From: Sulfurimonas sp.
GTDB taxonomy: Bacteria > Campylobacterota > Campylobacteria > Campylobacterales > Sulfurimonadaceae
Assembly (NCBI RefSeq): GCF_029027585.1
Contig: NZ_CP093397.1
Span: 1,973,405-2,037,404, forward strand
DNA: 64,000 nucleotides
Direction of reading: 5' to 3'
Positions 1 through 64,000 of this stretch are shown in pieces. A model generated the notes under the pieces. It was not told the DNA's origin, did no database searches, and saw only the letters and a program-made list of their open reading frames with translations. The position numbers were made by a program, and so were the translations under genes. Each line of letters opens with the position of its first letter. Positions within the stretch are counted from its first letter, which is position 1.

Positions 1-710
1 AAGGTACATATCTTGATGATGCAGATGATTTTGTTTGTGGAGTTAAAGCCTCTGAGCCTTTAATAGTAAAAGAAAATGATGTTAATTTTGCCATTTACTT
101 AGATGAGGGGGCTATGGTTGGTGTTTTTTTAGACCAAAGAGAAGTTAGAAAAACTCTGAGAGATAAGTATGCAAAAGGAAAAACAGTTTTAAATACTTTT
201 TCTTATACTGGAGCTTTTTCAGTTTTTGCCGCTCTTGGTGGAGCAAAAAAAACTATAAGTGTTGACTTAGCAAAAAGAAGTTTGCCAAAAACAAAAGAAC
301 AATTTAGCATAAATGATATAGATGTATCTATGCAAGATATAATTGTTGAAGATGTGTTTAACTATTTTAAATATGCTCTGCGAAAAAAACTTCTTTTTGA
401 TTTAGTTGTTCTTGACCCACCAAGCTTTGCTAGAAGTAAAAAACATACTTTTTCAGCTTCAAAAGATTATGTAAAACTTTTAAAAGAGGCTATACAAATA
501 ACTTCAAAAAATGGAGTAATAGTAGCATCTACAAATGCTTCAAATTTTTCTATGATGACTTTTAGAGGTTTCATAGATAAAGCGTTTAAAGAGTTAAAGG
601 GAAGATTTAAAGTGCAAGAGAGTTTTTCTCTCCCGCAAGACTTTAGAGTAAATCCAAAGTTTAAAGAAGGTAACTATTTAAAAGTTGTTTTTATAAAAAA
701 ACTTACTTAA
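1..710 (+). CDS. rlmI: Class I SAM-dependent rRNA methyltransferase, RlmI-like (5' end cut by window)
   Basis: The reading frame is open from base 3 with no need for the internal ATG at 114, so the gene starts outside the window. Visible are the FLDQR motif just after base 125, the SAM-binding stretch (NTFSYTGAFSVFAALGGA) and the catalytic-type LDPPSFARSKK motif, all typical of the RlmI/YccW family that makes 5-methylcytosine in 23S rRNA. The N-terminal PUA part would lie upstream. It ends inside the convergent FKBP gene, with an 8-base overlap. RlmI is the best family match; the exact target base in this organism is inferred. Confidence 0.8.
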   Translation, partial: GTYLDDADDFVCGVKASEPLIVKENDVNFAIYLDEGAMVGVFLDQREVRKTLRDKYAKGKTVLNTFSYTGAFSVFAALGGAKKTISVDLAKRSLPKTKEQFSINDIDVSMQDIIVEDVFNYFKYALRKKLLFDLVVLDPPSFARSKKHTFSASKDYVKLLKEAIQITSKNGVIVASTNASNFSMMTFRGFIDKAFKELKGRFKVQESFSLPQDFRVNPKFKEGNYLKVVFIKKLT

Positions 711-1416
711 TCTCTAGTAATTCAACATCAAAAGCAAGTGTGGCATCTGGACCTATACTAGGTGGTGCACCTCTTTTACCATAAGCAAGTTCTGCTGGAA
801 TAACTAGATGCCACTTACTTCCAACTTTCATCTTTTGTAGAGCCTCTGTCCAACCTTTTATAACAGCGTTTACAGGGAAACTTACAGTTTCGCCTCTATC
901 ATAAGAGCTATCAAAAACAGTACCGTCTATCAGCGTTCCATGATAGTGAGTTACTACTGTGTCTGTAAGTTTTGGAGATTTTCCTTTTCCTTCTTTAATC
1001 ACATTATACTGAAGTCCACTTTTTAGTGTTATGACACCATCTTTTTTCTTATTTGCTTCAAGAAATGCTTTTCCTTCTTTTATGTTTTGATTTGAAAATT
1101 TATCTACCATTGCTAGTTCTCTTTTTTTCTTAACTTGAGAAAATGCTTCCATTGTTTTACGCATTTCATCGTTGCTAAGTCTTGGTTTTTTGCCTGAGAA
1201 AACATCACTCATACCAAGTTTCATAGCATCTAAGTTTATGTCATCTTTAGAAATCATAAGTTGTTTTCCAAGTTGAGTTCCGATAACATAAGCCGCTTTT
1301 TGTTCTTGTGTTTTAAGTGAAATTACATCTGGTTTTTTAACTTCTTTTTTAGTGTCAAAACAAGCAGTTAAAAGCAGTGCTGAAGATATTGTAAGTATTA
1401 GAATTTTAGAATTCAT
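703..1416 (-). CDS. FKBP-type peptidyl-prolyl cis-trans isomerase lipoprotein
   Basis: A 237-residue protein with a lipoprotein signal peptide (hydrophobic stretch then LLLTAC, acylated Cys at about 19). An FKBP N-terminal dimerisation-type region follows at roughly residues 35-125, then an FKBP catalytic domain at about 130-237 (VTHYHGTLIDGTVFDSS, IPAELAYGKRG, FDVELLEI). This is the Mip/FkpA architecture: a periplasmic or surface-anchored proline isomerase and chaperone for envelope proteins. It is a single gene transcribed leftward, meeting the rRNA methyltransferase gene tail to tail. Confidence 0.88.
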   Translation of the reverse strand: MNSKILILTISSALLLTACFDTKKEVKKPDVISLKTQEQKAAYVIGTQLGKQLMISKDDINLDAMKLGMSDVFSGKKPRLSNDEMRKTMEAFSQVKKKRELAMVDKFSNQNIKEGKAFLEANKKKDGVITLKSGLQYNVIKEGKGKSPKLTDTVVTHYHGTLIDGTVFDSSYDRGETVSFPVNAVIKGWTEALQKMKVGSKWHLVIPAELAYGKRGAPPSIGPDATLAFDVELLEIK

Positions 1417-1480
1417 CTATCGCCTTTTATTTAATTATGGTAATTATAGCGATAGATAATGAATGTGTCTAATTTTAAAG

Positions 1481-2761
1481 CTAAATTCTTCCTCCAGCTT
1501 TAAAACCCCAAGTAGTCCTCCATCTAGTTTTAACCAAACTAAGTCCCATGATTGCAACAAGAACAACACAAGCAAAGATTAAAAATCCTGCTGTATAGCC
1601 ATCAAAAGCACCTTTACTCCAACCTAGAGTTTTTATGAGTGCTGTTCCACCAAGTCCACCTGCACAACCAACAAGACCTGTCATGATACCGATGTCTTTA
1701 CCAAATCTTTGTGGAACTAGTTGAAATACTGCACCATTTGCCATTCCTAAGTTAGCCATGATTAAAAACAAAACTAATATAGCAAGTGTAAATGGTAACT
1801 CAACTAAAGCGCTAATAGTTACTAAAACTGCTACTGCACTATAAAAAAAGTAAAGTGATTTAACACCACCTATCTTATCTGCAATGTTCCCACCAACAGG
1901 ACGAAGAATTGCACCTGCAAAGATACATAAAGCTCCAAAGTAACCCGCGATTACTTTTACATTTGTTTCATCTAGCATCTCTAAACCAAAAGAAGACATA
2001 TCTGCACTGTATGTATTCATAAGATAAACTTTCATATATCCAGCAAATCCTACAAACCCACCAAAACTAATCGCATAAAACAGTGAAAACCACCAAGTGT
2101 CTTTATCACCTAAAAGTTTTATGTAATCTTTTACTTTTTTAGGACGAGCAGTATAAATATCTGAAGGGGCATCTTTTGCCATAAAAGCATAAGCGATAAT
2201 AACAATAATTGACATTGCCGCACCTACACCAAAAACAGATGACCAACCCCATATTTCTGCAATTTTTGGGGCAAAAAGAAAATCAATTACTACACCAATA
2301 TTCCCAGCTCCAGCAATTCCTAAAACTACACCTTGTAGTTTTGGTGGATACCATTGCCCTGCTTGTGGAAGGGCAACTGCAAATGAAGCTCCAGCAAAAC
2401 CAAGACCAAGTGCTACTATAAGAAGTGCATTATAAGTTATATTATCACCCATGAAAAAAGCTGTTAAAAGAGAAACAATAACTATGCTTTGAGAGATTAA
2501 AGCTGTCATTTTTGCACCTAGTTTATCAACTCCAAATCCAAGAACTATTCTTAAAATCGCACCAGAGAGTATAGGAAGTGAAAGTAGAGTTGCTTTTTCT
2601 CCTGCTGTCATTATATGACCACCAAGAGCAAGAGCTTCTGTTATTTCTGTACTAAGTGGACCTAACATTGTCCAAACCATAAAACTCATATCAAAATATA
2701 AAAATGCCATAAATAGAGTTGGAGCGTGTCCTTGTCCTTTTAAATCTTTAAAACCTGCCAT
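1481..2761 (-). CDS. MFS nitrate/nitrite transporter (NarK/NasA type)
   Basis: A 426-residue major facilitator with about 12 membrane segments. The glycine- and asparagine-rich segment GIAGAGNIGVV matches the first nitrate signature of the NNP family, and GLVGCAGGLGG lies where the second is expected. It starts right at the first membrane segment, with no fused domain. Genes for a NarB-type nitrate reductase and a NirA-type nitrite reductase in the same window suggest nitrate uptake for assimilation; nitrite export or exchange is the alternative. The gene has its own promoter region (2762-2820) and is divergent from cheB. The substrate is inferred from family and context. Confidence 0.82.
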   Translation of the reverse strand: MAGFKDLKGQGHAPTLFMAFLYFDMSFMVWTMLGPLSTEITEALALGGHIMTAGEKATLLSLPILSGAILRIVLGFGVDKLGAKMTALISQSIVIVSLLTAFFMGDNITYNALLIVALGLGFAGASFAVALPQAGQWYPPKLQGVVLGIAGAGNIGVVIDFLFAPKIAEIWGWSSVFGVGAAMSIIVIIAYAFMAKDAPSDIYTARPKKVKDYIKLLGDKDTWWFSLFYAISFGGFVGFAGYMKVYLMNTYSADMSSFGLEMLDETNVKVIAGYFGALCIFAGAILRPVGGNIADKIGGVKSLYFFYSAVAVLVTISALVELPFTLAILVLFLIMANLGMANGAVFQLVPQRFGKDIGIMTGLVGCAGGLGGTALIKTLGWSKGAFDGYTAGFLIFACVVLVAIMGLSLVKTRWRTTWGFKAGGRI

Positions 2762-2790
2762 TTAATCTCCTAAAATTGTTTGATATCGTA

Positions 2791-2817
2791 ATTATAATAG
2801 CTTATTTTTAAAATAAG
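2791..2817 (-). promoter_or_regulatory. Putative promoter and palindrome of the nitrate transporter gene
   Basis: On the minus strand a TATAAT box lies at 2796-2791, about 30 bases before the start codon of the transporter gene. Just upstream is a perfect 8-1-8 palindrome, CTTATTTT-T-AAAATAAG (2801-2817), in the place of the -35 region. It could bind a regulator or simply reflect AT-rich sequence. Confidence 0.4.
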
Positions 2818-2914
2818 TCATTTTCGATGATTAAAAATTATACAGGATAATAAATATAAAATGATTAAAATATAATCACATGAAATAATTAGATTAAAAT
2901 GATAGAATAATAAT

Positions 2915-3490
2915 ATGAAAACTCCAAGTAAAATAGTTCTTATCGGTGCATCAACTGGTGGACCTGGACAAATTGAAAAAATAATCAAAAAATTACCATT
3001 ACTAAAAGACAGTGCTATTATTATTGCACAACATATGTCTGCTGGTTTTATGTATAGTTTTTCTAAACAGTTACAAGCGCATAATGATAATACTATTTTA
3101 GTTGCACAAGATAAAGAGTATGTAGAAGTAGCAAAGGTTTATACTTGTTGTGGAGATATTAAACTAAAACAAGACAACGCAGGTATATACTTTATAAAAA
3201 AAGAGCTCGTAGATAAAACGAATTTTAATCCAGATATAAACAAGGTATTTAACTCTTTTTTGCCAATATGTAAAAATGTTGAAATACTTTGTGTTATTTT
3301 AACAGGTATTGGAAGAGATGGAGTAGATGCTTGTAAGGCACTAAGTTTATCTGGATGCAAAACAATAACAGAAGATGAGCAAAGTGCTATTGTTGATGGA
3401 ATGACTGGCAATGCAAGAGCAGAAGTAAAAGATATAAAAGTTATGAGTATAGATGCTATAGTAAAAGAGATAACGGGATTTTGTAGTTAA
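2915..3490 (+). CDS. cheB: CheB methylesterase domain protein without receiver domain
   Basis: A 191-residue protein consisting only of the CheB catalytic domain, which removes methyl groups from (or deamidates) chemoreceptor glutamates. The triad is visible: Ser13 in GASTGG, His40 in AQHM and Asp135 in GIGRDG. The usual N-terminal receiver is absent, so activity would not be controlled by CheA phosphorylation. CheB proteins without a receiver occur in Campylobacter. Its stop overlaps the start of the following cheR by one base (TAATG), giving translational coupling. The truncated cheB at 20.7-21.0 kb is a paralogue. Confidence 0.88.
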   Translation: MKTPSKIVLIGASTGGPGQIEKIIKKLPLLKDSAIIIAQHMSAGFMYSFSKQLQAHNDNTILVAQDKEYVEVAKVYTCCGDIKLKQDNAGIYFIKKELVDKTNFNPDINKVFNSFLPICKNVEILCVILTGIGRDGVDACKALSLSGCKTITEDEQSAIVDGMTGNARAEVKDIKVMSIDAIVKEITGFCS

Positions 3491-4263
3491 TGTTTGGTTT
3501 TTTTAAAAAAGAAAAAGAGCAAAGAATTGTAGAGTTTAAAGAGCCAACAGATTATGTAGATATAAGTAAAATAGCAGCATATTTTAAAGATGAAACAGGT
3601 GTTGACTTTGATAAGCAACTCTCAATACTTAGAAATAGAGTAATGATATTTTGTCAACAAAGAGAGATAAGTTCTTTTACTAAACTTTTTACTTTAATCG
3701 GGGTAGATAAAAAGATAAAACAAGAATTAGTGGATTGCTTAACAACAAATGAAACATTTTTTTATCGTGAATTTTCACAAATTGAAAAATTGGTTAATTT
3801 AGTAAAAAATAGTGTAGAAAATGTAGAGATACTTTGCGCACCATCTGCAACAGGAGAAGAGCCATACAGTATAGCCATAGCTTTACTTGAAGCAGGAGTA
3901 AGTTCAACAAGATTTAAAATACTTGGTATAGATATAAATGATGATGCTTTACAAAAAGCAAAAAAAGCTGTTTATAAACAAAGAAATACTAAAAATCTTT
4001 CTTCAAGTATCATAAATAAATATTTTGATGTAGATAATGGTTTATATAGTTTAAGACCTACTATAAAACAGCTTGTGTCTTTTAGATTAGCAAATTTATT
4101 TGATACATCTTTTGTAAAAATAGGAAAATTTGACTATATTTTATCAAGAAACATGTTGATATATTTTGATAAACAGACAAAAGCAAAAGCAAAAAATATT
4201 TTAGAAAGTATGAGAAAAAATGATAATCAAGAGATATTTTTCGGTCATGCCGATCTATTTTAG
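3490..4263 (+). CDS. cheR: CheR chemoreceptor methyltransferase
   Basis: A 257-residue CheR-type protein that methylates receptor glutamates using S-adenosylmethionine. Motifs seen are TTNETFFYRE (CheR N-terminal/central signature), APSATGEEPYSIA (SAM-binding) and DYILSRNMLIYFD. It starts with a short lysine-rich extension (MFGFFKKEK) shared in style with the CheR at 19.9 kb. It is coupled to cheB by a one-base overlap. Together they form an adaptation pair with no CheA next to them, located between the nitrate transporter and the DmsBC-like gene. Confidence 0.85.
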   Translation: MFGFFKKEKEQRIVEFKEPTDYVDISKIAAYFKDETGVDFDKQLSILRNRVMIFCQQREISSFTKLFTLIGVDKKIKQELVDCLTTNETFFYREFSQIEKLVNLVKNSVENVEILCAPSATGEEPYSIAIALLEAGVSSTRFKILGIDINDDALQKAKKAVYKQRNTKNLSSSIINKYFDVDNGLYSLRPTIKQLVSFRLANLFDTSFVKIGKFDYILSRNMLIYFDKQTKAKAKNILESMRKNDNQEIFFGHADLF

Positions 4264-4274
4264 CTTAAATATTA

Positions 4275-4316
4275 ATCAATAAACTGTATATATTGATGTG
4301 TTATATGGTGTATAAT
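4275..4316 (+). promoter_or_regulatory. Putative promoter and inverted repeat before the DmsBC-like gene
   Basis: A TATAAT box at 4311-4316 lies 26 bases before the ATG at 4343. Upstream is an inverted repeat, ATCAATA (4275-4281) and TATTGAT (4291-4297), with a 9-base spacer, a reasonable position for an activator or repressor site. An SD-like TGGAGA precedes the ATG. The assignment is from sequence only. Confidence 0.4.
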
Positions 4317-4342
4317 TTACCTATAAATAAAATGGAGATTAG

Positions 4343-5908
4343 ATGCAAACACCATTAGAGAGCTTTATAGACCACAAAGCTGACACAGGTATGCAGTGTG
4401 GAAATTATAGTATTGATATTCCTAAACTCCAAGAGGGTGAGCAGTATAGATTTCACTTTGATGCAACTGCTTGTATAGGTTGTCGTTGTTGTGAAGTGGC
4501 TTGTAATGAGCAAAACAATAATCCAGCAGATACTAAATGGAGAAGAGTTGGAGAGATGGAAGGTGGAGAGTTCCCTGCTTTTACGCAGCTTTTTAATTCT
4601 ATGAGTTGTAACCATTGTATAGATCCAGAGTGTTTAAAAGGCTGTCCAACTTCTTCATATATAAAGATAGAAGAAACAGGAATAGTTGTCCATGAAGATG
4701 ATACTTGTATAGGTTGCCAATACTGTACATGGAATTGTCCTTATGGTGTTCCAACCTTCCATGAAGAGAGAAAAATCGTTACTAAATGTCATATGTGTCA
4801 TGAACGATTAGATGTTGGACAGACTCCTGCTTGTGTTCAAGCCTGTCCATCTGGAGCGATTGAGATAGAAGTTGTAAATGTACAAAAATGGTTAGATGAA
4901 GATATGGCAAAAGAGGCTAATATGCCATTTTTACCAGATGCAAATATTACAAAATCCACAACAAGATATACTCTACCTGAGAATTTACCAACTTTAAAAG
5001 AGATAGACGAGCATATACTCAAGCCTGCTCACTCTGAGCTTCCTTTAGTTTTTATGACGGTACTTACTCAAATCTCGATTGGTGGATTTTTTGCTTTGTT
5101 TTTAGGGGATATTTTGAGTCTTTTTGGTTTTGCAGAGCCTACCTTTATTATGGCTATTGTAGTTATGCTTCCAGCAGCTATTGGACTTCCTTTATCTGCA
5201 TTACACCTTGGTCGCCCATTTTTAGCATTAACTGCTATGAAAAATATTAAAACATCATGGCTCTCTCGTGAAGCACTTGCTCTTGGCATCTTTACAGCGT
5301 TGATGAACCTTATAGTAATCCTTTATTTTTTAGATATTTCACAAACTATGCGACTTTTTGTAGAGTTTTTAACTTTAATCGTTGGAGTTTTTGGTATCTA
5401 TTCTCAAAGTATGATTTACCGCATAAAAGCTCGACCGTCATGGGATAGAATAACAACAAACCTGAAGTTTTTTGGAGTTAGTTATATAGGGGCATTTTTA
5501 CTTGCATTTGTTGCTTTAATACTTGACTTTAGTTCTGTTGCTCTTCCTTTAATGTCTTTAGGAATGATGGGGGCTGTTGCTCAAATATTTTTTACTTATG
5601 AAGATTTAAGAACATTAAAAAGTATCAAAGAAAATAAGTATCAGCTTTTAAGAACAGCAAGATTGTATGATGAAAATTTTAAAAAGATTATGAACTTTCG
5701 CTTTGTTTGTTTATTTATTTCAGGATTTTTTCTTCCTTTAATAATAAATGTACTTTTAAGTTCGTCAATATTTTTAGGGGCTAGTGTTGTGTTAGGAATA
5801 AGTATCATTATGATGACACTAAGCGAACTTAGTGATAGATTTTTATTTTATGTAACTGTTGTTCCATTAGGAATGGCTGGAGGATTTTTTGTAGGAAAAC
5901 AGAGGTAA
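4343..5908 (+). CDS. DmsB-DmsC-like fusion: four-cluster Fe-S protein plus quinol-binding membrane anchor
   Basis: A 521-residue fusion. The N-terminal half (about 1-220) is a DmsB/PhsB-type ferredoxin with four cysteine groups (CIGCRCCEVAC, CNHCIDPEC, CIGCQYCTWNC, CHMCHERLDVGQTPAC) for [4Fe-4S] clusters. The C-terminal half (about 235-521) has roughly eight membrane helices resembling the DmsC/NrfD anchor that takes electrons from quinol. It has no Tat or Sec signal, so the clusters should face the cytoplasm. No DmsA-like catalytic subunit is adjacent; the only molybdoenzyme in the window is the cytoplasmic NarB-type reductase at 15.6 kb. It may feed electrons from the quinone pool to that enzyme. 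The domain calls are secure; the partner is inference. Confidence 0.78.
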   Translation: MQTPLESFIDHKADTGMQCGNYSIDIPKLQEGEQYRFHFDATACIGCRCCEVACNEQNNNPADTKWRRVGEMEGGEFPAFTQLFNSMSCNHCIDPECLKGCPTSSYIKIEETGIVVHEDDTCIGCQYCTWNCPYGVPTFHEERKIVTKCHMCHERLDVGQTPACVQACPSGAIEIEVVNVQKWLDEDMAKEANMPFLPDANITKSTTRYTLPENLPTLKEIDEHILKPAHSELPLVFMTVLTQISIGGFFALFLGDILSLFGFAEPTFIMAIVVMLPAAIGLPLSALHLGRPFLALTAMKNIKTSWLSREALALGIFTALMNLIVILYFLDISQTMRLFVEFLTLIVGVFGIYSQSMIYRIKARPSWDRITTNLKFFGVSYIGAFLLAFVALILDFSSVALPLMSLGMMGAVAQIFFTYEDLRTLKSIKENKYQLLRTARLYDENFKKIMNFRFVCLFISGFFLPLIINVLLSSSIFLGASVVLGISIIMMTLSELSDRFLFYVTVVPLGMAGGFFVGKQR

Positions 5909-5915
5909 TAAAGTT

Positions 5916-6527
5916 TTAAATTCTATCTATGTTTTTTAATTTCAGGTAAATCATAGCCGTCATGATAGCATCGTTGGTTGCGTCATGTTTTCCAAATATA
6001 GGTAATCCTAAATCTTTCATAATTGTATCAAATCTGAGATCTATGTTTGCATTTGGTATAAATTTTGTTTTTAAATCATAGTACATACTAGAAACTTCTA
6101 TCTGTTTTTGTGGCAGTGTTATCCCAAGGTATGGTTTTAAATATTTATTTATCATTGCAACATCAAACTCAAGATAGTACCCAATTAGAGGGCGAGAGCC
6201 AACAAAGTGTAAAAATTTATCTAAAGCTTCATCAGGTTTACTTCCATTTTGCAAATCTATATTTCTGATTTGATGAATTTTAATACTCTCTTCACTAATA
6301 AGATTTGTTGGTTGAACAAATAATTCAAACTTCTCAGAAGTAATAATTTTATCCCCACGAATTTTCAAAGCTCCAATAGATAATATTTCATCAACTTTTG
6401 GGTTTAAGCCTGTTGTTTCAGTATCATATACAACATATTCATCTTCTGGTGCCTCATCAAATAAAAATGAGTAATCTTCATTTGTTAAATTCTTTCTATT
6501 GAAATGTTGTTTTATTTTTGCAAACAT
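5916..6527 (-). CDS. DEDDh 3'-5' exonuclease, DnaQ/PolC-epsilon-like (copy 1)
   Basis: A 203-residue protein with the DEDDh exonuclease motifs: Asp35 and Glu37 in YDTETTGL, a middle YYLEFDVAMIN motif and the C-terminal KHDATNDA (His and Asp). It is usually annotated as a DNA polymerase III epsilon-like protein, but here it is the last gene after a DUF294 nucleotidyltransferase gene, with a one-base overlap (TAATG), so a role with that protein is more likely than replication proofreading. The paralogue at 14.9 kb is clearly similar over its whole length. The substrate is unknown. Confidence 0.82.
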   Translation of the reverse strand: MFAKIKQHFNRKNLTNEDYSFLFDEAPEDEYVVYDTETTGLNPKVDEILSIGALKIRGDKIITSEKFELFVQPTNLISEESIKIHQIRNIDLQNGSKPDEALDKFLHFVGSRPLIGYYLEFDVAMINKYLKPYLGITLPQKQIEVSSMYYDLKTKFIPNANIDLRFDTIMKDLGLPIFGKHDATNDAIMTAMIYLKLKNIDRI

Positions 6528-8341
6528 TATCCAACCATACTTATTTTAAAGTGATGAGATAAAAAGTTTTTAAATTTATTTACAATTTTAAAACTATCTT
6601 TTAATAAATCCGCTTCTAATTGATTTAGATTTTGTACATAGATAAAATTGTTGGCATCTTCTTCATGTCCAATAGCTCTAAGTCTTTCTTTAAGTCTAAG
6701 GTTTAAAAGAGTATCAAAGGCTTCTTCTATAACATCAGCAAATTTTTTATCTAAGATATTTGCTTTAGCTAGTAGCCTTATTCTGTTGTTTGTGTTTGTT
6801 TCTCTTATTCCCGCTTCTAAGGCTAAACTTCTTATGCCTTGAACAATTGGAAAAATACCACCTTTTTTCATATCGATTTGATCATTTGTAGAGATGAGTT
6901 TTGTAAACATACCGATAGGTGTTTCAAATATAAGTGCCGCTTTTGCAAAGTTAGCTAAAAATACATCTTTATCTTTTATATTTTCATATATAATATCTTT
7001 AAGCTCGTCAATTAATTTTTCATCACCTGCAACTGCAATAGAGTCAAAAAAGATAGCTAACTTCATATAGTCATCTTTATTAGGTGCTTCTAACCATCTT
7101 AGTATTTCATGCTCAAAATCATGAGAACTTTTTCTCCAGTATTCATTTGAAACCATAATGTTCCCTTCACACTCTGGAAAACCAAACTCAATTAGAATTT
7201 TTGTAAATTCTTTCATATATTCTTCATATAAAGCTACATCAACGCCATTTCTTATGATTAGTGCATTATCTTGGTCAGTTTTTAGCATCTGTTCTTTTCT
7301 ACCTTCACTACCCATAACAATTAGACAAGCATCTTTTGCAAGTTCTTTTGGTACTATCATTTCATATAGTTTTTCATATATTTTTTCATTTAGTTCAGCT
7401 ATTAGCTTTGAAATATATTCTACTTTAGTGCCTTTTGCATGAAGTTTTTTGATGATATTTATAAAATCATGACTTGCAAGTTTTAACTCATCAATAGAAG
7501 TTGCTTTTTTAATTTGAACTGCAACAAGGTAAGTATGGTTTGCAAAATAACTTAGTAAATCAAGTTGTTCTAATACGCCAAGTATTTCTCCATCTTTTGT
7601 AATAATAATTCTTTTTATAGAGTTTTTAGTAAAAGAGAGTAGAGCATTAAACAAAAAGTCATCATGTTCCATAGTTATAATGGGTTTTAAAGCAATCGGT
7701 CCAATAGGTCCATTTTTATCGTAATCATTATATAAAATATGTTTTCTTAAAATACTGTCTGTTACGATACCACATTCATCTCCATCTTGAACTAAGATAC
7801 AGTTTGTTTTTAATTTTTCCATTTTGTGCAAGGCATCCATAATGGACACATCTGTTTTTACGATACATGGAGCATGAAGGTAAGAATCTACAATACGAGC
7901 TATCATAAAACCTGACATTTGAGTTGTGTATTCTTTTTGTTTTGCAGATTGGATTTTATTTGCTAAATCACTGATGTAAAATTCTTTAAAAGCATTGTTT
8001 GAATCAAGTAAAGATTTAAAATCTTCTTTTTTCATTTCAAAACAGATGAGTTCTTCTAGTACAGTGAAAGTATCTTCGGTTTTGTCATAAATAAGCGAAT
8101 CAGCATCAAAGGTATTTGAGTTGTGATAAACTTTAATCAGTTCATCTTTATGATACTCCCCAACTTCACCCTTTATTATCAAATATAAAAATTCTGAAAT
8201 ATTATCTGGAGAGATAAGAACTTCATCTTTTTTATAATAAGCGATATCCATAGAATTAACTGCTTTAGTAAGTTCTTTGTGTGTAAGTAGTTCAAAAGGG
8301 TGAATAGATTTTAAAAATGCTTCTTGGTCATGTAAACTCAT
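6527..8341 (-). CDS. cNMP-binding/CBS/DUF294 nucleotidyltransferase signalling protein (copy 1)
   Basis: A 604-residue cytoplasmic protein. Order: cyclic-nucleotide-binding-like domain (about 12-125), CBS pair (about 150-270), DUF294 nucleotidyltransferase (about 280-430) and DUF294 C-terminal helical domain (about 440-600). The GlnD-like catalytic motif is intact: GSEGR at 344-348 and D356-Q-D358. By family it could transfer a nucleotide to a protein target, under control of ligands bound by the cNMP and CBS domains. It is coupled to the exonuclease gene and lies downstream of the symporter operon, past a terminator hairpin. The copy at 13.1 kb has the same architecture. The target is unknown; symporter or acetate metabolism is inferred from context. 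Confidence 0.82.
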   Translation of the reverse strand: MSLHDQEAFLKSIHPFELLTHKELTKAVNSMDIAYYKKDEVLISPDNISEFLYLIIKGEVGEYHKDELIKVYHNSNTFDADSLIYDKTEDTFTVLEELICFEMKKEDFKSLLDSNNAFKEFYISDLANKIQSAKQKEYTTQMSGFMIARIVDSYLHAPCIVKTDVSIMDALHKMEKLKTNCILVQDGDECGIVTDSILRKHILYNDYDKNGPIGPIALKPIITMEHDDFLFNALLSFTKNSIKRIIITKDGEILGVLEQLDLLSYFANHTYLVAVQIKKATSIDELKLASHDFINIIKKLHAKGTKVEYISKLIAELNEKIYEKLYEMIVPKELAKDACLIVMGSEGRKEQMLKTDQDNALIIRNGVDVALYEEYMKEFTKILIEFGFPECEGNIMVSNEYWRKSSHDFEHEILRWLEAPNKDDYMKLAIFFDSIAVAGDEKLIDELKDIIYENIKDKDVFLANFAKAALIFETPIGMFTKLISTNDQIDMKKGGIFPIVQGIRSLALEAGIRETNTNNRIRLLAKANILDKKFADVIEEAFDTLLNLRLKERLRAIGHEEDANNFIYVQNLNQLEADLLKDSFKIVNKFKNFLSHHFKISMVG

Positions 8342-8423
8342 TTAGTGCCTTTAAAAGTAATCTTTTATTAAGATATCACAAACGCCGTAAGAGATATATT
8401 AAGAAAAGGTTATAAGAAAAGGA

Positions 8424-8450
8424 AAACAAGCCGAGTGTTTCGGCTTGTTT
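8424..8450 (-). terminator. Rho-independent terminator after the symporter operon
   Basis: A perfect 11-bp stem (AAACAAGCCGA, 8424-8434, with its complement 8440-8450) and a 5-base loop. On the minus strand the stem runs into a T-rich stretch (TTTTCCTTTTCTT). It lies 20 bases past the symporter stop codon and before the DUF294 gene, so it should end or reduce transcription between them. Confidence 0.7.
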
Positions 8451-8470
8451 CGTTTAGTTGGAGAGTAACT

Positions 8471-10369
8471 CTAGTGAGTTGCTCCGCCAGCTCCTCTTGG
8501 GATTCTAATTCTTTCAACAAGATCTTGAATCTCTTGTGGTGGTGGAGGTGTCATACTACTTACAATCAACGCAACAACGAAGTGTAATAGCATACCAATA
8601 GTACCGATACCTGTAGGAGCGATGTCCCATAGATAGTCAGCTTTGTCTCCGCCCATGAATACGAAGTATATAATATATCCAAAAGTAAAGATAAGTCCAG
8701 CGGACATACCTGCAATTGCACCTTCTTTATTCATTCTTTTATAGAAAATACCTAAGATAATTGCTGGGAAGAATGAAGCAGCTGCAAGACCAAATGCAAA
8801 CGCAACAACTTGTGCAACAAACCCTGGAGGGTGAATTCCTAAGTAACCAGCAACTAAAATGGCAGCAACTGCTGCAAGACGAGCACTCATTAACTCTGCT
8901 TTTTCACTTAATGTTGATTTACCAGTTTTTGGATCTTTCATAATTACATTACCTAAAAGGTCATGTGAAATTGAAGTTGAAATAACAAGTAATAAACCAG
9001 CTGCTGTTGAAAGAGCTGCTGCCAAACCACCCGCTGCGATAATAGCGATTACCCAATTTGGAAGACCAGCAATTTCTGGATTCGCAAGAACGATAATATC
9101 TCTATCTAGGTAAAGCTCATTAATGATTTTACCATTAGCTCTCATTTCTTCTGCAGTCGCAGTATGAGAAGGCATTGAGTTAGAAGTTAAACGCTCACCG
9201 CTTGCACCTCTTCCTTCTGTAAACACAGGTTTACCTTTTTTCCCTTCAAATGCTTTACCAGCAGAGAATTGAATTTTACCATCGCCATTTCTATCTGTCC
9301 AAGCTATAAGACCAGACTCTTCCCAGTTTTTAAACCAGTAACCATTGTTGACCGTGCCATCTAAGTGTTTTACTTCACCTTTAACAAATGCAGCATACTC
9401 AACATTTTGTAAGTTTTTAATCAAGTTAAGACGAGCAAAACCTGCAACCGCTGGAATTTGTGTATAAAGAATAGCAATAAACACTAAAGCCCAACCAGCT
9501 GAGATACGAGCACCAGCAACAGTTGGTGTAGTAAAAAATCTAACAATAACATGTGGAAGCCCAGCAGTACCAAGCATAAGTGCTGTAGTAAGCATAAATA
9601 CATTCCAAGTACCAGCATGACTTTCAGTATACATACCAAAACCAAGATCAGTCATAGATGTATCAAGTGCATGTAGTAAGTAAGTACCAGAATCAATCAT
9701 CTTAATACCATCATCGAACTGGAATGGAATAGTTCCACCAAAACCGATTTGTGGTAAGAATGTTTCTGTAACTTGAAGTGAAAGGAAGATTGCAGGAACT
9801 GTAAATGCAAAAATCATAACACAATACTGAGCAACTTGAGTATATGTAACACCTTTCATACCACCAAGAACAGCATATATGAAAACGATACCCATACCAA
9901 TATAAATACCCATATTTACATCAACTTGTAAGAATCTAGAGAAAACGATACCAACACCCCTCATTTGTCCAGCAACATATGTAAACGAAATAAAGATTAC
10001 ACAAACAACTGCAACAGTACGAGCTACATCAGAATAGTATCTGTCACCAACGAAGTCAGGAACAGTAAACTTACCGAATTTTCTTAAGTAAGGCGCTAAA
10101 AGCATTGCAAGTAGTACATAACCACCTGTCCAACCCATCAAGTAAGCACCACCGTCACTACCCTTTAGTGAAACGATACCTGCAAGTGAGATAAAAGAAG
10201 CAGCACTCATCCAGTCTGCACCAGTTGCCATACCATTTAGTACGGGGTGAACTCCACCGCCTGCAACATAAAACTCTTTAGTTGAACCAGCTCTTGCCCA
10301 AATAGCAATAGCTATATAAAGAGCAAATGTTACGCCAACAAATAAATAAATTAAACTTTGTAATTCCAT
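8471..10369 (-). CDS. Sodium:solute symporter, large subunit (VC_2705-type, acetate symporter-like)
   Basis: A 632-residue SSS-family transporter with about 13 membrane segments (for example ATGADWMSAASFI and the TAGLPHVIVRFFT motif). It differs from ordinary ActP by a soluble insertion at about 325-435 containing a calcium-loop-like DRNGDGKI (359-366). From memory, a similar DxNGDG loop is usual for the VC_2705 subfamily. The adjacent DUF4212 small subunit gene, 13 bases upstream, supports that subfamily. The likely substrate is acetate or another short organic acid, not proven. It is transcribed leftward and divergent from the second symporter operon. Confidence 0.85.
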   Translation of the reverse strand: MELQSLIYLFVGVTFALYIAIAIWARAGSTKEFYVAGGGVHPVLNGMATGADWMSAASFISLAGIVSLKGSDGGAYLMGWTGGYVLLAMLLAPYLRKFGKFTVPDFVGDRYYSDVARTVAVVCVIFISFTYVAGQMRGVGIVFSRFLQVDVNMGIYIGMGIVFIYAVLGGMKGVTYTQVAQYCVMIFAFTVPAIFLSLQVTETFLPQIGFGGTIPFQFDDGIKMIDSGTYLLHALDTSMTDLGFGMYTESHAGTWNVFMLTTALMLGTAGLPHVIVRFFTTPTVAGARISAGWALVFIAILYTQIPAVAGFARLNLIKNLQNVEYAAFVKGEVKHLDGTVNNGYWFKNWEESGLIAWTDRNGDGKIQFSAGKAFEGKKGKPVFTEGRGASGERLTSNSMPSHTATAEEMRANGKIINELYLDRDIIVLANPEIAGLPNWVIAIIAAGGLAAALSTAAGLLLVISTSISHDLLGNVIMKDPKTGKSTLSEKAELMSARLAAVAAILVAGYLGIHPPGFVAQVVAFAFGLAAASFFPAIILGIFYKRMNKEGAIAGMSAGLIFTFGYIIYFVFMGGDKADYLWDIAPTGIGTIGMLLHFVVALIVSSMTPPPPQEIQDLVERIRIPRGAGGATH

Positions 10370-10382
10370 TGTTTCCCCTTAA

Positions 10383-10637
10383 TTATTCGTGAATGTCGTA
10401 TTTTTCTTCAAGTCTTTCCATACTTTTTGCGTAAACAAAAATAAGAATTAAAAATACATATATAGCACCCTGTTGTGCAAACCAAAATCCAAGCTTGAAT
10501 CCTGCAAATGTAATAGCATTGAGTTCATCTATAAAGATGATTCCGCAGCCATACGAAACGACAAACCAAACAACCAGTAATTTAAGAATTAATGATATAT
10601 TTTCTTTCCAATAAGCTTCTGCAGCTTCCTTGTTCAT
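10383..10637 (-). CDS. DUF4212 symporter small subunit
   Basis: An 84-residue protein with two membrane segments. YWKENISLILKLL at the N-terminus and GFWFAQQGAIYVFLILIFVYA are characteristic of DUF4212, the small partner of VC_2705-type sodium:solute symporters. It is the first gene of the leftward operon, with a GGAG ribosome site 5-9 bases before the ATG, and probably forms or stabilises a complex with the following large subunit. Its counterpart in the rightward operon is a DUF485 protein, a different family. Confidence 0.85.
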   Translation of the reverse strand: MNKEAAEAYWKENISLILKLLVVWFVVSYGCGIIFIDELNAITFAGFKLGFWFAQQGAIYVFLILIFVYAKSMERLEEKYDIHE

Positions 10638-11010
10638 AGGGTCTCCTAGTGGTAAATTTAAATATCAAGGTTACTCGATATTTTTCAAGTTTAATCATAG
10701 AGGTGCAAAATAGCATGAACATAGCAAAGTGGAGTTTTATTAAAAAAGTTAGGAAATTTTATATTTATGTGTAGAAAAGAAACATAAATAAAAAATGATA
10801 TTTATTTATTCTATGTTTTTCATATTTTTTATATCTTTATCTTTCTGTCTCTTTTTATGTAGCGAAAAGTTACCAAATTTATATATTTACATATAAATTA
10901 CTTTGAATCCTATATATAGTATATTAGGTTAAAGTTGAAGTTATATAATCGTATCGATTTTTTGTTTTTAAGGGTATATTTAAAACAATCAATAAATTAT
11001 GGAGGAAAAA
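10638..11010. promoter_or_regulatory. Divergent control region between two symporter operons
   Basis: A gene-free, very AT-rich stretch of about 370 bases. An inverted repeat AAATATC (10660-10666)/GATATTT (10677-10683) lies just upstream of the DUF4212 gene. For the rightward operon a TATAAT box is at 10944-10949 and a strong GGAGG ribosome site at 11001-11005. I see no small gene or structured RNA in it. The region probably carries two back-to-back promoters and regulator sites. Confidence 0.5.
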
Positions 11011-11328
11011 ATGAACCAAGAGTTGGCAGAAAAAATTCAAGCTAATCCTAAGTATAAAGAATTAGTTTCAAAAAGAAGTAGTTTTGCATTAAAACTAGCT
11101 ATATTTGTTTTAACAATGTTTTATAGTTATATATTAGTTATTGCATTTGATAAAGAGTTATTAGCTGTAAAGATAGGTGAAACAGGTGTTATGACATGGG
11201 CATTTCCTGTAGCGGCTGGTATTATTATTATAAGTTTTATTACAACACTTATATATGTAAGAAGAGCAAATGGTGAGTTTGAAGATTTAACAAACTCACT
11301 TCATGAAGATATAAAGGATTCTCTGTGA
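11011..11328 (+). CDS. DUF485 (YjcH-like) membrane protein
   Basis: About 105 residues with two membrane segments and the DUF485 pattern ([10 protein letters not shown] near the N-terminus, hydrophobic hairpin, then [11 protein letters not shown]). DUF485 proteins are the conserved upstream partners of ActP acetate symporters. I place the start at ATG 11011, not the ATG at 10999, because GGAGG at 11001-11005 lies five bases before 11011 and would fall inside the longer version. It overlaps the following actP start by four bases. Confidence 0.85.
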
Positions 11329-12989
11329 GATTGATATTTGTTTTAGCATTAATGGCTGTTGCAGCGTTTGCTGGTGGAGATGCTACATTTGAAGCAGTTC
11401 AAAGAGATATAAATATTCCTGCAATTATAATGTTCTTTATTTTTGTAGGTGCTACGCTAGGTATTACTTACTGGGCAGCTAAAAAAACTAAATCAGCTAG
11501 TGACTTTTATACTGCTGGTGGTGGAATCTCAGGATTTCAAAATGGTATGGCAATTGCGGGAGATTATATGTCTGCTGCATCTTTTCTTGGTCTTTCAGGT
11601 CTTGTATATTTGCAAGGTTATGATGGTCTAGTTTATGCTGTTGGATTTTTAGTTGGTTGGCCTGTAATTTTATTTTTAATGGCAGAAAAATTAAGAAACT
11701 TAGGAAAATATACATTTGCAGATATTGCTGCATATAGACTTGGGCAAAAAGAGATAAGAACTCTTGCCGCTTTTGGTTCATTGTCAGTTGTTACTCTTTA
11801 CTTAATCGCACAAATGGTTGGTTCTGGTAAACTTATTCAAGTTTTATTTGGTCTTCCTTATGAGTGGGCAGTTGTTTTAGTTGGTGTAATGATGATTGTA
11901 TATGTAACTTTTGGTGGTATGCTTGCTACAACATGGGTACAAATTATTAAAGCGATTCTTTTACTATCTGGTGTAACTTTTATGGCATTAATGATTTTAA
12001 GTAATTTTAACTTTTCGTTTGAAGCCTTAGCTGCAAAAGCTGTTGAAACTCATAGTTGGGGACAAGATATTATGGCTCCATCAGATAAAGGTAAGATAAC
12101 AGATCCAATTTCTGCTATTTCTTTAGGACTAGCATTGATGCTAGGTACGGCAGGTCTTCCACATGTTCTTATGAGATTCTTTACTGTTGGTAATGCAAAA
12201 GAGGCTAGAAAATCAGTTGTATATGCTACTGGTTTTATTGGTTACTTCTATCTTGTAATTGCTGTTATCGGTTTAGGTGCTATCGTTTATTTAACTCCTG
12301 ATAATATTGCAATTGCGAAAGAATTTTTTGTTGATGGAAAATTATTCGGTGGAAACAATATGGCTGCTATTCACTTGTCTAAAGTTGTTGGTGGAGATAT
12401 TTTCTTAGGATTTATTTCAGCTGTTGCTTTTGCTACTATTTTAGCAGTTGTATCTGGGCTTACATTAGCAGGTGCTTCATCTATATCACATGATATTTAT
12501 GCAAATGTTATTTGTAAAGGTAATGCTGATGAAGCTAAAGAGATGAAAGTTTCTAAAATTTCTGTAATTATTATTGGTGTAATTGGTGTTATTTTAGGTA
12601 TCGCTTTTGAACATCAAAATATTGCCTTTATGGTTGGTCTTGCTTTTGCAATCGCTGCATCTGCAAACTTCCCTATTCTTTTCTTATCAATTTACTGGTC
12701 TAAATTGACAACAAGAGGTGCTTTAATAGGTGGCTTTATCGGTTTAACTACTGCAGTAACACTAGTTATCCTTGGTCCTGTTGTTTGGGTTGGTGTTTTA
12801 GGTAATAAAGACCCAATTTTCCCATACGCATATCCTGCACTTTTCTCTGTAACTGCTGCATTTGTTGGTATTTGGTTCTTCTCTATTACAGATAAGTCTC
12901 AAAGAGCTAAAGATGAAGAAAAAGCTTTTATCGCTCAAAGTGTTAGATCTGAAACTGGTTTTGGTGCTGAAGGCGCTGTTGACCATTAA
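11325..12989 (+). CDS. actP: Cation/acetate symporter (ActP-like)
   Basis: A 554-residue SSS-family transporter. It begins with a cleavable-looking hydrophobic segment, as in ActP, then has about 13 membrane helices with [15 protein letters not shown] and [15 protein letters not shown] motifs. The start is GTG, overlapping the DUF485 stop (GTGA), which indicates translational coupling. Acetate or a similar monocarboxylate driven by sodium or protons is the expected substrate. It is of a different subfamily from the symporter at 8.5-10.4 kb, which has the longer insertion. Confidence 0.85.
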
Positions 12990-12996
12990 TTTTTTT

Positions 12997-13025
12997 CTAC
13001 CAAAGAAGTTTGACTTCTTTGGTAG
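12997..13025 (+). terminator. Strong hairpin after actP
   Basis: A perfect 13-bp stem (CTACCAAAGAAGT, 12997-13009, and complement 13013-13025) with a TTG loop, seven bases past the actP stop. There is no T run after it on the plus strand (six T lie before it), so it may be a weak terminator or an RNA-stabilising element. It occupies the same place between symporter and DUF294 gene as the hairpin at 8424. Confidence 0.55.
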
Positions 13026-13044
13026 ATTTACATCTTGCTTTTGA

Positions 13045-13050
13045 TATAAT
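13045..13050 (+). promoter_or_regulatory. Putative promoter of the second DUF294 gene
   Basis: A TATAAT box preceded by a T-rich stretch, 28 bases before the ATG at 13079, just after the actP hairpin. It would let the DUF294-exonuclease pair be transcribed separately from the symporter. A TTGGAGC sequence about 10 bases before the ATG serves as ribosome site. Confidence 0.45.
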
Positions 13051-13078
13051 ATTTTAAATATTTATTGGAGCAAAATAT

Positions 13079-14914
13079 ATGAGTGCACACGAGTTAACAA
13101 CTTTTTTAGAAAATATTCACCCTTTTGACAATCTATCCCAAATTGAGCTTAATGACTTTTCACAAAATTTAGATGTAATTTATTATAAAAAAGATGAAAT
13201 TATTCAAAAAGAAGGTGAAAATCCATCTTTTCTTTATTTTATAATTAAAGGCTTAGTTCAGGAAAAAACAAAAAGTGAGGAAGTTGTCTCACTTTATTCT
13301 ATTAATGAGTTTTTTGACCCAATTTCTATTATTAAAAATCAATCAGAAAATTGTTTTGTAGCTATAGAAGAAACGATATGTTACGCACTTCCTAAAGATT
13401 TATTTAAAGATACTCTATACAAAAATAAACAATTGGAGGGTTATTTTTTTCAATCAATATCACAAAAATTAAATTCATATATAGCAAATAAAAAAAATAG
13501 AGACCTTGCAAATATAATGATTGCAAAAGTTAAAGATGCAAAAGTACACAGAGCTATTTTTGCTCCTTTTGATACAACAATTTTTGATGCTGCAACTATA
13601 ATAAAAAAGGAAAAGGTTCCAACTCTTTTGTTAAAAGATTCTAAGGGAGAAGTATTTATTATAACTGACTCTGACTTTAGACAAAAAGTTATTTTAAATA
13701 GGATGGATTATGATGATAAAGTTTCTAAGATAAGTACAGGAAACTTAATCTGTGTAAATGAAAATGACTTTTTGTTTAACGCGCAATTAACCATGACAAA
13801 ACATGGTATAAAAAGAGTTGTAGTAAAAGATGATAATGATGTTATAGTTGGAATACTAGACCAAATGTCACTTTCTAGTTTTTTTGCGACACATACTTTT
13901 TCTGTCTCAAATGAAATCGCAAATGCAGAGACACTTGAAGAGTTAAAACATGCATCTTTTTCCATCATAAAAATTGTAAGATCTCTTAATGCAAAAGGTG
14001 TAAGAATCGGTTTTATAAGTAAGCTAATCAATCAGCTAAATAGAAAAATAATTGATAAAGCTATCCTTCTTACTGCTCCAAAAGAACTGCTTGGAAACTA
14101 CTGCTTTTTAGTTATGGGAAGTGAAGGTAGAAGTGAGCAAGTGATTAAAACTGACCAAGATAATGCTTTAATTATTAGAGATGACTGTAGTATTTCAAAA
14201 GATGTCTTAGACAAGTACACAAAAGAATTGACAGAAATTATTGTTGATTTTGGCTTTCCTAGATGCGAAGGTAATATTATGGTGTCAAATCCATATTGGA
14301 CTAGAACTGTAAGTGAGTTTAAAGATTTAATTTACTCATGGATTACTAAAAAATCAGGCGATGATTTTATGAACCTTGCAATTTTTTATGATGCTCTTTG
14401 TGCTTCAGGAGATGTTGAACTTATAAAAGAGTTAAAAGCTTATATATTTAAAGTATGTTCAGATTCTCAAATGTTTTATACAAACTTTGCAAAGGTAATT
14501 ATGAGTTTTGATATACCATTAGGTATATTTGATGGTTTCGTATATGACAAAAATCATAAAGATGAGATAGATATTAAAAAAGGTGGTATATTCATCTTAG
14601 TACAAAGTATTAGAAGTTTAAGTTTGGAGCATAAGTTATATCGCTCTAATACTTTAAGAAGAATTATAGATTTAGAAGAAAAAGGAGTATTGGATTCTGA
14701 ATTTGCAGCGGAATTGAGTGAAGCCTTTAACTTTTTAAATACTATAAAACTAAACTCTCACCTAGAGCAACTTGACTCAGGGCATGAGGTAGATAATTTT
14801 ATATCACCAAAGAATTTATCTCGAATGGATAAAGATTTATTAAAAGATTCTTTTAAAATTATAAATAAGTTAAAGAAAAAATTAGAGTACAGATATAAGT
14901 TGAATTATGCTTAA
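13079..14914 (+). CDS. cNMP-binding/CBS/DUF294 nucleotidyltransferase signalling protein (copy 2)
   Basis: A 611-residue paralogue of the protein at 6.5-8.3 kb, with the same domain order: cNMP-binding-like (about 12-125), two CBS domains (about 150-270), nucleotidyltransferase (about 280-430) and DUF294_C. The catalytic GSEGR (347-351) and D359-Q-D361 are kept. The two copies share many blocks (YYKKDE, LIIRD/N, FGFPRCEGNIMVSN-type) but are clearly diverged, so the duplication is old. It overlaps the following exonuclease gene by eight bases. Expected to be a ligand-controlled protein-modifying enzyme; the target is not known. Confidence 0.82.
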   Translation: MSAHELTTFLENIHPFDNLSQIELNDFSQNLDVIYYKKDEIIQKEGENPSFLYFIIKGLVQEKTKSEEVVSLYSINEFFDPISIIKNQSENCFVAIEETICYALPKDLFKDTLYKNKQLEGYFFQSISQKLNSYIANKKNRDLANIMIAKVKDAKVHRAIFAPFDTTIFDAATIIKKEKVPTLLLKDSKGEVFIITDSDFRQKVILNRMDYDDKVSKISTGNLICVNENDFLFNAQLTMTKHGIKRVVVKDDNDVIVGILDQMSLSSFFATHTFSVSNEIANAETLEELKHASFSIIKIVRSLNAKGVRIGFISKLINQLNRKIIDKAILLTAPKELLGNYCFLVMGSEGRSEQVIKTDQDNALIIRDDCSISKDVLDKYTKELTEIIVDFGFPRCEGNIMVSNPYWTRTVSEFKDLIYSWITKKSGDDFMNLAIFYDALCASGDVELIKELKAYIFKVCSDSQMFYTNFAKVIMSFDIPLGIFDGFVYDKNHKDEIDIKKGGIFILVQSIRSLSLEHKLYRSNTLRRIIDLEEKGVLDSEFAAELSEAFNFLNTIKLNSHLEQLDSGHEVDNFISPKNLSRMDKDLLKDSFKIINKLKKKLEYRYKLNYA

Positions 14915-15524
14915 AACAATACAAAATTATTTTAATAAAAAAAATTTAAGCGATGATAAATATTTGTATCTTTTTGATAAACCACATCCAGATGAATATG
15001 TATGTTTTGATTGTGAAACAACAGGTTTAGATAGAGTAAATGATGATATTATCTCAATAGGTGCTGTAATAATTAAAAAGAATACAATTATTGCTAGTAA
15101 GAAGTTTGTAAAGTTTGTAAAACCAAAAACTAAACTTCAAAGTGATGCTATCAAAATTCATCATATAAGAGAGTGTGACCTAGAGGATGCTGAAAATATA
15201 GATGAAGTAATTTATGATTTTTTAGAGTTTATAGGAAACAGAACCTTAGTAGGATATTTTTTGGAATTTGATATTGCTATGGTAAATAAATATATTAAAA
15301 ATATGATAGGTGTAAAGTTACCAAATAAAACACATGAAGTGTCAGAAATATATTATGATTATAAGATTGAAACTATTCCACAGGCAAATATAGATTTACG
15401 CTTTGATACAATACTAAAAGAGTTAAAACTACCAAAACTTTCAAAACATGATGCCTTTAATGACGCTCTAATGACATCCATGATGTTTGTTAAACTAAAA
15501 AATCAACCTAAAGTTAAAATATAA
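14907..15524 (+). CDS. DEDDh 3'-5' exonuclease, DnaQ/PolC-epsilon-like (copy 2)
   Basis: A 205-residue protein with DEDDh motifs: Asp35 and Glu37 in FDCETTGL, YFLEFDIAMVN, and KHDAFNDA near the end. It is similar to the copy at 5.9-6.5 kb along its entire length, including the unusual N-terminal stretch (F-N-K/R-KNL). Its start lies inside the end of the DUF294 gene (8-base overlap), so the two should be made together. The repeated pairing argues for a shared function with the nucleotidyltransferase. The nucleic acid or nucleotide substrate is not known. Confidence 0.82.
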   Translation: MLKTIQNYFNKKNLSDDKYLYLFDKPHPDEYVCFDCETTGLDRVNDDIISIGAVIIKKNTIIASKKFVKFVKPKTKLQSDAIKIHHIRECDLEDAENIDEVIYDFLEFIGNRTLVGYFLEFDIAMVNKYIKNMIGVKLPNKTHEVSEIYYDYKIETIPQANIDLRFDTILKELKLPKLSKHDAFNDALMTSMMFVKLKNQPKVKI

Positions 15525-15613
15525 TCTAACAAGTGTTTAATTTTTAATCTTTACGAGTGATTATAAATTTTTATCTTATGCTATAGTTTGTTATCTATAT
15601 AAGTGAGTATATA

Positions 15614-17902
15614 ATGATAGAAAAATTAAAAGATTTTTTAGGCTTTGATATTAAAGCACAAAAGTATAAACTCTCAAATGATTCAACATTTGGAATGATA
15701 AGTGATGAGAAAAAGCCTGATAAGTGGGTTTTTTCTACTTGTGGTTATTGTGGAGTAGGGTGTGGATTATACATCGGCGTTAAAGATGGTCGAGCCGTTT
15801 ATACAAAAGGAAACCCTAAGCATGCTGTAAATATGGGAACACTTTGTCCAAAGGGTTTAAGTGAACATCAACTTATAAACTCAGTAAATAGAGTTACGAC
15901 ACCGCTTATAAAAAAAGATGGAGAGTTAGTTTATGCATCTTGGGATGAAGCTTATAGAAAAGTTTCAGATGAATTTAAAAGAATTTCTAGTGAGTATGGA
16001 GCTAAAGCTGTTGGTGTTATAGGAACAGGACAATTATTAACAGAAGAGTTTTATACTTTAGGTAAGTTTGTTCAACTTGGACTTAAAACAAATAACTTTG
16101 ATGGAAATACAACTCTATGTATGGCATCTGCTGTAATGGGATATAAGCAATCGTTAGGTTCAGATGGACCTGTTGGAAGTTATGAAGATTTTGAGAAAGC
16201 TAATACTATAATACTCATTGGTGCAAATATAGCAGATAATCATCCTATCTTAAAACTTCACATCAAAAAAAATAAAAATAAGCCGCGCATTATAGTAATA
16301 GATCCAAGAGCTTCAAAAACTTCTCAAATGGCAGACCTTTTTGTTCCTCTTAAACCAAGAACAGACTTAGCCCTTTTTAATGGTCTAGCGTACATTGTCA
16401 TGGAGCAGGGTTGGGAAAATGAAGGTTATATAAAAGCAAATACAAATGGTTACAAAGAACTTAAAAAACATCTTCAAAATTATCCACCACAAGAAGTAGC
16501 AAATATTACGGGCATCGATGTTAAGACACTTTATGAAATAGCAAAAGAGTTTATAGCTAAAGATGCAGTTTTAAGTGCTTGGACAATGGGTGTAAATCAA
16601 TCTTTTATGGGAACAGATACGGTAAGTGCTATTATAAATCTTCATCTTTTAACAGGACAAATTGGAAAAGAAGGTGCTGGACCTTTTTCTATAACAGGAC
16701 AATGTAATGCTATGGGAACAAGAGAGTGTGGTTTCACCTCTTCTTTACCAGCATATAGAAACTTTGGAGATGAAAAAGCTTTAGCTGAGTATGCAAACAT
16801 CATAAATGTACCAAGTGAAATTATCCCTCGTGAGCGTGGATATAAATATGCTGAGATTATAGATGCGATAGACAGAGGAGAAATAAAAGCACTTTGGATA
16901 GTGGCTACAAATCCACTTGTAAGTTTTGTTAATCAGAAAAAACTCAGAGCCACTTTAGCAAAACTTGACTTGCTTGTTGTCCAAGATGCTTTTATGAGTG
17001 ATACCGCCGAGATAGCTGATGTTATTTTTTCAGCTGCTACTTGGGGAGAAAAAGAGGGAACATACACTAACTCAGAGCGACGATGTAACAAAGCAAACAA
17101 AGCAGTTGAACCACTTGGTAATACTAAAAGTGACTTTGATATCATTGTTGATTTTTCTTCTTATTTTCAAGATGTAAAAGAGTTGTTATTTAAAAATTGG
17201 AAAACTCCACTTGATGCATTTAATGAGTTTAAAGAGGTAAGTCGTGGGCAACTTTGTGACTACTCAGGTATGAGCTATGAACTTATAGAAGAGTTAGCTG
17301 GAATCCAATGGCCATGTAATGAGAAAAATCCATTTGGAACACTAAGACTTTATACTCCTGATATGCCTTTTAAAACTAAAGATGAAAAAGCAAACCTTCT
17401 TTGTTTAGATTGGTTTCCTATGGCAGAGCCTATTTGTGAAGAATTTCCAGCTATTTTAAATACAGGAAGAACGGTTGAACAATGGCATACTCGTACAAAA
17501 ACAAGAAGCATAAAGATACTTAATGATTTAGCCCCCGAAGCATGGATAGATATAAATCCCTTAGATGCTACAAAATTAAAGGTTAAAAGTGGAGATAGAT
17601 TGTCTATTTCTAGTATAAGAGGCAGGGTGGAAGATATAATAGTTAGAGTTACACAGAGTGTTGCACCTAGCACTGTTTTTGTTCCTTTTCATTTTAATAC
17701 TCAACTTGTAAATAATTTAACAAATGATAGTTTTTGTCCAAAATCTGGAGAGCCAAATTTTAAGCAAACAGCAATTCAACTTCACTCAAAAGAAACTCCT
17801 GATGGTTTGAAATTTAAAAAGCAAGAAGTCAGTGGAGAGATTGAGCATATAAAAACTGCCTTTGAAGGTATAGCATTTAAAGAAAAAGAGTTTAGTGTTT
17901 AA
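15614..17902 (+). CDS. narB: Assimilatory nitrate reductase, molybdopterin catalytic subunit (NarB/NasA type)
   Basis: A 762-residue cytoplasmic molybdoenzyme that reduces nitrate to nitrite. Cys43, Cys46, Cys50 and Cys78 (CGYCGVGC...CPKG) hold a [4Fe-4S] cluster. Cys169 in TTLCMASAVMGY is the expected Mo ligand. The C-terminal cofactor-binding domain carries the typical WHTRTKT motif (about residue 620). There is no Tat signal, and no NasB flavoprotein or ferredoxin gene lies beside it, so the electron donor is open; the DmsBC-like protein at 4.3 kb is a candidate. nirA follows after 77 bases. Formate dehydrogenase is less likely, because the active-site context is Cys within a nitrate-reductase-like motif. 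Confidence 0.82.
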   Translation: MIEKLKDFLGFDIKAQKYKLSNDSTFGMISDEKKPDKWVFSTCGYCGVGCGLYIGVKDGRAVYTKGNPKHAVNMGTLCPKGLSEHQLINSVNRVTTPLIKKDGELVYASWDEAYRKVSDEFKRISSEYGAKAVGVIGTGQLLTEEFYTLGKFVQLGLKTNNFDGNTTLCMASAVMGYKQSLGSDGPVGSYEDFEKANTIILIGANIADNHPILKLHIKKNKNKPRIIVIDPRASKTSQMADLFVPLKPRTDLALFNGLAYIVMEQGWENEGYIKANTNGYKELKKHLQNYPPQEVANITGIDVKTLYEIAKEFIAKDAVLSAWTMGVNQSFMGTDTVSAIINLHLLTGQIGKEGAGPFSITGQCNAMGTRECGFTSSLPAYRNFGDEKALAEYANIINVPSEIIPRERGYKYAEIIDAIDRGEIKALWIVATNPLVSFVNQKKLRATLAKLDLLVVQDAFMSDTAEIADVIFSAATWGEKEGTYTNSERRCNKANKAVEPLGNTKSDFDIIVDFSSYFQDVKELLFKNWKTPLDAFNEFKEVSRGQLCDYSGMSYELIEELAGIQWPCNEKNPFGTLRLYTPDMPFKTKDEKANLLCLDWFPMAEPICEEFPAILNTGRTVEQWHTRTKTRSIKILNDLAPEAWIDINPLDATKLKVKSGDRLSISSIRGRVEDIIVRVTQSVAPSTVFVPFHFNTQLVNNLTNDSFCPKSGEPNFKQTAIQLHSKETPDGLKFKKQEVSGEIEHIKTAFEGIAFKEKEFSV

Positions 17903-17979
17903 AAAATAAGCAGTTTTTTGATATTTTATGCCTAAAAAATAGCTAATATTATATATATAAATAATATTGGAGCTTTAAG

Positions 17980-19884
17980 ATGGAAATATTAGAAAAAGCC
18001 TATGAAGCTAGAAGTAAAAAAATAAACAAAATTGAAAAAGTTAAAGAGCTTAAAAATCCACAAGTTGCTTTTGACAAACTAGATGAATATGCTAAAAATG
18101 GTTATGACTCTATTGCAGATGAAGATAAAAAATACTTTTTAAAATGTTTTGGCATCTATGATAGAGTAGCAACTCCACAAAAATTTATGATAAAACTTCG
18201 AATACCTGGTGGTTATCTAAACTCAACTCAGGCTAGAGTTATTGGCGAATGTGCTAAAGAGTTTGGAGAGGACTATATAGACTTAACAACAAGAGCGCAG
18301 TGTGAACTTAGATACTTAGATATAAAAAATATTCCTACAATTTTAAAAAGACTAAAAGAAGTTGGTGTTGATTCTTACCAAACGGGGGTAGATAATTTTA
18401 GAAATATTATGACAGATCCATTAGACGCTAGCGGTTTTGATAATGTTTTACCTTCTTATGAACTACTTTTAAAACTACAAAAAACTTTTCTTTACAATCC
18501 TGAGTGGATTTCAACATTACCAAGAAAATTCAACACTTCAATAAGTGGTTCTTTTACAAATAGATGTAATGTCTTTGGACATGATTGTTGCTTTGTCTTG
18601 GCTCAAAAAGATGGCTCATTTGGCTATAACCTTTATCTTGGTGGAAAGGTTGGTAAAATTGCTAAAAGTGCTGATATATTTTTAGCAAATGACGATGAGG
18701 TTGTAAAAGCTTTTGAGTCAATAACACAAATATTTAAAAAGTTTGGTTTTAGAGATAATAGAAATAAAAATAGACTTTATTTTTTAGTAGATGCTGTTAA
18801 CATGAGTGAGATTTCAAAAGCTGTGCGAAAGTATGCTGGAGTTGACTTTGCTAGTGCTGGAGAAACTATGACAAAGATGGATTACAATGACCCAGACCAT
18901 GGAAAAGTTCAGCTAAGAGATGGAAGTTTTGGTGTGCATGTAGTTGTTCCCTCTGGAGTATTTAGTGGTAGTTCTATGATAGAAGTTGCAACTTTAGGAC
19001 AGAAGTATGGAAATCAAGAACTTCGTTTTGATATGGAACAAAGTCTATATATTTTAGGAGTAAAAGATGTTATATCTTTACTTGAGGAAGAGTTATTTAA
19101 AAAATACAAAAGTGTAAATACCCCATATTTTAACCATCTTATAGCTTGTGCAGGAACTACTCATTGTCCTTTTGGAGTTATTGAAAATAAGCAAGATGCT
19201 ATAAATATGGCAGAGTATTTAGATAAAAAAGTGCCTTTAGAAAAAGGGCGAGTTAGAATGTATTGGTCGGCTTGTGTTAAAGGTTGTGGCATTCACGGTT
19301 TAGGTGATATTGGTTTTGAAGGTTGTAAAAGCAAAGTAAATGGACAAACTGAGGGAGGTGTAAATATTTCTCTTGGTGGTAGGCTTATAAGTGAGGGTGT
19401 TGAGGGTTATACAGTTTTAAAATCAGCACCTCTTAGATATGCGCATCTATTTGTGGAGAGTTTGATGTTAGAGTATAAAAAGCATAAAAAAGATAGTGAT
19501 AATTTTGAAGATTTTCACTCTAGAATTTTAGAACAATATACCTCTGCTTTTATAGGTTTTATGATGAAACTCGGAGCTTATTTGAGAAAAAATAATATAG
19601 AAGTAGATTTTGGTTTTAATGCAAAAACAAATACTGGAAAAAATGAAGAATTTGAACTCTTTGAGATAGGTCGAAGACTTTATTATGCTCTTAGTAAAAA
19701 AGAGGCTTATTCTGTTTATGACAGGTTTACAAATGTATTAAAAAAAGAAAAACTTCAGGATATACGAGCTTTAGTTGAGGGTATAGATGAAAACTTAGCT
19801 CAGATGCTAGAGAAGATTTTAGATTCAAAAGAGCAAAATAGGGCAGTTGTTTTTTCTGAAATAGAGTCTTTAATAAGTTTATAA
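17980..19884 (+). CDS. nirA: Siroheme nitrite reductase (NirA-like ferredoxin-nitrite/sulfite reductase family)
   Basis: A 634-residue protein of the nitrite/sulfite reductase family. Two ferrodoxin-like repeats are followed by the siroheme-[4Fe-4S] cysteines: CAGTTHC (Cys-x5-Cys) and SACVKGCG (Cys-x3-Cys) near residues 390-440. Following narB, it should reduce nitrite to ammonium in the cytoplasm; sulfite reduction is the alternative. It is longer than common NirA (about 510 residues) because of a C-terminal helical extension of about 120 residues with no domain that I recognise. An AT-rich leader with an inverted repeat AATATTAT/ATAATATT (17945-17968) precedes it. It ends six bases inside the opposing cheR gene. 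Confidence 0.8.
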   Translation: MEILEKAYEARSKKINKIEKVKELKNPQVAFDKLDEYAKNGYDSIADEDKKYFLKCFGIYDRVATPQKFMIKLRIPGGYLNSTQARVIGECAKEFGEDYIDLTTRAQCELRYLDIKNIPTILKRLKEVGVDSYQTGVDNFRNIMTDPLDASGFDNVLPSYELLLKLQKTFLYNPEWISTLPRKFNTSISGSFTNRCNVFGHDCCFVLAQKDGSFGYNLYLGGKVGKIAKSADIFLANDDEVVKAFESITQIFKKFGFRDNRNKNRLYFLVDAVNMSEISKAVRKYAGVDFASAGETMTKMDYNDPDHGKVQLRDGSFGVHVVVPSGVFSGSSMIEVATLGQKYGNQELRFDMEQSLYILGVKDVISLLEEELFKKYKSVNTPYFNHLIACAGTTHCPFGVIENKQDAINMAEYLDKKVPLEKGRVRMYWSACVKGCGIHGLGDIGFEGCKSKVNGQTEGGVNISLGGRLISEGVEGYTVLKSAPLRYAHLFVESLMLEYKKHKKDSDNFEDFHSRILEQYTSAFIGFMMKLGAYLRKNNIEVDFGFNAKTNTGKNEEFELFEIGRRLYYALSKKEAYSVYDRFTNVLKKEKLQDIRALVEGIDENLAQMLEKILDSKEQNRAVVFSEIESLISL

Positions 19885-20718
19885 GACTTTTTTATAGATT
19901 CCAAATTTAAGACTTTGTAGATGCTTGTGAGGATGAATGTGGTCTGCATGACCTTTTATATAGATTCCATCAGGTTTTAAAAGATTTATGATGATATTTA
20001 GAGCTTCTAAGCGTTTTTCATTATCAAAATAAATGAACATATTTCTCGATAAAACGATATCAAACTTATTTATTTCATTGTGTAAATCAAAGATATTATT
20101 TTGTTTAAAATTTGCTTGATTTTTTATAAATGGAGATATTTTGTAAGAGTTATTTTCATCTATATTAAAATATTTTGCTTTTAGATTTGCATTAAGCTTA
20201 TGTAGAGGTCTTTTTTTATAACTAGCATTTCGGGCCTTTTTAATTGCAGAAGAATTTATATCATAACCAGTGATTTGTATCTTTTTTAAATCCACTCCAG
20301 CTTCATTTAACAGGATAAGAATAGAATAAACTTCTTCCCCACTTGAACTTGGTATAGAAAGAATTTTTAAGTTATGAGATGATCTTTTTATGTAAGATAC
20401 TAGCCACTTCAACTCTTTTTCTTCTCTTAAAAAGTATGTTTCATTTACGGTTACTATATTCATAACATCTTGATAAAACTTATCATTGCTTTTCATCATT
20501 TGTAAAAAATGAGCAGTTATATGAATGTTTTGCTCATCTGCAAATTTTTGAAGTATAGAAGATGATAAGGCTCTTGTATCCAAATCTGCGATGCCACTTT
20601 TTTCATAAATATAGTTAGTTACTTGCTTAAAATGAGAAAAATCATTTACAATAGGAGTTACTTCTTCGTGTATATTTTGATTTGTATTATTAATAGACAA
20701 CCAATTAAAAAGACCCAT
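19879..20718 (-). CDS. cheR: CheR chemoreceptor methyltransferase (second pair)
   Basis: A 279-residue CheR with VTVNETYFLREE, the SAM-binding region SIPSSSGEEVYSI and FDIVLSRNMFIYFD. It resembles the CheR at 3.5 kb in having a short variable N-terminus and a compact C-terminus. It is directly coupled to the truncated cheB upstream (stop and start codons adjacent) and lies downstream of a Cache chemoreceptor gene, so the three form one leftward operon. It should methylate receptor glutamates for adaptation. Confidence 0.85.
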   Translation of the reverse strand: MGLFNWLSINNTNQNIHEEVTPIVNDFSHFKQVTNYIYEKSGIADLDTRALSSSILQKFADEQNIHITAHFLQMMKSNDKFYQDVMNIVTVNETYFLREEKELKWLVSYIKRSSHNLKILSIPSSSGEEVYSILILLNEAGVDLKKIQITGYDINSSAIKKARNASYKKRPLHKLNANLKAKYFNIDENNSYKISPFIKNQANFKQNNIFDLHNEINKFDIVLSRNMFIYFDNEKRLEALNIIINLLKPDGIYIKGHADHIHPHKHLQSLKFGIYKKVL

Positions 20719-20955
20719 TTATAACTCTTTAAAGCATGTTTGGATTTGTGAAAGTGTTTTTACTTCATCAACGATGCCACTCTCTTTAGCATCTATGGAA
20801 TTTTGTAAATCTTTTATAAAAAATGGTAAAATTTCTTCTTTCATATGTTGAACTATGACAACTATACTAGAGAGCGAAATTATATTTGCTAGAATTTTTT
20901 TGATTTGTGAAGGACCTCCTGTTGAGGCCCCGATTAAGACTATCTTTTTTTTCAA
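20719..20955 (-). pseudogene. cheB: C-terminally truncated CheB methylesterase
   Basis: A 78-residue product that aligns with the first 80 or so residues of the CheB at 2.9 kb: GASTGG (Ser10) and VQHM (His37) are present, as is the region up to the TCxGDIKL segment (here TCFKEL). The rest of the domain, including the catalytic Asp in GxGxDG, is missing. The stop is followed at once by the cheR ATG, and no remnant of the missing half is visible, so this is a clean deletion and not a frameshift. It should be inactive as an esterase, but its reading frame and coupling to cheR remain. Confidence 0.75.
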
Positions 20956-23000
20956 GTTTTGTATGAAGATAAAAGACTGCTAAGTTTTGCTGTCATAGAA
21001 GATAGATGATCAGAAGCAGATGCTATCTCTTCAACACTTCTTGCATTTGAAACAGAAAGCTCATTTACTACTTCAACTTTATCTATCATGTGTTGAACCG
21101 TAATACCATTTTCTTCATAACCTATAACCATTTTGTCAACTTTTCTAACTGCTACATCCATTACTTTAACACTACTAGCTATTTCACTTTGAACTGTGTT
21201 TGCATTCACGGATAACTTTTCTATCTCAATCGCATTAGATGAAATAGCGTCACTAGCATCTGTAATGGACTGAACAATCACGCTAATTGTAGCATTGATT
21301 TCAGAAAGTGATTTTTGAGTTCTTTCTGCTAGTTTTCTTACTTCATCAGCAACAACAGCAAACCCGCGACCATGTTCACCCGCACGAGCCGCTTCTATGG
21401 CAGCATTTAATGCTAGAAGATTAGTTTGGTCAGCAATATCGCCTATAACTTCTAAAACAACTTTAACCTGTCCAGCATCTGAACTTAGGTGTTGAAGTTT
21501 ATCTGCTAGTTCTGCTTCAGCGTCACTGCGAACACCAATTTCTTCAGATAGAGATATGATGAGTTTGTTAGAATTTGAAAGAGTTATTTCTGCTCCATCA
21601 AGCTCATTTTTTGTTTCTTTTGCACTATTAATAGAAGCATGAAGAACTTCTTGAAGCTCTTTACCTTGGGTGCTTACTTCATTTACGATTTTGGATTCTT
21701 CTTCAGCTTTTTGACCGATTTGAAGAGAAGTTCTTGCTAACTCTTCACTTACAGATGAGTTTTCTGTACTTGTTGTTTTTGCTTGGATTATGGTACTTTG
21801 AACTTTCTTTATGAAGCCATTTATATATTGACTTACTTTAGCTATCTCATTGTTTCCTGTTATATGAAGTCTTTGAGTTAAGTCACCTTCACCTTCAGCC
21901 AAATCTTTCGCTCTATCTTCTAACTCTTTTAAAGGTCGAACAAGTGTTATTTTGAGTAAAAAAGATGAGATTGCTATAACTATAACAAGTATGATTGCTG
22001 AAGATATTGCCATTTTATTTCTAAAATCATTTGGAGAAATCATAACTTCTACCTCATCTATTTCGCTTAAAATTGCCCATTTTAAATCTTGACCAATTTT
22101 TAGTGGGGCATAAGCAGATAAAACAGAGTTACCATTATAGTCTATGGCTAAATCAATCCCTGTTAAACCTTGAAGCGCTTTGTTTGAAAGTTCTGTATCA
22201 ACTGTACCCGTAGATGGATTTGCAAAAGAAGCTTTTATAGAGTGAGCTTTTGGGCTTAAGAAACTATCACTTCTCATAAGTTTATCTGGACCAACTAAAT
22301 AATCTTCTTGAGATTTCCCATAACCTGTACGAAACTGCATGATTCTGTCTATAGACGCATCTGAGATTTGTAAAACTAAAATAGATTTCAACTCTCCATT
22401 TATGTAGATAGGAGTACCTAAAAACATTTCTGGAGCATTTGCACTTGGAGCATAAGGAGCCATATCTACAAAGACAGGTCGTTTAAGCTCTTTTACTTTT
22501 TTCCAAACTTCTGCTAGTCCAGAATCTTTTAAACTTCCACTTCCAAGATTTGCTCCATAATCAGACTCTTTAGCTTGGCTGTACATAACATGACCATGTT
22601 CTGCGCAGATGATAAAAATATCATAGTATCCAGACTCTTTTGCATAAAACTGAAAAAATTCATCTTCATTTGCAGAGTGCTTTTGAACCACCTCACTTGA
22701 AATAGGGTAATTGCCTGTTGCTTTTACATTCTCTATATTGAGTAACTCTTGAGTAAGCCCAAGAACATTAGCATTTTTTGCTAAAATAGCTATATCGCTA
22801 GCGCATTCTTTAAAAAAGACCTCTATTTGTGTAGTTTTTGATTCTCTTATTGAAACTAATTTATCGTAACTCTCTTTTAGTAAAACTTTTCTACTATCTG
22901 TTGAAACAATATATGTTGTAACAACTGCCATTAACAAAATAGAACCAAAAAGAAGCCCTAGGTTTTTTGTTTTTATTGTAACATCTGTAATATTAGACAT
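20952..23000 (-). CDS. Methyl-accepting chemotaxis protein with Cache sensor
   Basis: A 682-residue transmembrane chemoreceptor. One helix is at about 14-34, followed by a periplasmic double-Cache-like sensor (about 35-330, including [17 protein letters not shown] and [16 protein letters not shown]), a second helix at about 330-352, HAMP, and a long signalling coiled coil with the canonical tip [20 protein letters not shown]. Its stop overlaps the next gene (truncated cheB) by four bases, forming an MCP-cheB-cheR operon. The ligand is unknown; the position beside nitrate assimilation genes suggests, without proof, a nitrogen-related compound. An AAGGAAGG ribosome site precedes the ATG. Confidence 0.88.
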
Positions 23001-23110
23001 AACCTTCCTTAAAAATGATTTTTAACAATCGTAATTTACTCTTTACTTACTTAATTTTTGTTAAATACCTTTTATTTTATTTTTAAAGCAAAACAAAAGA
23101 GATTTTTAAG

Positions 23111-23116
23111 TATAAT
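23111..23116 (+). promoter_or_regulatory. Putative promoter of the pyrH operon
   Basis: TATAAT preceded by AAG and a T-rich stretch, 36 bases before the pyrH ATG, in the 151-base divergent gap to the MCP gene. It is followed by an AAAAAGG ribosome site. It has the AT-rich housekeeping style common in Campylobacterota, without a clear -35. Confidence 0.5.
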
Positions 23117-23148
23117 TCACGAATTTTAAAAGAGATAAAAAGGTTTAG

Positions 23149-23877
<729 letters not shown>

Positions 23878-23878
23878 A

Positions 23879-24100
23879 ATGAAAATAGAAAAACTAACAG
23901 CAAAAATTTTAGATGAGAACCCAAACATGGATAATTATCAACTAGCAATAGCGGTAGCAAAAAGAACAGATGAACTTTTAAATGGTGCAATAAGTAAGTT
24001 AAATATTGATACAAAAAGCATAAAAGCCGCAGATTTGGCAATAATGGAAATAGCACAAGGCCTTGTACGAGTTAAAGGCTTTATTGATATCGAAAAATAA
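23879..24100 (+). CDS. rpoZ: RNA polymerase omega subunit
   Basis: A 73-residue small basic protein with the omega-type pattern (NYQLAIAVAKRTDELL and a conserved alanine-rich helix), positioned between pyrH and spoT, as is usual in Campylobacterota and many other bacteria. It assists assembly of the beta' subunit and contributes to ppGpp response. Only 12 bases separate it from the following ppGpp synthetase gene. Confidence 0.88.
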   Translation: MKIEKLTAKILDENPNMDNYQLAIAVAKRTDELLNGAISKLNIDTKSIKAADLAIMEIAQGLVRVKGFIDIEK

Positions 24101-24112
24101 GCCTACTAACAG

Positions 24113-26266
24113 ATGAGTCAACTAAATATTGCAAAAATCAGGCATCTACATGATGTTGACTCAGCGCAAGAGTTTCTATTTACTCAAATAGATGAAAGTG
24201 AAAAACTACACGAAGCATTAAAATACGCAAAAATCGCACATGAACATCAAATAAGAAAGAGTGGAGAACCTTATATAATCCACCCTATCTTAGTAGCATC
24301 TATCGTTTCTTCCATAACAAATGATGAAGCGATGGCGATTGCTGCTTTACTTCATGATGTTGTTGAAGATACAGATATTAGTATTGAGAAAATTGTTGAA
24401 GTATTTGGTAGTGATGTTGCTCATTTAGTTGAAGGTTTGACTAAGATAGATACTATTCGTGATTCTGAATTAATCCCATCAAACTCAAATGAAAGACTTG
24501 TGGTTTCTGCTTTGTCATTTCGTAAAATGCTCATAGCAAGTATAGAAGATGTTAGAGTTTTAGTAGTAAAATTATGTGATAGACTTCACAATATGCTTAC
24601 TCTAGATGCCTTACCAGAACATAAACAGATGAGAATTGCAGAAGAAACACTTGTTGTTTATGCTCCTATTGCCCATCGTTTGGGGATTAGTTTTTTAAAA
24701 AATATGCTTGAAGATATGAGTTTTTCATACCTTTTTAAAGAAGACAAGCATCATATTGATAATTATCTTGACACAAACTATCATGCCTTAGAGATGAAAT
24801 TAAATGATTTTAAAGAAAAAATTCATAAACTTTTATCTAAAAATGGTTTTTGTGAAGATGATTTTGAAATACTCTCTCGTGTAAAACATTCTTACTCTAT
24901 TTACTTAAAAATGCAAAGAAAAGGTGTAAGTATAGATGAGGTTCTTGACCTGTTAGCCATTAGAATATTAACTTCTGACCCTGTTAAATGTTATAGTATT
25001 TTAGGACTTATTCACTTAGAGTTTCAACCACTATCTTCAAGGTTTAAAGATTACATAGCCGTTGCTAAAGACAATGGTTATCAAACTATCCATACCACAG
25101 TTTTTTTTAATACAGCAATTTTTGAAGTTCAAATAAGAACCTTTGATATGCATCAAACTGCTGAACTTGGAGTGGCTGCACATTGGAAATATAAAAGCGG
25201 TGGCAACAATGTTAAACTTGACTGGTTACAAAATCTAGACTTTCAAAATGAGTCAAATAACTCAGCTGAAGATATTTATGCTTTAATGAAAAATGATTTA
25301 TACTCTGAAGATATAGGTGTTTTTTCTCCAAAAGGAGAGCCTTTTACCCTTCCTAGAGCCGCTGTTGCCCTTGACTATGCTTATGCTGTTCATACAGCAG
25401 TTGGAAACAAGGCCGTTTCTGCTTTGATAAACAAAGAAAAACAACCACTTTTAAGTAAGCTTAAAAATGGTGATATTATTCAGATAATCACAGCAGATGA
25501 AATTATCACAAGATGTAGTTGGATAGATGCTGTTAAAACTTCAAAAGCAAAGACAAATATGCAATTTAACTGTAACGCAAGAATCAAAGATATAAATATA
25601 AAGGCTAGTATAAATATTGTAGCAACTGCTATGAACTTGAAATATAATAGAGTTCAAGAATGGTTTAATAAAAATACTTATGAAAAGAAAATTGGTTTAT
25701 CTTTTGAGGTTGATTTTTTTCGTGACATTATTCATAAGTATATTTTAGAGATAGGAAAAACTTCTAGGTTTAAAAGATTTTTATCTCGTCATAGATTTAA
25801 ACTAAGAGCTTATAGTTTTCGTTCCATAGAGCTTTTTAGTGCTTCATATATAAATGGTGTTGTTTTTGATTATTGTTGTCACCCAAAATCTGGTGATGAG
25901 ATAATAGGTTTTAGCGAAAAACTAAAAGTTCATGTTCATCATAAGATGTGTAAATCTGCTACAAAAAAGCTTGAAGCAAATGAGCCTATGATTCTTGTGA
26001 AATGGGAACAACAAAATATTTATAATTATAATCTTATTATTTCCCTACATAGTGGAAAGGGAACTTTAGCAGATTTTTTAAACTTTTTAGTTAGGTTAAA
26101 TATAGATATAAATTCGATTGAATTAGGAAAAAATAATAGTGAATCAACTCGTTATTGTGAGCTTGGTTTTGAGTCAAAAGAGTCAAGTATAGCTGCCCTT
26201 CGTTTAAAGATGGAGCAAAAGGTAAAAGTTATATATCTCATACGAACAGATGATGCGTACAAATAA
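24113..26266 (+). CDS. spoT: Bifunctional (p)ppGpp synthetase/hydrolase
   Basis: A 717-residue RelA/SpoT homologue. Order: HD hydrolase domain (about 30-190, LLHDVVEDT), synthetase domain (about 240-350, VKHSYSIYLKM, RFKDYIAVAKDNGYQTIHT), TGS domain (about 395-460, ALDYAYAVHTAVG) and a C-terminal regulatory part ending in an ACT-like region. As the only homologue in view and with an intact HD motif, it should both make and degrade the stringent alarmone. It sits in the pyrH-rpoZ-spoT-tyrS run. Confidence 0.93.
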   Translation: MSQLNIAKIRHLHDVDSAQEFLFTQIDESEKLHEALKYAKIAHEHQIRKSGEPYIIHPILVASIVSSITNDEAMAIAALLHDVVEDTDISIEKIVEVFGSDVAHLVEGLTKIDTIRDSELIPSNSNERLVVSALSFRKMLIASIEDVRVLVVKLCDRLHNMLTLDALPEHKQMRIAEETLVVYAPIAHRLGISFLKNMLEDMSFSYLFKEDKHHIDNYLDTNYHALEMKLNDFKEKIHKLLSKNGFCEDDFEILSRVKHSYSIYLKMQRKGVSIDEVLDLLAIRILTSDPVKCYSILGLIHLEFQPLSSRFKDYIAVAKDNGYQTIHTTVFFNTAIFEVQIRTFDMHQTAELGVAAHWKYKSGGNNVKLDWLQNLDFQNESNNSAEDIYALMKNDLYSEDIGVFSPKGEPFTLPRAAVALDYAYAVHTAVGNKAVSALINKEKQPLLSKLKNGDIIQIITADEIITRCSWIDAVKTSKAKTNMQFNCNARIKDINIKASINIVATAMNLKYNRVQEWFNKNTYEKKIGLSFEVDFFRDIIHKYILEIGKTSRFKRFLSRHRFKLRAYSFRSIELFSASYINGVVFDYCCHPKSGDEIIGFSEKLKVHVHHKMCKSATKKLEANEPMILVKWEQQNIYNYNLIISLHSGKGTLADFLNFLVRLNIDINSIELGKNNSESTRYCELGFESKESSIAALRLKMEQKVKVIYLIRTDDAYK

Positions 26267-26287
26267 AATAAATAATTAGGAATATAT

Positions 26288-27486
26288 ATGTTAGAAGAAG
26301 CTTTAAGAGAGATAAATAGAGGTAGTGCTGAGATTATTGATATAGAGGGAATTGAGAAATTATTGACTAAGTATTTCCAAAGTGGGCAAACATATACAGT
26401 AAAAGCTGGTTTTGATCCAACTGCACCTGATTTGCATCTTGGACACACTGTACTTTTACAAAAACTAGCAACATTTCAAAAGTATGGTGGAAGAGTTCAG
26501 TTTTTAATAGGCGACTTTACTGCAGCCATTGGCGACCCAACTGGAAAAAGTGCAACTAGAAAAGTATTAAGCAAAGATGATATAACAAAAAATATAAAAA
26601 GCTATACAACTCAAGCTTTTAAAATATTAGATGCGAGTAAAACAGATATAGTTTATAACAACGACTGGCTAGAGCCTCTTGGTGCAAAGGAATGTTAGAG
26701 TTAGCATCTACACTTACAGTAGCTAGAATGTTAGAACGAGATGACTTTTCAAAAAGATACGCTAGTAATGCTCCCATAGCAGTAAGTGAGTTTATGTATC
26801 CACTTCTTCAAGGTTATGATAGTGTACATCTAAAGAGTGATATAGAGATAGGTGGAACAGACCAAAAATTTAATCTTTTAATGGGAAGACAGCTTCAAAA
26901 AACTTATGACATAAAAAAACAACAAGCTGTTTTAATGATGCCTATTTTAGAAGGTTTAGACGGCGTACAAAAGATGAGTAAATCTTTAAACAACTACATA
27001 GGTGTAACAGATGTACCAAATGATATGTTTGGAAAAGTTCTTAGTATTAGTGATGAACTTATGTGGAGATTTTACGAATTACTAAGCACAAAAACATTAG
27101 ATGAAATTTCAAATATAAAAGATGGTGTAACTAATGGTTCTTTGCATCCAAAAAAGGTAAAAGAAGATTTGGCGATTGAAATAACTACAAGATTTCACTC
27201 AAAAGAAGAAGCATTAGAAGCAAAAGTAGAGTTTGATAGAGTTCATGCCAAAAGTCAAATTCCAACAGATATTGAAAAATTTAGTTGCCAAGGAGAGGTT
27301 TGGATAGCAAAAGCCTTAGTAGATTGTAACATTGAGCCATCAACTTCTCAAGCAAGGCGAGATATTAAGCAAGGTGCTGTTAAAATAAACAAAGAAAAAA
27401 TATCTGACATAAACTTACAACTATCAAGTGGTGATTATATACTGCAAGTTGGAAAAAGAAAGTTTGCAAAATTAAAGGTTATTTAG
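26288..27486 (+). CDS. tyrS: Tyrosyl-tRNA synthetase (split by a one-base frameshift)
   Basis: Two overlapping frames, 26288-26698 and 26692-27486, together make one complete TyrS of about 400 residues that charges tRNA-Tyr. The first carries the HIGH-type motif HLGHT, the second KMSKS and a C-terminal S4 RNA-binding domain. At the junction the sequence GGAATG gives stop after GAKEC; one extra A (GGAAATG) restores GAKEMLELAS. Because TyrS is essential and both halves are perfectly conserved, a sequencing error is the likely cause. The unpaired alternative, a true broken copy with another tyrS elsewhere, is less likely given the conserved operon position. Confidence 0.88.
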
Positions 27487-28578
27487 ATGAGTTTTAAGTC
27501 ATTAAAAATTGGAAAGTATCTTATAGAGAAGCCAATTGTTCAAGGTGGAATGGGCGTTGGCATTAGCTGGGATGGTTTAGCTGGTAATGTTTCAAAAGAG
27601 GGTGGACTTGGTGTTGTAAGCTCGGTTGGAACAGGTTACTATGAAGATAAAGCTTATGCTCAAAAATTAGTTTCAAACAGACCGCTGAGTGAGGCAAATT
27701 TTTATTCAAAAGAGGGTTTTGATAAGATTATCCAAAATGCACGAAAAATATGTGGAGATAAACCATTAGCTGCTAATATTTTATATGCTATCAATGGTTA
27801 TGGTGATGTTGTTAGAAATGCTTGTGAATCTGGAATAGACATAATTATCACAGGAGCAGGACTTCCTACAAATATGCCAGAGTTTACAGAGGGTTATCCA
27901 GATGTAGCACTTGTGCCTATCGTGTCATCTGCAAAAGCACTTAAAATCATCTGTAAAAGATGGCAAAAAAGATATAACAGACTTCCAGATGCTGTTGTTT
28001 TAGAGGGTCCAAAAAGTGGTGGACATCAAGGTTTTACTTATGAGCAATGTAAATTGCCCCAAAATCAGCTAGAAAATCTTGTAGAACCTGTTGTAGAAGA
28101 AGCTTCTAAATGGGGAAATATTCCTGTTATTGCTGCTGGTGGTGTTTGGGATAAGAATGACATAGAAGAGATGTTGGCTCTTGGTGCATCTGGTGTTCAA
28201 ATGGGAACTCGTTTTATAGGAACACATGAATGTGATGCTCATGATAACTTTAAAACGGTACTTTTAAATGCTAAAAAAGATGATATAAAACTTATGGGTT
28301 CACCTGTTGGCTATCCTGCTCAAGGCATAGTTACGAACTTAACTCATTTGGTTGAAAAAAGAGAAGGTCCAGCGATAAAGTGTATTTCTAACTGTGTTGC
28401 TCCTTGTAACCGTGGAGTAGAAGCAAAAGAAGTTGGTTTTTGTATAGCAGACAGACTTAGTGATGCTTTTATGGGGAATACTGAAACGGGACTATTTTTC
28501 TCAGGAACAAATGGTTATAAACTAAATGAAATTATCTCAGTTAAAGAGTTGATGAACAAACTAATACAAGGCGAATAA
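27487..28578 (+). CDS. Nitronate monooxygenase family flavoprotein
   Basis: A 363-residue TIM-barrel FMN enzyme of the nitronate monooxygenase/2-nitropropane dioxygenase family. Seen are QGGMGVGIS near the N-terminus, GPKSGGHQGF, the phosphate-binding AAGGVWD and GTRFIGTHECDA. These enzymes oxidise alkyl nitronates; related members act as enoyl-ACP reductases (FabK), so the physiological substrate is uncertain. It follows tyrS with no gap (stop then ATG), suggesting co-transcription. Confidence 0.85.
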   Translation: MSFKSLKIGKYLIEKPIVQGGMGVGISWDGLAGNVSKEGGLGVVSSVGTGYYEDKAYAQKLVSNRPLSEANFYSKEGFDKIIQNARKICGDKPLAANILYAINGYGDVVRNACESGIDIIITGAGLPTNMPEFTEGYPDVALVPIVSSAKALKIICKRWQKRYNRLPDAVVLEGPKSGGHQGFTYEQCKLPQNQLENLVEPVVEEASKWGNIPVIAAGGVWDKNDIEEMLALGASGVQMGTRFIGTHECDAHDNFKTVLLNAKKDDIKLMGSPVGYPAQGIVTNLTHLVEKREGPAIKCISNCVAPCNRGVEAKEVGFCIADRLSDAFMGNTETGLFFSGTNGYKLNEIISVKELMNKLIQGE

Positions 28579-28585
28579 ACACTTA

Positions 28586-29955
28586 ATGTTTCGCTTACTC
28601 TCTCTACTTTTACTGGTAGTAATTTCACTTCAAGCGTTAAGCAATAGTGATACTTTAAAACGCGCAAACGGCTTTATGAAAAGTGGCACAAAGTCAAATC
28701 AGTTTCGTGCGTATAATGATTATAAAAACCTCTATCTTCGTGCAATAATGAGTGATGATAAAAGGCTTCGTTTAAATGCCCTTAGGGGTATTGTTAAAAG
28801 TGGAACAAAGCTACATATAGATATATCTCAGTATTCCCAAGAACTTTCAACTTTAAAACCAAAAACTTCCTACAAAGCTCCAAAATCAAAGAGTATAAGA
28901 AAATCTAAAAGATCTAAAAAAATAAAGTTAAAATCAACTCATAAATTAAAGTCTATTAGATGGAGAGATGATAGACTAGTTTTAAGTTTTGATAAGAGGC
29001 TAAGGTCTAATCAACTTAACTATTTTACACTTTATGATAAAGCAAAACAAAAATATAGATATGTTTTTGACATACATGCATCTATGCTCATAAAATCACA
29101 AAATCTTAGAAGAAATGGTATAAATAGAATAAAAATAGCTCAATACAATCCTAGTACACTTCGTCTTGTGATGGAAAATTCTAAAAAATTAAAAATAAGT
29201 TTTAAAAAAGAAAGTAAAAAATTACTAATACGCATAAAAACATCATCTCAAAAAGTAAGTGTTCCAAAAAGAGTAGATAGACAAAAAACAATAGTTATAG
29301 ATGCTGGACATGGTGGTAAGGACCCTGGGGCAGTTGGGTATAGAAGATATAGAGAAAAAGTAGTAGTTTTTAAAATATCTCAAGAGTTAAAAGGATTTTA
29401 ACATCTCGTGGTTATAAAGTTTACATGACAAGGAATCGTGATAAGTTTGTAAAGTTAAGTAAAAGAACACAGTATGCAAATAGAAAAAAAGCAGATATTT
29501 TTATAAGTATTCACGCTAATGCTGTTGGCAAAAAAAATGCTCATAAAGTTCATGGTATCGAGTGTTATTTTTTATCTCCCTCTAGGTCCTCAAGGGCTGA
29601 AAGTATTGCAGCAAAAGAGAATTCAGCAGATTTAAGTGAGATGAATAGATATGGTAAAAACACCTTTTTAAAATTTTTAAATCATCATAAAATTTTAGCT
29701 TCTAATAAACTTGCGATAGATTTACAAAGAGGAATGTTGGGTAGTTTGAGAAAGTATAAAGTAAAAGATGGTGGAGTTCGTGAAGGTCCTTTTTGGGTTC
29801 TTGTTGGTGCTCAGATGCCAGCTGTTTTAGTAGAAGTTGGTTTTATTACTCATCCAAAAGAAGCTAAACGCTTAGTTGATCCTAAGTATAGAAAAACTAT
29901 GGCTTTAGGCTTAGCTAATGGAATCGAGAGATATTTTTATAACTCTATAAATTAG
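28586..29955 (+). CDS. N-acetylmuramoyl-L-alanine amidase (split by a one-base frameshift)
   Basis: Frames 28586-29401 and 29425-29955 join into a protein of about 456 residues with a Sec signal peptide. A basic N-terminal region includes an AMIN-like beta domain (about 125-215), followed by an Amidase_3 catalytic domain from about 230. Zinc ligands are in DAGHGG, YREK, SIHAN and VEVGF. The first frame stops at KGF; one added base in the GGATTTTAAC stretch restores continuity into LTSRGYKVYMTR. It cleaves peptidoglycan stem peptides during cell separation (AmiA/AmiC group). Its place after the tyrS block matches Campylobacter. The last four bases overlap the opposing DHH gene. Confidence 0.85.
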
Positions 29956-31034
29956 ACTTCTTCTTTTTTATACTCTAAATCTCCAGCAACTGCTTCTTTG
30001 TCATTTATGACTTGTTCTATCTGTTTTTTAACTCTGTCATAACGATACTGCTCTTTAAAACCAATTATTCTTCCACCAGCAGCATTTGGATGTCCTCCAC
30101 CATTTGACCACTCTTTTGATATTTGAGCAACGCTCACTTTATTGTTTGCTCTAAGGCTCATAGCACCTCTATAGCTAACATCTACTATGAAATCATACTC
30201 AGGGTAAGCTAGTAAAAAACCATTTCCAACGATTGAAGTATTTCCAACACCGTAACTCAGATAACCTCTATAACCTTTATAGTAAATAGTTTTCTCGGCT
30301 CTAGCATCTCCTAGTAGTTTTACTATAAATTTTGTTGATAAATTATCAAGAGTATCATTTTTATCTTCTTTAAAAAAGTCTTTTTTTATTGAATGAATTT
30401 TTTCATCTAATAAGATTGCAGCATTTTCTTCATTTATGTATTTTGTTGCTTCAAGTAGTAGTGATAGTTTATAGTTGTTATCTATCTCTGCGAACATAAT
30501 TTTGTTTAATTCTCTCGTTTCAGTTACAAGCCTCATGCAAACTTTTCCATACTCAAAATTTTCTACTTCTTCTTGTTTCCATAAATCAACGGCATTTACA
30601 ACATTTACAAACTTATTCATCCACTCAGGTTCATCAAGGTCGAAGTTTTCTTTTGCATAATCATAAGTTATTTTAGTTGCACATCTTTGAGTATCTAAGA
30701 AGTACCATTTGTATTTGTTTGCGCTAGCTTCGCCACTTCCATGATGGTCAAGTAGAGTTATAGTTATATCCATTTTTTTATCATTCATCTTGTAAACTTC
30801 ACCATTTAACCATCTTGACTCTTCACTTGTTAGATTTAAGTCAGTTATTAAAATAATGGCAGCTTTTTTATCTTTAGTTATATTTTCCAAAATCATTTCT
30901 AGTTTTTGTCTTACTTCTGCTCCATAATTTGCATTGTAGTTAAATGTTTTGTAGGGAGTGTATCTCATTACAAGTTGACAGCTGTAACCATCTAAGTCGA
31001 TGTGAGAGAGATGATGTATTATCTTATTTTTCAT
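29952..31034 (-). CDS. DHH/DHHA1 family phosphoesterase
   Basis: About 360 residues. The DHH metal-binding motifs are HIDLDG near the start, TDLNL, and DHHGSG at about 100; the DHHA1 domain has GGGHPNAAGG near the C-terminus. Members cleave short oligonucleotides, cyclic dinucleotide products or similar phosphodiesters in the cytoplasm; the substrate here is unknown, although the window contains several c-di-GMP enzymes. I prefer ATG at 31034 over GTG at 31052, since AAGGA lies six bases before the ATG. A hairpin-rich element separates it from flhA upstream. Confidence 0.8.
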   Translation of the reverse strand: MKNKIIHHLSHIDLDGYSCQLVMRYTPYKTFNYNANYGAEVRQKLEMILENITKDKKAAIILITDLNLTSEESRWLNGEVYKMNDKKMDITITLLDHHGSGEASANKYKWYFLDTQRCATKITYDYAKENFDLDEPEWMNKFVNVVNAVDLWKQEEVENFEYGKVCMRLVTETRELNKIMFAEIDNNYKLSLLLEATKYINEENAAILLDEKIHSIKKDFFKEDKNDTLDNLSTKFIVKLLGDARAEKTIYYKGYRGYLSYGVGNTSIVGNGFLLAYPEYDFIVDVSYRGAMSLRANNKVSVAQISKEWSNGGGHPNAAGGRIIGFKEQYRYDRVKKQIEQVINDKEAVAGDLEYKKEEV

Positions 31035-31047
31035 TGTTTTCCTTTCT

Positions 31048-31093
31048 GGCACTAAATGCCGATACCCCCGTGGCTAAAGCCTAAGTGGGGTAT
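31048..31093. repeat. REP-like double-hairpin element
   Basis: Two nested palindromic units lie in the flhA-DHH gap: GGCA...TGCC (31048-31060, loop CTAAA) and an outer ATACCCC/GGGGTAT stem (31062-31068 with 31087-31093) enclosing GGCTAAAGCC. The G+C-rich composition stands out from the AT-rich surroundings. It could be an intergenic REP-type repeat, a terminator-like structure after flhA, or both. Confidence 0.45.
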
Positions 31094-31104
31094 ATTCCTT
31101 TGAT

Positions 31105-33276
31105 TTATGGTTCTATTGAAATTGAGCCCATTACTTCAAATGTTGCACTTGAATCAATCTCTGCGTGAGATAAAGTAACAACATCAAGAGAAAATCTTTC
31201 AAATATCTCTGTTATACCACGACGAAGACCTGGGTCTACTATGATAACAACAGGAGAAACTCCTTTTTGTAGTAATTCATGAGCTTTTGTACTAGTAGCT
31301 TGAATGAGCTGATTTATCTCCGTTACACTTAGTAAAAGGTTTCTCACTCCATCTTGTTCTTGTGACTTTTCTAGCATCATTTGCTCACTCGCTGTATCAA
31401 AAGTAAGGAGTCGTATAACTCCATCTTCCCCAGAGTACATCTGCGTTATAACGCGAGATAATTTTGCTCTTACTTGTTCGGTTATAAAATCTACATTTTT
31501 AGTGTATTCAGCTATATCAGCTATGGTTTCTAAGATAGTGAGCATATCTTTAAGAGGAATTTTTTCATGTAAAAGAGATTTTAAGATGCGTTGTACAAGA
31601 CCAATAGGAGCAACTTTTAATACATCATCAACAATAACAGGAAAATCTATTTTAATTTTATCTATAAGAGTTTGTACTTCTTGGCGAGTTAGTAAATCTT
31701 CTGCGTTTCGTTTAACAAGTTCACTCATGTGTGTTGAGATAACAGTCGCAGGGTCAACAACTGTATAACCATTTATGATAGCATCTTCTTTTTGATCAGG
31801 TAAAATCCAGATAGCATCTAGACCAAAAGCAGGTTCTTTTGTTGCTTCTCCTTCTATCTCTCCTGTTGCCATTCCACTGTCCATTGCTAAAAACTTTTCT
31901 GGTTTTATAGAACCTTCGCCAATAGAGATACCCTTTAAAAGTATCTGATACTGTTCAGGTTCTAGATGCAAGTTATCTCTTATGCGAACTTGAGGCATTA
32001 AAAAACCAAAATCAGATGCGATTTTTCTTCTCATAGAACGGATTCGTTCTAGTAAATCTCCACCTTGAGATTTGTCGGCTAATCGTATGAGTTGATAACC
32101 AAGAGTAAGTTCTAGCATCTCAACTTTTAGTATATCTTCTAAAGCACTCTCTTCCTCTTTTGCTATCTCTTCATTTGTTTTTTGTGGTTTGGCTTGGGTT
32201 CTCTCTTTTTCTTGTTTTTCTTGTTCTTTTGGAGATAAAATATCGGTGTCATCTAAAAATGAAAGCTCACCCTTGTCATATTTGTAAATAGACCAACCAA
32301 GAAGGGCAAAAACGCTTCCAACAAAACCCATAGATGCTGTTGGAAGCCCTGGAACTAAAGCAAATAAAATCATGATAAAACCAACAATCATCATGATTTT
32401 TGCATTACCCATCATTTGGTTTATAGTACCTTCTGCAAAGTTGTCGCCATCTCCAGAAGAACGAGTAATCATAATACCTGTTGCAGTAGAGATGATAAGA
32501 GCAGGAATCTGACCAACTAAACCATCACCAATAGTTAAAAGTGTAAAAGTAGAAGCACTATCGCCAACACTCATACCATGTTGAAAAACACCTATAAGAA
32601 ATCCACCAATAATGTTGATAAGTGTAATGATAATACCAGCAACTGCGTCACCTTTTACAAACTTAGAAGAACCATCCATCGCTCCATAAAAGTTTGCATC
32701 TTGAAGGATTTCTGCACGGCGTTGTTTTGCCTCTGCATCGTCAATAAGCCCAGCACTTAAATCTGCATCTACTGCCATCTGCTTACCTGGCATCGAGTCT
32801 AGTGTAAATCTCGCTGCAACTTCTGCAACTCTTGTTGAACCTTTTGTAATAACCATAAAGTTAATTAAAACTAAGATAGAAAAAACTATGATACCAATAA
32901 CAAAATTACCACCAACAACAAAATCTCCAAAACTTGTAATGATGCTACTGACATTTTCACCACCTTCATGCCCATGACTTAAAATCATTCTTGTTGTTGC
33001 AACATTTAGGGAGAGTCTAAATAGGGTTATGATGAGTATGAGAGTTGGAAAAGTTGTAAGGTCTGTTGGTTTTGGAACATATAAAGAGATAAGTAAAACT
33101 AAAACAGCGATAGACATAGAAACAGTTAAAAGTACATCTAATACAGCAGATGGAAGAGGAACTATAATAATAGCAAGAATTGCCATTACAAAAATTACAA
33201 CACTTAAATCTTTTTGTCCAAGTAAAAAGTTTAAAGTTACGCCTAGTTTTTGTTTAAAGGTGCGTTTTCTCGCCAT
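31105..33276 (-). CDS. flhA: Flagellar type III export membrane protein FlhA
   Basis: A 723-residue FHIPEP family protein: about eight membrane helices in the first 330 residues, with the conserved cytoplasmic segment between helices (TKGSTRVAEVAARFTLDSMPGKQMA), then a long soluble domain that binds export substrates and chaperones. Full length for the family. It starts two bases after the Rrf2 regulator stop, so the two are co-transcribed. The pairing FlhA-Rrf2 next to rpsO is known from Campylobacter jejuni. In Campylobacter, FlhA is also needed for RpoN-dependent flagellar gene expression. Confidence 0.96.
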   Translation of the reverse strand: MARKRTFKQKLGVTLNFLLGQKDLSVVIFVMAILAIIIVPLPSAVLDVLLTVSMSIAVLVLLISLYVPKPTDLTTFPTLILIITLFRLSLNVATTRMILSHGHEGGENVSSIITSFGDFVVGGNFVIGIIVFSILVLINFMVITKGSTRVAEVAARFTLDSMPGKQMAVDADLSAGLIDDAEAKQRRAEILQDANFYGAMDGSSKFVKGDAVAGIIITLINIIGGFLIGVFQHGMSVGDSASTFTLLTIGDGLVGQIPALIISTATGIMITRSSGDGDNFAEGTINQMMGNAKIMMIVGFIMILFALVPGLPTASMGFVGSVFALLGWSIYKYDKGELSFLDDTDILSPKEQEKQEKERTQAKPQKTNEEIAKEEESALEDILKVEMLELTLGYQLIRLADKSQGGDLLERIRSMRRKIASDFGFLMPQVRIRDNLHLEPEQYQILLKGISIGEGSIKPEKFLAMDSGMATGEIEGEATKEPAFGLDAIWILPDQKEDAIINGYTVVDPATVISTHMSELVKRNAEDLLTRQEVQTLIDKIKIDFPVIVDDVLKVAPIGLVQRILKSLLHEKIPLKDMLTILETIADIAEYTKNVDFITEQVRAKLSRVITQMYSGEDGVIRLLTFDTASEQMMLEKSQEQDGVRNLLLSVTEINQLIQATSTKAHELLQKGVSPVVIIVDPGLRRGITEIFERFSLDVVTLSHAEIDSSATFEVMGSISIEP

Positions 33277-33278
33277 TT

Positions 33279-33680
33279 TTATTCTATCACATCTTGTAGG
33301 GTAAGTTCATCTAAAAAGGTATCTATTTTACCTTGAAGTTTATTTAAAAAAGGCCATATAGAACAGATGCTAGCTTTTTCACTAGGACAATCTTTCTCAG
33401 ATGGAGAACAGTCAAAAACTGCTGGTGCTTTGCCTTCAACAGCACTCATAATACTTAGCATACTTATATCTTTAGGTTTTTTTAAAAGAGCAAAACCACC
33501 GTTTACACCTTTAAAAGATTTTAAGATGCCATTTTTTGCCAAAGCTTGTAAGATTTTTGCTAAAAAACTTTTTGAGATAGATAGTTGATGTGATAAAGTT
33601 TCGCTATCCACAGGGGATGAGGTCTTAGATAAAACTATAAGAGATAGTATTGCGTATTCACTTGCACGAGTTATTAACAT
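33279..33680 (-). CDS. Rrf2 family transcriptional regulator
   Basis: A 133-residue winged-helix protein of the Rrf2/IscR/NsrR group. The N-terminus has ASEYAILSLIVLS and a recognition helix region, with KGVNGGFALLK typical of the wing. Cysteines in the C-terminal part (DCSPSEKDCPSEKASIC, Cys-x6-Cys-x7-Cys) are placed to bind an Fe-S cluster, so it may sense iron, nitric oxide or redox state. It is upstream of flhA with a two-base gap. Targets are unknown. Confidence 0.88.
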   Translation of the reverse strand: MLITRASEYAILSLIVLSKTSSPVDSETLSHQLSISKSFLAKILQALAKNGILKSFKGVNGGFALLKKPKDISMLSIMSAVEGKAPAVFDCSPSEKDCPSEKASICSIWPFLNKLQGKIDTFLDELTLQDVIE

Positions 33681-33703
33681 AATATATACTTTTTTTTATA
33701 GGG

Positions 33704-33709
33704 ATTATA
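33704..33709 (-). promoter_or_regulatory. Putative promoter of the Rrf2-flhA operon
   Basis: Minus-strand GATATAAT with TATAAT at 33709-33704, preceded on that strand by a run of eight T. The start codon lies 24 bases away, so the leader is very short. An Rrf2 protein could control its own promoter here, which is a family habit and not shown by the sequence. Confidence 0.45.
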
Positions 33710-33731
33710 TCAAAAAAAATTGAATATTGAG

Positions 33732-34982
33732 TTATGTATAAATTATGACTTTATTTCTACCATTTTCTTTAGCTTCAAAAAGAGCTTTATCTGAAATTTT
33801 TATTATCTCTTCTAGCGAGTTAGCCATTCCAAAGTATATACCAATAGAAACTGTGTAAGAGACTATTATTCCATGAGTTTCAATCATATTTGCTTCAAAA
33901 CATTTTCTTATCTTTTCAAAAAGTATGTTAGTATGCTCTAGGCTGATATCTTCAAGAAGTATACAAAACTCTTCTCCACCAAAACGAGCCATCAAGTCTG
34001 ACTCTCTAAGGTTCTCATCTAGTATAGTTTTAACTTCTTTTAGGGCGTCATCACCTACATCGTGACCATAAATGTCATTTATATTTTTAAATTTATCTAT
34101 ATCTATTGTTGCAACTGAAAGATTTTTATTTTTTCTTTTAGCTTTTGAAAAAATTGCGTTTCCACTTTGGAAAAAATATCGTCTGTTATACGCACCTGTT
34201 AAGTAGTCAGTATTTCCTAACTCTTTTATGCGAGAAAAAAGGTCTAAGAGTTCGAGGTTAGAGTTTACTCTAGTTACTATTTCGCTATGAGTAAAAGGTT
34301 TATGTATAAAGTCATTAGCACCAAACTTTAAAAATTTACTTACTATATCTTTAGATTCTAATCCACTTACTGCGATGATACTAACTTGGTCTTTATTGTA
34401 CTTTTCTCTTATTTTAAAAGTGAGGTCTAGTCCATCTATAATAGGCATATCATAATCAGTTATAACTAGAGTAATATCTTCTCTTTTTTGTAAAATATCA
34501 AGTGCTTCTTGACCATCTTTTGCTTCTAAAACATTTAGATTTATTTTTTTTAAACTTTTTTTAATAATATTTCTATATAACTCTACATCATCTACTACTA
34601 AAGCAGTTGTATCATAGTTTTTTAAAGTTCTTTGTATCGCAGCTATGGCAAATTTTATACTTGCTTTATCATTTTTAAGTATGACATCTACAACATCTTT
34701 TTTTTGTATAGTTTCTAGTAGTCTTTTGTTTAAAGTTCCCGTTAAAACAATAGAAGGGATGTTGTAGGTATTTACCAAATCAACAACCTCACCATCTGGA
34801 GCGTCTGGAAGGTTTAAGTCAAGAAGAGCAGCATGAAACTCACCTTTATGCTCTTTTAAAAGTTTTTGTGTATCTTTGTATGACTTACAAAAGAATGGCT
34901 CTATCTTTGGGTGTTCATTAAGAACAGATTCTAACATTAGTAAAATTGTCTGACTATCATCAACAATGAGTATTTTTTTCAT
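33732..34982 (-). CDS. Tandem receiver diguanylate cyclase (REC-REC-GGDEF)
   Basis: A 416-residue protein with two receiver domains (about 1-120 and 127-250; phospho-acceptor Asp in LLDLNLP and in ITDYDMP) and a GGDEF domain (about 254-416) with an intact GGEEF active site in ARFGGEEF. It should make c-di-GMP when phosphorylated. The first receiver has an unusual spacing after the Asp (NLPDAPDGE). The architecture resembles PleD-type cyclases. It lies upstream of Rrf2-flhA in the same direction and divergent from the heme-binding GGDEF/EAL gene. Confidence 0.88.
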   Translation of the reverse strand: MKKILIVDDSQTILLMLESVLNEHPKIEPFFCKSYKDTQKLLKEHKGEFHAALLDLNLPDAPDGEVVDLVNTYNIPSIVLTGTLNKRLLETIQKKDVVDVILKNDKASIKFAIAAIQRTLKNYDTTALVVDDVELYRNIIKKSLKKINLNVLEAKDGQEALDILQKREDITLVITDYDMPIIDGLDLTFKIREKYNKDQVSIIAVSGLESKDIVSKFLKFGANDFIHKPFTHSEIVTRVNSNLELLDLFSRIKELGNTDYLTGAYNRRYFFQSGNAIFSKAKRKNKNLSVATIDIDKFKNINDIYGHDVGDDALKEVKTILDENLRESDLMARFGGEEFCILLEDISLEHTNILFEKIRKCFEANMIETHGIIVSYTVSIGIYFGMANSLEEIIKISDKALFEAKENGRNKVIIYT

Positions 34983-35064
34983 TAAATATTATAAGTAAGG
35001 TAAGCTGAAAAGTAGATAAAATATGACTAAACTACATAAAAGAAAGATAGGAGTATAATGTTTT

Positions 35065-37020
35065 ATGTCCTATAAAGTAATATCAAGAAAATTAATACTA
35101 GTTGCTCCTTTATTATTTTTTATTATTGCTTGTATGCGTATATATATAAACCATAATGAAAATAAAAAAAATATTCAAAATTTTATATCTGAGCAGGCGC
35201 GATTAATAGACTCTCTTTATATAACACATAGAAACTACTATCAAAATCTTTATATAAATAAAGTTATAAAGTTAGATGAACAAACTTTACAAGGTTTGCC
35301 TGCTTACTCTGCAGCTAAAATATCAAAAATTTTTTCTGATAACAACAAACTTCACATAACTATGCAAACAGTTAGTGATAGAGCAAGAAATCCAAAAAAT
35401 CAAGCAGATAAATATGAACTTCAGGCAATAGATTTTTTTAAAAATAATAAAAATAAAAAAGAATACTTCGCCCGAGAAGATGATTTTTACCAATATGCAA
35501 CACCACTTAAGATAGAGAAAAAATGTTTGAAATGTCATGGTAAAAAAGAAAATGCTCCTTTATTTATATCAAAAAAATATGACAAAGCCTATAACTATAA
35601 AATAGGAGATATTAGAGGAATTTTAAGTATAAAAGTACCAACTTTTTATATAAATAAGATTTTTTCAAAACAATTTTTTGCTTCATTAGTTTATGACTTT
35701 TTACTTATAAGTATAGTTTCAATTATAGCTTTTTTACTCATGAAGTTTTTCTCAAAACAACAAGAAAAAATAGAAGAAGAACTTAACGCAAGAACTTCCG
35801 AACTTAAGGTGACCGCAAGTAGAGATGCTTTAACAAACTTAGAAAATAGGACAATGTTTAAAGAAAATATTGATAAATTTGATAATCTTGCATTGATTCT
35901 TATAAATATAGACAGTTTTTCTCAAATAAATGATTTTTATGGACATGAGTTTGGTGATGCGATTTTAATTGAGTTTAGTAAAAAACTTAAATCTATTTGT
36001 GTTGAAGAAGAAAATTGTAAATTATTTAGACTAAGTGGAGATGAGTTTGCTTATCTCGTTATAAACAAACCCGAACATATAGTTGTTCAAAAAGCAAAAC
36101 TACTATCTAAAGAGATAAATAGACAAACATATGAAACAAAGGGTGAAAGTATTGAGCTAAATACGACAGTTTGTGTTTCTTTAGAGGAAAAAGAACAACT
36201 ATTAATTACGGCTGATATGGCTCTTAAAACAGCAAGAAAAAATGCAAAAAATATTATTATTTATGATAAAACAATGGCATTAGATAGAGAATATAAAAAT
36301 AATATGCTTTGGACAAAGAAGATTAAAGAAGCTATTAAAAATGATAAAATTATACTTTTTTACCAGCCAATAATAAATAATAATGATGGCTCAATAAAAA
36401 GGTATGAATCCTTAATCAGACTTATAGATGAAGAAGGTAAAGTTATATCTCCATATTTCTTTTTAGAGATATCAAAAAAAGCAAAACTTTACAAACAACT
36501 TACAAAAATCGTAATTCAAAAAAGTTTTGAAATGTTTAGAGAAAATGATTTTGAATTCTCAATAAATCTTAGTATTGAAGATATTATGGATAAAGAGATA
36601 AACAATTACATCTTAGAAATGCTTGAGATTTATAGCGTATCAAATAGAGTTATATTTGAAATAGTTGAGTCTGAGAGTATTGAAAATTTTAGCGAAATAC
36701 AAAAATTTATAAAAAGTGTAAAAGCACAAGGATGCAAAATAGCCATAGATGACTTTGGAACAGGTTACTCTAACTTTGAGTATCTAATGCGACTTGAAGC
36801 GGACTTTATAAAAATAGATGGCTCTATAATAAAAGAAATATTAGTTGAAAAAAATTCAGAAATCATCGTATCTGTTATTGTTGATTTTGCAAAAAGAGCT
36901 GGTGTGAAAGTTATAGCTGAGTATGTTGAGAGTAAAGAAATATTTGATAAAGTAAAAGAACTTGGAGTCGATAAATCTCAAGGTTACTATTTTAGTGAAC
37001 CTAAACCTAGTTTAAATTAG
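35065..37020 (+). CDS. DUF3365 heme-binding sensor with GGDEF and EAL domains
   Basis: A 651-residue membrane protein. A helix at about 10-27 is followed by a periplasmic DUF3365 (Tll0287-like) domain at about 35-195 with a heme c motif, CLKCH (Cys154, Cys157, His158), then a helix at about 205-228, GGDEF (about 250-400, SGDEF in place of GGDEF) and EAL (about 410-650, with YESLIRL and AIDDFGTGYS). The cyclase site is altered, but the EAL core looks usable, so c-di-GMP breakdown controlled by heme redox or gas state is plausible. It lies between Rrf2-flhA and rpsO. Confidence 0.85.
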   Translation: MSYKVISRKLILVAPLLFFIIACMRIYINHNENKKNIQNFISEQARLIDSLYITHRNYYQNLYINKVIKLDEQTLQGLPAYSAAKISKIFSDNNKLHITMQTVSDRARNPKNQADKYELQAIDFFKNNKNKKEYFAREDDFYQYATPLKIEKKCLKCHGKKENAPLFISKKYDKAYNYKIGDIRGILSIKVPTFYINKIFSKQFFASLVYDFLLISIVSIIAFLLMKFFSKQQEKIEEELNARTSELKVTASRDALTNLENRTMFKENIDKFDNLALILINIDSFSQINDFYGHEFGDAILIEFSKKLKSICVEEENCKLFRLSGDEFAYLVINKPEHIVVQKAKLLSKEINRQTYETKGESIELNTTVCVSLEEKEQLLITADMALKTARKNAKNIIIYDKTMALDREYKNNMLWTKKIKEAIKNDKIILFYQPIINNNDGSIKRYESLIRLIDEEGKVISPYFFLEISKKAKLYKQLTKIVIQKSFEMFRENDFEFSINLSIEDIMDKEINNYILEMLEIYSVSNRVIFEIVESESIENFSEIQKFIKSVKAQGCKIAIDDFGTGYSNFEYLMRLEADFIKIDGSIIKEILVEKNSEIIVSVIVDFAKRAGVKVIAEYVESKEIFDKVKELGVDKSQGYYFSEPKPSLN

Positions 37021-37026
37021 TTTAGC

Positions 37027-37065
37027 TATAATCGCACTTCAACTTTTATGCTAATAGTATATTAG
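37027..37065 (+). promoter_or_regulatory. rpsO promoter and leader hairpin
   Basis: GCTATAAT with TATAAT at 37027-37032, then a perfect inverted repeat CTAATA-GTA-TATTAG (37051-37065) in the leader, and a strong AGGAGG ribosome site nine bases before the ATG. Ribosomal protein S15 often controls its own mRNA through leader structure, so the hairpin may be involved; this is inference. Confidence 0.5.
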
Positions 37066-37095
37066 TTAGATTATTATACCCATCAGGAGGCTATT

Positions 37096-37371
37096 ATGGC
37101 TTTAGATTCGGCTAAAAAACAAGAAATTGTAACAAAATATGGTCGCTCAGAGAGTGACACAGGCTCAAGTGAAGTTCAAATTGCACTTATAACAGAAAGA
37201 ATTTCTGAACTAACAGAGCATCTTAAAATATTTAAAAAAGATCATGCATCTAGACTAGGACTACTTAAACTAGTTGGACAGCGTCGTCGTTTAATGAAAT
37301 ACTTCAAAAGAAAAGATAAAGTTGCTTATCTTAAGCTTGTAGAAGATTTAGGCATTAGAGATAACATCTAG
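37096..37371 (+). CDS. rpsO: 30S ribosomal protein S15
   Basis: A 91-residue S15 with the conserved [45 protein letters not shown] stretch. It binds 16S rRNA in the platform of the small subunit. Single gene; a weak hairpin CTCT-CCCG-AGAG followed by GGTTTT (about 37397-37414) may terminate it. Confidence 0.97.
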
Positions 37372-37520
37372 TCCAAATCACTATCTACTCTAAATCTCTC
37401 TCCCGAGAGGTTTTAAACCTTAATTTACATATACAAATTAACAAAATTTCATTTCTTTAAATTAAAATTTAGTTTTTAAATAGTAAGCTATACAATTAAT
37501 TATTTAATTGGAGGTTTGTT

Positions 37521-37949
37521 GTGTCTGATAATAACAGCAAAGTAAGTACAGAAGGCTTGACATTTTTAGAAGATGGCGAAGTTTTATATAATGATTTATA
37601 TCTTTTAAGTGAAACTGATGAAAAGGGAATTGTTGAGTATGCAAGTGACTCTTTTTTAAAAATAGCAAATATGCATGCAGAAGATATGATTGGTCAACCC
37701 CACAATGTGGTTCGTCATCCAGATATGCCTCGTGCAGCTTTCAAATCTCTTTGGAACGATGTAGAGTCTAAAGGTTTTTGGACAGGTTATGTTAAAAATG
37801 CACGAAAAGGTGGAGGGCATTACTGGGTATATGCAACAGTTCTTCGTTCAGTTGATAAAAATGGTAAAACAAAATATGTCTCTATCCGCGTTAAACCATC
37901 TCGTGAAGAAATCAAAAAAGCCGAAGCGCTTTATGCAACTCTAGATTAG
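37521..37949 (+). CDS. PAS domain sensor protein (Aer/CetB-like)
   Basis: A 142-residue protein that is essentially one PAS domain (about 25-135). NVVRHPDMPRAAFKSLW and GYVKNARKGGGHYWVYATV match the Aer/CetB type that can bind FAD, so redox or energy sensing is likely. It starts with GTG after a TTGGAGG ribosome site and has a TATACAAT-like promoter at about 37486. It is the first gene of the large chemosensory operon and stands 18 bases before an MCP that lacks a sensor domain, so it may supply the sensory input, like CetB with CetA in Campylobacter. Cofactor is inferred. Confidence 0.83.
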   Translation: MSDNNSKVSTEGLTFLEDGEVLYNDLYLLSETDEKGIVEYASDSFLKIANMHAEDMIGQPHNVVRHPDMPRAAFKSLWNDVESKGFWTGYVKNARKGGGHYWVYATVLRSVDKNGKTKYVSIRVKPSREEIKKAEALYATLD

Positions 37950-37967
37950 AATCCAAAGGAATTTAAA

Positions 37968-39860
37968 ATGGCACTAATGAAAAAAAATACTTCAAACTCA
38001 TCAGCAGTTGTTTCACATAGTAGTGGCGGTGGCGATAAAAGAAGACAAAGAACTTTGGCAAAACAACAACAAATCTCTGAGAGTATTGCTGGTGTTTCTA
38101 TGACAATCCTTGAGAATGCACAAGAGAGTGTAAGCGCGATAGAGCAACTTAAGTCTTCTATGGAGCAGATTGCAACGGCTGCTGAAGAAAACAGTGGTGC
38201 AAGTGAACAAGCTCTCTCAAATGTAAAAGGTATCAATAGTAATATAAGTAGAATGAATACTACGATAAGTACAGTTATATCTTCTACTCTTTCAACTGGT
38301 GAAAATATTATGGCATCTGTTGAAAAGATTAATGATTCTGTTGGGCGAATGGCTACTGCTGTTAAAGTTGCAGAGGAATCATCAACAAAAAGTGAAGAGT
38401 TAAAAGTATCTTCACAAAATATTGGAGATGCTGTTGGTTTTATTGCTAAGATTGCAGATCAAACTAATCTTCTTGCCTTAAATGCTGCCATAGAAGCAAG
38501 CCGAGCAAAAGAGCATGGAAAGGGCTTTGCAGTTGTTGCTGATGAAACTCGAGCTTTAGCTGGAGAGAGTGAAAAAAATGCTGAGTTTATATCTGAACTT
38601 GTTACAAAAATCCAAGGAAGTATAGACCAAATCATCTCTAGTATTGGTGAAACTACAACTACAATTTCTGGTAATGGTGTTAAGGGTAATGCATTAAGTG
38701 CTAAAATGGAAGAACTCACTAAGATAGCTGTATATTCGGTTGAAGCGGCTAGAAGTGTAGATACTTATACTCAAAGACTTAGTGATTTTGTTTCTAAGAT
38801 AAATGATGGTTCTCAAGATATAGCAAATGCATCTAGTGAGATAGCACTTTCAGTTGAAAAAACTTTAAATGGTATAGACATACAGTCAGATGCTCTGGCT
38901 CAAACAGAAGATGACATTAAAGAACTATCAAACCTTGCAGAAGAGTTAAAATTTTCAACAGACACGATGAAGTCAGCAGAAGATATAGCTCTCTCAGCAG
39001 ATACCATAGGTAGTTCTATGGAAGATATCCAAAATGCTCTTGAAGATGTTACAAATGCACTAAATCAAATAGAATCTTCTTCTCATACAACAAACAAAAG
39101 TGCTCTTAATAACAAAGAACTTATAGAATCGGGTATAGAAGCAGCGAAAGATATAGATAAACTTATAGAAATAGCAAGAAGAAATTTTGATCTTTTAAAA
39201 GTTTCCTTTAATTCTGTTAAAAACACTGTAAGTGAGATTAGAGGAGCTTTTAGTGATTCTATAAGGGAAGGAAATAGTGCAGCAAGTGAACTTAATGTTA
39301 TCGTAAAAGAAACTAGAAATGTTGATAAAACAGTTGGAAGTATTTCAAACTCCATCGTTCAGTTAAATATGCTTGCAATAAGTGGTTCTATTGAAGCTGC
39401 TCGTGCTGGTGACTTTGGTAAAGGTTTTGCAGTTGTAAGTTCAGATATTAGAAACTTAGCAAAAGATTCAGAATCAAATACTGATAAAATAAATGATATC
39501 GTAGAGTCTATGAACTCTGAGATTGATATAGTTAGAACAGATTGGAATAATCTTCTAGCATCTCAAGGGAATGAGCAATCACTTATAGATGCTTTAATAA
39601 ATGACATAGTAAAAATAACTGACATGCTTGTTGATTTATTAGATAGATATACAGGTCTTAAAGCTGTTAATGATCAAAATCTTGAAGGTATGAATCAAGT
39701 TGTTATAGGAATAAGTGAAATTCAAAAAGCAGTTGAACTAAGTGCAAGAAATGCTATGGAATCTCGTAAAGCAAGTGAACTTATTATAGAAACCATTTCT
39801 CATATAAGTGATGGTGTTGAAGAGTTGGCAGTTATGGCAGATGAGCTTCAACAAGGGTAA
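37968..39860 (+). CDS. Soluble methyl-accepting chemotaxis protein with two signalling tips
   Basis: A 630-residue helical protein without membrane segment or sensor domain. The first signalling tip is canonical ([19 protein letters not shown], about 162-180, then [15 protein letters not shown]). A second, altered tip ([17 protein letters not shown], about 464-480, then [15 protein letters not shown]) lies exactly 300 residues later. Thus two receptor hairpins are joined in tandem. The N-terminus is a short Ser- and Lys/Arg-rich tail. It should nucleate a cytoplasmic array with CheA and CheW encoded downstream, perhaps with the PAS protein as input. The function of the second tip is open. Confidence 0.85.
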
Positions 39861-39865
39861 AACAG

Positions 39866-41230
39866 ATGATAATCCAAGAGATTTTAATCATTAAAAATGC
39901 CTCTGAGAGTTATGGTATCTCTACTGAGTGTATAAATCAAATTTCAAGAGTTCCTTCGGTTACGGCTCTTCCTTTAAAACCAAAAGGTAGTAGAGGACTT
40001 TGTGCAGTTGGTGGGAATATTGTGAGTTTACTTGACCTAAACCTTTTACTAGGTATGCCAGAGGTTGATTTAACTAGTGAAGATAGCAGACTTTTGAGTT
40101 TAAATGAAGAACTATCATCAAATGCACTTTTAGTAAGTAAGGTTTACAATACTTTAAATATAGATGAATCAAATATAGAATATATAGATAAAGAAGATGA
40201 CCCTGTTATAGCTATTTATAAACATGAAGATTCTCTAATTCAGATTTTATCTCTTGAGATTTTAATTCAAAGTATATCAAGGGTTGATATAAAATCCAAA
40301 GAGATTAAAAACGGTAAGATAAAAGAGATTGAAACTAAAGAAGAAGATGTTAGTAAGTTTTTAATATTTGCGATGTCAAATGAAAAATTTGCTTTAAGTA
40401 TAGACTATTTAAGAGAGATAATATTAGCAGATTTGAACTTTACAGATATAGCCGGTAGTAGCGAAGATTTACTTGGTCTTATAACTTTAAGAGATGACTT
40501 GATTGCTGTTATTGATTTGCGCTCTTATTATGGCTTTTCAAATAAACGAGATGATTCAAATCGTATATTAATTACTTCATATAATGATGAAATAGTAGGT
40601 CTTTTAGTTGATGATATTATAGATATAAAAAATATTTTAAATAGCGATATTGAGTATATGAGAGATAGTTTCCAAGATAATAAAATATCTGGTGTAATTC
40701 ATGATAATGACTCTTTAATATCTTTTTTTGATGAAGATGTTTTAAAGGTTATTTTTTCTAAGAATAGTTCTTATATAGACTCTAAATCTCAAAAAGTTTT
40801 GCATAAAAATGATTCTGAAGTAATTCAAGAAGTTATTATATTTAAGCTTCTTGGTAAAGAGTATGCTTTTGATGTAGAACATGTTGCAGAGATAATAGAT
40901 ATAGTTGATTTTACAAAGGTAGCTTATAGTGATGAGAATGTAGATGGTATCATCAATATAAGAGGTCAAATAGTTACAATAGTATCACTCTTTAAAAAGT
41001 TAGGAATATCTACAAAAATAGATGAAGATTCAAAAATCATAATATGTGATATAGACGAAAATAAGATAGGCTTTGTCGTAGATAGTATCAGTGATATTTT
41101 AGATATAAAAATTGATGAACAAAAAACTCAAGATGATGAATTGTTTGCTCATGTCTTGCATCTAGAAAATGGAAAAAGATTAGTCTTGAGTATGGATATA
41201 GAAAAAATTATCACAAGTGGAGCGAAATAG
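39866..41230 (+). CDS. Protein with three CheW-like domains
   Basis: A 454-residue protein with three tandem CheW folds: about 1-140 (CAVGGNIVSLLDLNLLLG), about 165-300 (LLGLITLRDDLIAVIDLRSYYG) and about 315-454 (VDGIINIRGQIVTIVSLFKKLG). The first repeat is the most diverged. There is no CheV-type receiver. A multi-CheW scaffold could bridge receptor and CheA in an array. It follows the double-tip MCP by five bases and overlaps cheB by one base. Confidence 0.82.
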   Translation: MIIQEILIIKNASESYGISTECINQISRVPSVTALPLKPKGSRGLCAVGGNIVSLLDLNLLLGMPEVDLTSEDSRLLSLNEELSSNALLVSKVYNTLNIDESNIEYIDKEDDPVIAIYKHEDSLIQILSLEILIQSISRVDIKSKEIKNGKIKEIETKEEDVSKFLIFAMSNEKFALSIDYLREIILADLNFTDIAGSSEDLLGLITLRDDLIAVIDLRSYYGFSNKRDDSNRILITSYNDEIVGLLVDDIIDIKNILNSDIEYMRDSFQDNKISGVIHDNDSLISFFDEDVLKVIFSKNSSYIDSKSQKVLHKNDSEVIQEVIIFKLLGKEYAFDVEHVAEIIDIVDFTKVAYSDENVDGIINIRGQIVTIVSLFKKLGISTKIDEDSKIIICDIDENKIGFVVDSISDILDIKIDEQKTQDDELFAHVLHLENGKRLVLSMDIEKIITSGAK

Positions 41231-42285
41231 TGGCAAAAAAAGTACTTATAGTTGATGATTCCGCCTTAGTTAGAAAACAATTAACAGAGATTATACAAAC
41301 ACTTGATTTTGAGATAGATGTTGCAAAAAATGGTAAAGAAGCAGTTGACAAAGCAACTTCTCTTCAATACGATGTAATCACTATGGATATAAATATGCCT
41401 GTCATGGACGGCGTAGAAGCTGTCAAAAGAATAATGAAGGCTCAACCAACTGCCATACTTATGGTTAGTTCACTGACTTTTAATGATGCTGAAGTTACAA
41501 TGGATGCACTAGACGCTGGTGCAATTGACTATATAACTAAACCAGGGACTATGAATGTTGGAAAAGTTCAAAATGCTCAAAATATAGTAGATTTAGTAAA
41601 ATCTCTTAGTAGAATTCCAAAAAGAAGACTTCAAAGAAGAGTTCAAAAAGCACCTCAAAAAGAGAGAAAAGTAGTTACGCAAAAAGTAGAGCAAGTAGGA
41701 GATTCAAGAGATATCCAAAAAGTTATTCTTATTGGTTCTTCTACTGGTGGACCTGGGTTGATAGAGCAGATTTGTGCGAGTTTACCTTCTGCTTATAAAT
41801 ATCCAGTTTGTATAGTTCAGCATATGCCAGAACAGTTTACAGAGGCTTTTGCACAAAGACTTAATCGTTCAAGTATGTTAAATGTGCACGAAACAACTAA
41901 TGGAATGGAGCTACTTCCTGGAAATATTTATGTTGCAAGAGGTGGAGTTCATATGAATTTTGCTAAAAAAACATCTGGAAAAATTGTAATAAAAGAAGAT
42001 AAAGAAAAAGGTGATAATTTTTTTCAACCAAGCGTAAATGATATGATGAAGAGTTCGCTTAATATTTTTAAGGGAGAAAACCTTATAGGCGTTCTTTTGA
42101 CAGGTATTGGTGATGATGGTGCAGATGCTATGGTGGAGCTTAAAAAAGCTGGTGCATATACTCTTGGTGAGAGTGAAGAGAGTGCAACAGTTTATGGAAT
42201 GCCAAAAGTTGCCTTTGATAGAGGTGGTGTTTGTGAACAGTTAAATTTTTCAGATATTTTGAAAAAAATAGTGACATTAAAATAA
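41230..42285 (+). CDS. cheB: Chemotaxis response regulator protein-glutamate methylesterase CheB
   Basis: A 351-residue full CheB: receiver at about 1-120 (VDDSA, phospho-Asp in TMDINMP, conserved Lys in ITKPG), a basic linker, and a methylesterase domain from about 160 with GSSTGG, VQHMPE and GIGDDG triad residues. Unlike the two other cheB genes in the window, this one can be controlled by CheA. The GTG start overlaps the previous stop by one base. Confidence 0.93.
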   Translation: MAKKVLIVDDSALVRKQLTEIIQTLDFEIDVAKNGKEAVDKATSLQYDVITMDINMPVMDGVEAVKRIMKAQPTAILMVSSLTFNDAEVTMDALDAGAIDYITKPGTMNVGKVQNAQNIVDLVKSLSRIPKRRLQRRVQKAPQKERKVVTQKVEQVGDSRDIQKVILIGSSTGGPGLIEQICASLPSAYKYPVCIVQHMPEQFTEAFAQRLNRSSMLNVHETTNGMELLPGNIYVARGGVHMNFAKKTSGKIVIKEDKEKGDNFFQPSVNDMMKSSLNIFKGENLIGVLLTGIGDDGADAMVELKKAGAYTLGESEESATVYGMPKVAFDRGGVCEQLNFSDILKKIVTLK

Positions 42286-42301
42286 AAAAATAGGAGATAA
42301 A

Positions 42302-42928
42302 ATGGCTTTAATAAAAAAACATGTTAAGCAAGAAGTTGAAGAATTACCAAGATTTAAAACACTTGAAGATGCTATAAGCTATTTTGAATCAGAAAATAAC
42401 AACGATAATAAAGACTACGCTATTGAAGAGATTGTAAAGTTTGATGGTGGTGGTAAGTATCTTGTTACTAGTATAACAAAAGAAGATCATATTGAAAAAA
42501 GTTCTTTAACAAAAATAGCCGCAGTAATCTCAAATATGGACCCTGAAGTTGCACCTATTGAAGATATTATGGATTTACTTAAGCTAAATAATGCTTACAT
42601 AAGAAACCTAGGTATCTCGATATTAAGAGATTTTGGTAATGCTATTAGGTACTATATAGTTAAATTTCTTATAGGTGATGATAGAGATTTAAGAATCTTT
42701 GCTATAAATGTTTTAGGTGATGTTGATTTTGCTGAATCAAGAGATATGCTTGTTGAACTTTTAGAAGATGAACAAGATATAAATGTAGCAATGACTGCAG
42801 TTGATTATATGGGTGAAATTGGAGAAGAGCAAGATATAGAACTTCTTGAATCTTTAAAAGCACGATTTGATGGTGAATTTTATGTAGAATTTGCAGTAGA
42901 TGGTGCAATCAAGATGATTAAGGGGTAG
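42302..42928 (+). CDS. HEAT-repeat protein in chemosensory operon
   Basis: A 208-residue acidic protein. From about residue 70 it shows alpha-helical repeats (NAYIRNLGISILRDFG, DLRIFAINVLGDV, INVAMTAVDYMGEIG) typical of HEAT repeats, usually protein-binding. No enzyme motif. It lies between cheB and cheR, and its stop is next to the cheR start, so it is probably a scaffold or regulator of the adaptation enzymes. This role is inferred only from position. Confidence 0.75.
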   Translation: MALIKKHVKQEVEELPRFKTLEDAISYFESENNNDNKDYAIEEIVKFDGGGKYLVTSITKEDHIEKSSLTKIAAVISNMDPEVAPIEDIMDLLKLNNAYIRNLGISILRDFGNAIRYYIVKFLIGDDRDLRIFAINVLGDVDFAESRDMLVELLEDEQDINVAMTAVDYMGEIGEEQDIELLESLKARFDGEFYVEFAVDGAIKMIKG

Positions 42929-42930
42929 TG

Positions 42931-43760
42931 ATGGCATACCTGTTATCAAAAGAAAACTTTGCAAAAATGAGCGAATATGTTTATAGAAAAAGTGGTATTT
43001 TTTTAGAAGAAGATAAGCATTTTGATAAGTTAGCAAAGTATGTAGATGCCAGAGCTGCTGAACTTGAAGTAGATAACTTTAGAAAATATTTTTATAAGCT
43101 TCGTTTTGAAGATAAATCTGGCGAAGAGTTTCAAGCACTTATGAATGGTGTAACCGTAAATGAAACATACTTTTTTAGAGAAAAAGATCAGTTTGAAGTT
43201 TTGGTAAATAAAATTTTGCCAGAGTTACATGAAAAGTTACCTGCTTCAAAAACTTTAAGGATACTATCTTCTCCATGTTCAACAGGAGAAGAACCATATT
43301 CTATGATACTGCATATTGTTGAAGAGGGAACTGTTGTAGAACAAAGAGATATAGAAGTTGTGGGTATAGATATAGACTCAACAGTAATAGAAAAGGCAAA
43401 AAAAGCAAAATATACAGACCGTTCAGTTCATGCCATACCAAAGGGTATATTAGCAAAATGGTTTAAGAAAAAAGCTCTTGGTATCAACTAGGAGATGATT
43501 TACTAGGAAGTGTTGATTTTCAAGTAGCAAATATATTTGATAAAACACAGATGCGTAATCTTGGTAAATTTGATGTTATTTTTTCCAGAAATATGCTTAT
43601 CTACTTTGATGACGCATCTAGGAAAGAGGTAGCTATGACATTTTATGACATGCTAAATCCAGGGGGTTATGTTCTTTTAGGACATGCTGAGTATATGAGT
43701 CGTATAGTTTCTGTTTTTAAAGCAAAAAAGATTGACTCTACATTGATTTATCAAAAGTAG
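42931..43760 (+). CDS. cheR: CheR methyltransferase of main operon (split by a one-base frameshift)
   Basis: The first frame runs to 43491 and the second from about 43485 to 43760; together they form one CheR of about 276 residues. NGVTVNETYFFREK, SSPCSTGEEPYSM and, after the break, FDVIFSRNMLIYFDD and GHAEYM are in the right order. One additional A in the run in TTTAAGAAAAAAGC restores the frame through SSWYQLGDDLLGSVDFQVAN. Start chosen at ATG 42931, five bases after AAGGGG, instead of GTG 42928. Sequencing error is the likely cause. Confidence 0.85.
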
Positions 43761-43776
43761 ATTAACTATTTGTTGT

Positions 43777-43817
43777 GAACTTGAGTGATAATTTAAAGTG
43801 AATTTTCACTCAAGTTC
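43777..43817 (+). promoter_or_regulatory. Long hairpin between cheR and cheY with an alternative fold
   Basis: A perfect 12-bp stem, GAACTTGAGTGA (43777-43788) with its complement (43806-43817), and an 18-base loop. Inside the loop, AGTGAA (43797-43802) can pair instead with TTCACT (43805-43810), which is part of the 3' arm, so the two folds exclude each other. No T run follows. It may adjust expression or mRNA stability of the genes downstream of cheR. Confidence 0.6.
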
Positions 43818-43855
43818 AAAATTAATAGAACTAAATAAATTTAAGGAATTATAAT

Positions 43856-44227
43856 ATGCCATTAGTAATATTTGTGGATGATAGTGAAACAGCTTTAGCG
43901 TCAACTAGAATGGTAACAAACTCAATGCCAATAGAAGTAAAACAATACACCCAAGCACAAACCGCTTTAGCAGAGATTAAAGCTGGTATGACACCTGATT
44001 TAATCATTACAGACCTCAATATGCCTGTAATGAATGGTTTTGAATTTTTAGAAGCTTTAAGAAAAGTACCAGCAACTGGCAGAACACCATGTTTGATGTT
44101 AACAACAGAAACTAAACCAGAACTAAAACAAAAAGGTAAGGCATTAGGACTTACTGGTTGGATTGTCAAACCATTTAATCCAGCACAGTTAAAACAAGCA
44201 ATTTCAAGAGTGCTAAGACTAGCGTAA
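43856..44227 (+). CDS. cheY: CheY-like response regulator (first)
   Basis: A 123-residue single receiver domain. Acidic pocket FVDDSE, phospho-acceptor Asp in IITDLNMPVM, Thr in LTTE and Lys in VKPFNP are all present. No output domain, so it acts by protein binding, for example to a motor or as a phosphate sink. The final base overlaps the start of the CheZ-like gene (TAATG). Confidence 0.9.
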   Translation: MPLVIFVDDSETALASTRMVTNSMPIEVKQYTQAQTALAEIKAGMTPDLIITDLNMPVMNGFEFLEALRKVPATGRTPCLMLTTETKPELKQKGKALGLTGWIVKPFNPAQLKQAISRVLRLA

Positions 44228-44631
44228 TGGTGAATAAAATGAATATGTTGTCCTCGATTAATGATTTGCTTTCTCATATAACAGAAGTAGAGCAAAATGT
44301 TATTGAAATGTCCAAAGAATCAATGTTAATGATAAGTAAGTTTTTTGAAAAAAACTCGATAGAATTAGATGATAATGCTATAAAAGGTTTACAATATCAA
44401 GATATTATTTCTCAACAATTAAGTGCGACAATAGAGGCGATAGAGAGTGTTCAAAAAAGTATAAATATTTTTGAAAATGCTCAAAATTCAGATGAACAAA
44501 TAGCTAGTGATAGTATAGAAAAACTTCACAAAAAGTTAGCAAAAACACTTCAAACAGCAAAAGATAGAAAAGATTCATTTTCAGGTAAACTTAAAAATGA
44601 AAATGCATCTGATGAGATAGAGTTTTTTTAG
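44227..44631 (+). CDS. Candidate CheZ-like CheY phosphatase
   Basis: A 134-residue, mostly helical protein. The segment GLQYQDIISQQL contains Asp59 and Gln63 in the D-x3-Q spacing of the CheZ active site (Asp143/Gln147 in Escherichia coli). The C-terminus ends in an acidic-hydrophobic peptide (SDEIEFF) resembling the CheZ tail that grips CheY. It lies between two cheY genes and overlaps the first. Overall similarity to CheZ is low by eye, so the call is based on motif, tail and position. Confidence 0.65.
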   Translation: MVNKMNMLSSINDLLSHITEVEQNVIEMSKESMLMISKFFEKNSIELDDNAIKGLQYQDIISQQLSATIEAIESVQKSINIFENAQNSDEQIASDSIEKLHKKLAKTLQTAKDRKDSFSGKLKNENASDEIEFF

Positions 44632-44640
44632 GGAGATATT

Positions 44641-45006
44641 ATGGCAATTATAATGGTAGTAGACGATTCAAAAACAGTTAGGAATTATCATGGATCGATA
44701 TTAAAATCTCAAGGTTTTGAGATTTTAGAAGCAGAAAATGGTATGGAAGCATTGGAAAAATCTCTTGGTGCATCTGTTGATTTGTACTTAGTGGATGTAA
44801 ATATGCCAATAATGGACGGTTACTCTTTTATAAGTGATTTGAGAAAACAAGATGCTCATAAAACTGTGCCAGTTATTATGGTTACAACTCAAGCCAAAGA
44901 AGAAGACAAGATAAATGCTTTTAAAGTTGGAGCAAATATTTTTGAAACTAAACCTATAAAACCTGATGTGCTTCAAGCATATGTAGATATTTTAGTTAAA
45001 AGTTAG
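44641..45006 (+). CDS. cheY: CheY-like response regulator (second)
   Basis: A 121-residue receiver with VVDDSK, phospho-acceptor Asp in YLVDVNMPIMDGY, TTQ and the Lys in FETKPIKP. It differs substantially from the CheY at 43.9 kb, so the two probably have different partners. It is 14 bases before cheA, in the same direction, with a GGGAGA ribosome site. Confidence 0.92.
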   Translation: MAIIMVVDDSKTVRNYHGSILKSQGFEILEAENGMEALEKSLGASVDLYLVDVNMPIMDGYSFISDLRKQDAHKTVPVIMVTTQAKEEDKINAFKVGANIFETKPIKPDVLQAYVDILVKS

Positions 45007-45019
45007 GAGGCAGTTAATT

Positions 45020-47739
45020 ATGGATCAATTATTAGAACAATTTTTAAGTGAAGCAAGAGAAAATCTAGCATTTATTGACCAAAATATTGAAGATATTGGT
45101 GGTGATGACCCAGAACTTTTAAACTCCGTTTTTCGCGCGGCACACACTTTAAAAGGTGGTAGTGGGATTGTAGGTTTTGATAGTATCAGAGATATAACGC
45201 ATCATGCAGAAGATTTACTAGATATGCTTAGAGATGGAAGACTAGAGTTTGTTGAGTCTATGACAGCGGCACTTTATGATGCATTTGATGAAGTTTTAAA
45301 CCTAGTAGAAGCAGCAGAAGAAAGCGAAGGTATAGTTGAAGCAGATACAGAGATTTTAAATACTATAGTAACTAGTTTAAGTGAGCAAATGGGTAAAGAT
45401 GAAGAAGTAGAGAGTGTTTGGAAGGCAGAATTTTTGCTTTTAGAAGATACTTCTTCAGTAGTTAATATGCCACTTTATATGTTGAAAAATGAATCTTGCC
45501 AAAAATTAGCTTTTAAAAATCCACCTTTAAGTGAAGAATTTTGTGAAAATGAAAACTTTTATGCAGTTTTATTTGATATAGATGAATCATGTATGGTTTA
45601 TGGTAATGATCCCATATATACTCTTTCTCTCATAGGAGATAAAGTTTTAGGTGTTCACTCATGCATATCTGATAACAATGCGAAATCTGTTCTTAGTGGT
45701 ACTGAAGATGCAGATGGTTTACTTTTAAGAGTTCAGCTAACGGCTTTTATAAAGTCTAACTATGCTGAAATAGAAGAATCACTTTTCAACTTTATAGATG
45801 AACTTCAGTTTTTACCTTTAGATATTCAAACTTTACTAAGTATAGATGCTGGAGAAAAAGGACATAAAATAGACTCTTTAAAGGAGTTAAGTGATGTTGC
45901 TAATGACTTAGAACTAGATGAAATTGTAGAAGCTGTTCAGCGTTCTATGGAGTTAGTTGGTGCTGATACACTTCAGTATGCACAACTTCAACGATTTATA
46001 GATATAAGCTCTTTTATAGAGGAAGGTGATGTTAAAAAATTAAATGACTTTTTCCAGAATCTTTATAAAGGTGAAGTTTATAATATAGAGAATAATAATG
46101 AAGAAGAAGTAGTAGTACAAGAAGTTAGTGTTGAAGAAAAAGAAACGGAAGAAGTAGAAGAAGAAATAATACAAAGTACAGATGCTAATATAGAAATAAA
46201 TGAGCATATAGAACTAGCACTTACAAACATCAAAACTCAACAGCTCCAAGCATTAGAGTATATACAAAGTGATGATGACTTAAAAAGAGTTTTATCGATG
46301 ATGTCAAAGATTAAAAAATTCACACCTCAGATGCCAGATGACTTAAGCACAAAAGATGAGATAAAGTCTTTCTTGGAATCTCAATTAGGTATTGTCACAT
46401 CAACTCCAGAAGTAAGCGTAGAGAAAAAAGTAGAACAAAAAGTTGAGAAAAGCTTGAACCACAAGTAGAAGAAAAAATTGAGAAAAAAGTTGTACTAAAA
46501 GTTGAAGCTAAAACTGAGCAAAAAGTTCAAAAAACAGTTATTGGCAAAACGGTTAAGATAGAACAAGAGTCTATTGATAGTCTTATGAATGTTGCAGGGG
46601 AGCTCTTAGTTGCTAAAAATTCTCTTCCATATTTAGCTGATAATGTTGCAGGTTTAAGTCATGAGGTTATTAAACGAGAGATTATGGATAAATATATTTT
46701 TATCAACCGTCTTACCGAACAACTACAAGACCTTATAATGGGAATGAGAATGTTACCTATTTCGTATGTTTTTGATAGATATCCAAAACTTGTTCGCGAT
46801 ATTAGTAAAAAGCTTGGAAAAAAAGTTAAACTAGAGATGCAAGGTGGCGAAACTAAACTAGATAAAAACATGATAGAGATGTTGGCAGACCCAATGATTC
46901 ATATTATGAGAAATTCACTAGACCATGGTGTAGAGATGCCAGATGTGCGTGAGCAAAAAGGTAAGAGCGCTATGGGTAATGTTACTCTAAAAGCCTATAC
47001 TCAATCAGATAGAATAATCATAGAAATTATAGATGATGGCGCAGGTATAAATGTAGAGCGAGTTGCTAGTAAAGTTTTAGAAAAAGGACTGATGACACCT
47101 GAACAGATAGATAATCTTGATGAAAATGAGATGGCTGAGTTAGTTCTTTTACCAGGACTCTCAACAGCAGAAGAGATTACTGAGTTTAGTGGGCGCGGTG
47201 TTGGAATGGATGTTGTTAGAAAATCCATAGAGGGTTTTGGTGGAAGTATAAACATAAAAACAAAAGCAAATCAAGGAACAGTGATAACCTTATCTATCCC
47301 GATGTCTTTAGCCGTAACATCTCTGCTTCATATCCAAATGAATGATATTCATTATGGCCTTCCAATGGATAGCGTAAATGAAACGGTTAAACTTGAACGC
47401 TCTGAGATAGAGTACCTTCATAATGAGCCGTTTGTTTATATTCGTGGGGAAGTGATTCCCTTACTATTTATAAAATCAATGTTAAATGAAGAAGAGATGA
47501 AAGATAAACCTCTTTCAATCGTAGTTTTAAATATTAAAGATAACTTTTTAGCAGTAGTAGTAAATAATTTTTTAGGTCAATTAGATGTAGTTCAAAAGCC
47601 TTTAGTAGGAATCATGGAAGGTCATCCACTCTTTAGTGGAACTGCACTTCTTGGAAATGGACAAATCATAATGGCAATGGATCCAATAGGACTTTTAGGA
47701 ATTTCGCAAAAACTAAAAAAAGATGTTGCAGTAGCATAA
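45020..47739 (+). CDS. cheA: Chemotaxis histidine kinase CheA (split by a one-base frameshift)
   Basis: Frames 45020-46468 and about 46450-47739 together give a CheA of roughly 906 residues. P1 is at about 1-105 with phospho-acceptor His42 (RAAHTLKGG). A long middle region (about 130-360) has no domain that I recognise, and a Lys/Glu/Val repeat linker follows. After the break come the P3 dimerisation helices, P4 ATPase (MRNSLDHGVE, DDGAGI, GRGVGMDVV) and P5 CheW-like domain. One extra A in GAGAAAAGC restores the frame through the linker. No receiver is fused, unlike Campylobacter CheAY. It is the kinase for the arrays formed by this operon. Confidence 0.9.
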
Positions 47740-47752
47740 AAAGGGCTTTATA

Positions 47753-48514
47753 ATGAAAGATTTAATAGTTTTTAGTGTTGGGAGTAGTCGTTATGCTCTT
47801 GATATTGAAAATATACAAAGAATTATTCAAGTGTTTGATATGAGTGAGATACCAAATGCCCATAAGTTTATAGATGGAATGATGTCTTATGAAGGTAAGG
47901 TTATAAAAGTTGTTAGCTTTCGTAAGATAATCGGACTATTAACTTATGATGAAGAACTTGTCCAACTATTTGACAAACTTAAAAAAGCTCATCAAGCATG
48001 GGTAGATGAGTTGGAAATCTCTATAAAAAATGGTTCTAAATTTACGAGAGAATTAGACCCAAATAAGTGTGAACTTGGGAAATGGTTAAATGCTTTTAAC
48101 TCTTATGATGATGAGATTGGAAAAACCTTTAAGCGTTTATACGAAAATCACAAAAATCTTTATATTACTGGTGCAAATATTTTAAAAACTTTACAAGATG
48201 ATAAAGAAAAAGCGATAGAAGAGTTTAACAAAAGTATTTATGATATATTTTACCAAACTATGAATGAGATAGACTCATTTATAGCAAAAGTTGATAAGGT
48301 AGCAAACTCTTTACAAAAGCTTGTCATTTATGAAAGTAATAATAATATTTTTGCAGTTAAAGTAGATAAGATAGAAGATATTGCCCATATAGAAGATAAT
48401 GAAGTTATGAATAATGATGAAGATAATAATAGTGATTTTTTAGAACTTTTAGGTGTTCTTAATTTAGATGATGTTTTGATAAATGTAATTAAAACTATTA
48501 ATATACCAATCTAA
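47753..48514 (+). CDS. cheW: CheW split by an inserted CZB zinc-binding-like domain
   Basis: A 253-residue protein. Residues about 1-65 form the first lobe of a CheW fold and about 190-253 the second. Between them lies a CZB-type helical domain with His80, Trp83, Cys106 (KCELGKW) and His133. The fourth usual zinc ligand, four residues after His133, is Tyr137. CZB domains in receptors and cyclases sense zinc or hypochlorite through the Cys-zinc site. As a coupling protein between CheA and receptor this one could bring its own chemical input; zinc binding with the missing His is uncertain. Confidence 0.83.
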   Translation: MKDLIVFSVGSSRYALDIENIQRIIQVFDMSEIPNAHKFIDGMMSYEGKVIKVVSFRKIIGLLTYDEELVQLFDKLKKAHQAWVDELEISIKNGSKFTRELDPNKCELGKWLNAFNSYDDEIGKTFKRLYENHKNLYITGANILKTLQDDKEKAIEEFNKSIYDIFYQTMNEIDSFIAKVDKVANSLQKLVIYESNNNIFAVKVDKIEDIAHIEDNEVMNNDEDNNSDFLELLGVLNLDDVLINVIKTINIPI

Positions 48515-48525
48515 GGAGTAAAAAA

Positions 48526-48795
48526 ATGGCAATAACATATGAAAAAAATCGTGCAATATTTGCATCTGTAATATATGAAGATGAGGTTATTTCTTTTAGG
48601 GACTTTTTACAAGAAAAAGCACCAGAGGAAGTAAAACTTGAGTTTAGCGAATGTGAAGATGTTCATCTAGCTGTTTTACAAATCATAATGGCATATAAAA
48701 AAAACTATCCGATTTCTTATGAGTTTGGTAAGACTAAAAAACTTTTTCAAAAAGTTCTAGAAGGATTTGTTACTAGTGAAAACCATTGTTATTAG
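48526..48795 (+). CDS. Small STAS-like protein in chemosensory operon
   Basis: An 89-residue protein, not securely recognised. The pattern beta-VKLEFSECEDVHLAVLQIIMAYKK followed by a helix resembles a small STAS (anti-anti-sigma type) domain, but the phospho-site region is not typical. A GGAG ribosome site precedes it. It overlaps the ParA gene by 20 bases, so the two are made together. It could be an accessory of array positioning; this is inferred from place. Confidence 0.6.
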   Translation: MAITYEKNRAIFASVIYEDEVISFRDFLQEKAPEEVKLEFSECEDVHLAVLQIIMAYKKNYPISYEFGKTKKLFQKVLEGFVTSENHCY

Positions 48796-49519
48796 CAATA
48801 GAAAAGGTGGTTCTGCAAAAACAACAACAGCAGTAAATATTGCAAGTGGTTTAGCAAAACATGGTTCTGTCTTATTACTAGATTTTGATACTCAAGGGCA
48901 TGCTTGTATAGGTGTTGGTTGTGAGCCAAGTGAAACGCTTGGAGTTCACTCAATATTTACAGGACATACTCTGAGTGAGAGTTTTATACCAACTGTGCAT
49001 GATAACTTAACGCTATCTCCGGCACTGTCCTTCTTTGATGTTTATGAGTACTCTGATCTAAGAGGTGTTTTGAAAAGTCGTTTTAAAAGAGAGAATATTG
49101 CAGATTTTTTTGACTACTGCGTTATAGATACCCCACCAACCTTTGATGCTTTGTTAAAGAACTCTCTTGAAGTCGCAGATGCTGTTGTTATACCATTCGT
49201 CCCTCATCATTTAGGTGTAGTTGCAGTTGGTCAGATGCTTCGTGCTGTATATCAAAGTGCTTCAACTTTTTCTCGTGAAATAGCAGATATATCTATACTC
49301 CCTGTTATGTACAATCCTCACATAAATGAGCATAAAGAATCATTAGCCAAGGTTAAAACATCTTTTGGCGAGGAGAAACTATTATCTCCCATAGGAGTAG
49401 ATATAAAACTTGCAAAACAGTTTGAATCAGGTTCTCCAATCATCTTGGATGAAAAAAGGTCTAAGGGGATGAAAGATTATAACCGTTGTGTAGAAGAACT
49501 TATGAAAAGGATTGGATAA
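48776..49519 (+). CDS. ParA/Soj family ATPase of chemosensory operon (ParC-like)
   Basis: About 247 residues with a deviant Walker A motif NRKGGSAKTTTAVN, Walker A' region LLLDFDTQGHA and VIDTPPTF. ParA-type ATPases in chemotaxis operons (ParC, PpfA) position receptor clusters. There is no ParB or plasmid context nearby. I prefer GTG 48776, ten bases after AAGGA, to TTG 48767, which nearly touches the ribosome site. The gene is followed, with a one-base overlap, by a response regulator gene. Confidence 0.82.
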   Translation: MKTIVISNRKGGSAKTTTAVNIASGLAKHGSVLLLDFDTQGHACIGVGCEPSETLGVHSIFTGHTLSESFIPTVHDNLTLSPALSFFDVYEYSDLRGVLKSRFKRENIADFFDYCVIDTPPTFDALLKNSLEVADAVVIPFVPHHLGVVAVGQMLRAVYQSASTFSREIADISILPVMYNPHINEHKESLAKVKTSFGEEKLLSPIGVDIKLAKQFESGSPIILDEKRSKGMKDYNRCVEELMKRIG

Positions 49520-50835
49520 TGAATGTTTTAATAGTAGATGATAATGCAAACAATAGAATAATACTTAGACTACTTCTTGAAGATTATGAAGAAGATACAG
49601 GTACAAAGTTTGAAATACAAGAAGCTAAGGATGGACAAGAAGCTGTTAACAAATGTGAAAAAGATAATTTCGATATAGTTCTTATGGATATTCTGATGCC
49701 AAATATGGACGGAATCCAAGCTACAAAACTTATAAGAGAGCAAAACAATAAAATTATGATTATCGCTGTTTCAGCAGTTGATGATAGTGAGAGAAAGAAA
49801 GATATTTTAAATAATGGTGCAGAAGATTATATAATTAAACCTGTAAATGCAGATGTATTTAGAAGTAGAATTCAAAATTATGTAACACTTATTGAAGCAA
49901 GAGCACATAAAAAAAATAACACAAATAATGTAAACCTTTTTACAACAGAAGTTTTTTCAAGATATACAAATTTTATGATTAATTCTGAAGATTCTATATC
50001 TGAATTTTGGGAATTTTTTCTTTTAAATATCACTAAAAAGAATAATAATCTAAGTGATGTTGTTCGTGCTATCTTTTCTATAGCAGAAGCACAGATAAAA
50101 TTATCTATAGATGCTAATGTTGTTATAGAAGAATCAGAAGAAAAACAATATTTTACATTAACAGATATTGATAAACTTCCTAAAAAAATTATTGAGCTTA
50201 TTGTTATAAAAAATGGCGTTTTGTGTGAATATAAAATAGAAACATCAAAAATATCTTTTGAGTTAGAAAAAGTATATATAAAAGATGAAGAAGAAGTTAG
50301 CAATCAAGCTTCAAATGTACAATCAGTTGTGCTTGAAGAAAAAGATGAAGAGATAGCATCTAGTGTTGAGTATAAATCACTAGCATTAGAAGTTTTTGAT
50401 TATCTTGATAGTGAAGATTTGGTTGATTTAGAAGAGTATGCGGCTAAGCTAAACTCTTTAATGTTGATAGTTGGTAGTGGAAATGTGACATCAGAAGAAG
50501 TTCAAGAAATATACTCATATTTAGAAAAACTCGGGTCTATCTTGTCTTCATATAGTGAAGTATTTGTTATTTCAAAAGCGCTAAAAGAATTGTCTTATGA
50601 TATGTCAAACAATGAGTTAAAATTTATAGAAAATTCTGAAATTCTAGGAAGAATGTGTGCTGCATTTAGTAATGATATGTTAAGATGGATTCAGATGTCT
50701 TTTCACACAGGTGCGCCAAGCATCGATTTTATGAATGACACTATTGTAGTAAATTGCGAGACTATAGGTTCAATGCTAAAACTTGATGAAAGTGTTAGTA
50801 ATGTAGAAGATTTAGATGATATCTTTGATTTTTAG
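49519..50835 (+). CDS. Response regulator with unknown C-terminal domain
   Basis: About 438 residues. A receiver at 1-130 has VDDNANNR, phospho-Asp in VLMDILMPNMDG and Lys in IIKPVN, of the type common in hybrid kinases. The remaining 300 residues are acidic, contain no DNA-binding, GGDEF or kinase motif that I can identify, and include two regions (about 140-255 and 290-425), the latter largely helical. The start is ATG 49519, coupled to parA (TAATG); the TTG at 49486 is upstream without need. It may be an output of this chemosensory system. Confidence 0.75.
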   Translation: MNVLIVDDNANNRIILRLLLEDYEEDTGTKFEIQEAKDGQEAVNKCEKDNFDIVLMDILMPNMDGIQATKLIREQNNKIMIIAVSAVDDSERKKDILNNGAEDYIIKPVNADVFRSRIQNYVTLIEARAHKKNNTNNVNLFTTEVFSRYTNFMINSEDSISEFWEFFLLNITKKNNNLSDVVRAIFSIAEAQIKLSIDANVVIEESEEKQYFTLTDIDKLPKKIIELIVIKNGVLCEYKIETSKISFELEKVYIKDEEEVSNQASNVQSVVLEEKDEEIASSVEYKSLALEVFDYLDSEDLVDLEEYAAKLNSLMLIVGSGNVTSEEVQEIYSYLEKLGSILSSYSEVFVISKALKELSYDMSNNELKFIENSEILGRMCAAFSNDMLRWIQMSFHTGAPSIDFMNDTIVVNCETIGSMLKLDESVSNVEDLDDIFDF

Positions 50836-50844
50836 GAGTTTTTA

Positions 50845-51051
50845 ATGTACAAAGTAAAAGTTCAAAATTCATGTAGATGTTTTTTAAAAAGTGGATTTAG
50901 TGAAAACTTAGAATTTGACACAAAAGATGAAGCAAAAAAAGAAGCTGAGTATATGATAGGCATCATGAAGTCCAATTTTTGTCAAAAACATGAATTTGCA
51001 TTAAGTGAGCAATTTGGGGACTATACTATTTTTATAAAGCTAAGAGCATAA
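50845..51051 (+). CDS. Small conserved-looking protein of unknown function
   Basis: A 68-residue product, last gene of the chemosensory operon, nine bases after the response regulator, with an AGGAG ribosome site. Cysteines occur as Cys-x-Cys near the start (NSCRCFLK) and once more in the middle (NFCQKHEF). No family recognised. Its stop abuts the stop of kdsB on the other strand. Confidence 0.6.
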   Translation: MYKVKVQNSCRCFLKSGFSENLEFDTKDEAKKEAEYMIGIMKSNFCQKHEFALSEQFGDYTIFIKLRA

Positions 51052-51768
51052 TTAAAGAAAAATTTCTATAGCTCTGCGCAAATCTTCTTTAGTATCAATC
51101 CCAAAACCTGTACTAGCGACTTTTAACATGGTTATCTTTTTTTGATGATAAATAGCTCTTAGTTGTTCTAACCCTTCTATATCTTCGATAGGAGCGTCAC
51201 TTAGATTACAAAATTCTTTTAAACTTTTTTTAGAAAACCCATAGATGCCAATGTGTCCAAAGTAGTTTGCTCTTCCACTTCTGTTATATGGAATGAGTGA
51301 GCGAGAGAAATATATGGCATTGTTATCGCTATCTAGTACGACTTTAACAAGATTTGGGTCTTTTGCTGAGTCTGCATTTATAGAGTTGTAACAACTTCCC
51401 ATGATAAACGGCTCATCTATTTTTTGCAAATTTTTAAGTTTACTTATTAGCATCTCAACAACCTCAGGCTCAATAAATGGTTCATCTGCTTGAACATTTA
51501 TGATTATCTCATCATCATCAAGATTTAGTATAGTAGCACATTCATGGATTCTATCTGTTCCGCTTTTATGTGTTGTTGATGTTAGCATCGCTTCAATGCC
51601 ATACTCCTTACAGACTGCTATTACTTTTTCATCATCAGCTGCTATAACAACCCTGTCTAGATGCTCAACTGCTTTTGCTGTTCTAACTACCATCGGTAAA
51701 CCACCAATATCTGCTAAAACTTTTTGAGGAAACCTAGTAGATGCTAATCGTGCAGGAATAATAATCAT
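51052..51768 (-). CDS. kdsB: 3-deoxy-manno-octulosonate cytidylyltransferase
   Basis: A 238-residue enzyme that activates Kdo with CTP for lipopolysaccharide core synthesis. IPARLASTRFPQKVLADIGG at the N-terminus (nucleotide binding), NVQADEPFI and a GIDTKEDL C-terminus identify it. Full length. It is a single leftward gene sharing a 56-base divergent region with the methyltransferase gene. Confidence 0.95.
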   Translation of the reverse strand: MIIIPARLASTRFPQKVLADIGGLPMVVRTAKAVEHLDRVVIAADDEKVIAVCKEYGIEAMLTSTTHKSGTDRIHECATILNLDDDEIIINVQADEPFIEPEVVEMLISKLKNLQKIDEPFIMGSCYNSINADSAKDPNLVKVVLDSDNNAIYFSRSLIPYNRSGRANYFGHIGIYGFSKKSLKEFCNLSDAPIEDIEGLEQLRAIYHQKKITMLKVASTGFGIDTKEDLRRAIEIFL

Positions 51769-51792
51769 AATAGTAAGTCCTTAATTATTTGG

Positions 51793-51810
51793 TATAATTA
51801 CAAAATTATA
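51793..51810. promoter_or_regulatory. Back-to-back promoters of kdsB and the methyltransferase gene
   Basis: In a 56-base gap, a TATAAT on the plus strand (51793-51798) faces the methyltransferase gene and one on the minus strand (51810-51805) faces kdsB. The plus gene has an AAAAGG ribosome site. Confidence 0.45.
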
Positions 51811-51824
51811 TCTAAAAGGTCTTT

Positions 51825-52520
51825 ATGCTACTTTATCAACCACACAATGGTTATTGTTACAACAGTGACTCACTTTTTTTATATGACTTTATAAACTCTT
51901 TTAACCCTCGTGGAAAAATTTTAGATGTTGGAGCAGGGTGTGGAATAGTAGGACTTTTAGTAGCACGAGATAACGAAAAAGTAAATCTTGAAGCAGTTGA
52001 AAAACAAGATATATTTGTTTCATTAGCAACTATAAATGCAAGAGTAAATAAGATAAAGTATAAGATAAAAAAAACAGATATTTTAGAGTATGATGAGAAG
52101 CAAAAATATGACTTTATAATTTCCAATCCCCCTTTTTATAACCAAGGAAGTAAACAAAGTAAAAACAATATATTGTTTAATGCAAGGTATAATGTTAACT
52201 TACCAATAGATAAATTTTTTAAAAAAATAACAAGACTTTTAAAACCTCAAGGTCATTTTATATTTTGCTATGAGGCTTCACAGTTTTTTCTTGTGTGTGC
52301 TGAATTAGATAAAGTAAAATTAAGAGTTGTTGATGTTAGATTTGTTCATTCAAGATTAGATAAAAAGGCCTCTTTAGTGCTTATACATGCAAGAAATAGT
52401 TCAAAATCACTTATGAATGTTTTATCACCTCTAATCACAATGAAAGATAAAAACTATACAAAAGAGGTAGAAGAAATTTTTAAAAAAGCATCTACGCAGA
52501 GTATAAAATGTCAGCTGTGA
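51825..52520 (+). CDS. TrmN6-like tRNA adenine-N6 methyltransferase
   Basis: A 231-residue SAM-dependent methyltransferase. YQPHNGYCYNSDSLFLYDF at the start and LDVGAGCGIVGLLVA (SAM-binding), then ISNPPFYNQG (catalytic NPPF/Y), match the TrmN6/YfiC family that makes m6A37 in tRNA1(Val). Other N6-adenine methyltransferases share NPPF/Y, so the exact target is inferred. It overlaps the next gene slightly. Confidence 0.8.
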   Translation: MLLYQPHNGYCYNSDSLFLYDFINSFNPRGKILDVGAGCGIVGLLVARDNEKVNLEAVEKQDIFVSLATINARVNKIKYKIKKTDILEYDEKQKYDFIISNPPFYNQGSKQSKNNILFNARYNVNLPIDKFFKKITRLLKPQGHFIFCYEASQFFLVCAELDKVKLRVVDVRFVHSRLDKKASLVLIHARNSSKSLMNVLSPLITMKDKNYTKEVEEIFKKASTQSIKCQL

Positions 52521-52903
52521 TGCAAAAGAAAGGCTTTGATTATAGTTTTGATGTAAGTGCTTGTAGTGATTGTGAAGGTAGGTGTTGCACTGGAGAGAGT
52601 GGATATATCTATGTTACGAAAGCAGAGATACAAAATATTAGTAAACTTTTGAATTTTAAAGAAGAAGATTTTGTTAAAGATTATCTATATAAAAAAGGCT
52701 ATAAGTACTCTATAAAAGAGATAAAGTATGATGACTCGTATGAATGTGTATTTTATAATAGAGATATCAAAGCTTGTAGCATCTATGATGAACGACCATC
52801 TCAATGTAGGACTTTTCCTTTTTGGGATTATTATAAAACAAGGTTAGATGAGTTGAAAAAAGAATGTTCAGGAGTTAAAATGAAGGGTGATGATGTTTTT
52901 TAA
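52508..52903 (+). CDS. YkgJ-type cysteine cluster protein
   Basis: A 131-residue protein of the YkgJ (UPF0153) family, with cysteines in CSDCEGRCC, CVFY, ACSIY and the RPSQCRTFPFWDYY motif, expected to bind zinc or an Fe-S cluster. Function is unknown. It starts inside the end of the methyltransferase gene (ATG 52508; ATG 52520 overlapping the stop is equally possible). Confidence 0.8.
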   Translation: MSAVMQKKGFDYSFDVSACSDCEGRCCTGESGYIYVTKAEIQNISKLLNFKEEDFVKDYLYKKGYKYSIKEIKYDDSYECVFYNRDIKACSIYDERPSQCRTFPFWDYYKTRLDELKKECSGVKMKGDDVF

Positions 52904-54182
52904 AATAATTATAACAACACTATTAGCACTTATCTTAGGTGCTTGTGCTGGTTCTCATTCACCTGTTAAACCAAATGAAAAGGCTTTTGTAGAAGAAGAT
53001 GCTTATATACTTTTTGCCCTAAGAGCAGAACAGTTAAAAGATTATGGTAATGCATCTATTATTTTTAATACACTTTGGGAAAAATCTGAAAAAAGAGAGT
53101 ATCTTTATAAATCACTTCAAAATGATATAGCAAATACAGAGTATAAAAAAGTTGTAAAAAAAGTTGACGAAGTTATAGAATCTAAACTAGATGATTTTAT
53201 TTTAATCAGACTTAAAATAATTGCACTTCTAGGAGAAGAGAAATTTGAAGATGCTCGAGTTTTAGCTATTAAGTTGGTAGATATATCAAAAAAACCAACT
53301 GATTATATCATGGTTAGTGATATATATGTAAAACAAAAAAAGTTTGATACAGCATTGAAGTATTTAGAAAGTGCATACTCAAAAGAGTATAATGAAAATA
53401 TTTTAGATAGAATGTCAATCATTCTATATGTTAATTTACAAAGAAAAAAAGACGCCATTGCACAACTAGAAACACATTTAAGACTACATGGTTGTTCAAA
53501 AAAAGTATGTGATAGACTCTTGGGTTTTTACTCAAATGAAAACAATATTGATGGACTTTTATCTATTTACTTGAGAAAGTATAGTTTGCATAAAAGTAGT
53601 GAAATAGCTAATAAAATTGTACAAATCTATCTTTATAAAAAAGAGCATTTAAAACTTCTAATTTTTTTAAAAGATAGTGGCAGTGATGATGACTTGTTGC
53701 TTCAACTTTATATAAATTCCAAAAATTATGAAAAAGCGTATCTGTTAGCTGAAAAACTCTATGAAGAAAAAGGTGATATAAACTATCTTGGACAAAGTGC
53801 GATTTTTGAATATGAAAATGCTAAAAATAAAAACAATAAAAAAATGCAAAGATCAGTTATAAAAAAATTATCTAAAGTAGTTAAAATTGATAAAAATGCA
53901 CTTTATTTAAACTATTTGGGATATCTTTTAATAGACCATTCCATAGATATAAAAAAAGGTATGATTTATGTGCGCGAAGCTCTGAACATAGAACCTCAAA
54001 GTGCATTTTATCTTGATTCATTAGCTTGGGGTTATTACAAACTTGGCAAATGTAAAAAAGCACTTAGAGTAATAAAAAAAGTTATAAAGTTAGAAGGTGG
54101 TGACGACCCAGAAGTATTAGCGCACTTTAAAGCAATCAAAAAATGTAAAAATAAAAAAACTAAGGGTAAAAAGAAAAGATGA
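52893..54182 (+). CDS. TPR-repeat outer membrane lipoprotein
   Basis: About 429 residues with a lipoprotein signal (hydrophobic stretch, LILGAC) and helical tetratricopeptide-like repeats throughout, ending in a strongly basic tail ([11 protein letters not shown]). TPR domains assemble protein complexes. I prefer ATG 52893 with GAAGGG about five bases before it; GTG 52887 and ATG 52890 are in the same frame. It overlaps the preceding gene and, by four bases, trpC. Partner unknown. Confidence 0.78.
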
Positions 54183-54964
54183 TTTTAGATGATATTATAG
54201 AAAAAACCAAAGAAGATTTAATAAAAAGAGAAAAAGAATTTTCACTTGATTGGTTAGGTCGTTCACTTGCATTTAATGCAAGAGTTCCAAGAGATGTATT
54301 CCCTTATTTAAAAGCGACAGAGCAAGACCCATATAGAATAATAGCAGAGGTTAAAAAAGCTTCTCCATCAAAGGGTGTGATTCGTGAAGACTTTGACCCA
54401 CTTGAGATAGCTCAGGCTTATGAGAGAGGTGGAGCGAGTGCTATCTCTGTACTTACAGAGCCTCACTTTTTTCAAGGTTCATTAGATTATCTTGGTGGAA
54501 TTAGACGCTATGTAGGCATCCCACTTTTAAGAAAAGATTTTATAGTTTCAAAGTATCAGATTTTAGAAGCAATGGTTCATGGAGCAGACTTTATCCTTTT
54601 AATAGCTACGGCACTTTCAAGAAAAGAGTTAAAAGAACTCTTAGCCTATACTAGGCATCTAGGTATGGAAGCTTTAGTAGAAGTACATGATAAACCAGAT
54701 TTAATAAAAGCTATTTATGCTGGTAGTGATATCATAGGGATTAATCATAGAAATTTAAAAACTTTTGAAATGAATATGAATCTATGTTATGACTTGATAC
54801 CTTTGATTCCAAATGGAAAAATAATTGTTGCTGAGAGTGGCATCTATGAACACGGTCAGTTAGAAGATTTAAGTAAAGCAGGTGTAGATGCTTTCCTTGT
54901 TGGCGAGTCTTTAATGAGAACCAACAACGAAGAAGAAGCTCTAAGAAAACTAAAATTTTGCTAA
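54179..54964 (+). CDS. trpC: Indole-3-glycerol phosphate synthase
   Basis: A 261-residue TIM-barrel enzyme of tryptophan synthesis that closes the indole ring from CdRP. Motifs are [43 protein letters not shown] and VAESGI. It is not with other trp genes here; it overlaps the TPR gene stop by four bases, so it is expressed with it. Confidence 0.95.
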
Positions 54965-54970
54965 TCTTGG

Positions 54971-54998
54971 AACTTCAAATTTATTCGAAGTTTATTAT
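54971..54998 (+). terminator. Weak terminator between trpC and yqeY
   Basis: A 6-bp stem AACTTC (54971-54976)/GAAGTT (54987-54992) with a 10-base loop, followed by TATTATTTT. It stands in the 30-base tail-to-tail gap and may serve trpC. The stem is short, so confidence is low. Confidence 0.35.
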
Positions 54999-55438
54999 TT
55001 TAATAAATCTTTAACACACTCACTTATTCTTTTTCCATCTGCTTTACCAGCTAACTCTTTAGACGCTTTACCCATTACTTTACCCATATCTTTCATAGTA
55101 GAAGCTCCAAGTATCGAGATTATTTTTGCTATGCTAGATGCTAATTCTTCATCATCAAGTTGAGCCGGTAGATAAGGAGTATATATTGCAATTTCATCTA
55201 GTTCTATTTTTACTAAATCATCACGAGAGGCATCTTTAAACTGAGAAGCAGCATCATTTCTTCTTTTTACTTGTGTTTGAATGATTTTTATAATATCATC
55301 ATCACTTAAAACTCTTCTTTCATCAACTTCTATTTGCTTAAAGGCACTTGTTAAAAGACGAAGAGCATCTCTTTTTTTTGTTTCTTTTGCTTTCATTGCA
55401 TCTTTGATATCTTGGTTGATTATTTCTCTTAATGTCAT
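54995..55438 (-). CDS. GatB/YqeY domain protein
   Basis: A 147-residue YqeY family protein (MKAKETKKRDALRLLTSAFKQIEVDERR start, C-terminal MKDMGKVMGKASKEL). It is related to the tRNA-binding tail of GatB, but its cellular function is not established. Full length. Divergent from flgH, with the RpoN-type promoter of flgH in the gap. Confidence 0.9.
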   Translation of the reverse strand: MTLREIINQDIKDAMKAKETKKRDALRLLTSAFKQIEVDERRVLSDDDIIKIIQTQVKRRNDAASQFKDASRDDLVKIELDEIAIYTPYLPAQLDDEELASSIAKIISILGASTMKDMGKVMGKASKELAGKADGKRISECVKDLLK

Positions 55439-55447
55439 TTCCCTTCC

Positions 55448-55464
55448 TTGGAACTATTTTTGCT
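55448..55464 (+). promoter_or_regulatory. Sigma-54 (RpoN) promoter of flgH
   Basis: TTGGAAC-TATTT-TTGCT: GG at 55450-55451 and GC at 55462-55463 are exactly ten bases apart, as RpoN requires, and the -24 half equals the Campylobacter consensus TTGGAAC. It lies about 40 bases before the flgH ATG. In Campylobacter, rod, ring and hook genes are RpoN- and FlgSR-dependent, which fits. Confidence 0.82.
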
Positions 55465-55504
55465 AGAATTATAACTAAAGATATACTACTTACAAAGAGA
55501 TTAG

Positions 55505-56227
55505 ATGCTAAAAACAATTTTAATATTTTCCATGCCATTTTATGTTATACTATTTTTAACAGGTTGTACTGCTAATTTAACAGAACCAGAGATAGACTTT
55601 GAACCACCCGCTTATGTTGAGCAGATGCCGTCTCGTGAAGATAAAAAAGATTATATATCTACAGGAAGCATATTTGGTCAAGGAGATAATCCACTTTTCT
55701 CAGACCACAAAGCAATGCATGTAAATGATATAGTAAGAGTTGTTATTTCTGAAACAGCTCAAAGCTCAAGTACTGGAACAAAAGCCCTTGCTGAATCCGA
55801 TGAGAGTGCTTTAGGTGGTGGAGTTTTTGCATCAGCTGGTGGAAACCCAGCAATGAGTGCCTATGCAAGTAATCTTACTGGCTTATCAAATATAGGCTAT
55901 ACTGGAAAATCTTCTAATACTTATTCAGGTCAAGGAAGTGCAACAAAAGATGCAACTTTTACAACTACTGTTTCAGCTAGAATAGTAAAAGTTTTACAAA
56001 ATGGAAACTATTTTATCTCTGGAAAAAGAGAAATTTTAGTTGATGAACAAAAACAAACTATACAAATAAGTGGTGTTATTCGTCCATACGATATAGACCA
56101 ATATAATAAAATTAGTTCTGCTCAAATGAGCGATGCTAAGATTCTTTATAAAACACAAGGAGATCTTGACCGTGCGACAAAACAAGGATGGGGAACCAAA
56201 GTTATTCAGGCTGTTTGGCCATTTTAG
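55505..56227 (+). CDS. flgH: Flagellar L-ring protein FlgH
   Basis: A 240-residue lipoprotein (signal peptide ending LTGC) forming the outer-membrane L ring of the flagellar motor. The conserved SIFGQGDNPLFSDHKAMHVNDIVRVVISE region and C-terminal SGVIRPYDI are present. Full length. It is preceded by an RpoN-type promoter. The next gene begins inside its 3' end. Confidence 0.94.
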   Translation: MLKTILIFSMPFYVILFLTGCTANLTEPEIDFEPPAYVEQMPSREDKKDYISTGSIFGQGDNPLFSDHKAMHVNDIVRVVISETAQSSSTGTKALAESDESALGGGVFASAGGNPAMSAYASNLTGLSNIGYTGKSSNTYSGQGSATKDATFTTTVSARIVKVLQNGNYFISGKREILVDEQKQTIQISGVIRPYDIDQYNKISSAQMSDAKILYKTQGDLDRATKQGWGTKVIQAVWPF

Positions 56228-57725
56228 TCTTGTACTTTTTTTAAGTACATCACTTTTTTCTGCGCAAAGTTTTTCAGAGTTTAAAAATTCACAAGTAAAA
56301 TCATTTTCAAAGTATAAAGATGAAAAAGACAATGCTTTTAATAGCTACTTAAAAGAGCAATGGAAGGCTTATAATGTTTTTAAAGGTACGCCTTTATATG
56401 AAAAACCAAAACCAAAAACCATAGCAAAGGCACCATCAAAACCAATAAAAAGCGTTGGTCCAAAAGTTAGTATTAAAGTTGAAAAAGTAAAGTTTGTAGA
56501 ACCAAAACCTGCACAAAAATTTATAATATATAAAGCACCAAAGAAAAAAATACCAAAAAAAGAAATTGTTATTGTTATAAAAAAACAAGAGACTAAAAAA
56601 GAAATCAAAAAAGAAGTTGTACAACCTATTGTAGTTTCTAAAGATATTAGTTTTGATTTTTATGGTTCGTATTTGGGCTTTGATATTCCAACTGGTATAA
56701 AAAAAGCGAAGTTTTACCCTCAAAACCAAAAAGGAATATCAAACTTTTTTGATAGTGCGGCATCTAGTGATTATGATAATTTAATAAACGATATAAAAAA
56801 AGTATCTAAAAATATGAATCTTAATGATTGGGGTGTTTATCTTTTAATTTTAAAAATCTCATCAGAAGTTCATCATGCAAAAGATAACTCAAATCTTTTA
56901 AGTTGGTTTATATTTAATAAGCTTGGTTACGCAGTTAAAGTAGGATTAGCACAAAGACATATAGTTTTACTTCATTATTCTAAAAAAAACTATTTATTCT
57001 ACTCCAAATTATAGTTTTTCAAATAAAAAGTTTTATGTAGTATCTAACTATTCAAAAGGAAATGTTGGTAAGCTTTACTCATATAAACAAAATTATCCTG
57101 GGGCAAATAAACCACTTGATTTAGCACTGAAAACGCTACCAAATTTTAAGTCAGATATGAAAATAAAACGCTTAGTTTTGTAGAGTTAGGAAAAAAATAT
57201 AAAGTGTCTTTTGAGTTTAATCAAAATCTTATAAACTTCATGGCTACTTATCCACAAGCAGATTATGAAACATACTTTAATGCTCCTCTTGATAGTAGAA
57301 CTTACACTTCCATAGTAAAAGATTTAAAAAAATATGTAGATGGAAAAAAAGCTGGAGATGCTATGAACTTTGTCCTTCATTTTGTTCAAAAATCTTTTAA
57401 ATATGAAAGAGATAATGCACAGTTTGGAAGAGAAAAAGTGATGTTTGCTGCAGAAACACTTTACTTTGATAAGTCAGATTGTGAAGATAGAGCGGTTCTT
57501 TTTTCATATCTTGTTAAAGAGTTATTTGGAGTGGGTGTTATTGGAGTAAAATACAAAGACCATATGGCAACTGCTCTTTATGTTCCAATGAGTGGAGATA
57601 GCGTTAGAGAAGGGCAGAGAAAGTTTGTTGTAGCAGACCCTACTTATGTCAATGCGAGTATTGGTCAAAGTATGCCAAAATATAAATCAATAAGACCAGA
57701 TAGTTTTGTATCTATAAAGCGATGA
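56172..57725 (+). CDS. Secreted transglutaminase-like cysteine protease family protein (two frameshifts)
   Basis: Three frame pieces (about 56172-57014, a middle piece to about 57150, then to 57725) join into about 517 residues. A signal-like segment (FGHFSLVLFLSTSLFSAQ) is followed by a Lys/Pro-rich linker (about 80-160) and a C-terminal transglutaminase-like core with Cys (KSDCEDRAV), His (KDHMATAL) and Asp (VADPTYV). Correction needs one A fewer in the run of eight at about 56986 and one more A at about 57161 (GATATGAAAATAAAAC). I suggest GTG 56172, nine bases after AAGGAG, as start; this is inside flgH. Function unknown; perhaps an envelope protease or cross-linker. Confidence 0.7.
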
Positions 57726-58947
57726 ATGAACAAGTAAATCAGACTTATGACAAGCTAACCAAAGCTTTCGATTATAATGCTTTACTTCAAAGACTTCAAA
57801 CTTGTGAAAAAGTAAATTATTTTTTATTAAATATAGATAATTTTTCAAATATTAACGATGCTTATGGTTATGAAACTGGTGATGAAGCTTTACTTCAAGT
57901 TGCAAGTTTTATAAACATGGTAAAACCAAAAACTTCAACTTTATATAGATTTAATTCAGATAAATTTGTTTTAATAGATGAAAGTTCTTTTAGTAAAGAA
58001 GATATTGAACATATAGCAAATTCAATACTTTCATTTTTTCTCATAGTGATATAATTATAAATGATGATATTGAATTCAAGCTCTCTTTAACCATCGGTAT
58101 ATCTATGACAGAGGGTAACTTAAATATAACTCAATCAGAAATTGCATTAAAAGATATAAGAGAATCACAAAGAAACGCCTTTAAAATTTTTGACCAATCA
58201 TCAGAGTTTGTACAAAAAAGACAACAAAATATATATTGGATTCATAAGATAAAAGAAGCTGTTGCAAATGAAGAGATAATTGCATATTATCAGCCTATTT
58301 TTAATAATGAATCAGGAAAAATTGAGAAATATGAGTGTTTAGCAAGGCTTAAAGATGATGATGAAATTATTTCACCACATTTATTTTTGGAAGCCGCAAA
58401 AGTAACTGGTAGTTTGTCTTTTATAACAAAGTATATAATAGCTCAGAGTTTTAAAAAGTTTTCTAACAATAGCTTAGAATTTTCTATAAACATAACAGGT
58501 GATGATTTATCGCAAGGTTATCTAGAACCACTTTTATTAAAAAATGTAAATAAGTATCAAATTGACCCATCTAGAGTTGTTTTAGAATTACTTGAAGATA
58601 TAGTAAGTTTAAATTCATCAGATATCTTGATGCAGTTAAATTCTTTAAGAGAAAATTGCTTCAAAATTTCTATAGATGATTTTGGTGCTCAGAATTCTAA
58701 CTTTTCAAGACTCTTAAATATTAGACCAGACTATTTAAAAATAGATGGTGCTTTTGTGAAAAATATAGTTGAAGATGAAAATAGTCAGTTAATAGTAGAA
58801 GCAATAGTCCTTATTTGTAAAAAAAGTAAGATAAAAATAATAGCAGAATTTGTGCATAGTACAAGTGTTCAGAGTATGATTAAAGATTTAGGAATTGAGT
58901 ATTCACAAGGTTACTATTTTGGAGAACCTAGTTTAGAGTTGCTGTAG
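57722..58947 (+). CDS. Degenerate GGDEF/EAL protein (split by a one-base frameshift)
   Basis: Frames 57722-58054 and about 58045-58947 join to about 408 residues. The GGDEF-like domain (about 1-155) has NSDKF in the active-site position and should be inactive. The EAL-like domain (about 170-408) has ECL for EAL and DDFGAQNS for DDFGTGYS, so c-di-GMP binding or no catalysis is more likely than hydrolysis. One extra T in the T run at about 58035 restores SHSDIIINDD. No membrane segment. It starts four bases before the transglutaminase stop (ATGA overlap) and ends inside the opposing NIT gene. Confidence 0.8.
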
Positions 58948-61621
58948 TTTTTTCTACTAATGATTGAAAGCTATCTTCATCAATCGCTTTAGAAAAATGA
59001 TATCCTTGGTACTGCTGTGCTCCACTATCTTGTATGAAAGAGAGTTGTTCTTCATCTTCTACACCCTCTACAACACTATGCATATTGAAAGTTTTAGCCA
59101 TATTGATAAGCATCTTAACAACTTCTTTATTTGAGTTATTATCTAAATTACCTAAAAAGCTTTTATCTATTTTAAGAGAGTTTACTGGTAGTTGTTTTAG
59201 ATAGGAGATAGATGAATACCCTATACCAAAATCATCGATAGCAAATTTAAATCCTAGTTCTCTAAGTGATTTTATTTTAATAATAGCAACGCTAAAATTT
59301 TTGATAAGTTCATCTTCTGTTATTTCAAACTCTATTTTAGTTGGACTTACTCCAAAACTTTCAACTATTGAAACAATATCTTGTTCAAAAAGTGGGTTAA
59401 AGAGTTCATTTGAACTAATATTTATAGAGATTACTCCATCAAAAGTTTTAGTATTTCTTTTTATAAAATTACAAGCACTTGATAATGCCAACATGCTAAT
59501 ATCATGAAGCATATTTATATCTATCAAAACTTTTAAAAATGAGTCAGGATATAAAAGACCTCGCTTAGGATGCAACCATCTTATTAGTGCTTCCGCACCA
59601 GTTATTTCACTAGTTTTTGTATCTACTTTTGCTTGAAAGTAAAACTTAAATTCATGGTTGTTATATGCAAAGAGTAGTTCTTCTTCAAGGAGTTGTAAGC
59701 GTTTTAGTTCAAACTCAATAGTTTTGTTAAAAAAGACAAATTGATTTTTCCCTTGATCTTTTGCTTGGTACATCGCGGTATCTGCATTTGCTACTATTTG
59801 TGGAACACCTCTCTTCCCATCAGGAAAAAGTTTTACGCCAATACTTGCGCTGATATTTATCTTTTGTTCATCTAGGATAAATATCTTATTTAGTTGTTTG
59901 ATTACTTTTTTACAGATCTCTTTAACATTTTTTGCTGCTTCTTCTTCTGCTTTATCAATATTTAGTACCACTATGGCAAATTCATCACCGCTCATTCTTG
60001 AAACTATATCTTCTTCTCTTAAAACTGATTTTAGTCTTTTTGATACTTCTATAAGTAGTTTATCTCCTATATCATGCCCATAAGTATCATTAATAGCTTT
60101 AAATCCATCTAAGTCTATAAATAAAAAGGCATGTAAAAAGTCGTGTCTTATGGCTTTAACAAACTCTTCATTTAATCTTTGCATTAAAAATTTTCTATTT
60201 ATAAGTCCTGTTAAAAAATCATGGTCGGCTTGATGTTGTGCTTCTTCTTGTGCTTCTTTTATATCTGTAATATTTATAAATTGTGCAAGATAGTGAGTTG
60301 TGATATCATCATCATTTTTTATAGCTGTTATAGATAATCTTTCTAAATATATCTCACCATTTTTCTTTTTATTATATATATCTCCATGCCAATTACCATC
60401 ATTTTTAAGTTCTATCCACATATTGTTATAAAATTCTGATTTATGTTTCATAGATTTTAAAATACTTGTATTTTTTCCGATTATTTCATTAGGAGAATAA
60501 CCTGTTATCTTAGAAAATGCATCATTTATTTTAAGTATAATTCCATTTTCATCAGTGATTGCAATAGCCTGATGAGAGTTGAATGTATGTGCTGAAATCT
60601 TTAACTCTGCTACATTTTCTGACTCTTTTTTTATCTTTTTCATCAGTATTAAAGCTAAAATAATAAGTGATGTTAAAGACAATACCCACAGTAAAATAGT
60701 AGTATAAAAAGTAAATAATTCATTAGAATGTTGTTTATCAGCATTTGAAATATATCTATCTACTATCTTTGTTGAGATATCTTCAAGTATATTTATTCTA
60801 AGAGTTGATATATTAAACCAGCTACTTGCTTTATCTATTTTTAATGATTTATTTAAAAAAGATTCTCTTAAAATTGTAATGGTTTTTTTATTTTTCTCTT
60901 TTAGTAACGAGTTATAGAGAACTATTGAATTCATGGAAGCATTTAACATAAACTCTTCTTCTTCATACTGTTGTCGTTTTTGAAGATATATTATTTTTGA
61001 GATATAATTGTAACTATTAGAGAGTAGTTGATTGTAAATAATTGCTCTTTCTATCCCTGCATTTTCTTTTAAGAGTTGAATTTCATATAAAGCATTGTTG
61101 TCATTACTATGTTTGTTTATTACCATCGTAAGTATTTCTATAGCTTGAATTATTTTTGCATTTATTTTGTTGTAGTAGTTTAGTTGTTTATCAAAACTTA
61201 TAGATCTATTTAAGAGTATTTTTCTTATATTTTCAAGCTCACTAATATATTTAATAATATTAGTAACTATTGGTTTTTTTTTATCACCAATAGCATTTTC
61301 TAAAAGTTTTTTATCTTTTGATTTTAAGTTTACAAATCTAATAAATTTCTCTAAAGATTTGTCAGTTTGTTTATATTGCTCTAAAAGTCTATTTTTATCA
61401 TGTAGAGTACCTAAGTAAGCAGAACTTAGACCTCTCTCTATTTGAAGGTTGTTAAGAAGATTTGCAAATATATTTGTTGCATTGGCTGATATTTTATAAA
61501 GAGTGCTATTATCTAAATTATTATATCTTATGCTAATAGATGATGATAAAAGATATAAGAGTGAAATGAGAGGAATGAGAAATAAAACAAAAATTTTAAA
61601 GTTAAAAGACGAATTTTTCAT
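58928..61621 (-). CDS. NIT-PAS-GGDEF-EAL transmembrane c-di-GMP protein
   Basis: An 897-residue protein. A membrane helix (about 9-28) and a periplasmic helical domain (about 30-300) with LQIERGLSSAYLG match the NIT domain, proposed to sense nitrate or nitrite. A helix at about 303-328 is followed by PAS (about 345-455), GGDEF (about 470-630, SGDEF site) and EAL (about 640-890, AEALIRW and AIDDFGIGYS intact). It should degrade, and possibly make, c-di-GMP in response to an external signal. It lies upstream-independent between SulP and the degenerate GGDEF/EAL gene, overlapping the latter's end by 20 bases. Confidence 0.85.
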   Translation of the reverse strand: MKNSSFNFKIFVLFLIPLISLLYLLSSSISIRYNNLDNSTLYKISANATNIFANLLNNLQIERGLSSAYLGTLHDKNRLLEQYKQTDKSLEKFIRFVNLKSKDKKLLENAIGDKKKPIVTNIIKYISELENIRKILLNRSISFDKQLNYYNKINAKIIQAIEILTMVINKHSNDNNALYEIQLLKENAGIERAIIYNQLLSNSYNYISKIIYLQKRQQYEEEEFMLNASMNSIVLYNSLLKEKNKKTITILRESFLNKSLKIDKASSWFNISTLRINILEDISTKIVDRYISNADKQHSNELFTFYTTILLWVLSLTSLIILALILMKKIKKESENVAELKISAHTFNSHQAIAITDENGIILKINDAFSKITGYSPNEIIGKNTSILKSMKHKSEFYNNMWIELKNDGNWHGDIYNKKKNGEIYLERLSITAIKNDDDITTHYLAQFINITDIKEAQEEAQHQADHDFLTGLINRKFLMQRLNEEFVKAIRHDFLHAFLFIDLDGFKAINDTYGHDIGDKLLIEVSKRLKSVLREEDIVSRMSGDEFAIVVLNIDKAEEEAAKNVKEICKKVIKQLNKIFILDEQKINISASIGVKLFPDGKRGVPQIVANADTAMYQAKDQGKNQFVFFNKTIEFELKRLQLLEEELLFAYNNHEFKFYFQAKVDTKTSEITGAEALIRWLHPKRGLLYPDSFLKVLIDINMLHDISMLALSSACNFIKRNTKTFDGVISINISSNELFNPLFEQDIVSIVESFGVSPTKIEFEITEDELIKNFSVAIIKIKSLRELGFKFAIDDFGIGYSSISYLKQLPVNSLKIDKSFLGNLDNNSNKEVVKMLINMAKTFNMHSVVEGVEDEEQLSFIQDSGAQQYQGYHFSKAIDEDSFQSLVEKTTATLN

Positions 61622-61653
61622 TGTATTTATTATATCTTTAAAATCTTAAATTT

Positions 61654-63192
61654 TTAATAGTTGTATGCTACTTTATAAGTTGGGTCATCTTCTTCGTAAG
61701 AACAATGAGGACCAGCTTTTTTCAGTATAACTTTACAATCAGCAGACAAATGTCTAAGAAGTAAATTTTTCCCAGCATCTTCATATTTTTTAGTAATGGC
61801 ATCTACGGCTTCAACACCAGAAGCATCCATCACTCTAGCATCTTTAAAGTCTATCACAACTTTTTGAGGGTCATTTGGTATATCAAAGTTGTCTGCAAAT
61901 GTTGTAGCACTACCAAAAAATAGTGGACCATCAAGCTCATAAACTCGAGTTCCATCTTCTTCTGTGTGAACGCGTGAGAATATTTTTGCATGTTTCCAAG
62001 CAAAAGCAAGAGCAGAGATAATCACACCTGCAATCACAGCAACTGCTAAGTCTTCAACAACAGTTATAAGAGTTACTGTTACCATTACAAAAGCATCTGT
62101 TTTTGGCATACGACTTATGCGAGAAAAACTAGACCATTCAAAAGTACCTATACTTACCATAAACATGATACCAATTAAAACAGCAACAGGGATAGTGTTT
62201 AACACGCTACTCATAGAAACAACTAAGATGATTAAACCTACGGCAGCAACAAAAGATGAAAGCCTACCAATACCACCAGAAGTGTAGTTGATGATACTTT
62301 GTCCAATCATAGCACAACCAGCCATACCACCAAAGAAACCACAAGTAATATTACCAGTTCCTTGAGCTATACACTCTTTGTTAGCAGACCCACGAGTATT
62401 GCTTAACTCATCTAAAACAGATAATGTAAGAAGAGATTCTATGATACCAACAAGTGCAACTATAACAGCGAAAGGCAGAACTAAAATAATAGCATCTAGA
62501 CTAAAAAGATAATAAGGAACACCAAAAGTTGGAAGTTGACCAGCATATTTACTCATGTCATCTAAACCACTAAGAAGTAAAGTATCGGCATTTGTAAGGT
62601 AAACTCCTAAGGTTACAAAGATTATAGCAACTAGACCAGCAGGAACAACTTTTGTGTATCTTGGAAGTATATACATAATAAACATTGTTATGAGAACTAA
62701 AATATACATCATATACCCTTGCCCTTCAAAAAACTTAAACTGAGCAGTTGCAATAACTATAGCAAGACCATTAACAAAACCATGAATTGCGGGAGTTGGA
62801 ACGAGGCGAATAAACTTACCAAGTTTTAAAGCCCCGATGCCAATTTGAATAAGCCCTGCAACAACAGTGGCAAGAAGAATATGATTTAAAACACCCATAG
62901 CAATGGCATCTTTACTTAAGCCTTGAGCTTGCATAAGTGCTGTTGTTTCAAGTCCAAGTCCTACAAAAACAATGGCGACTGCTCCTGTGGCTCCCGAAAC
63001 CATTCCCGCTTTACCACCAATAAGAGAGGTAATAAGTCCTAATATGAAAGCAGTATAAAGTCCAACAATAGGACTAACTCCAGCGATGAAACTAAAAGCA
63101 ATAGCTTCAGGAACAAGAGCAACAGCAACAACTAAACCAGATAAAATATCATTTTTAATATTACCGTTAGAGTATTTTTTTAAATCAAACAA
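61654..63192 (-). CDS. SulP family anion transporter with STAS domain
   Basis: A 512-residue SLC26/SulP transporter: about 12-14 membrane segments with the N-terminal ALVPEAIAFSFIAGVSP signature, then a cytoplasmic STAS domain (about 415-505, KVVIDFKDARVMDASGVEAV). The substrate may be sulfate, bicarbonate or another anion; the sequence does not decide. It starts four bases after valS, so it may be co-transcribed with it. Confidence 0.88.
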   Translation of the reverse strand: MFDLKKYSNGNIKNDILSGLVVAVALVPEAIAFSFIAGVSPIVGLYTAFILGLITSLIGGKAGMVSGATGAVAIVFVGLGLETTALMQAQGLSKDAIAMGVLNHILLATVVAGLIQIGIGALKLGKFIRLVPTPAIHGFVNGLAIVIATAQFKFFEGQGYMMYILVLITMFIMYILPRYTKVVPAGLVAIIFVTLGVYLTNADTLLLSGLDDMSKYAGQLPTFGVPYYLFSLDAIILVLPFAVIVALVGIIESLLTLSVLDELSNTRGSANKECIAQGTGNITCGFFGGMAGCAMIGQSIINYTSGGIGRLSSFVAAVGLIILVVSMSSVLNTIPVAVLIGIMFMVSIGTFEWSSFSRISRMPKTDAFVMVTVTLITVVEDLAVAVIAGVIISALAFAWKHAKIFSRVHTEEDGTRVYELDGPLFFGSATTFADNFDIPNDPQKVVIDFKDARVMDASGVEAVDAITKKYEDAGKNLLLRHLSADCKVILKKAGPHCSYEEDDPTYKVAYNY

Positions 63193-63196
63193 CTAC

Positions 63197-64000
63197 TTAA
63201 CCCTTTAGTGAGCTTAACTGCTCTAAAACTTTTTTTTGTTTTGATTGTGCATCTGATAGCAGAGTTCTGTTTTTTTCTAAAACATCTTGAGGAGCATTTG
63301 CTACAAATTTTTCATTATTTAGCATACCGTTTAGTTTGCCAATCTCTTTTTGCAACTTCTCGTCTTGTTTAGTTAACTTAGCGATGATTGAACTCAAGTC
63401 AATTGAATCGGTTGGTATAAAAGTTTCACACAAATTAGCGATGTCACTTACCGAGTTTTCTACTTTAGTCTGCGAAAATTCTAAAACTTCAACTTTTGCA
63501 AGTCTTGTGATAAAAGGAAGCATCATTTCTTTTTCTTTATCTGAAATATTGTCAATTTTAACAAATGCTTTGGCTATCTTTTGGTTTGCTAAATCAACAA
63601 GCACTTTTGCTCTTCTAATCGAAACAATAGCATCCATGATAATTTCAAAAGTCTTTTCTTCTTTTCGTTTTTTTGTTTTTGTTGGATAAGACATAATCAT
63701 AATAGAATCACTATTTTCTAGAGTTGTTCCAGATAATTCATGGTAAAGATACTCGGTAATAAATGGCATGAACGGATGAAGTAGTTTCATAGCTTCTTTA
63801 AAGATTGCTCCAAGTTCTATGATAGATGCTTTATCTGCTTTACTAAGTTCAATGCCCCAATCACAAAATTCATTCCATAAAAAGCGATACATAACTAAAG
63901 CTGCATCGTTAAATTTGTACTCTTCTAAATAAGCGCGAACTTCTTTTGTTGCAAAGTTTAGTCTAGATGCCATATACTTTCCAAGGTCAGTTTTAAGGCA
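63197..64000 (-). CDS. valS: Valyl-tRNA synthetase, C-terminal part (cut by window edge)
   Basis: The minus-strand frame is open to the window edge, so the ATG at 63973 is internal. It contains the anticodon-binding domain (RFLWNEFCDWGIELSK, LLHPFMPFITEYLYHEL) and a C-terminal coiled-coil tail (LTKQDEKLQKEIGKLNGMLNNEKFVANAP), which is typical of ValS. The catalytic domain is outside the window. Confidence 0.9.
   Translation of the reverse strand, partial: CLKTDLGKYMASRLNFATKEVRAYLEEYKFNDAALVMYRFLWNEFCDWGIELSKADKASIIELGAIFKEAMKLLHPFMPFITEYLYHELSGTTLENSDSIMIMSYPTKTKKRKEEKTFEIIMDAIVSIRRAKVLVDLANQKIAKAFVKIDNISDKEKEMMLPFITRLAKVEVLEFSQTKVENSVSDIANLCETFIPTDSIDLSSIIAKLTKQDEKLQKEIGKLNGMLNNEKFVANAPQDVLEKNRTLLSDAQSKQKKVLEQLSSLKG

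Follow-up and report, generated by a model that had tools for sequence, protein, structure and literature searches.

Gene content and integrity of the operon

A single 14-gene operon occupies positions 37521–50835 of the window, the 64,000-nucleotide stretch of a Sulfurimonas genome analysed here. The site is bordered upstream by rpsO (37096–37371, + strand) and downstream by a gene on the opposite strand (51052–51768, − strand), presumably kdsB. In order, and all on the + strand, the operon encodes a stand-alone Aer/CetB-type PAS protein (37521–37949), the double MCP DosM (37968–39860), CheW3 (39866–41230), a CheB with a receiver domain (41230–42285), a HEAT-repeat protein identified by HEAT_2 (42302–42928), CheR (42928–43760), a CheY-like receiver a (43856–44227), a CheZ-like protein (44227–44631), a CheY-like receiver b (44641–45006), CheA (45020–47739; Hpt to dimerisation, HATPase and CheW domains), a CheW with a CZB zinc domain between its halves (47753–48514), a STAS-fold protein (48526–48795), a ParA-type ATPase with the motif KGGSAKTTT (48776–49519), and a response regulator ending in DDIFDF (49519–50835). 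CheB, both CheYs, CheW-CZB and ParA were assigned by domain matches. All the chemosensory parts named in the original prediction (sensor-less double MCP, triple CheW, CheB, HEAT protein, CheR, two CheYs, CheA, CheW-CZB, and ParA) were thus recovered, as was its regulator, a receiver protein with an uncharacterised C-terminal part. The predicted total of fifteen genes was reduced to 14, as the open reading frame at 50836–51051 had no match and was left out of the count.

Two genes each read as two frames. cheR is broken near 43480 (frames 42928–43491 and 43467–43760) and cheA near 46450–46468 (frames 45020–46468 and 46447–47739), and all remaining operon genes are open. In relatives, the orthologues are single-frame in 26 cases for cheR and in 21 for cheA, and cheR is here one base shorter than in all five aligned relatives. 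Because both genes are frame-broken, the copy in this strain may be inactive, unless the breaks are assembly errors.

Assignment to class F9

Judged from its sequences, the operon is a complete chemosensory system of class F9, a class known from Vibrio cholerae. DosM and CheW3 are the signature components of this class (PMC9321776, PMC7534058), and the presence of both rules out a new chemosensory class. The P3–P5 region of CheA shares 47% identity with its counterpart from a gammaproteobacterial locus encoding DosM and CheW3 (L101), versus 35% with the F3 CheA of the same genome. In a phylogenetic tree, in which other Pseudomonadota F9 CheAs were too divergent to place, it groups with the L101 CheA (support 99/98) and not with its own F3 CheA. 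Class F3 was also ruled out by domain composition: the cheV-cheA-cheW core with a receiver-bearing CheA and a receiver-less CheB was not found in the operon, where CheA has no extra receiver and CheB carries one. The genome encodes its F3 cheV-cheA-cheW set at 1.797–1.801 Mb, a receiver-less CheB at ~2.9–3.5 kb of the window, and FliM elsewhere. CheA thus belongs with F9 rather than with the standard motor-linked class, and of the predicted distinct class separate from the motor-linked pathway, the separation from F3 holds while the novelty does not, since F9 has already been published.

By description, cluster I (F9) of V. cholerae also has a DosM that pairs two signalling domains and lacks a transmembrane segment, a triple CheW, and a CheA, with motility likewise handled by another class elsewhere in the genome. 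The Sulfurimonas operon differs from it in the Aer-type PAS protein as first gene, the CheW-CZB, the CheZ-like protein, and the large receiver-bearing regulator, and it encodes no second receptor. Closer at hand, Nitratiruptor and Nautilia from the same phylum have partial F9 sets with dosM, cheW3, and cheBR, but without cheA and cheY (PMC9321776), whereas the Sulfurimonas cluster, in another family, is complete and occupies a fixed site. Two studies from 2022 reported only partial F9 sets from this phylum, and the complete set described here corrects that view.

Proposed receptor array and candidate sensors

No transmembrane segment, sensor domain, or HAMP domain was found in DosM, in agreement with the predicted membrane-free receptor. 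It consists of two tandem signalling domains, recovered as two MCPsignal stretches, whose tips are separated by exactly 300 residues in all 31 DosMs measured (of 32). With regard to the 44H receptor class associated with F9, the comparison covered lengths: the half-lengths of DosM from the tip are 148–150 residues versus 141–142 in most other receptors of the genome. CheW3 comprises three CheW stretches in 454 amino acids, as found by Pfam search. The V. cholerae F9 member forms purely cytoplasmic arrays (PMC9321776, PMC7534058), and DosM rods may span two opposed CheA/CheW3 baseplates to form a membrane-free double-layer array in the cytoplasm, with CheR and CheB presumably adapting the receptor.

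As DosM has no sensor of its own, the input may come from the PAS protein and the CZB domain. The PAS protein matches Aer in the PDB (8dik PAS, E = 1.5e-29), and the Aer residues R57, H58, and D60 are conserved in it as VRHPDMP. The Arg, His, and Asp of Aer bind FAD (PMC2628428), making the PAS protein a candidate redox sensor that could report redox or energy state to the array. A similar arrangement exists in Campylobacter jejuni, where the stand-alone Aer-type PAS protein CetB accompanies CetA, a receptor without its own sensor. However, CetA is membrane-bound and has a HAMP domain, whereas DosM is soluble and lacks one, so the contact between the PAS protein and DosM cannot follow the CetB-HAMP model. 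The CZB domain, present in most members, might add an input from oxidants or zinc. Its ligands H80, C106, H133, and H137 are conserved in 24 of 25 sequences; only in the present copy is the last one, H137, lost and replaced by Tyr. CheW-CZB proteins have been described before and are most abundant in Clostridia (PMC8262984), but differ from the operon's protein, in which the CZB domain interrupts a single CheW domain. In some members of the operon family, plain CheWs take the place of CheW-CZB.

ParA and a shared N-terminal peptide

The operon contains a parA gene without parB. Homologues of ParA are often encoded in che operons (PMC2829493), which makes ParA-driven segregation of the arrays plausible. 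A short, basic extension at the N-terminus is typical of ParA activators (PMC7993993), and a start of the type MAL[VMI][KR][KR] is found in all 37 DosM sequences and in 35 of 38 HEAT proteins (here MALMKK and MALIKK, respectively); among the 57 open reading frames of the window, it is confined to these two proteins. This basic peptide common to DosM and the HEAT protein is thus a candidate ParA contact, giving a direct hypothesis for how ParA could grip a chemosensory array. In CheOp3 of Rhodobacter sphaeroides, the ParA homologue PpfA in a che operon likewise serves a cytoplasmic cluster and the receptor TlpT has a basic N-terminal extension, although TlpT is a receptor of a different type from DosM. 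ParA would use the nucleoid to space and distribute the arrays, docking on the N-terminal peptide of DosM and the HEAT protein. A similar peptide occurs on both proteins at the Pseudomonadota F9 locus L098, where no ParA gene lies in the vicinity; its partner may therefore be a different one.

Distribution and chromosomal site

Full-length CheW3 was found in 83 of the 228 genomes of the host's family, i.e. about a third. More than 30 other genomes share this gene order, which argues against chance co-occurrence, and the order is kept in all loci examined, including 13 further loci from several genera; the predicted accessory genes are therefore conserved. The gene immediately preceding the operon is rpsO in most Sulfurimonas, as well as in several further genera. 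In several relatives without F9, rpsO and kdsB are adjacent with a clean empty junction, indicating that the block behaves as one unit. As the operon occupies this one site across genera, with the exception of the Sulfuricurvum loci, where it is found at other sites, a recent random acquisition is disfavoured. Within this family, close relatives thus differ naturally in the presence or absence of the block at one chromosomal site, and because all parts lie in one operon, a single deletion would suffice to test the function.

Three F9 loci of Pseudomonadota also carry HEAT and STAS-like genes, and two of these a ParA gene; the HEAT gene again lies between those for CheB and CheR. On the compared sequences, DosM, CheW3, CheB, HEAT, CheR, CheY, CheA, STAS, and mostly ParA form a core common to two phyla, which indicates that the HEAT and STAS proteins belong to F9 and are not passengers.

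Possible outputs and alternative interpretations

CheA would phosphorylate the two CheYs and the receiver-bearing regulator, with the CheZ-like protein removing the phosphate. The latter resembles CheZ only in the D-x3-Q motif (QYQDIISQQ) and the acidic-aromatic C-terminal peptide (DEIEFF). These features agree with the predicted CheZ-like identity, but the protein does not match the Pfam CheZ profile PF04344. This profile is a weak test here, as it has no match in the whole genome. A sequence search of the PDB gave chance matches only.

For the STAS protein, no Pfam cut-off was reached and the PDB sequence search gave chance matches only. Still, the prediction of a STAS-like protein was correct: the AlphaFold model (pLDDT 92) has SpoIIAA/RsbV as best structural matches (SpoIIAA: Z 9.8, 81 residues, 2.2 Å). 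D45, H47, and Q52 are invariant in a region reading C-x-D-x-H-L-x3-Q, and there is no conserved phosphorylatable Ser at the canonical place. The regulator consists of a receiver, an alpha/beta domain, and a helical C-terminal domain. In Foldseek, its best whole-model match is LvrC of Leptospira (E = 9e-10 vs. 2e-7 for receiver-only chains), a receiver joined to a Bergerat anti-sigma protein (PMC13269768). Both share the receiver and a similar order of secondary structure behind it, but the second domain of the regulator has no detectable sequence similarity to LvrC and is followed by an extra helical domain. The middle and C-terminal domains matched nothing in Pfam and gave chance matches only in the PDB sequence search; VIA-align was filled by receiver domains and thus uninformative on them. 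The regulator, perhaps a receiver-controlled anti-sigma-like protein, is the best candidate for the output.

Component set, class, fixed gene order, and the single conserved site follow from the sequences. We consider it fairly probable that this complete F9 system forms a double-layer cytoplasmic array, read by soluble sensors and distributed by ParA, whose output would not primarily be the flagellar motor. It is unlikely that the operon is instead a second flagellar chemotaxis pathway, with its CheYs and the F3 pathway jointly controlling the motor, as with the cytoplasmic arrays of R. sphaeroides, where signals of the ParA-partitioned cluster are integrated at the motor (PMC2829493). FliM in the genome and the encoded two CheYs and CheZ-like protein would fit such a role, and 97% of the surveyed F9 species have a full flagellar gene set (PMC9321776). 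However, V. cholerae lacking its F9 CheA showed no phenotype that could be detected in standard conditions (PMC7534058), navigation in this phylum is the conserved task of F3 and its 40H receptors (PMC9321776), and the conserved element upstream of the operon, judged by eye among relatives, is unlike a flagellar sigma-54 or sigma-28 promoter. Partner switching, in which CheA would drive the anti-sigma-like regulator and the STAS protein as a pair, seems quite improbable. It is suggested by the structural matches to LvrC and SpoIIAA/RsbV, but hhalign of the regulator's middle domain to HATPase_c_2 was negative, as were the GHKL profiles, no N-box Asn is conserved, and the STAS protein lacks the phospho-Ser. 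Furthermore, STAS genes occur in Pseudomonadota loci in which no regulator of this kind was detected, so the STAS protein belongs with the array genes. We are similarly doubtful of a self-contained intracellular redox/oxidant organelle, in which the PAS protein and CheW-CZB would be exchangeable sensors, ParA would act on the shared peptide, and the anti-sigma-like regulator and STAS protein would direct gene expression and not swimming.

The operon could also be a decaying relic in this strain, with cheA and cheR as pseudogenes on the way to a clean loss as in relatives, but we give this a low probability. The two frame breaks, the CZB ligand lost only here, and the 145 of 228 family genomes without full CheW3, several with the clean rpsO-kdsB junction, are in line with decay; the intact frames of the other operon genes are not. 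Other genes of the assembly are broken likewise, namely a cheB-cheR fusion (a single frame in relatives), a GGDEF-EAL gene at 56–59 kb of the window, and apparently shortened MCPs, which points to assembly indels. A GGDEF-EAL gene within 3.5 kb upstream of the operon was also considered as a linked c-di-GMP gene, but it is found in 10 of 37 loci, is absent in most, and follows lineage, and was treated as neighbourhood.

Class membership and layout of the operon

The genome around the window (2.6 Mb, one contig) encodes a chemosensory operon that is a real, conserved member of class F9, which is recognised by two signature components, the double MCP DosM and the triple CheW CheW3 (PMC9321776). 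Its 14 same-strand genes (window 37521–50835) lie between rpsO (37096–37371) and kdsB (51052–51768, minus strand) in the order PAS, DosM, CheW3, CheB, HEAT, CheR, CheY, CheZ-like, CheY, CheA, CheW-CZB, STAS, ParA, and response regulator. DosM contains two MCPsignal stretches, and no transmembrane segment or sensor was found in the window protein. A distance of 300 residues separates the two hairpin tips in each of the 31 measured DosMs, whose sources range from Campylobacterota to Pseudomonadota; such a constant length would fit a rod that bridges two baseplates.

The CheA of the operon groups, with strong support, with one encoded at a gammaproteobacterial DosM/CheW3 locus, and its identity to the genome's own CheA of the motor-linked class F3 is 12 points lower than to the gammaproteobacterial protein. 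This grouping, together with the separate F3 cheV-cheA-cheW cluster and FliM encoded elsewhere in the genome, bears out the original prediction of a pathway distinct from the motor-linked one at the class level; the "distinct class" proposed there is correct as the known class F9, given the presence of DosM and CheW3, and in no other sense. A receiver-less CheB with CheR and twelve other MCPs are also encoded outside the operon.

Distribution and probable gain and loss

The operon is a complete, elaborated version of F9, making such a set known in a lineage of a phylum for which earlier reports describe only partial sets, in Nitratiruptor and Nautilia (PMC9321776, PMC9239204). Strong CheW3 matches were obtained in 83 of the 228 Sulfurimonadaceae genomes (11 of 18 genera; contig ends truncate a few of the matches). 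A phylum-wide sample of 298 genomes yielded only 3 with such a match, and 398 Pseudomonadota genomes yielded 5, one of these five having been chosen beforehand. Gene order is near-invariant in the first set of loci and in 13 further loci, of which four come from assemblies with one or two contigs. Variants comprise a plain CheW replacing CheW-CZB (a CheW with an inserted CZB zinc domain), the presence of a second CheW, a STAS/CheW swap in one locus, and one extra kinase ahead of the regulator. A hybrid PAS/histidine kinase gene (~500 aa) is located between parA and the regulator gene in locus L039 (16446–17960) and likewise in some other loci.

The block is found downstream of rpsO in Sulfurimonas and several other genera, and the Sulfuricurvum F9 loci are at other sites. 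That several genera share the rpsO site suggests that the block may have entered the family early and been lost repeatedly. As rpsO is directly followed by kdsB in 8 of 12 F9-less Sulfurimonas genomes, the block is gained and lost as a unit, evidence that its accessory genes are part of it. In a further F9-less Sulfurimonas genome, only a receiver-less cheB and a cheR lie between rpsO and kdsB (locus L157, 14419–16231); with 61% and 59%–67% identity to the operon's genes, respectively, they are either an F9 remnant or relocated F3 genes.

Core and variable components

HEAT, STAS, and usually ParA look like part of the F9 core, judging from their occurrence in Pseudomonadota loci. The HEAT protein was detected in L097, L098, and L100 (E = 5e-22, 3e-16, and 2e-19, respectively), between CheB and CheR in the first two and adjoining CheR in L100. 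All three have a STAS-like frame 3' of cheA, called by eye from place, length, and pattern without a profile, and ParA is also present in L097 and L100. PAS, CheZ-like, and CheW-CZB are more variable: Aer-type PAS proteins are encoded in L100, which also gave a weak CheZ-like match, and L098 has a CheC/CheX protein instead. Among the loci compared, the large regulator was seen in Campylobacterota only.

Proposed mechanism

We infer the mechanism, the array, the role of ParA, and the output of the operon throughout. ParA homologues without ParB are often encoded in che operons (PMC2829493), and the sequence of the one found here is that of an ATPase with a deviant Walker motif (KGGSAKTTT). Activators of ParA/MinD ATPases, including TlpT, carry a short basic N-terminal extension (PMC7993993). 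The start MAL[VMI][KR][KR] is present in all 37 distinct DosMs (in one of them the sixth residue is Ser), where a variable linker leads to a second basic stretch, and in 35 of 38 HEAT proteins; among the 57 window ORFs of at least 100 aa, only DosM and HEAT have it. We propose that a single partner, most probably ParA, grips both proteins. The main objection is L098, where DosM and HEAT have a similar start and no ParA is nearby. A basic receptor tail can also itself bind DNA, as described for FrzCD (PMC5716589).

The first gene encodes a stand-alone PAS protein of the Aer type that retains the Arg, His, and Asp residues by which Aer binds FAD (PMC2628428), making it a candidate input to the sensor-less DosM. 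This recalls Campylobacter jejuni, where the free PAS protein CetB serves CetA, a receptor without a sensor. However, CetB acts on CetA through a HAMP domain, which DosM lacks, so the PAS–DosM contact must differ. A second candidate input, for oxidants or zinc, is the CZB domain placed between the halves of the CheW encoded after CheA; CheW-CZB proteins are already known, and CZB domains there sense these signals (PMC8262984). Of 25 CheW-CZB proteins, 24 retain the ligands H80, C106, H133, and H137; in this genome only (47753–48514), His137 is replaced by Tyr.

Signal removal would fall to the CheZ-like protein, whose invariant Q-x-Q-D-I-I-x-Q-Q block resembles the catalytic D-x3-Q pair of Escherichia coli CheZ, although CheZ profile searches gave no match. 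Its C-terminal end (IEFF) and that of the regulator (DDIFDF) are acidic-aromatic, reminiscent of the CheY-binding tail of CheZ. The regulator is the candidate output: its AlphaFold model (pLDDT 73) comprises a receiver, an alpha/beta domain, and a helical domain, and the best Foldseek match is LvrC, which combines a receiver with an anti-sigma domain (PMC13269768). An anti-sigma-like role is thus a lead from the model; profile comparison with HATPase_c_2 domains gave no match. The STAS protein shares the fold of SpoIIAA but lacks the Ser of that protein.

Frame breaks and genomic surroundings

Two genes are split here by a frame change: cheR (42928–43760) near 43480, where it is a single base shorter than its counterparts in five aligned relatives, and cheA (45020–47739) near 46450–46468; all orthologues that could be collected (26 cheR and 21 cheA) are single frames. 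Assembly indels seem a more likely cause than decay, since other genes appear broken likewise: a cheB-cheR fusion (~19939–20937, minus strand), one frame of ~560 aa in relatives, is here a CheR frame plus a CheB stub, a transglutaminase-like/GGDEF/EAL gene (56130–58947) apparently lies in several frames, as either a pseudogene or the result of assembly errors, and some MCPs of the genome seem shortened.

Upstream of the PAS gene, a promoter-like block, TTTAAATTTAATTTTAG...TAAATAGTAnGCTAT (~37455–37505), is kept in 12 loci and does not resemble sigma-54 or sigma-28 sites. A Tll0287-like (CxxCH) GGDEF-EAL gene (35065–37020) precedes rpsO, and 10 of 37 loci have a GGDEF-EAL gene at most 3.5 kb ahead of the PAS gene.
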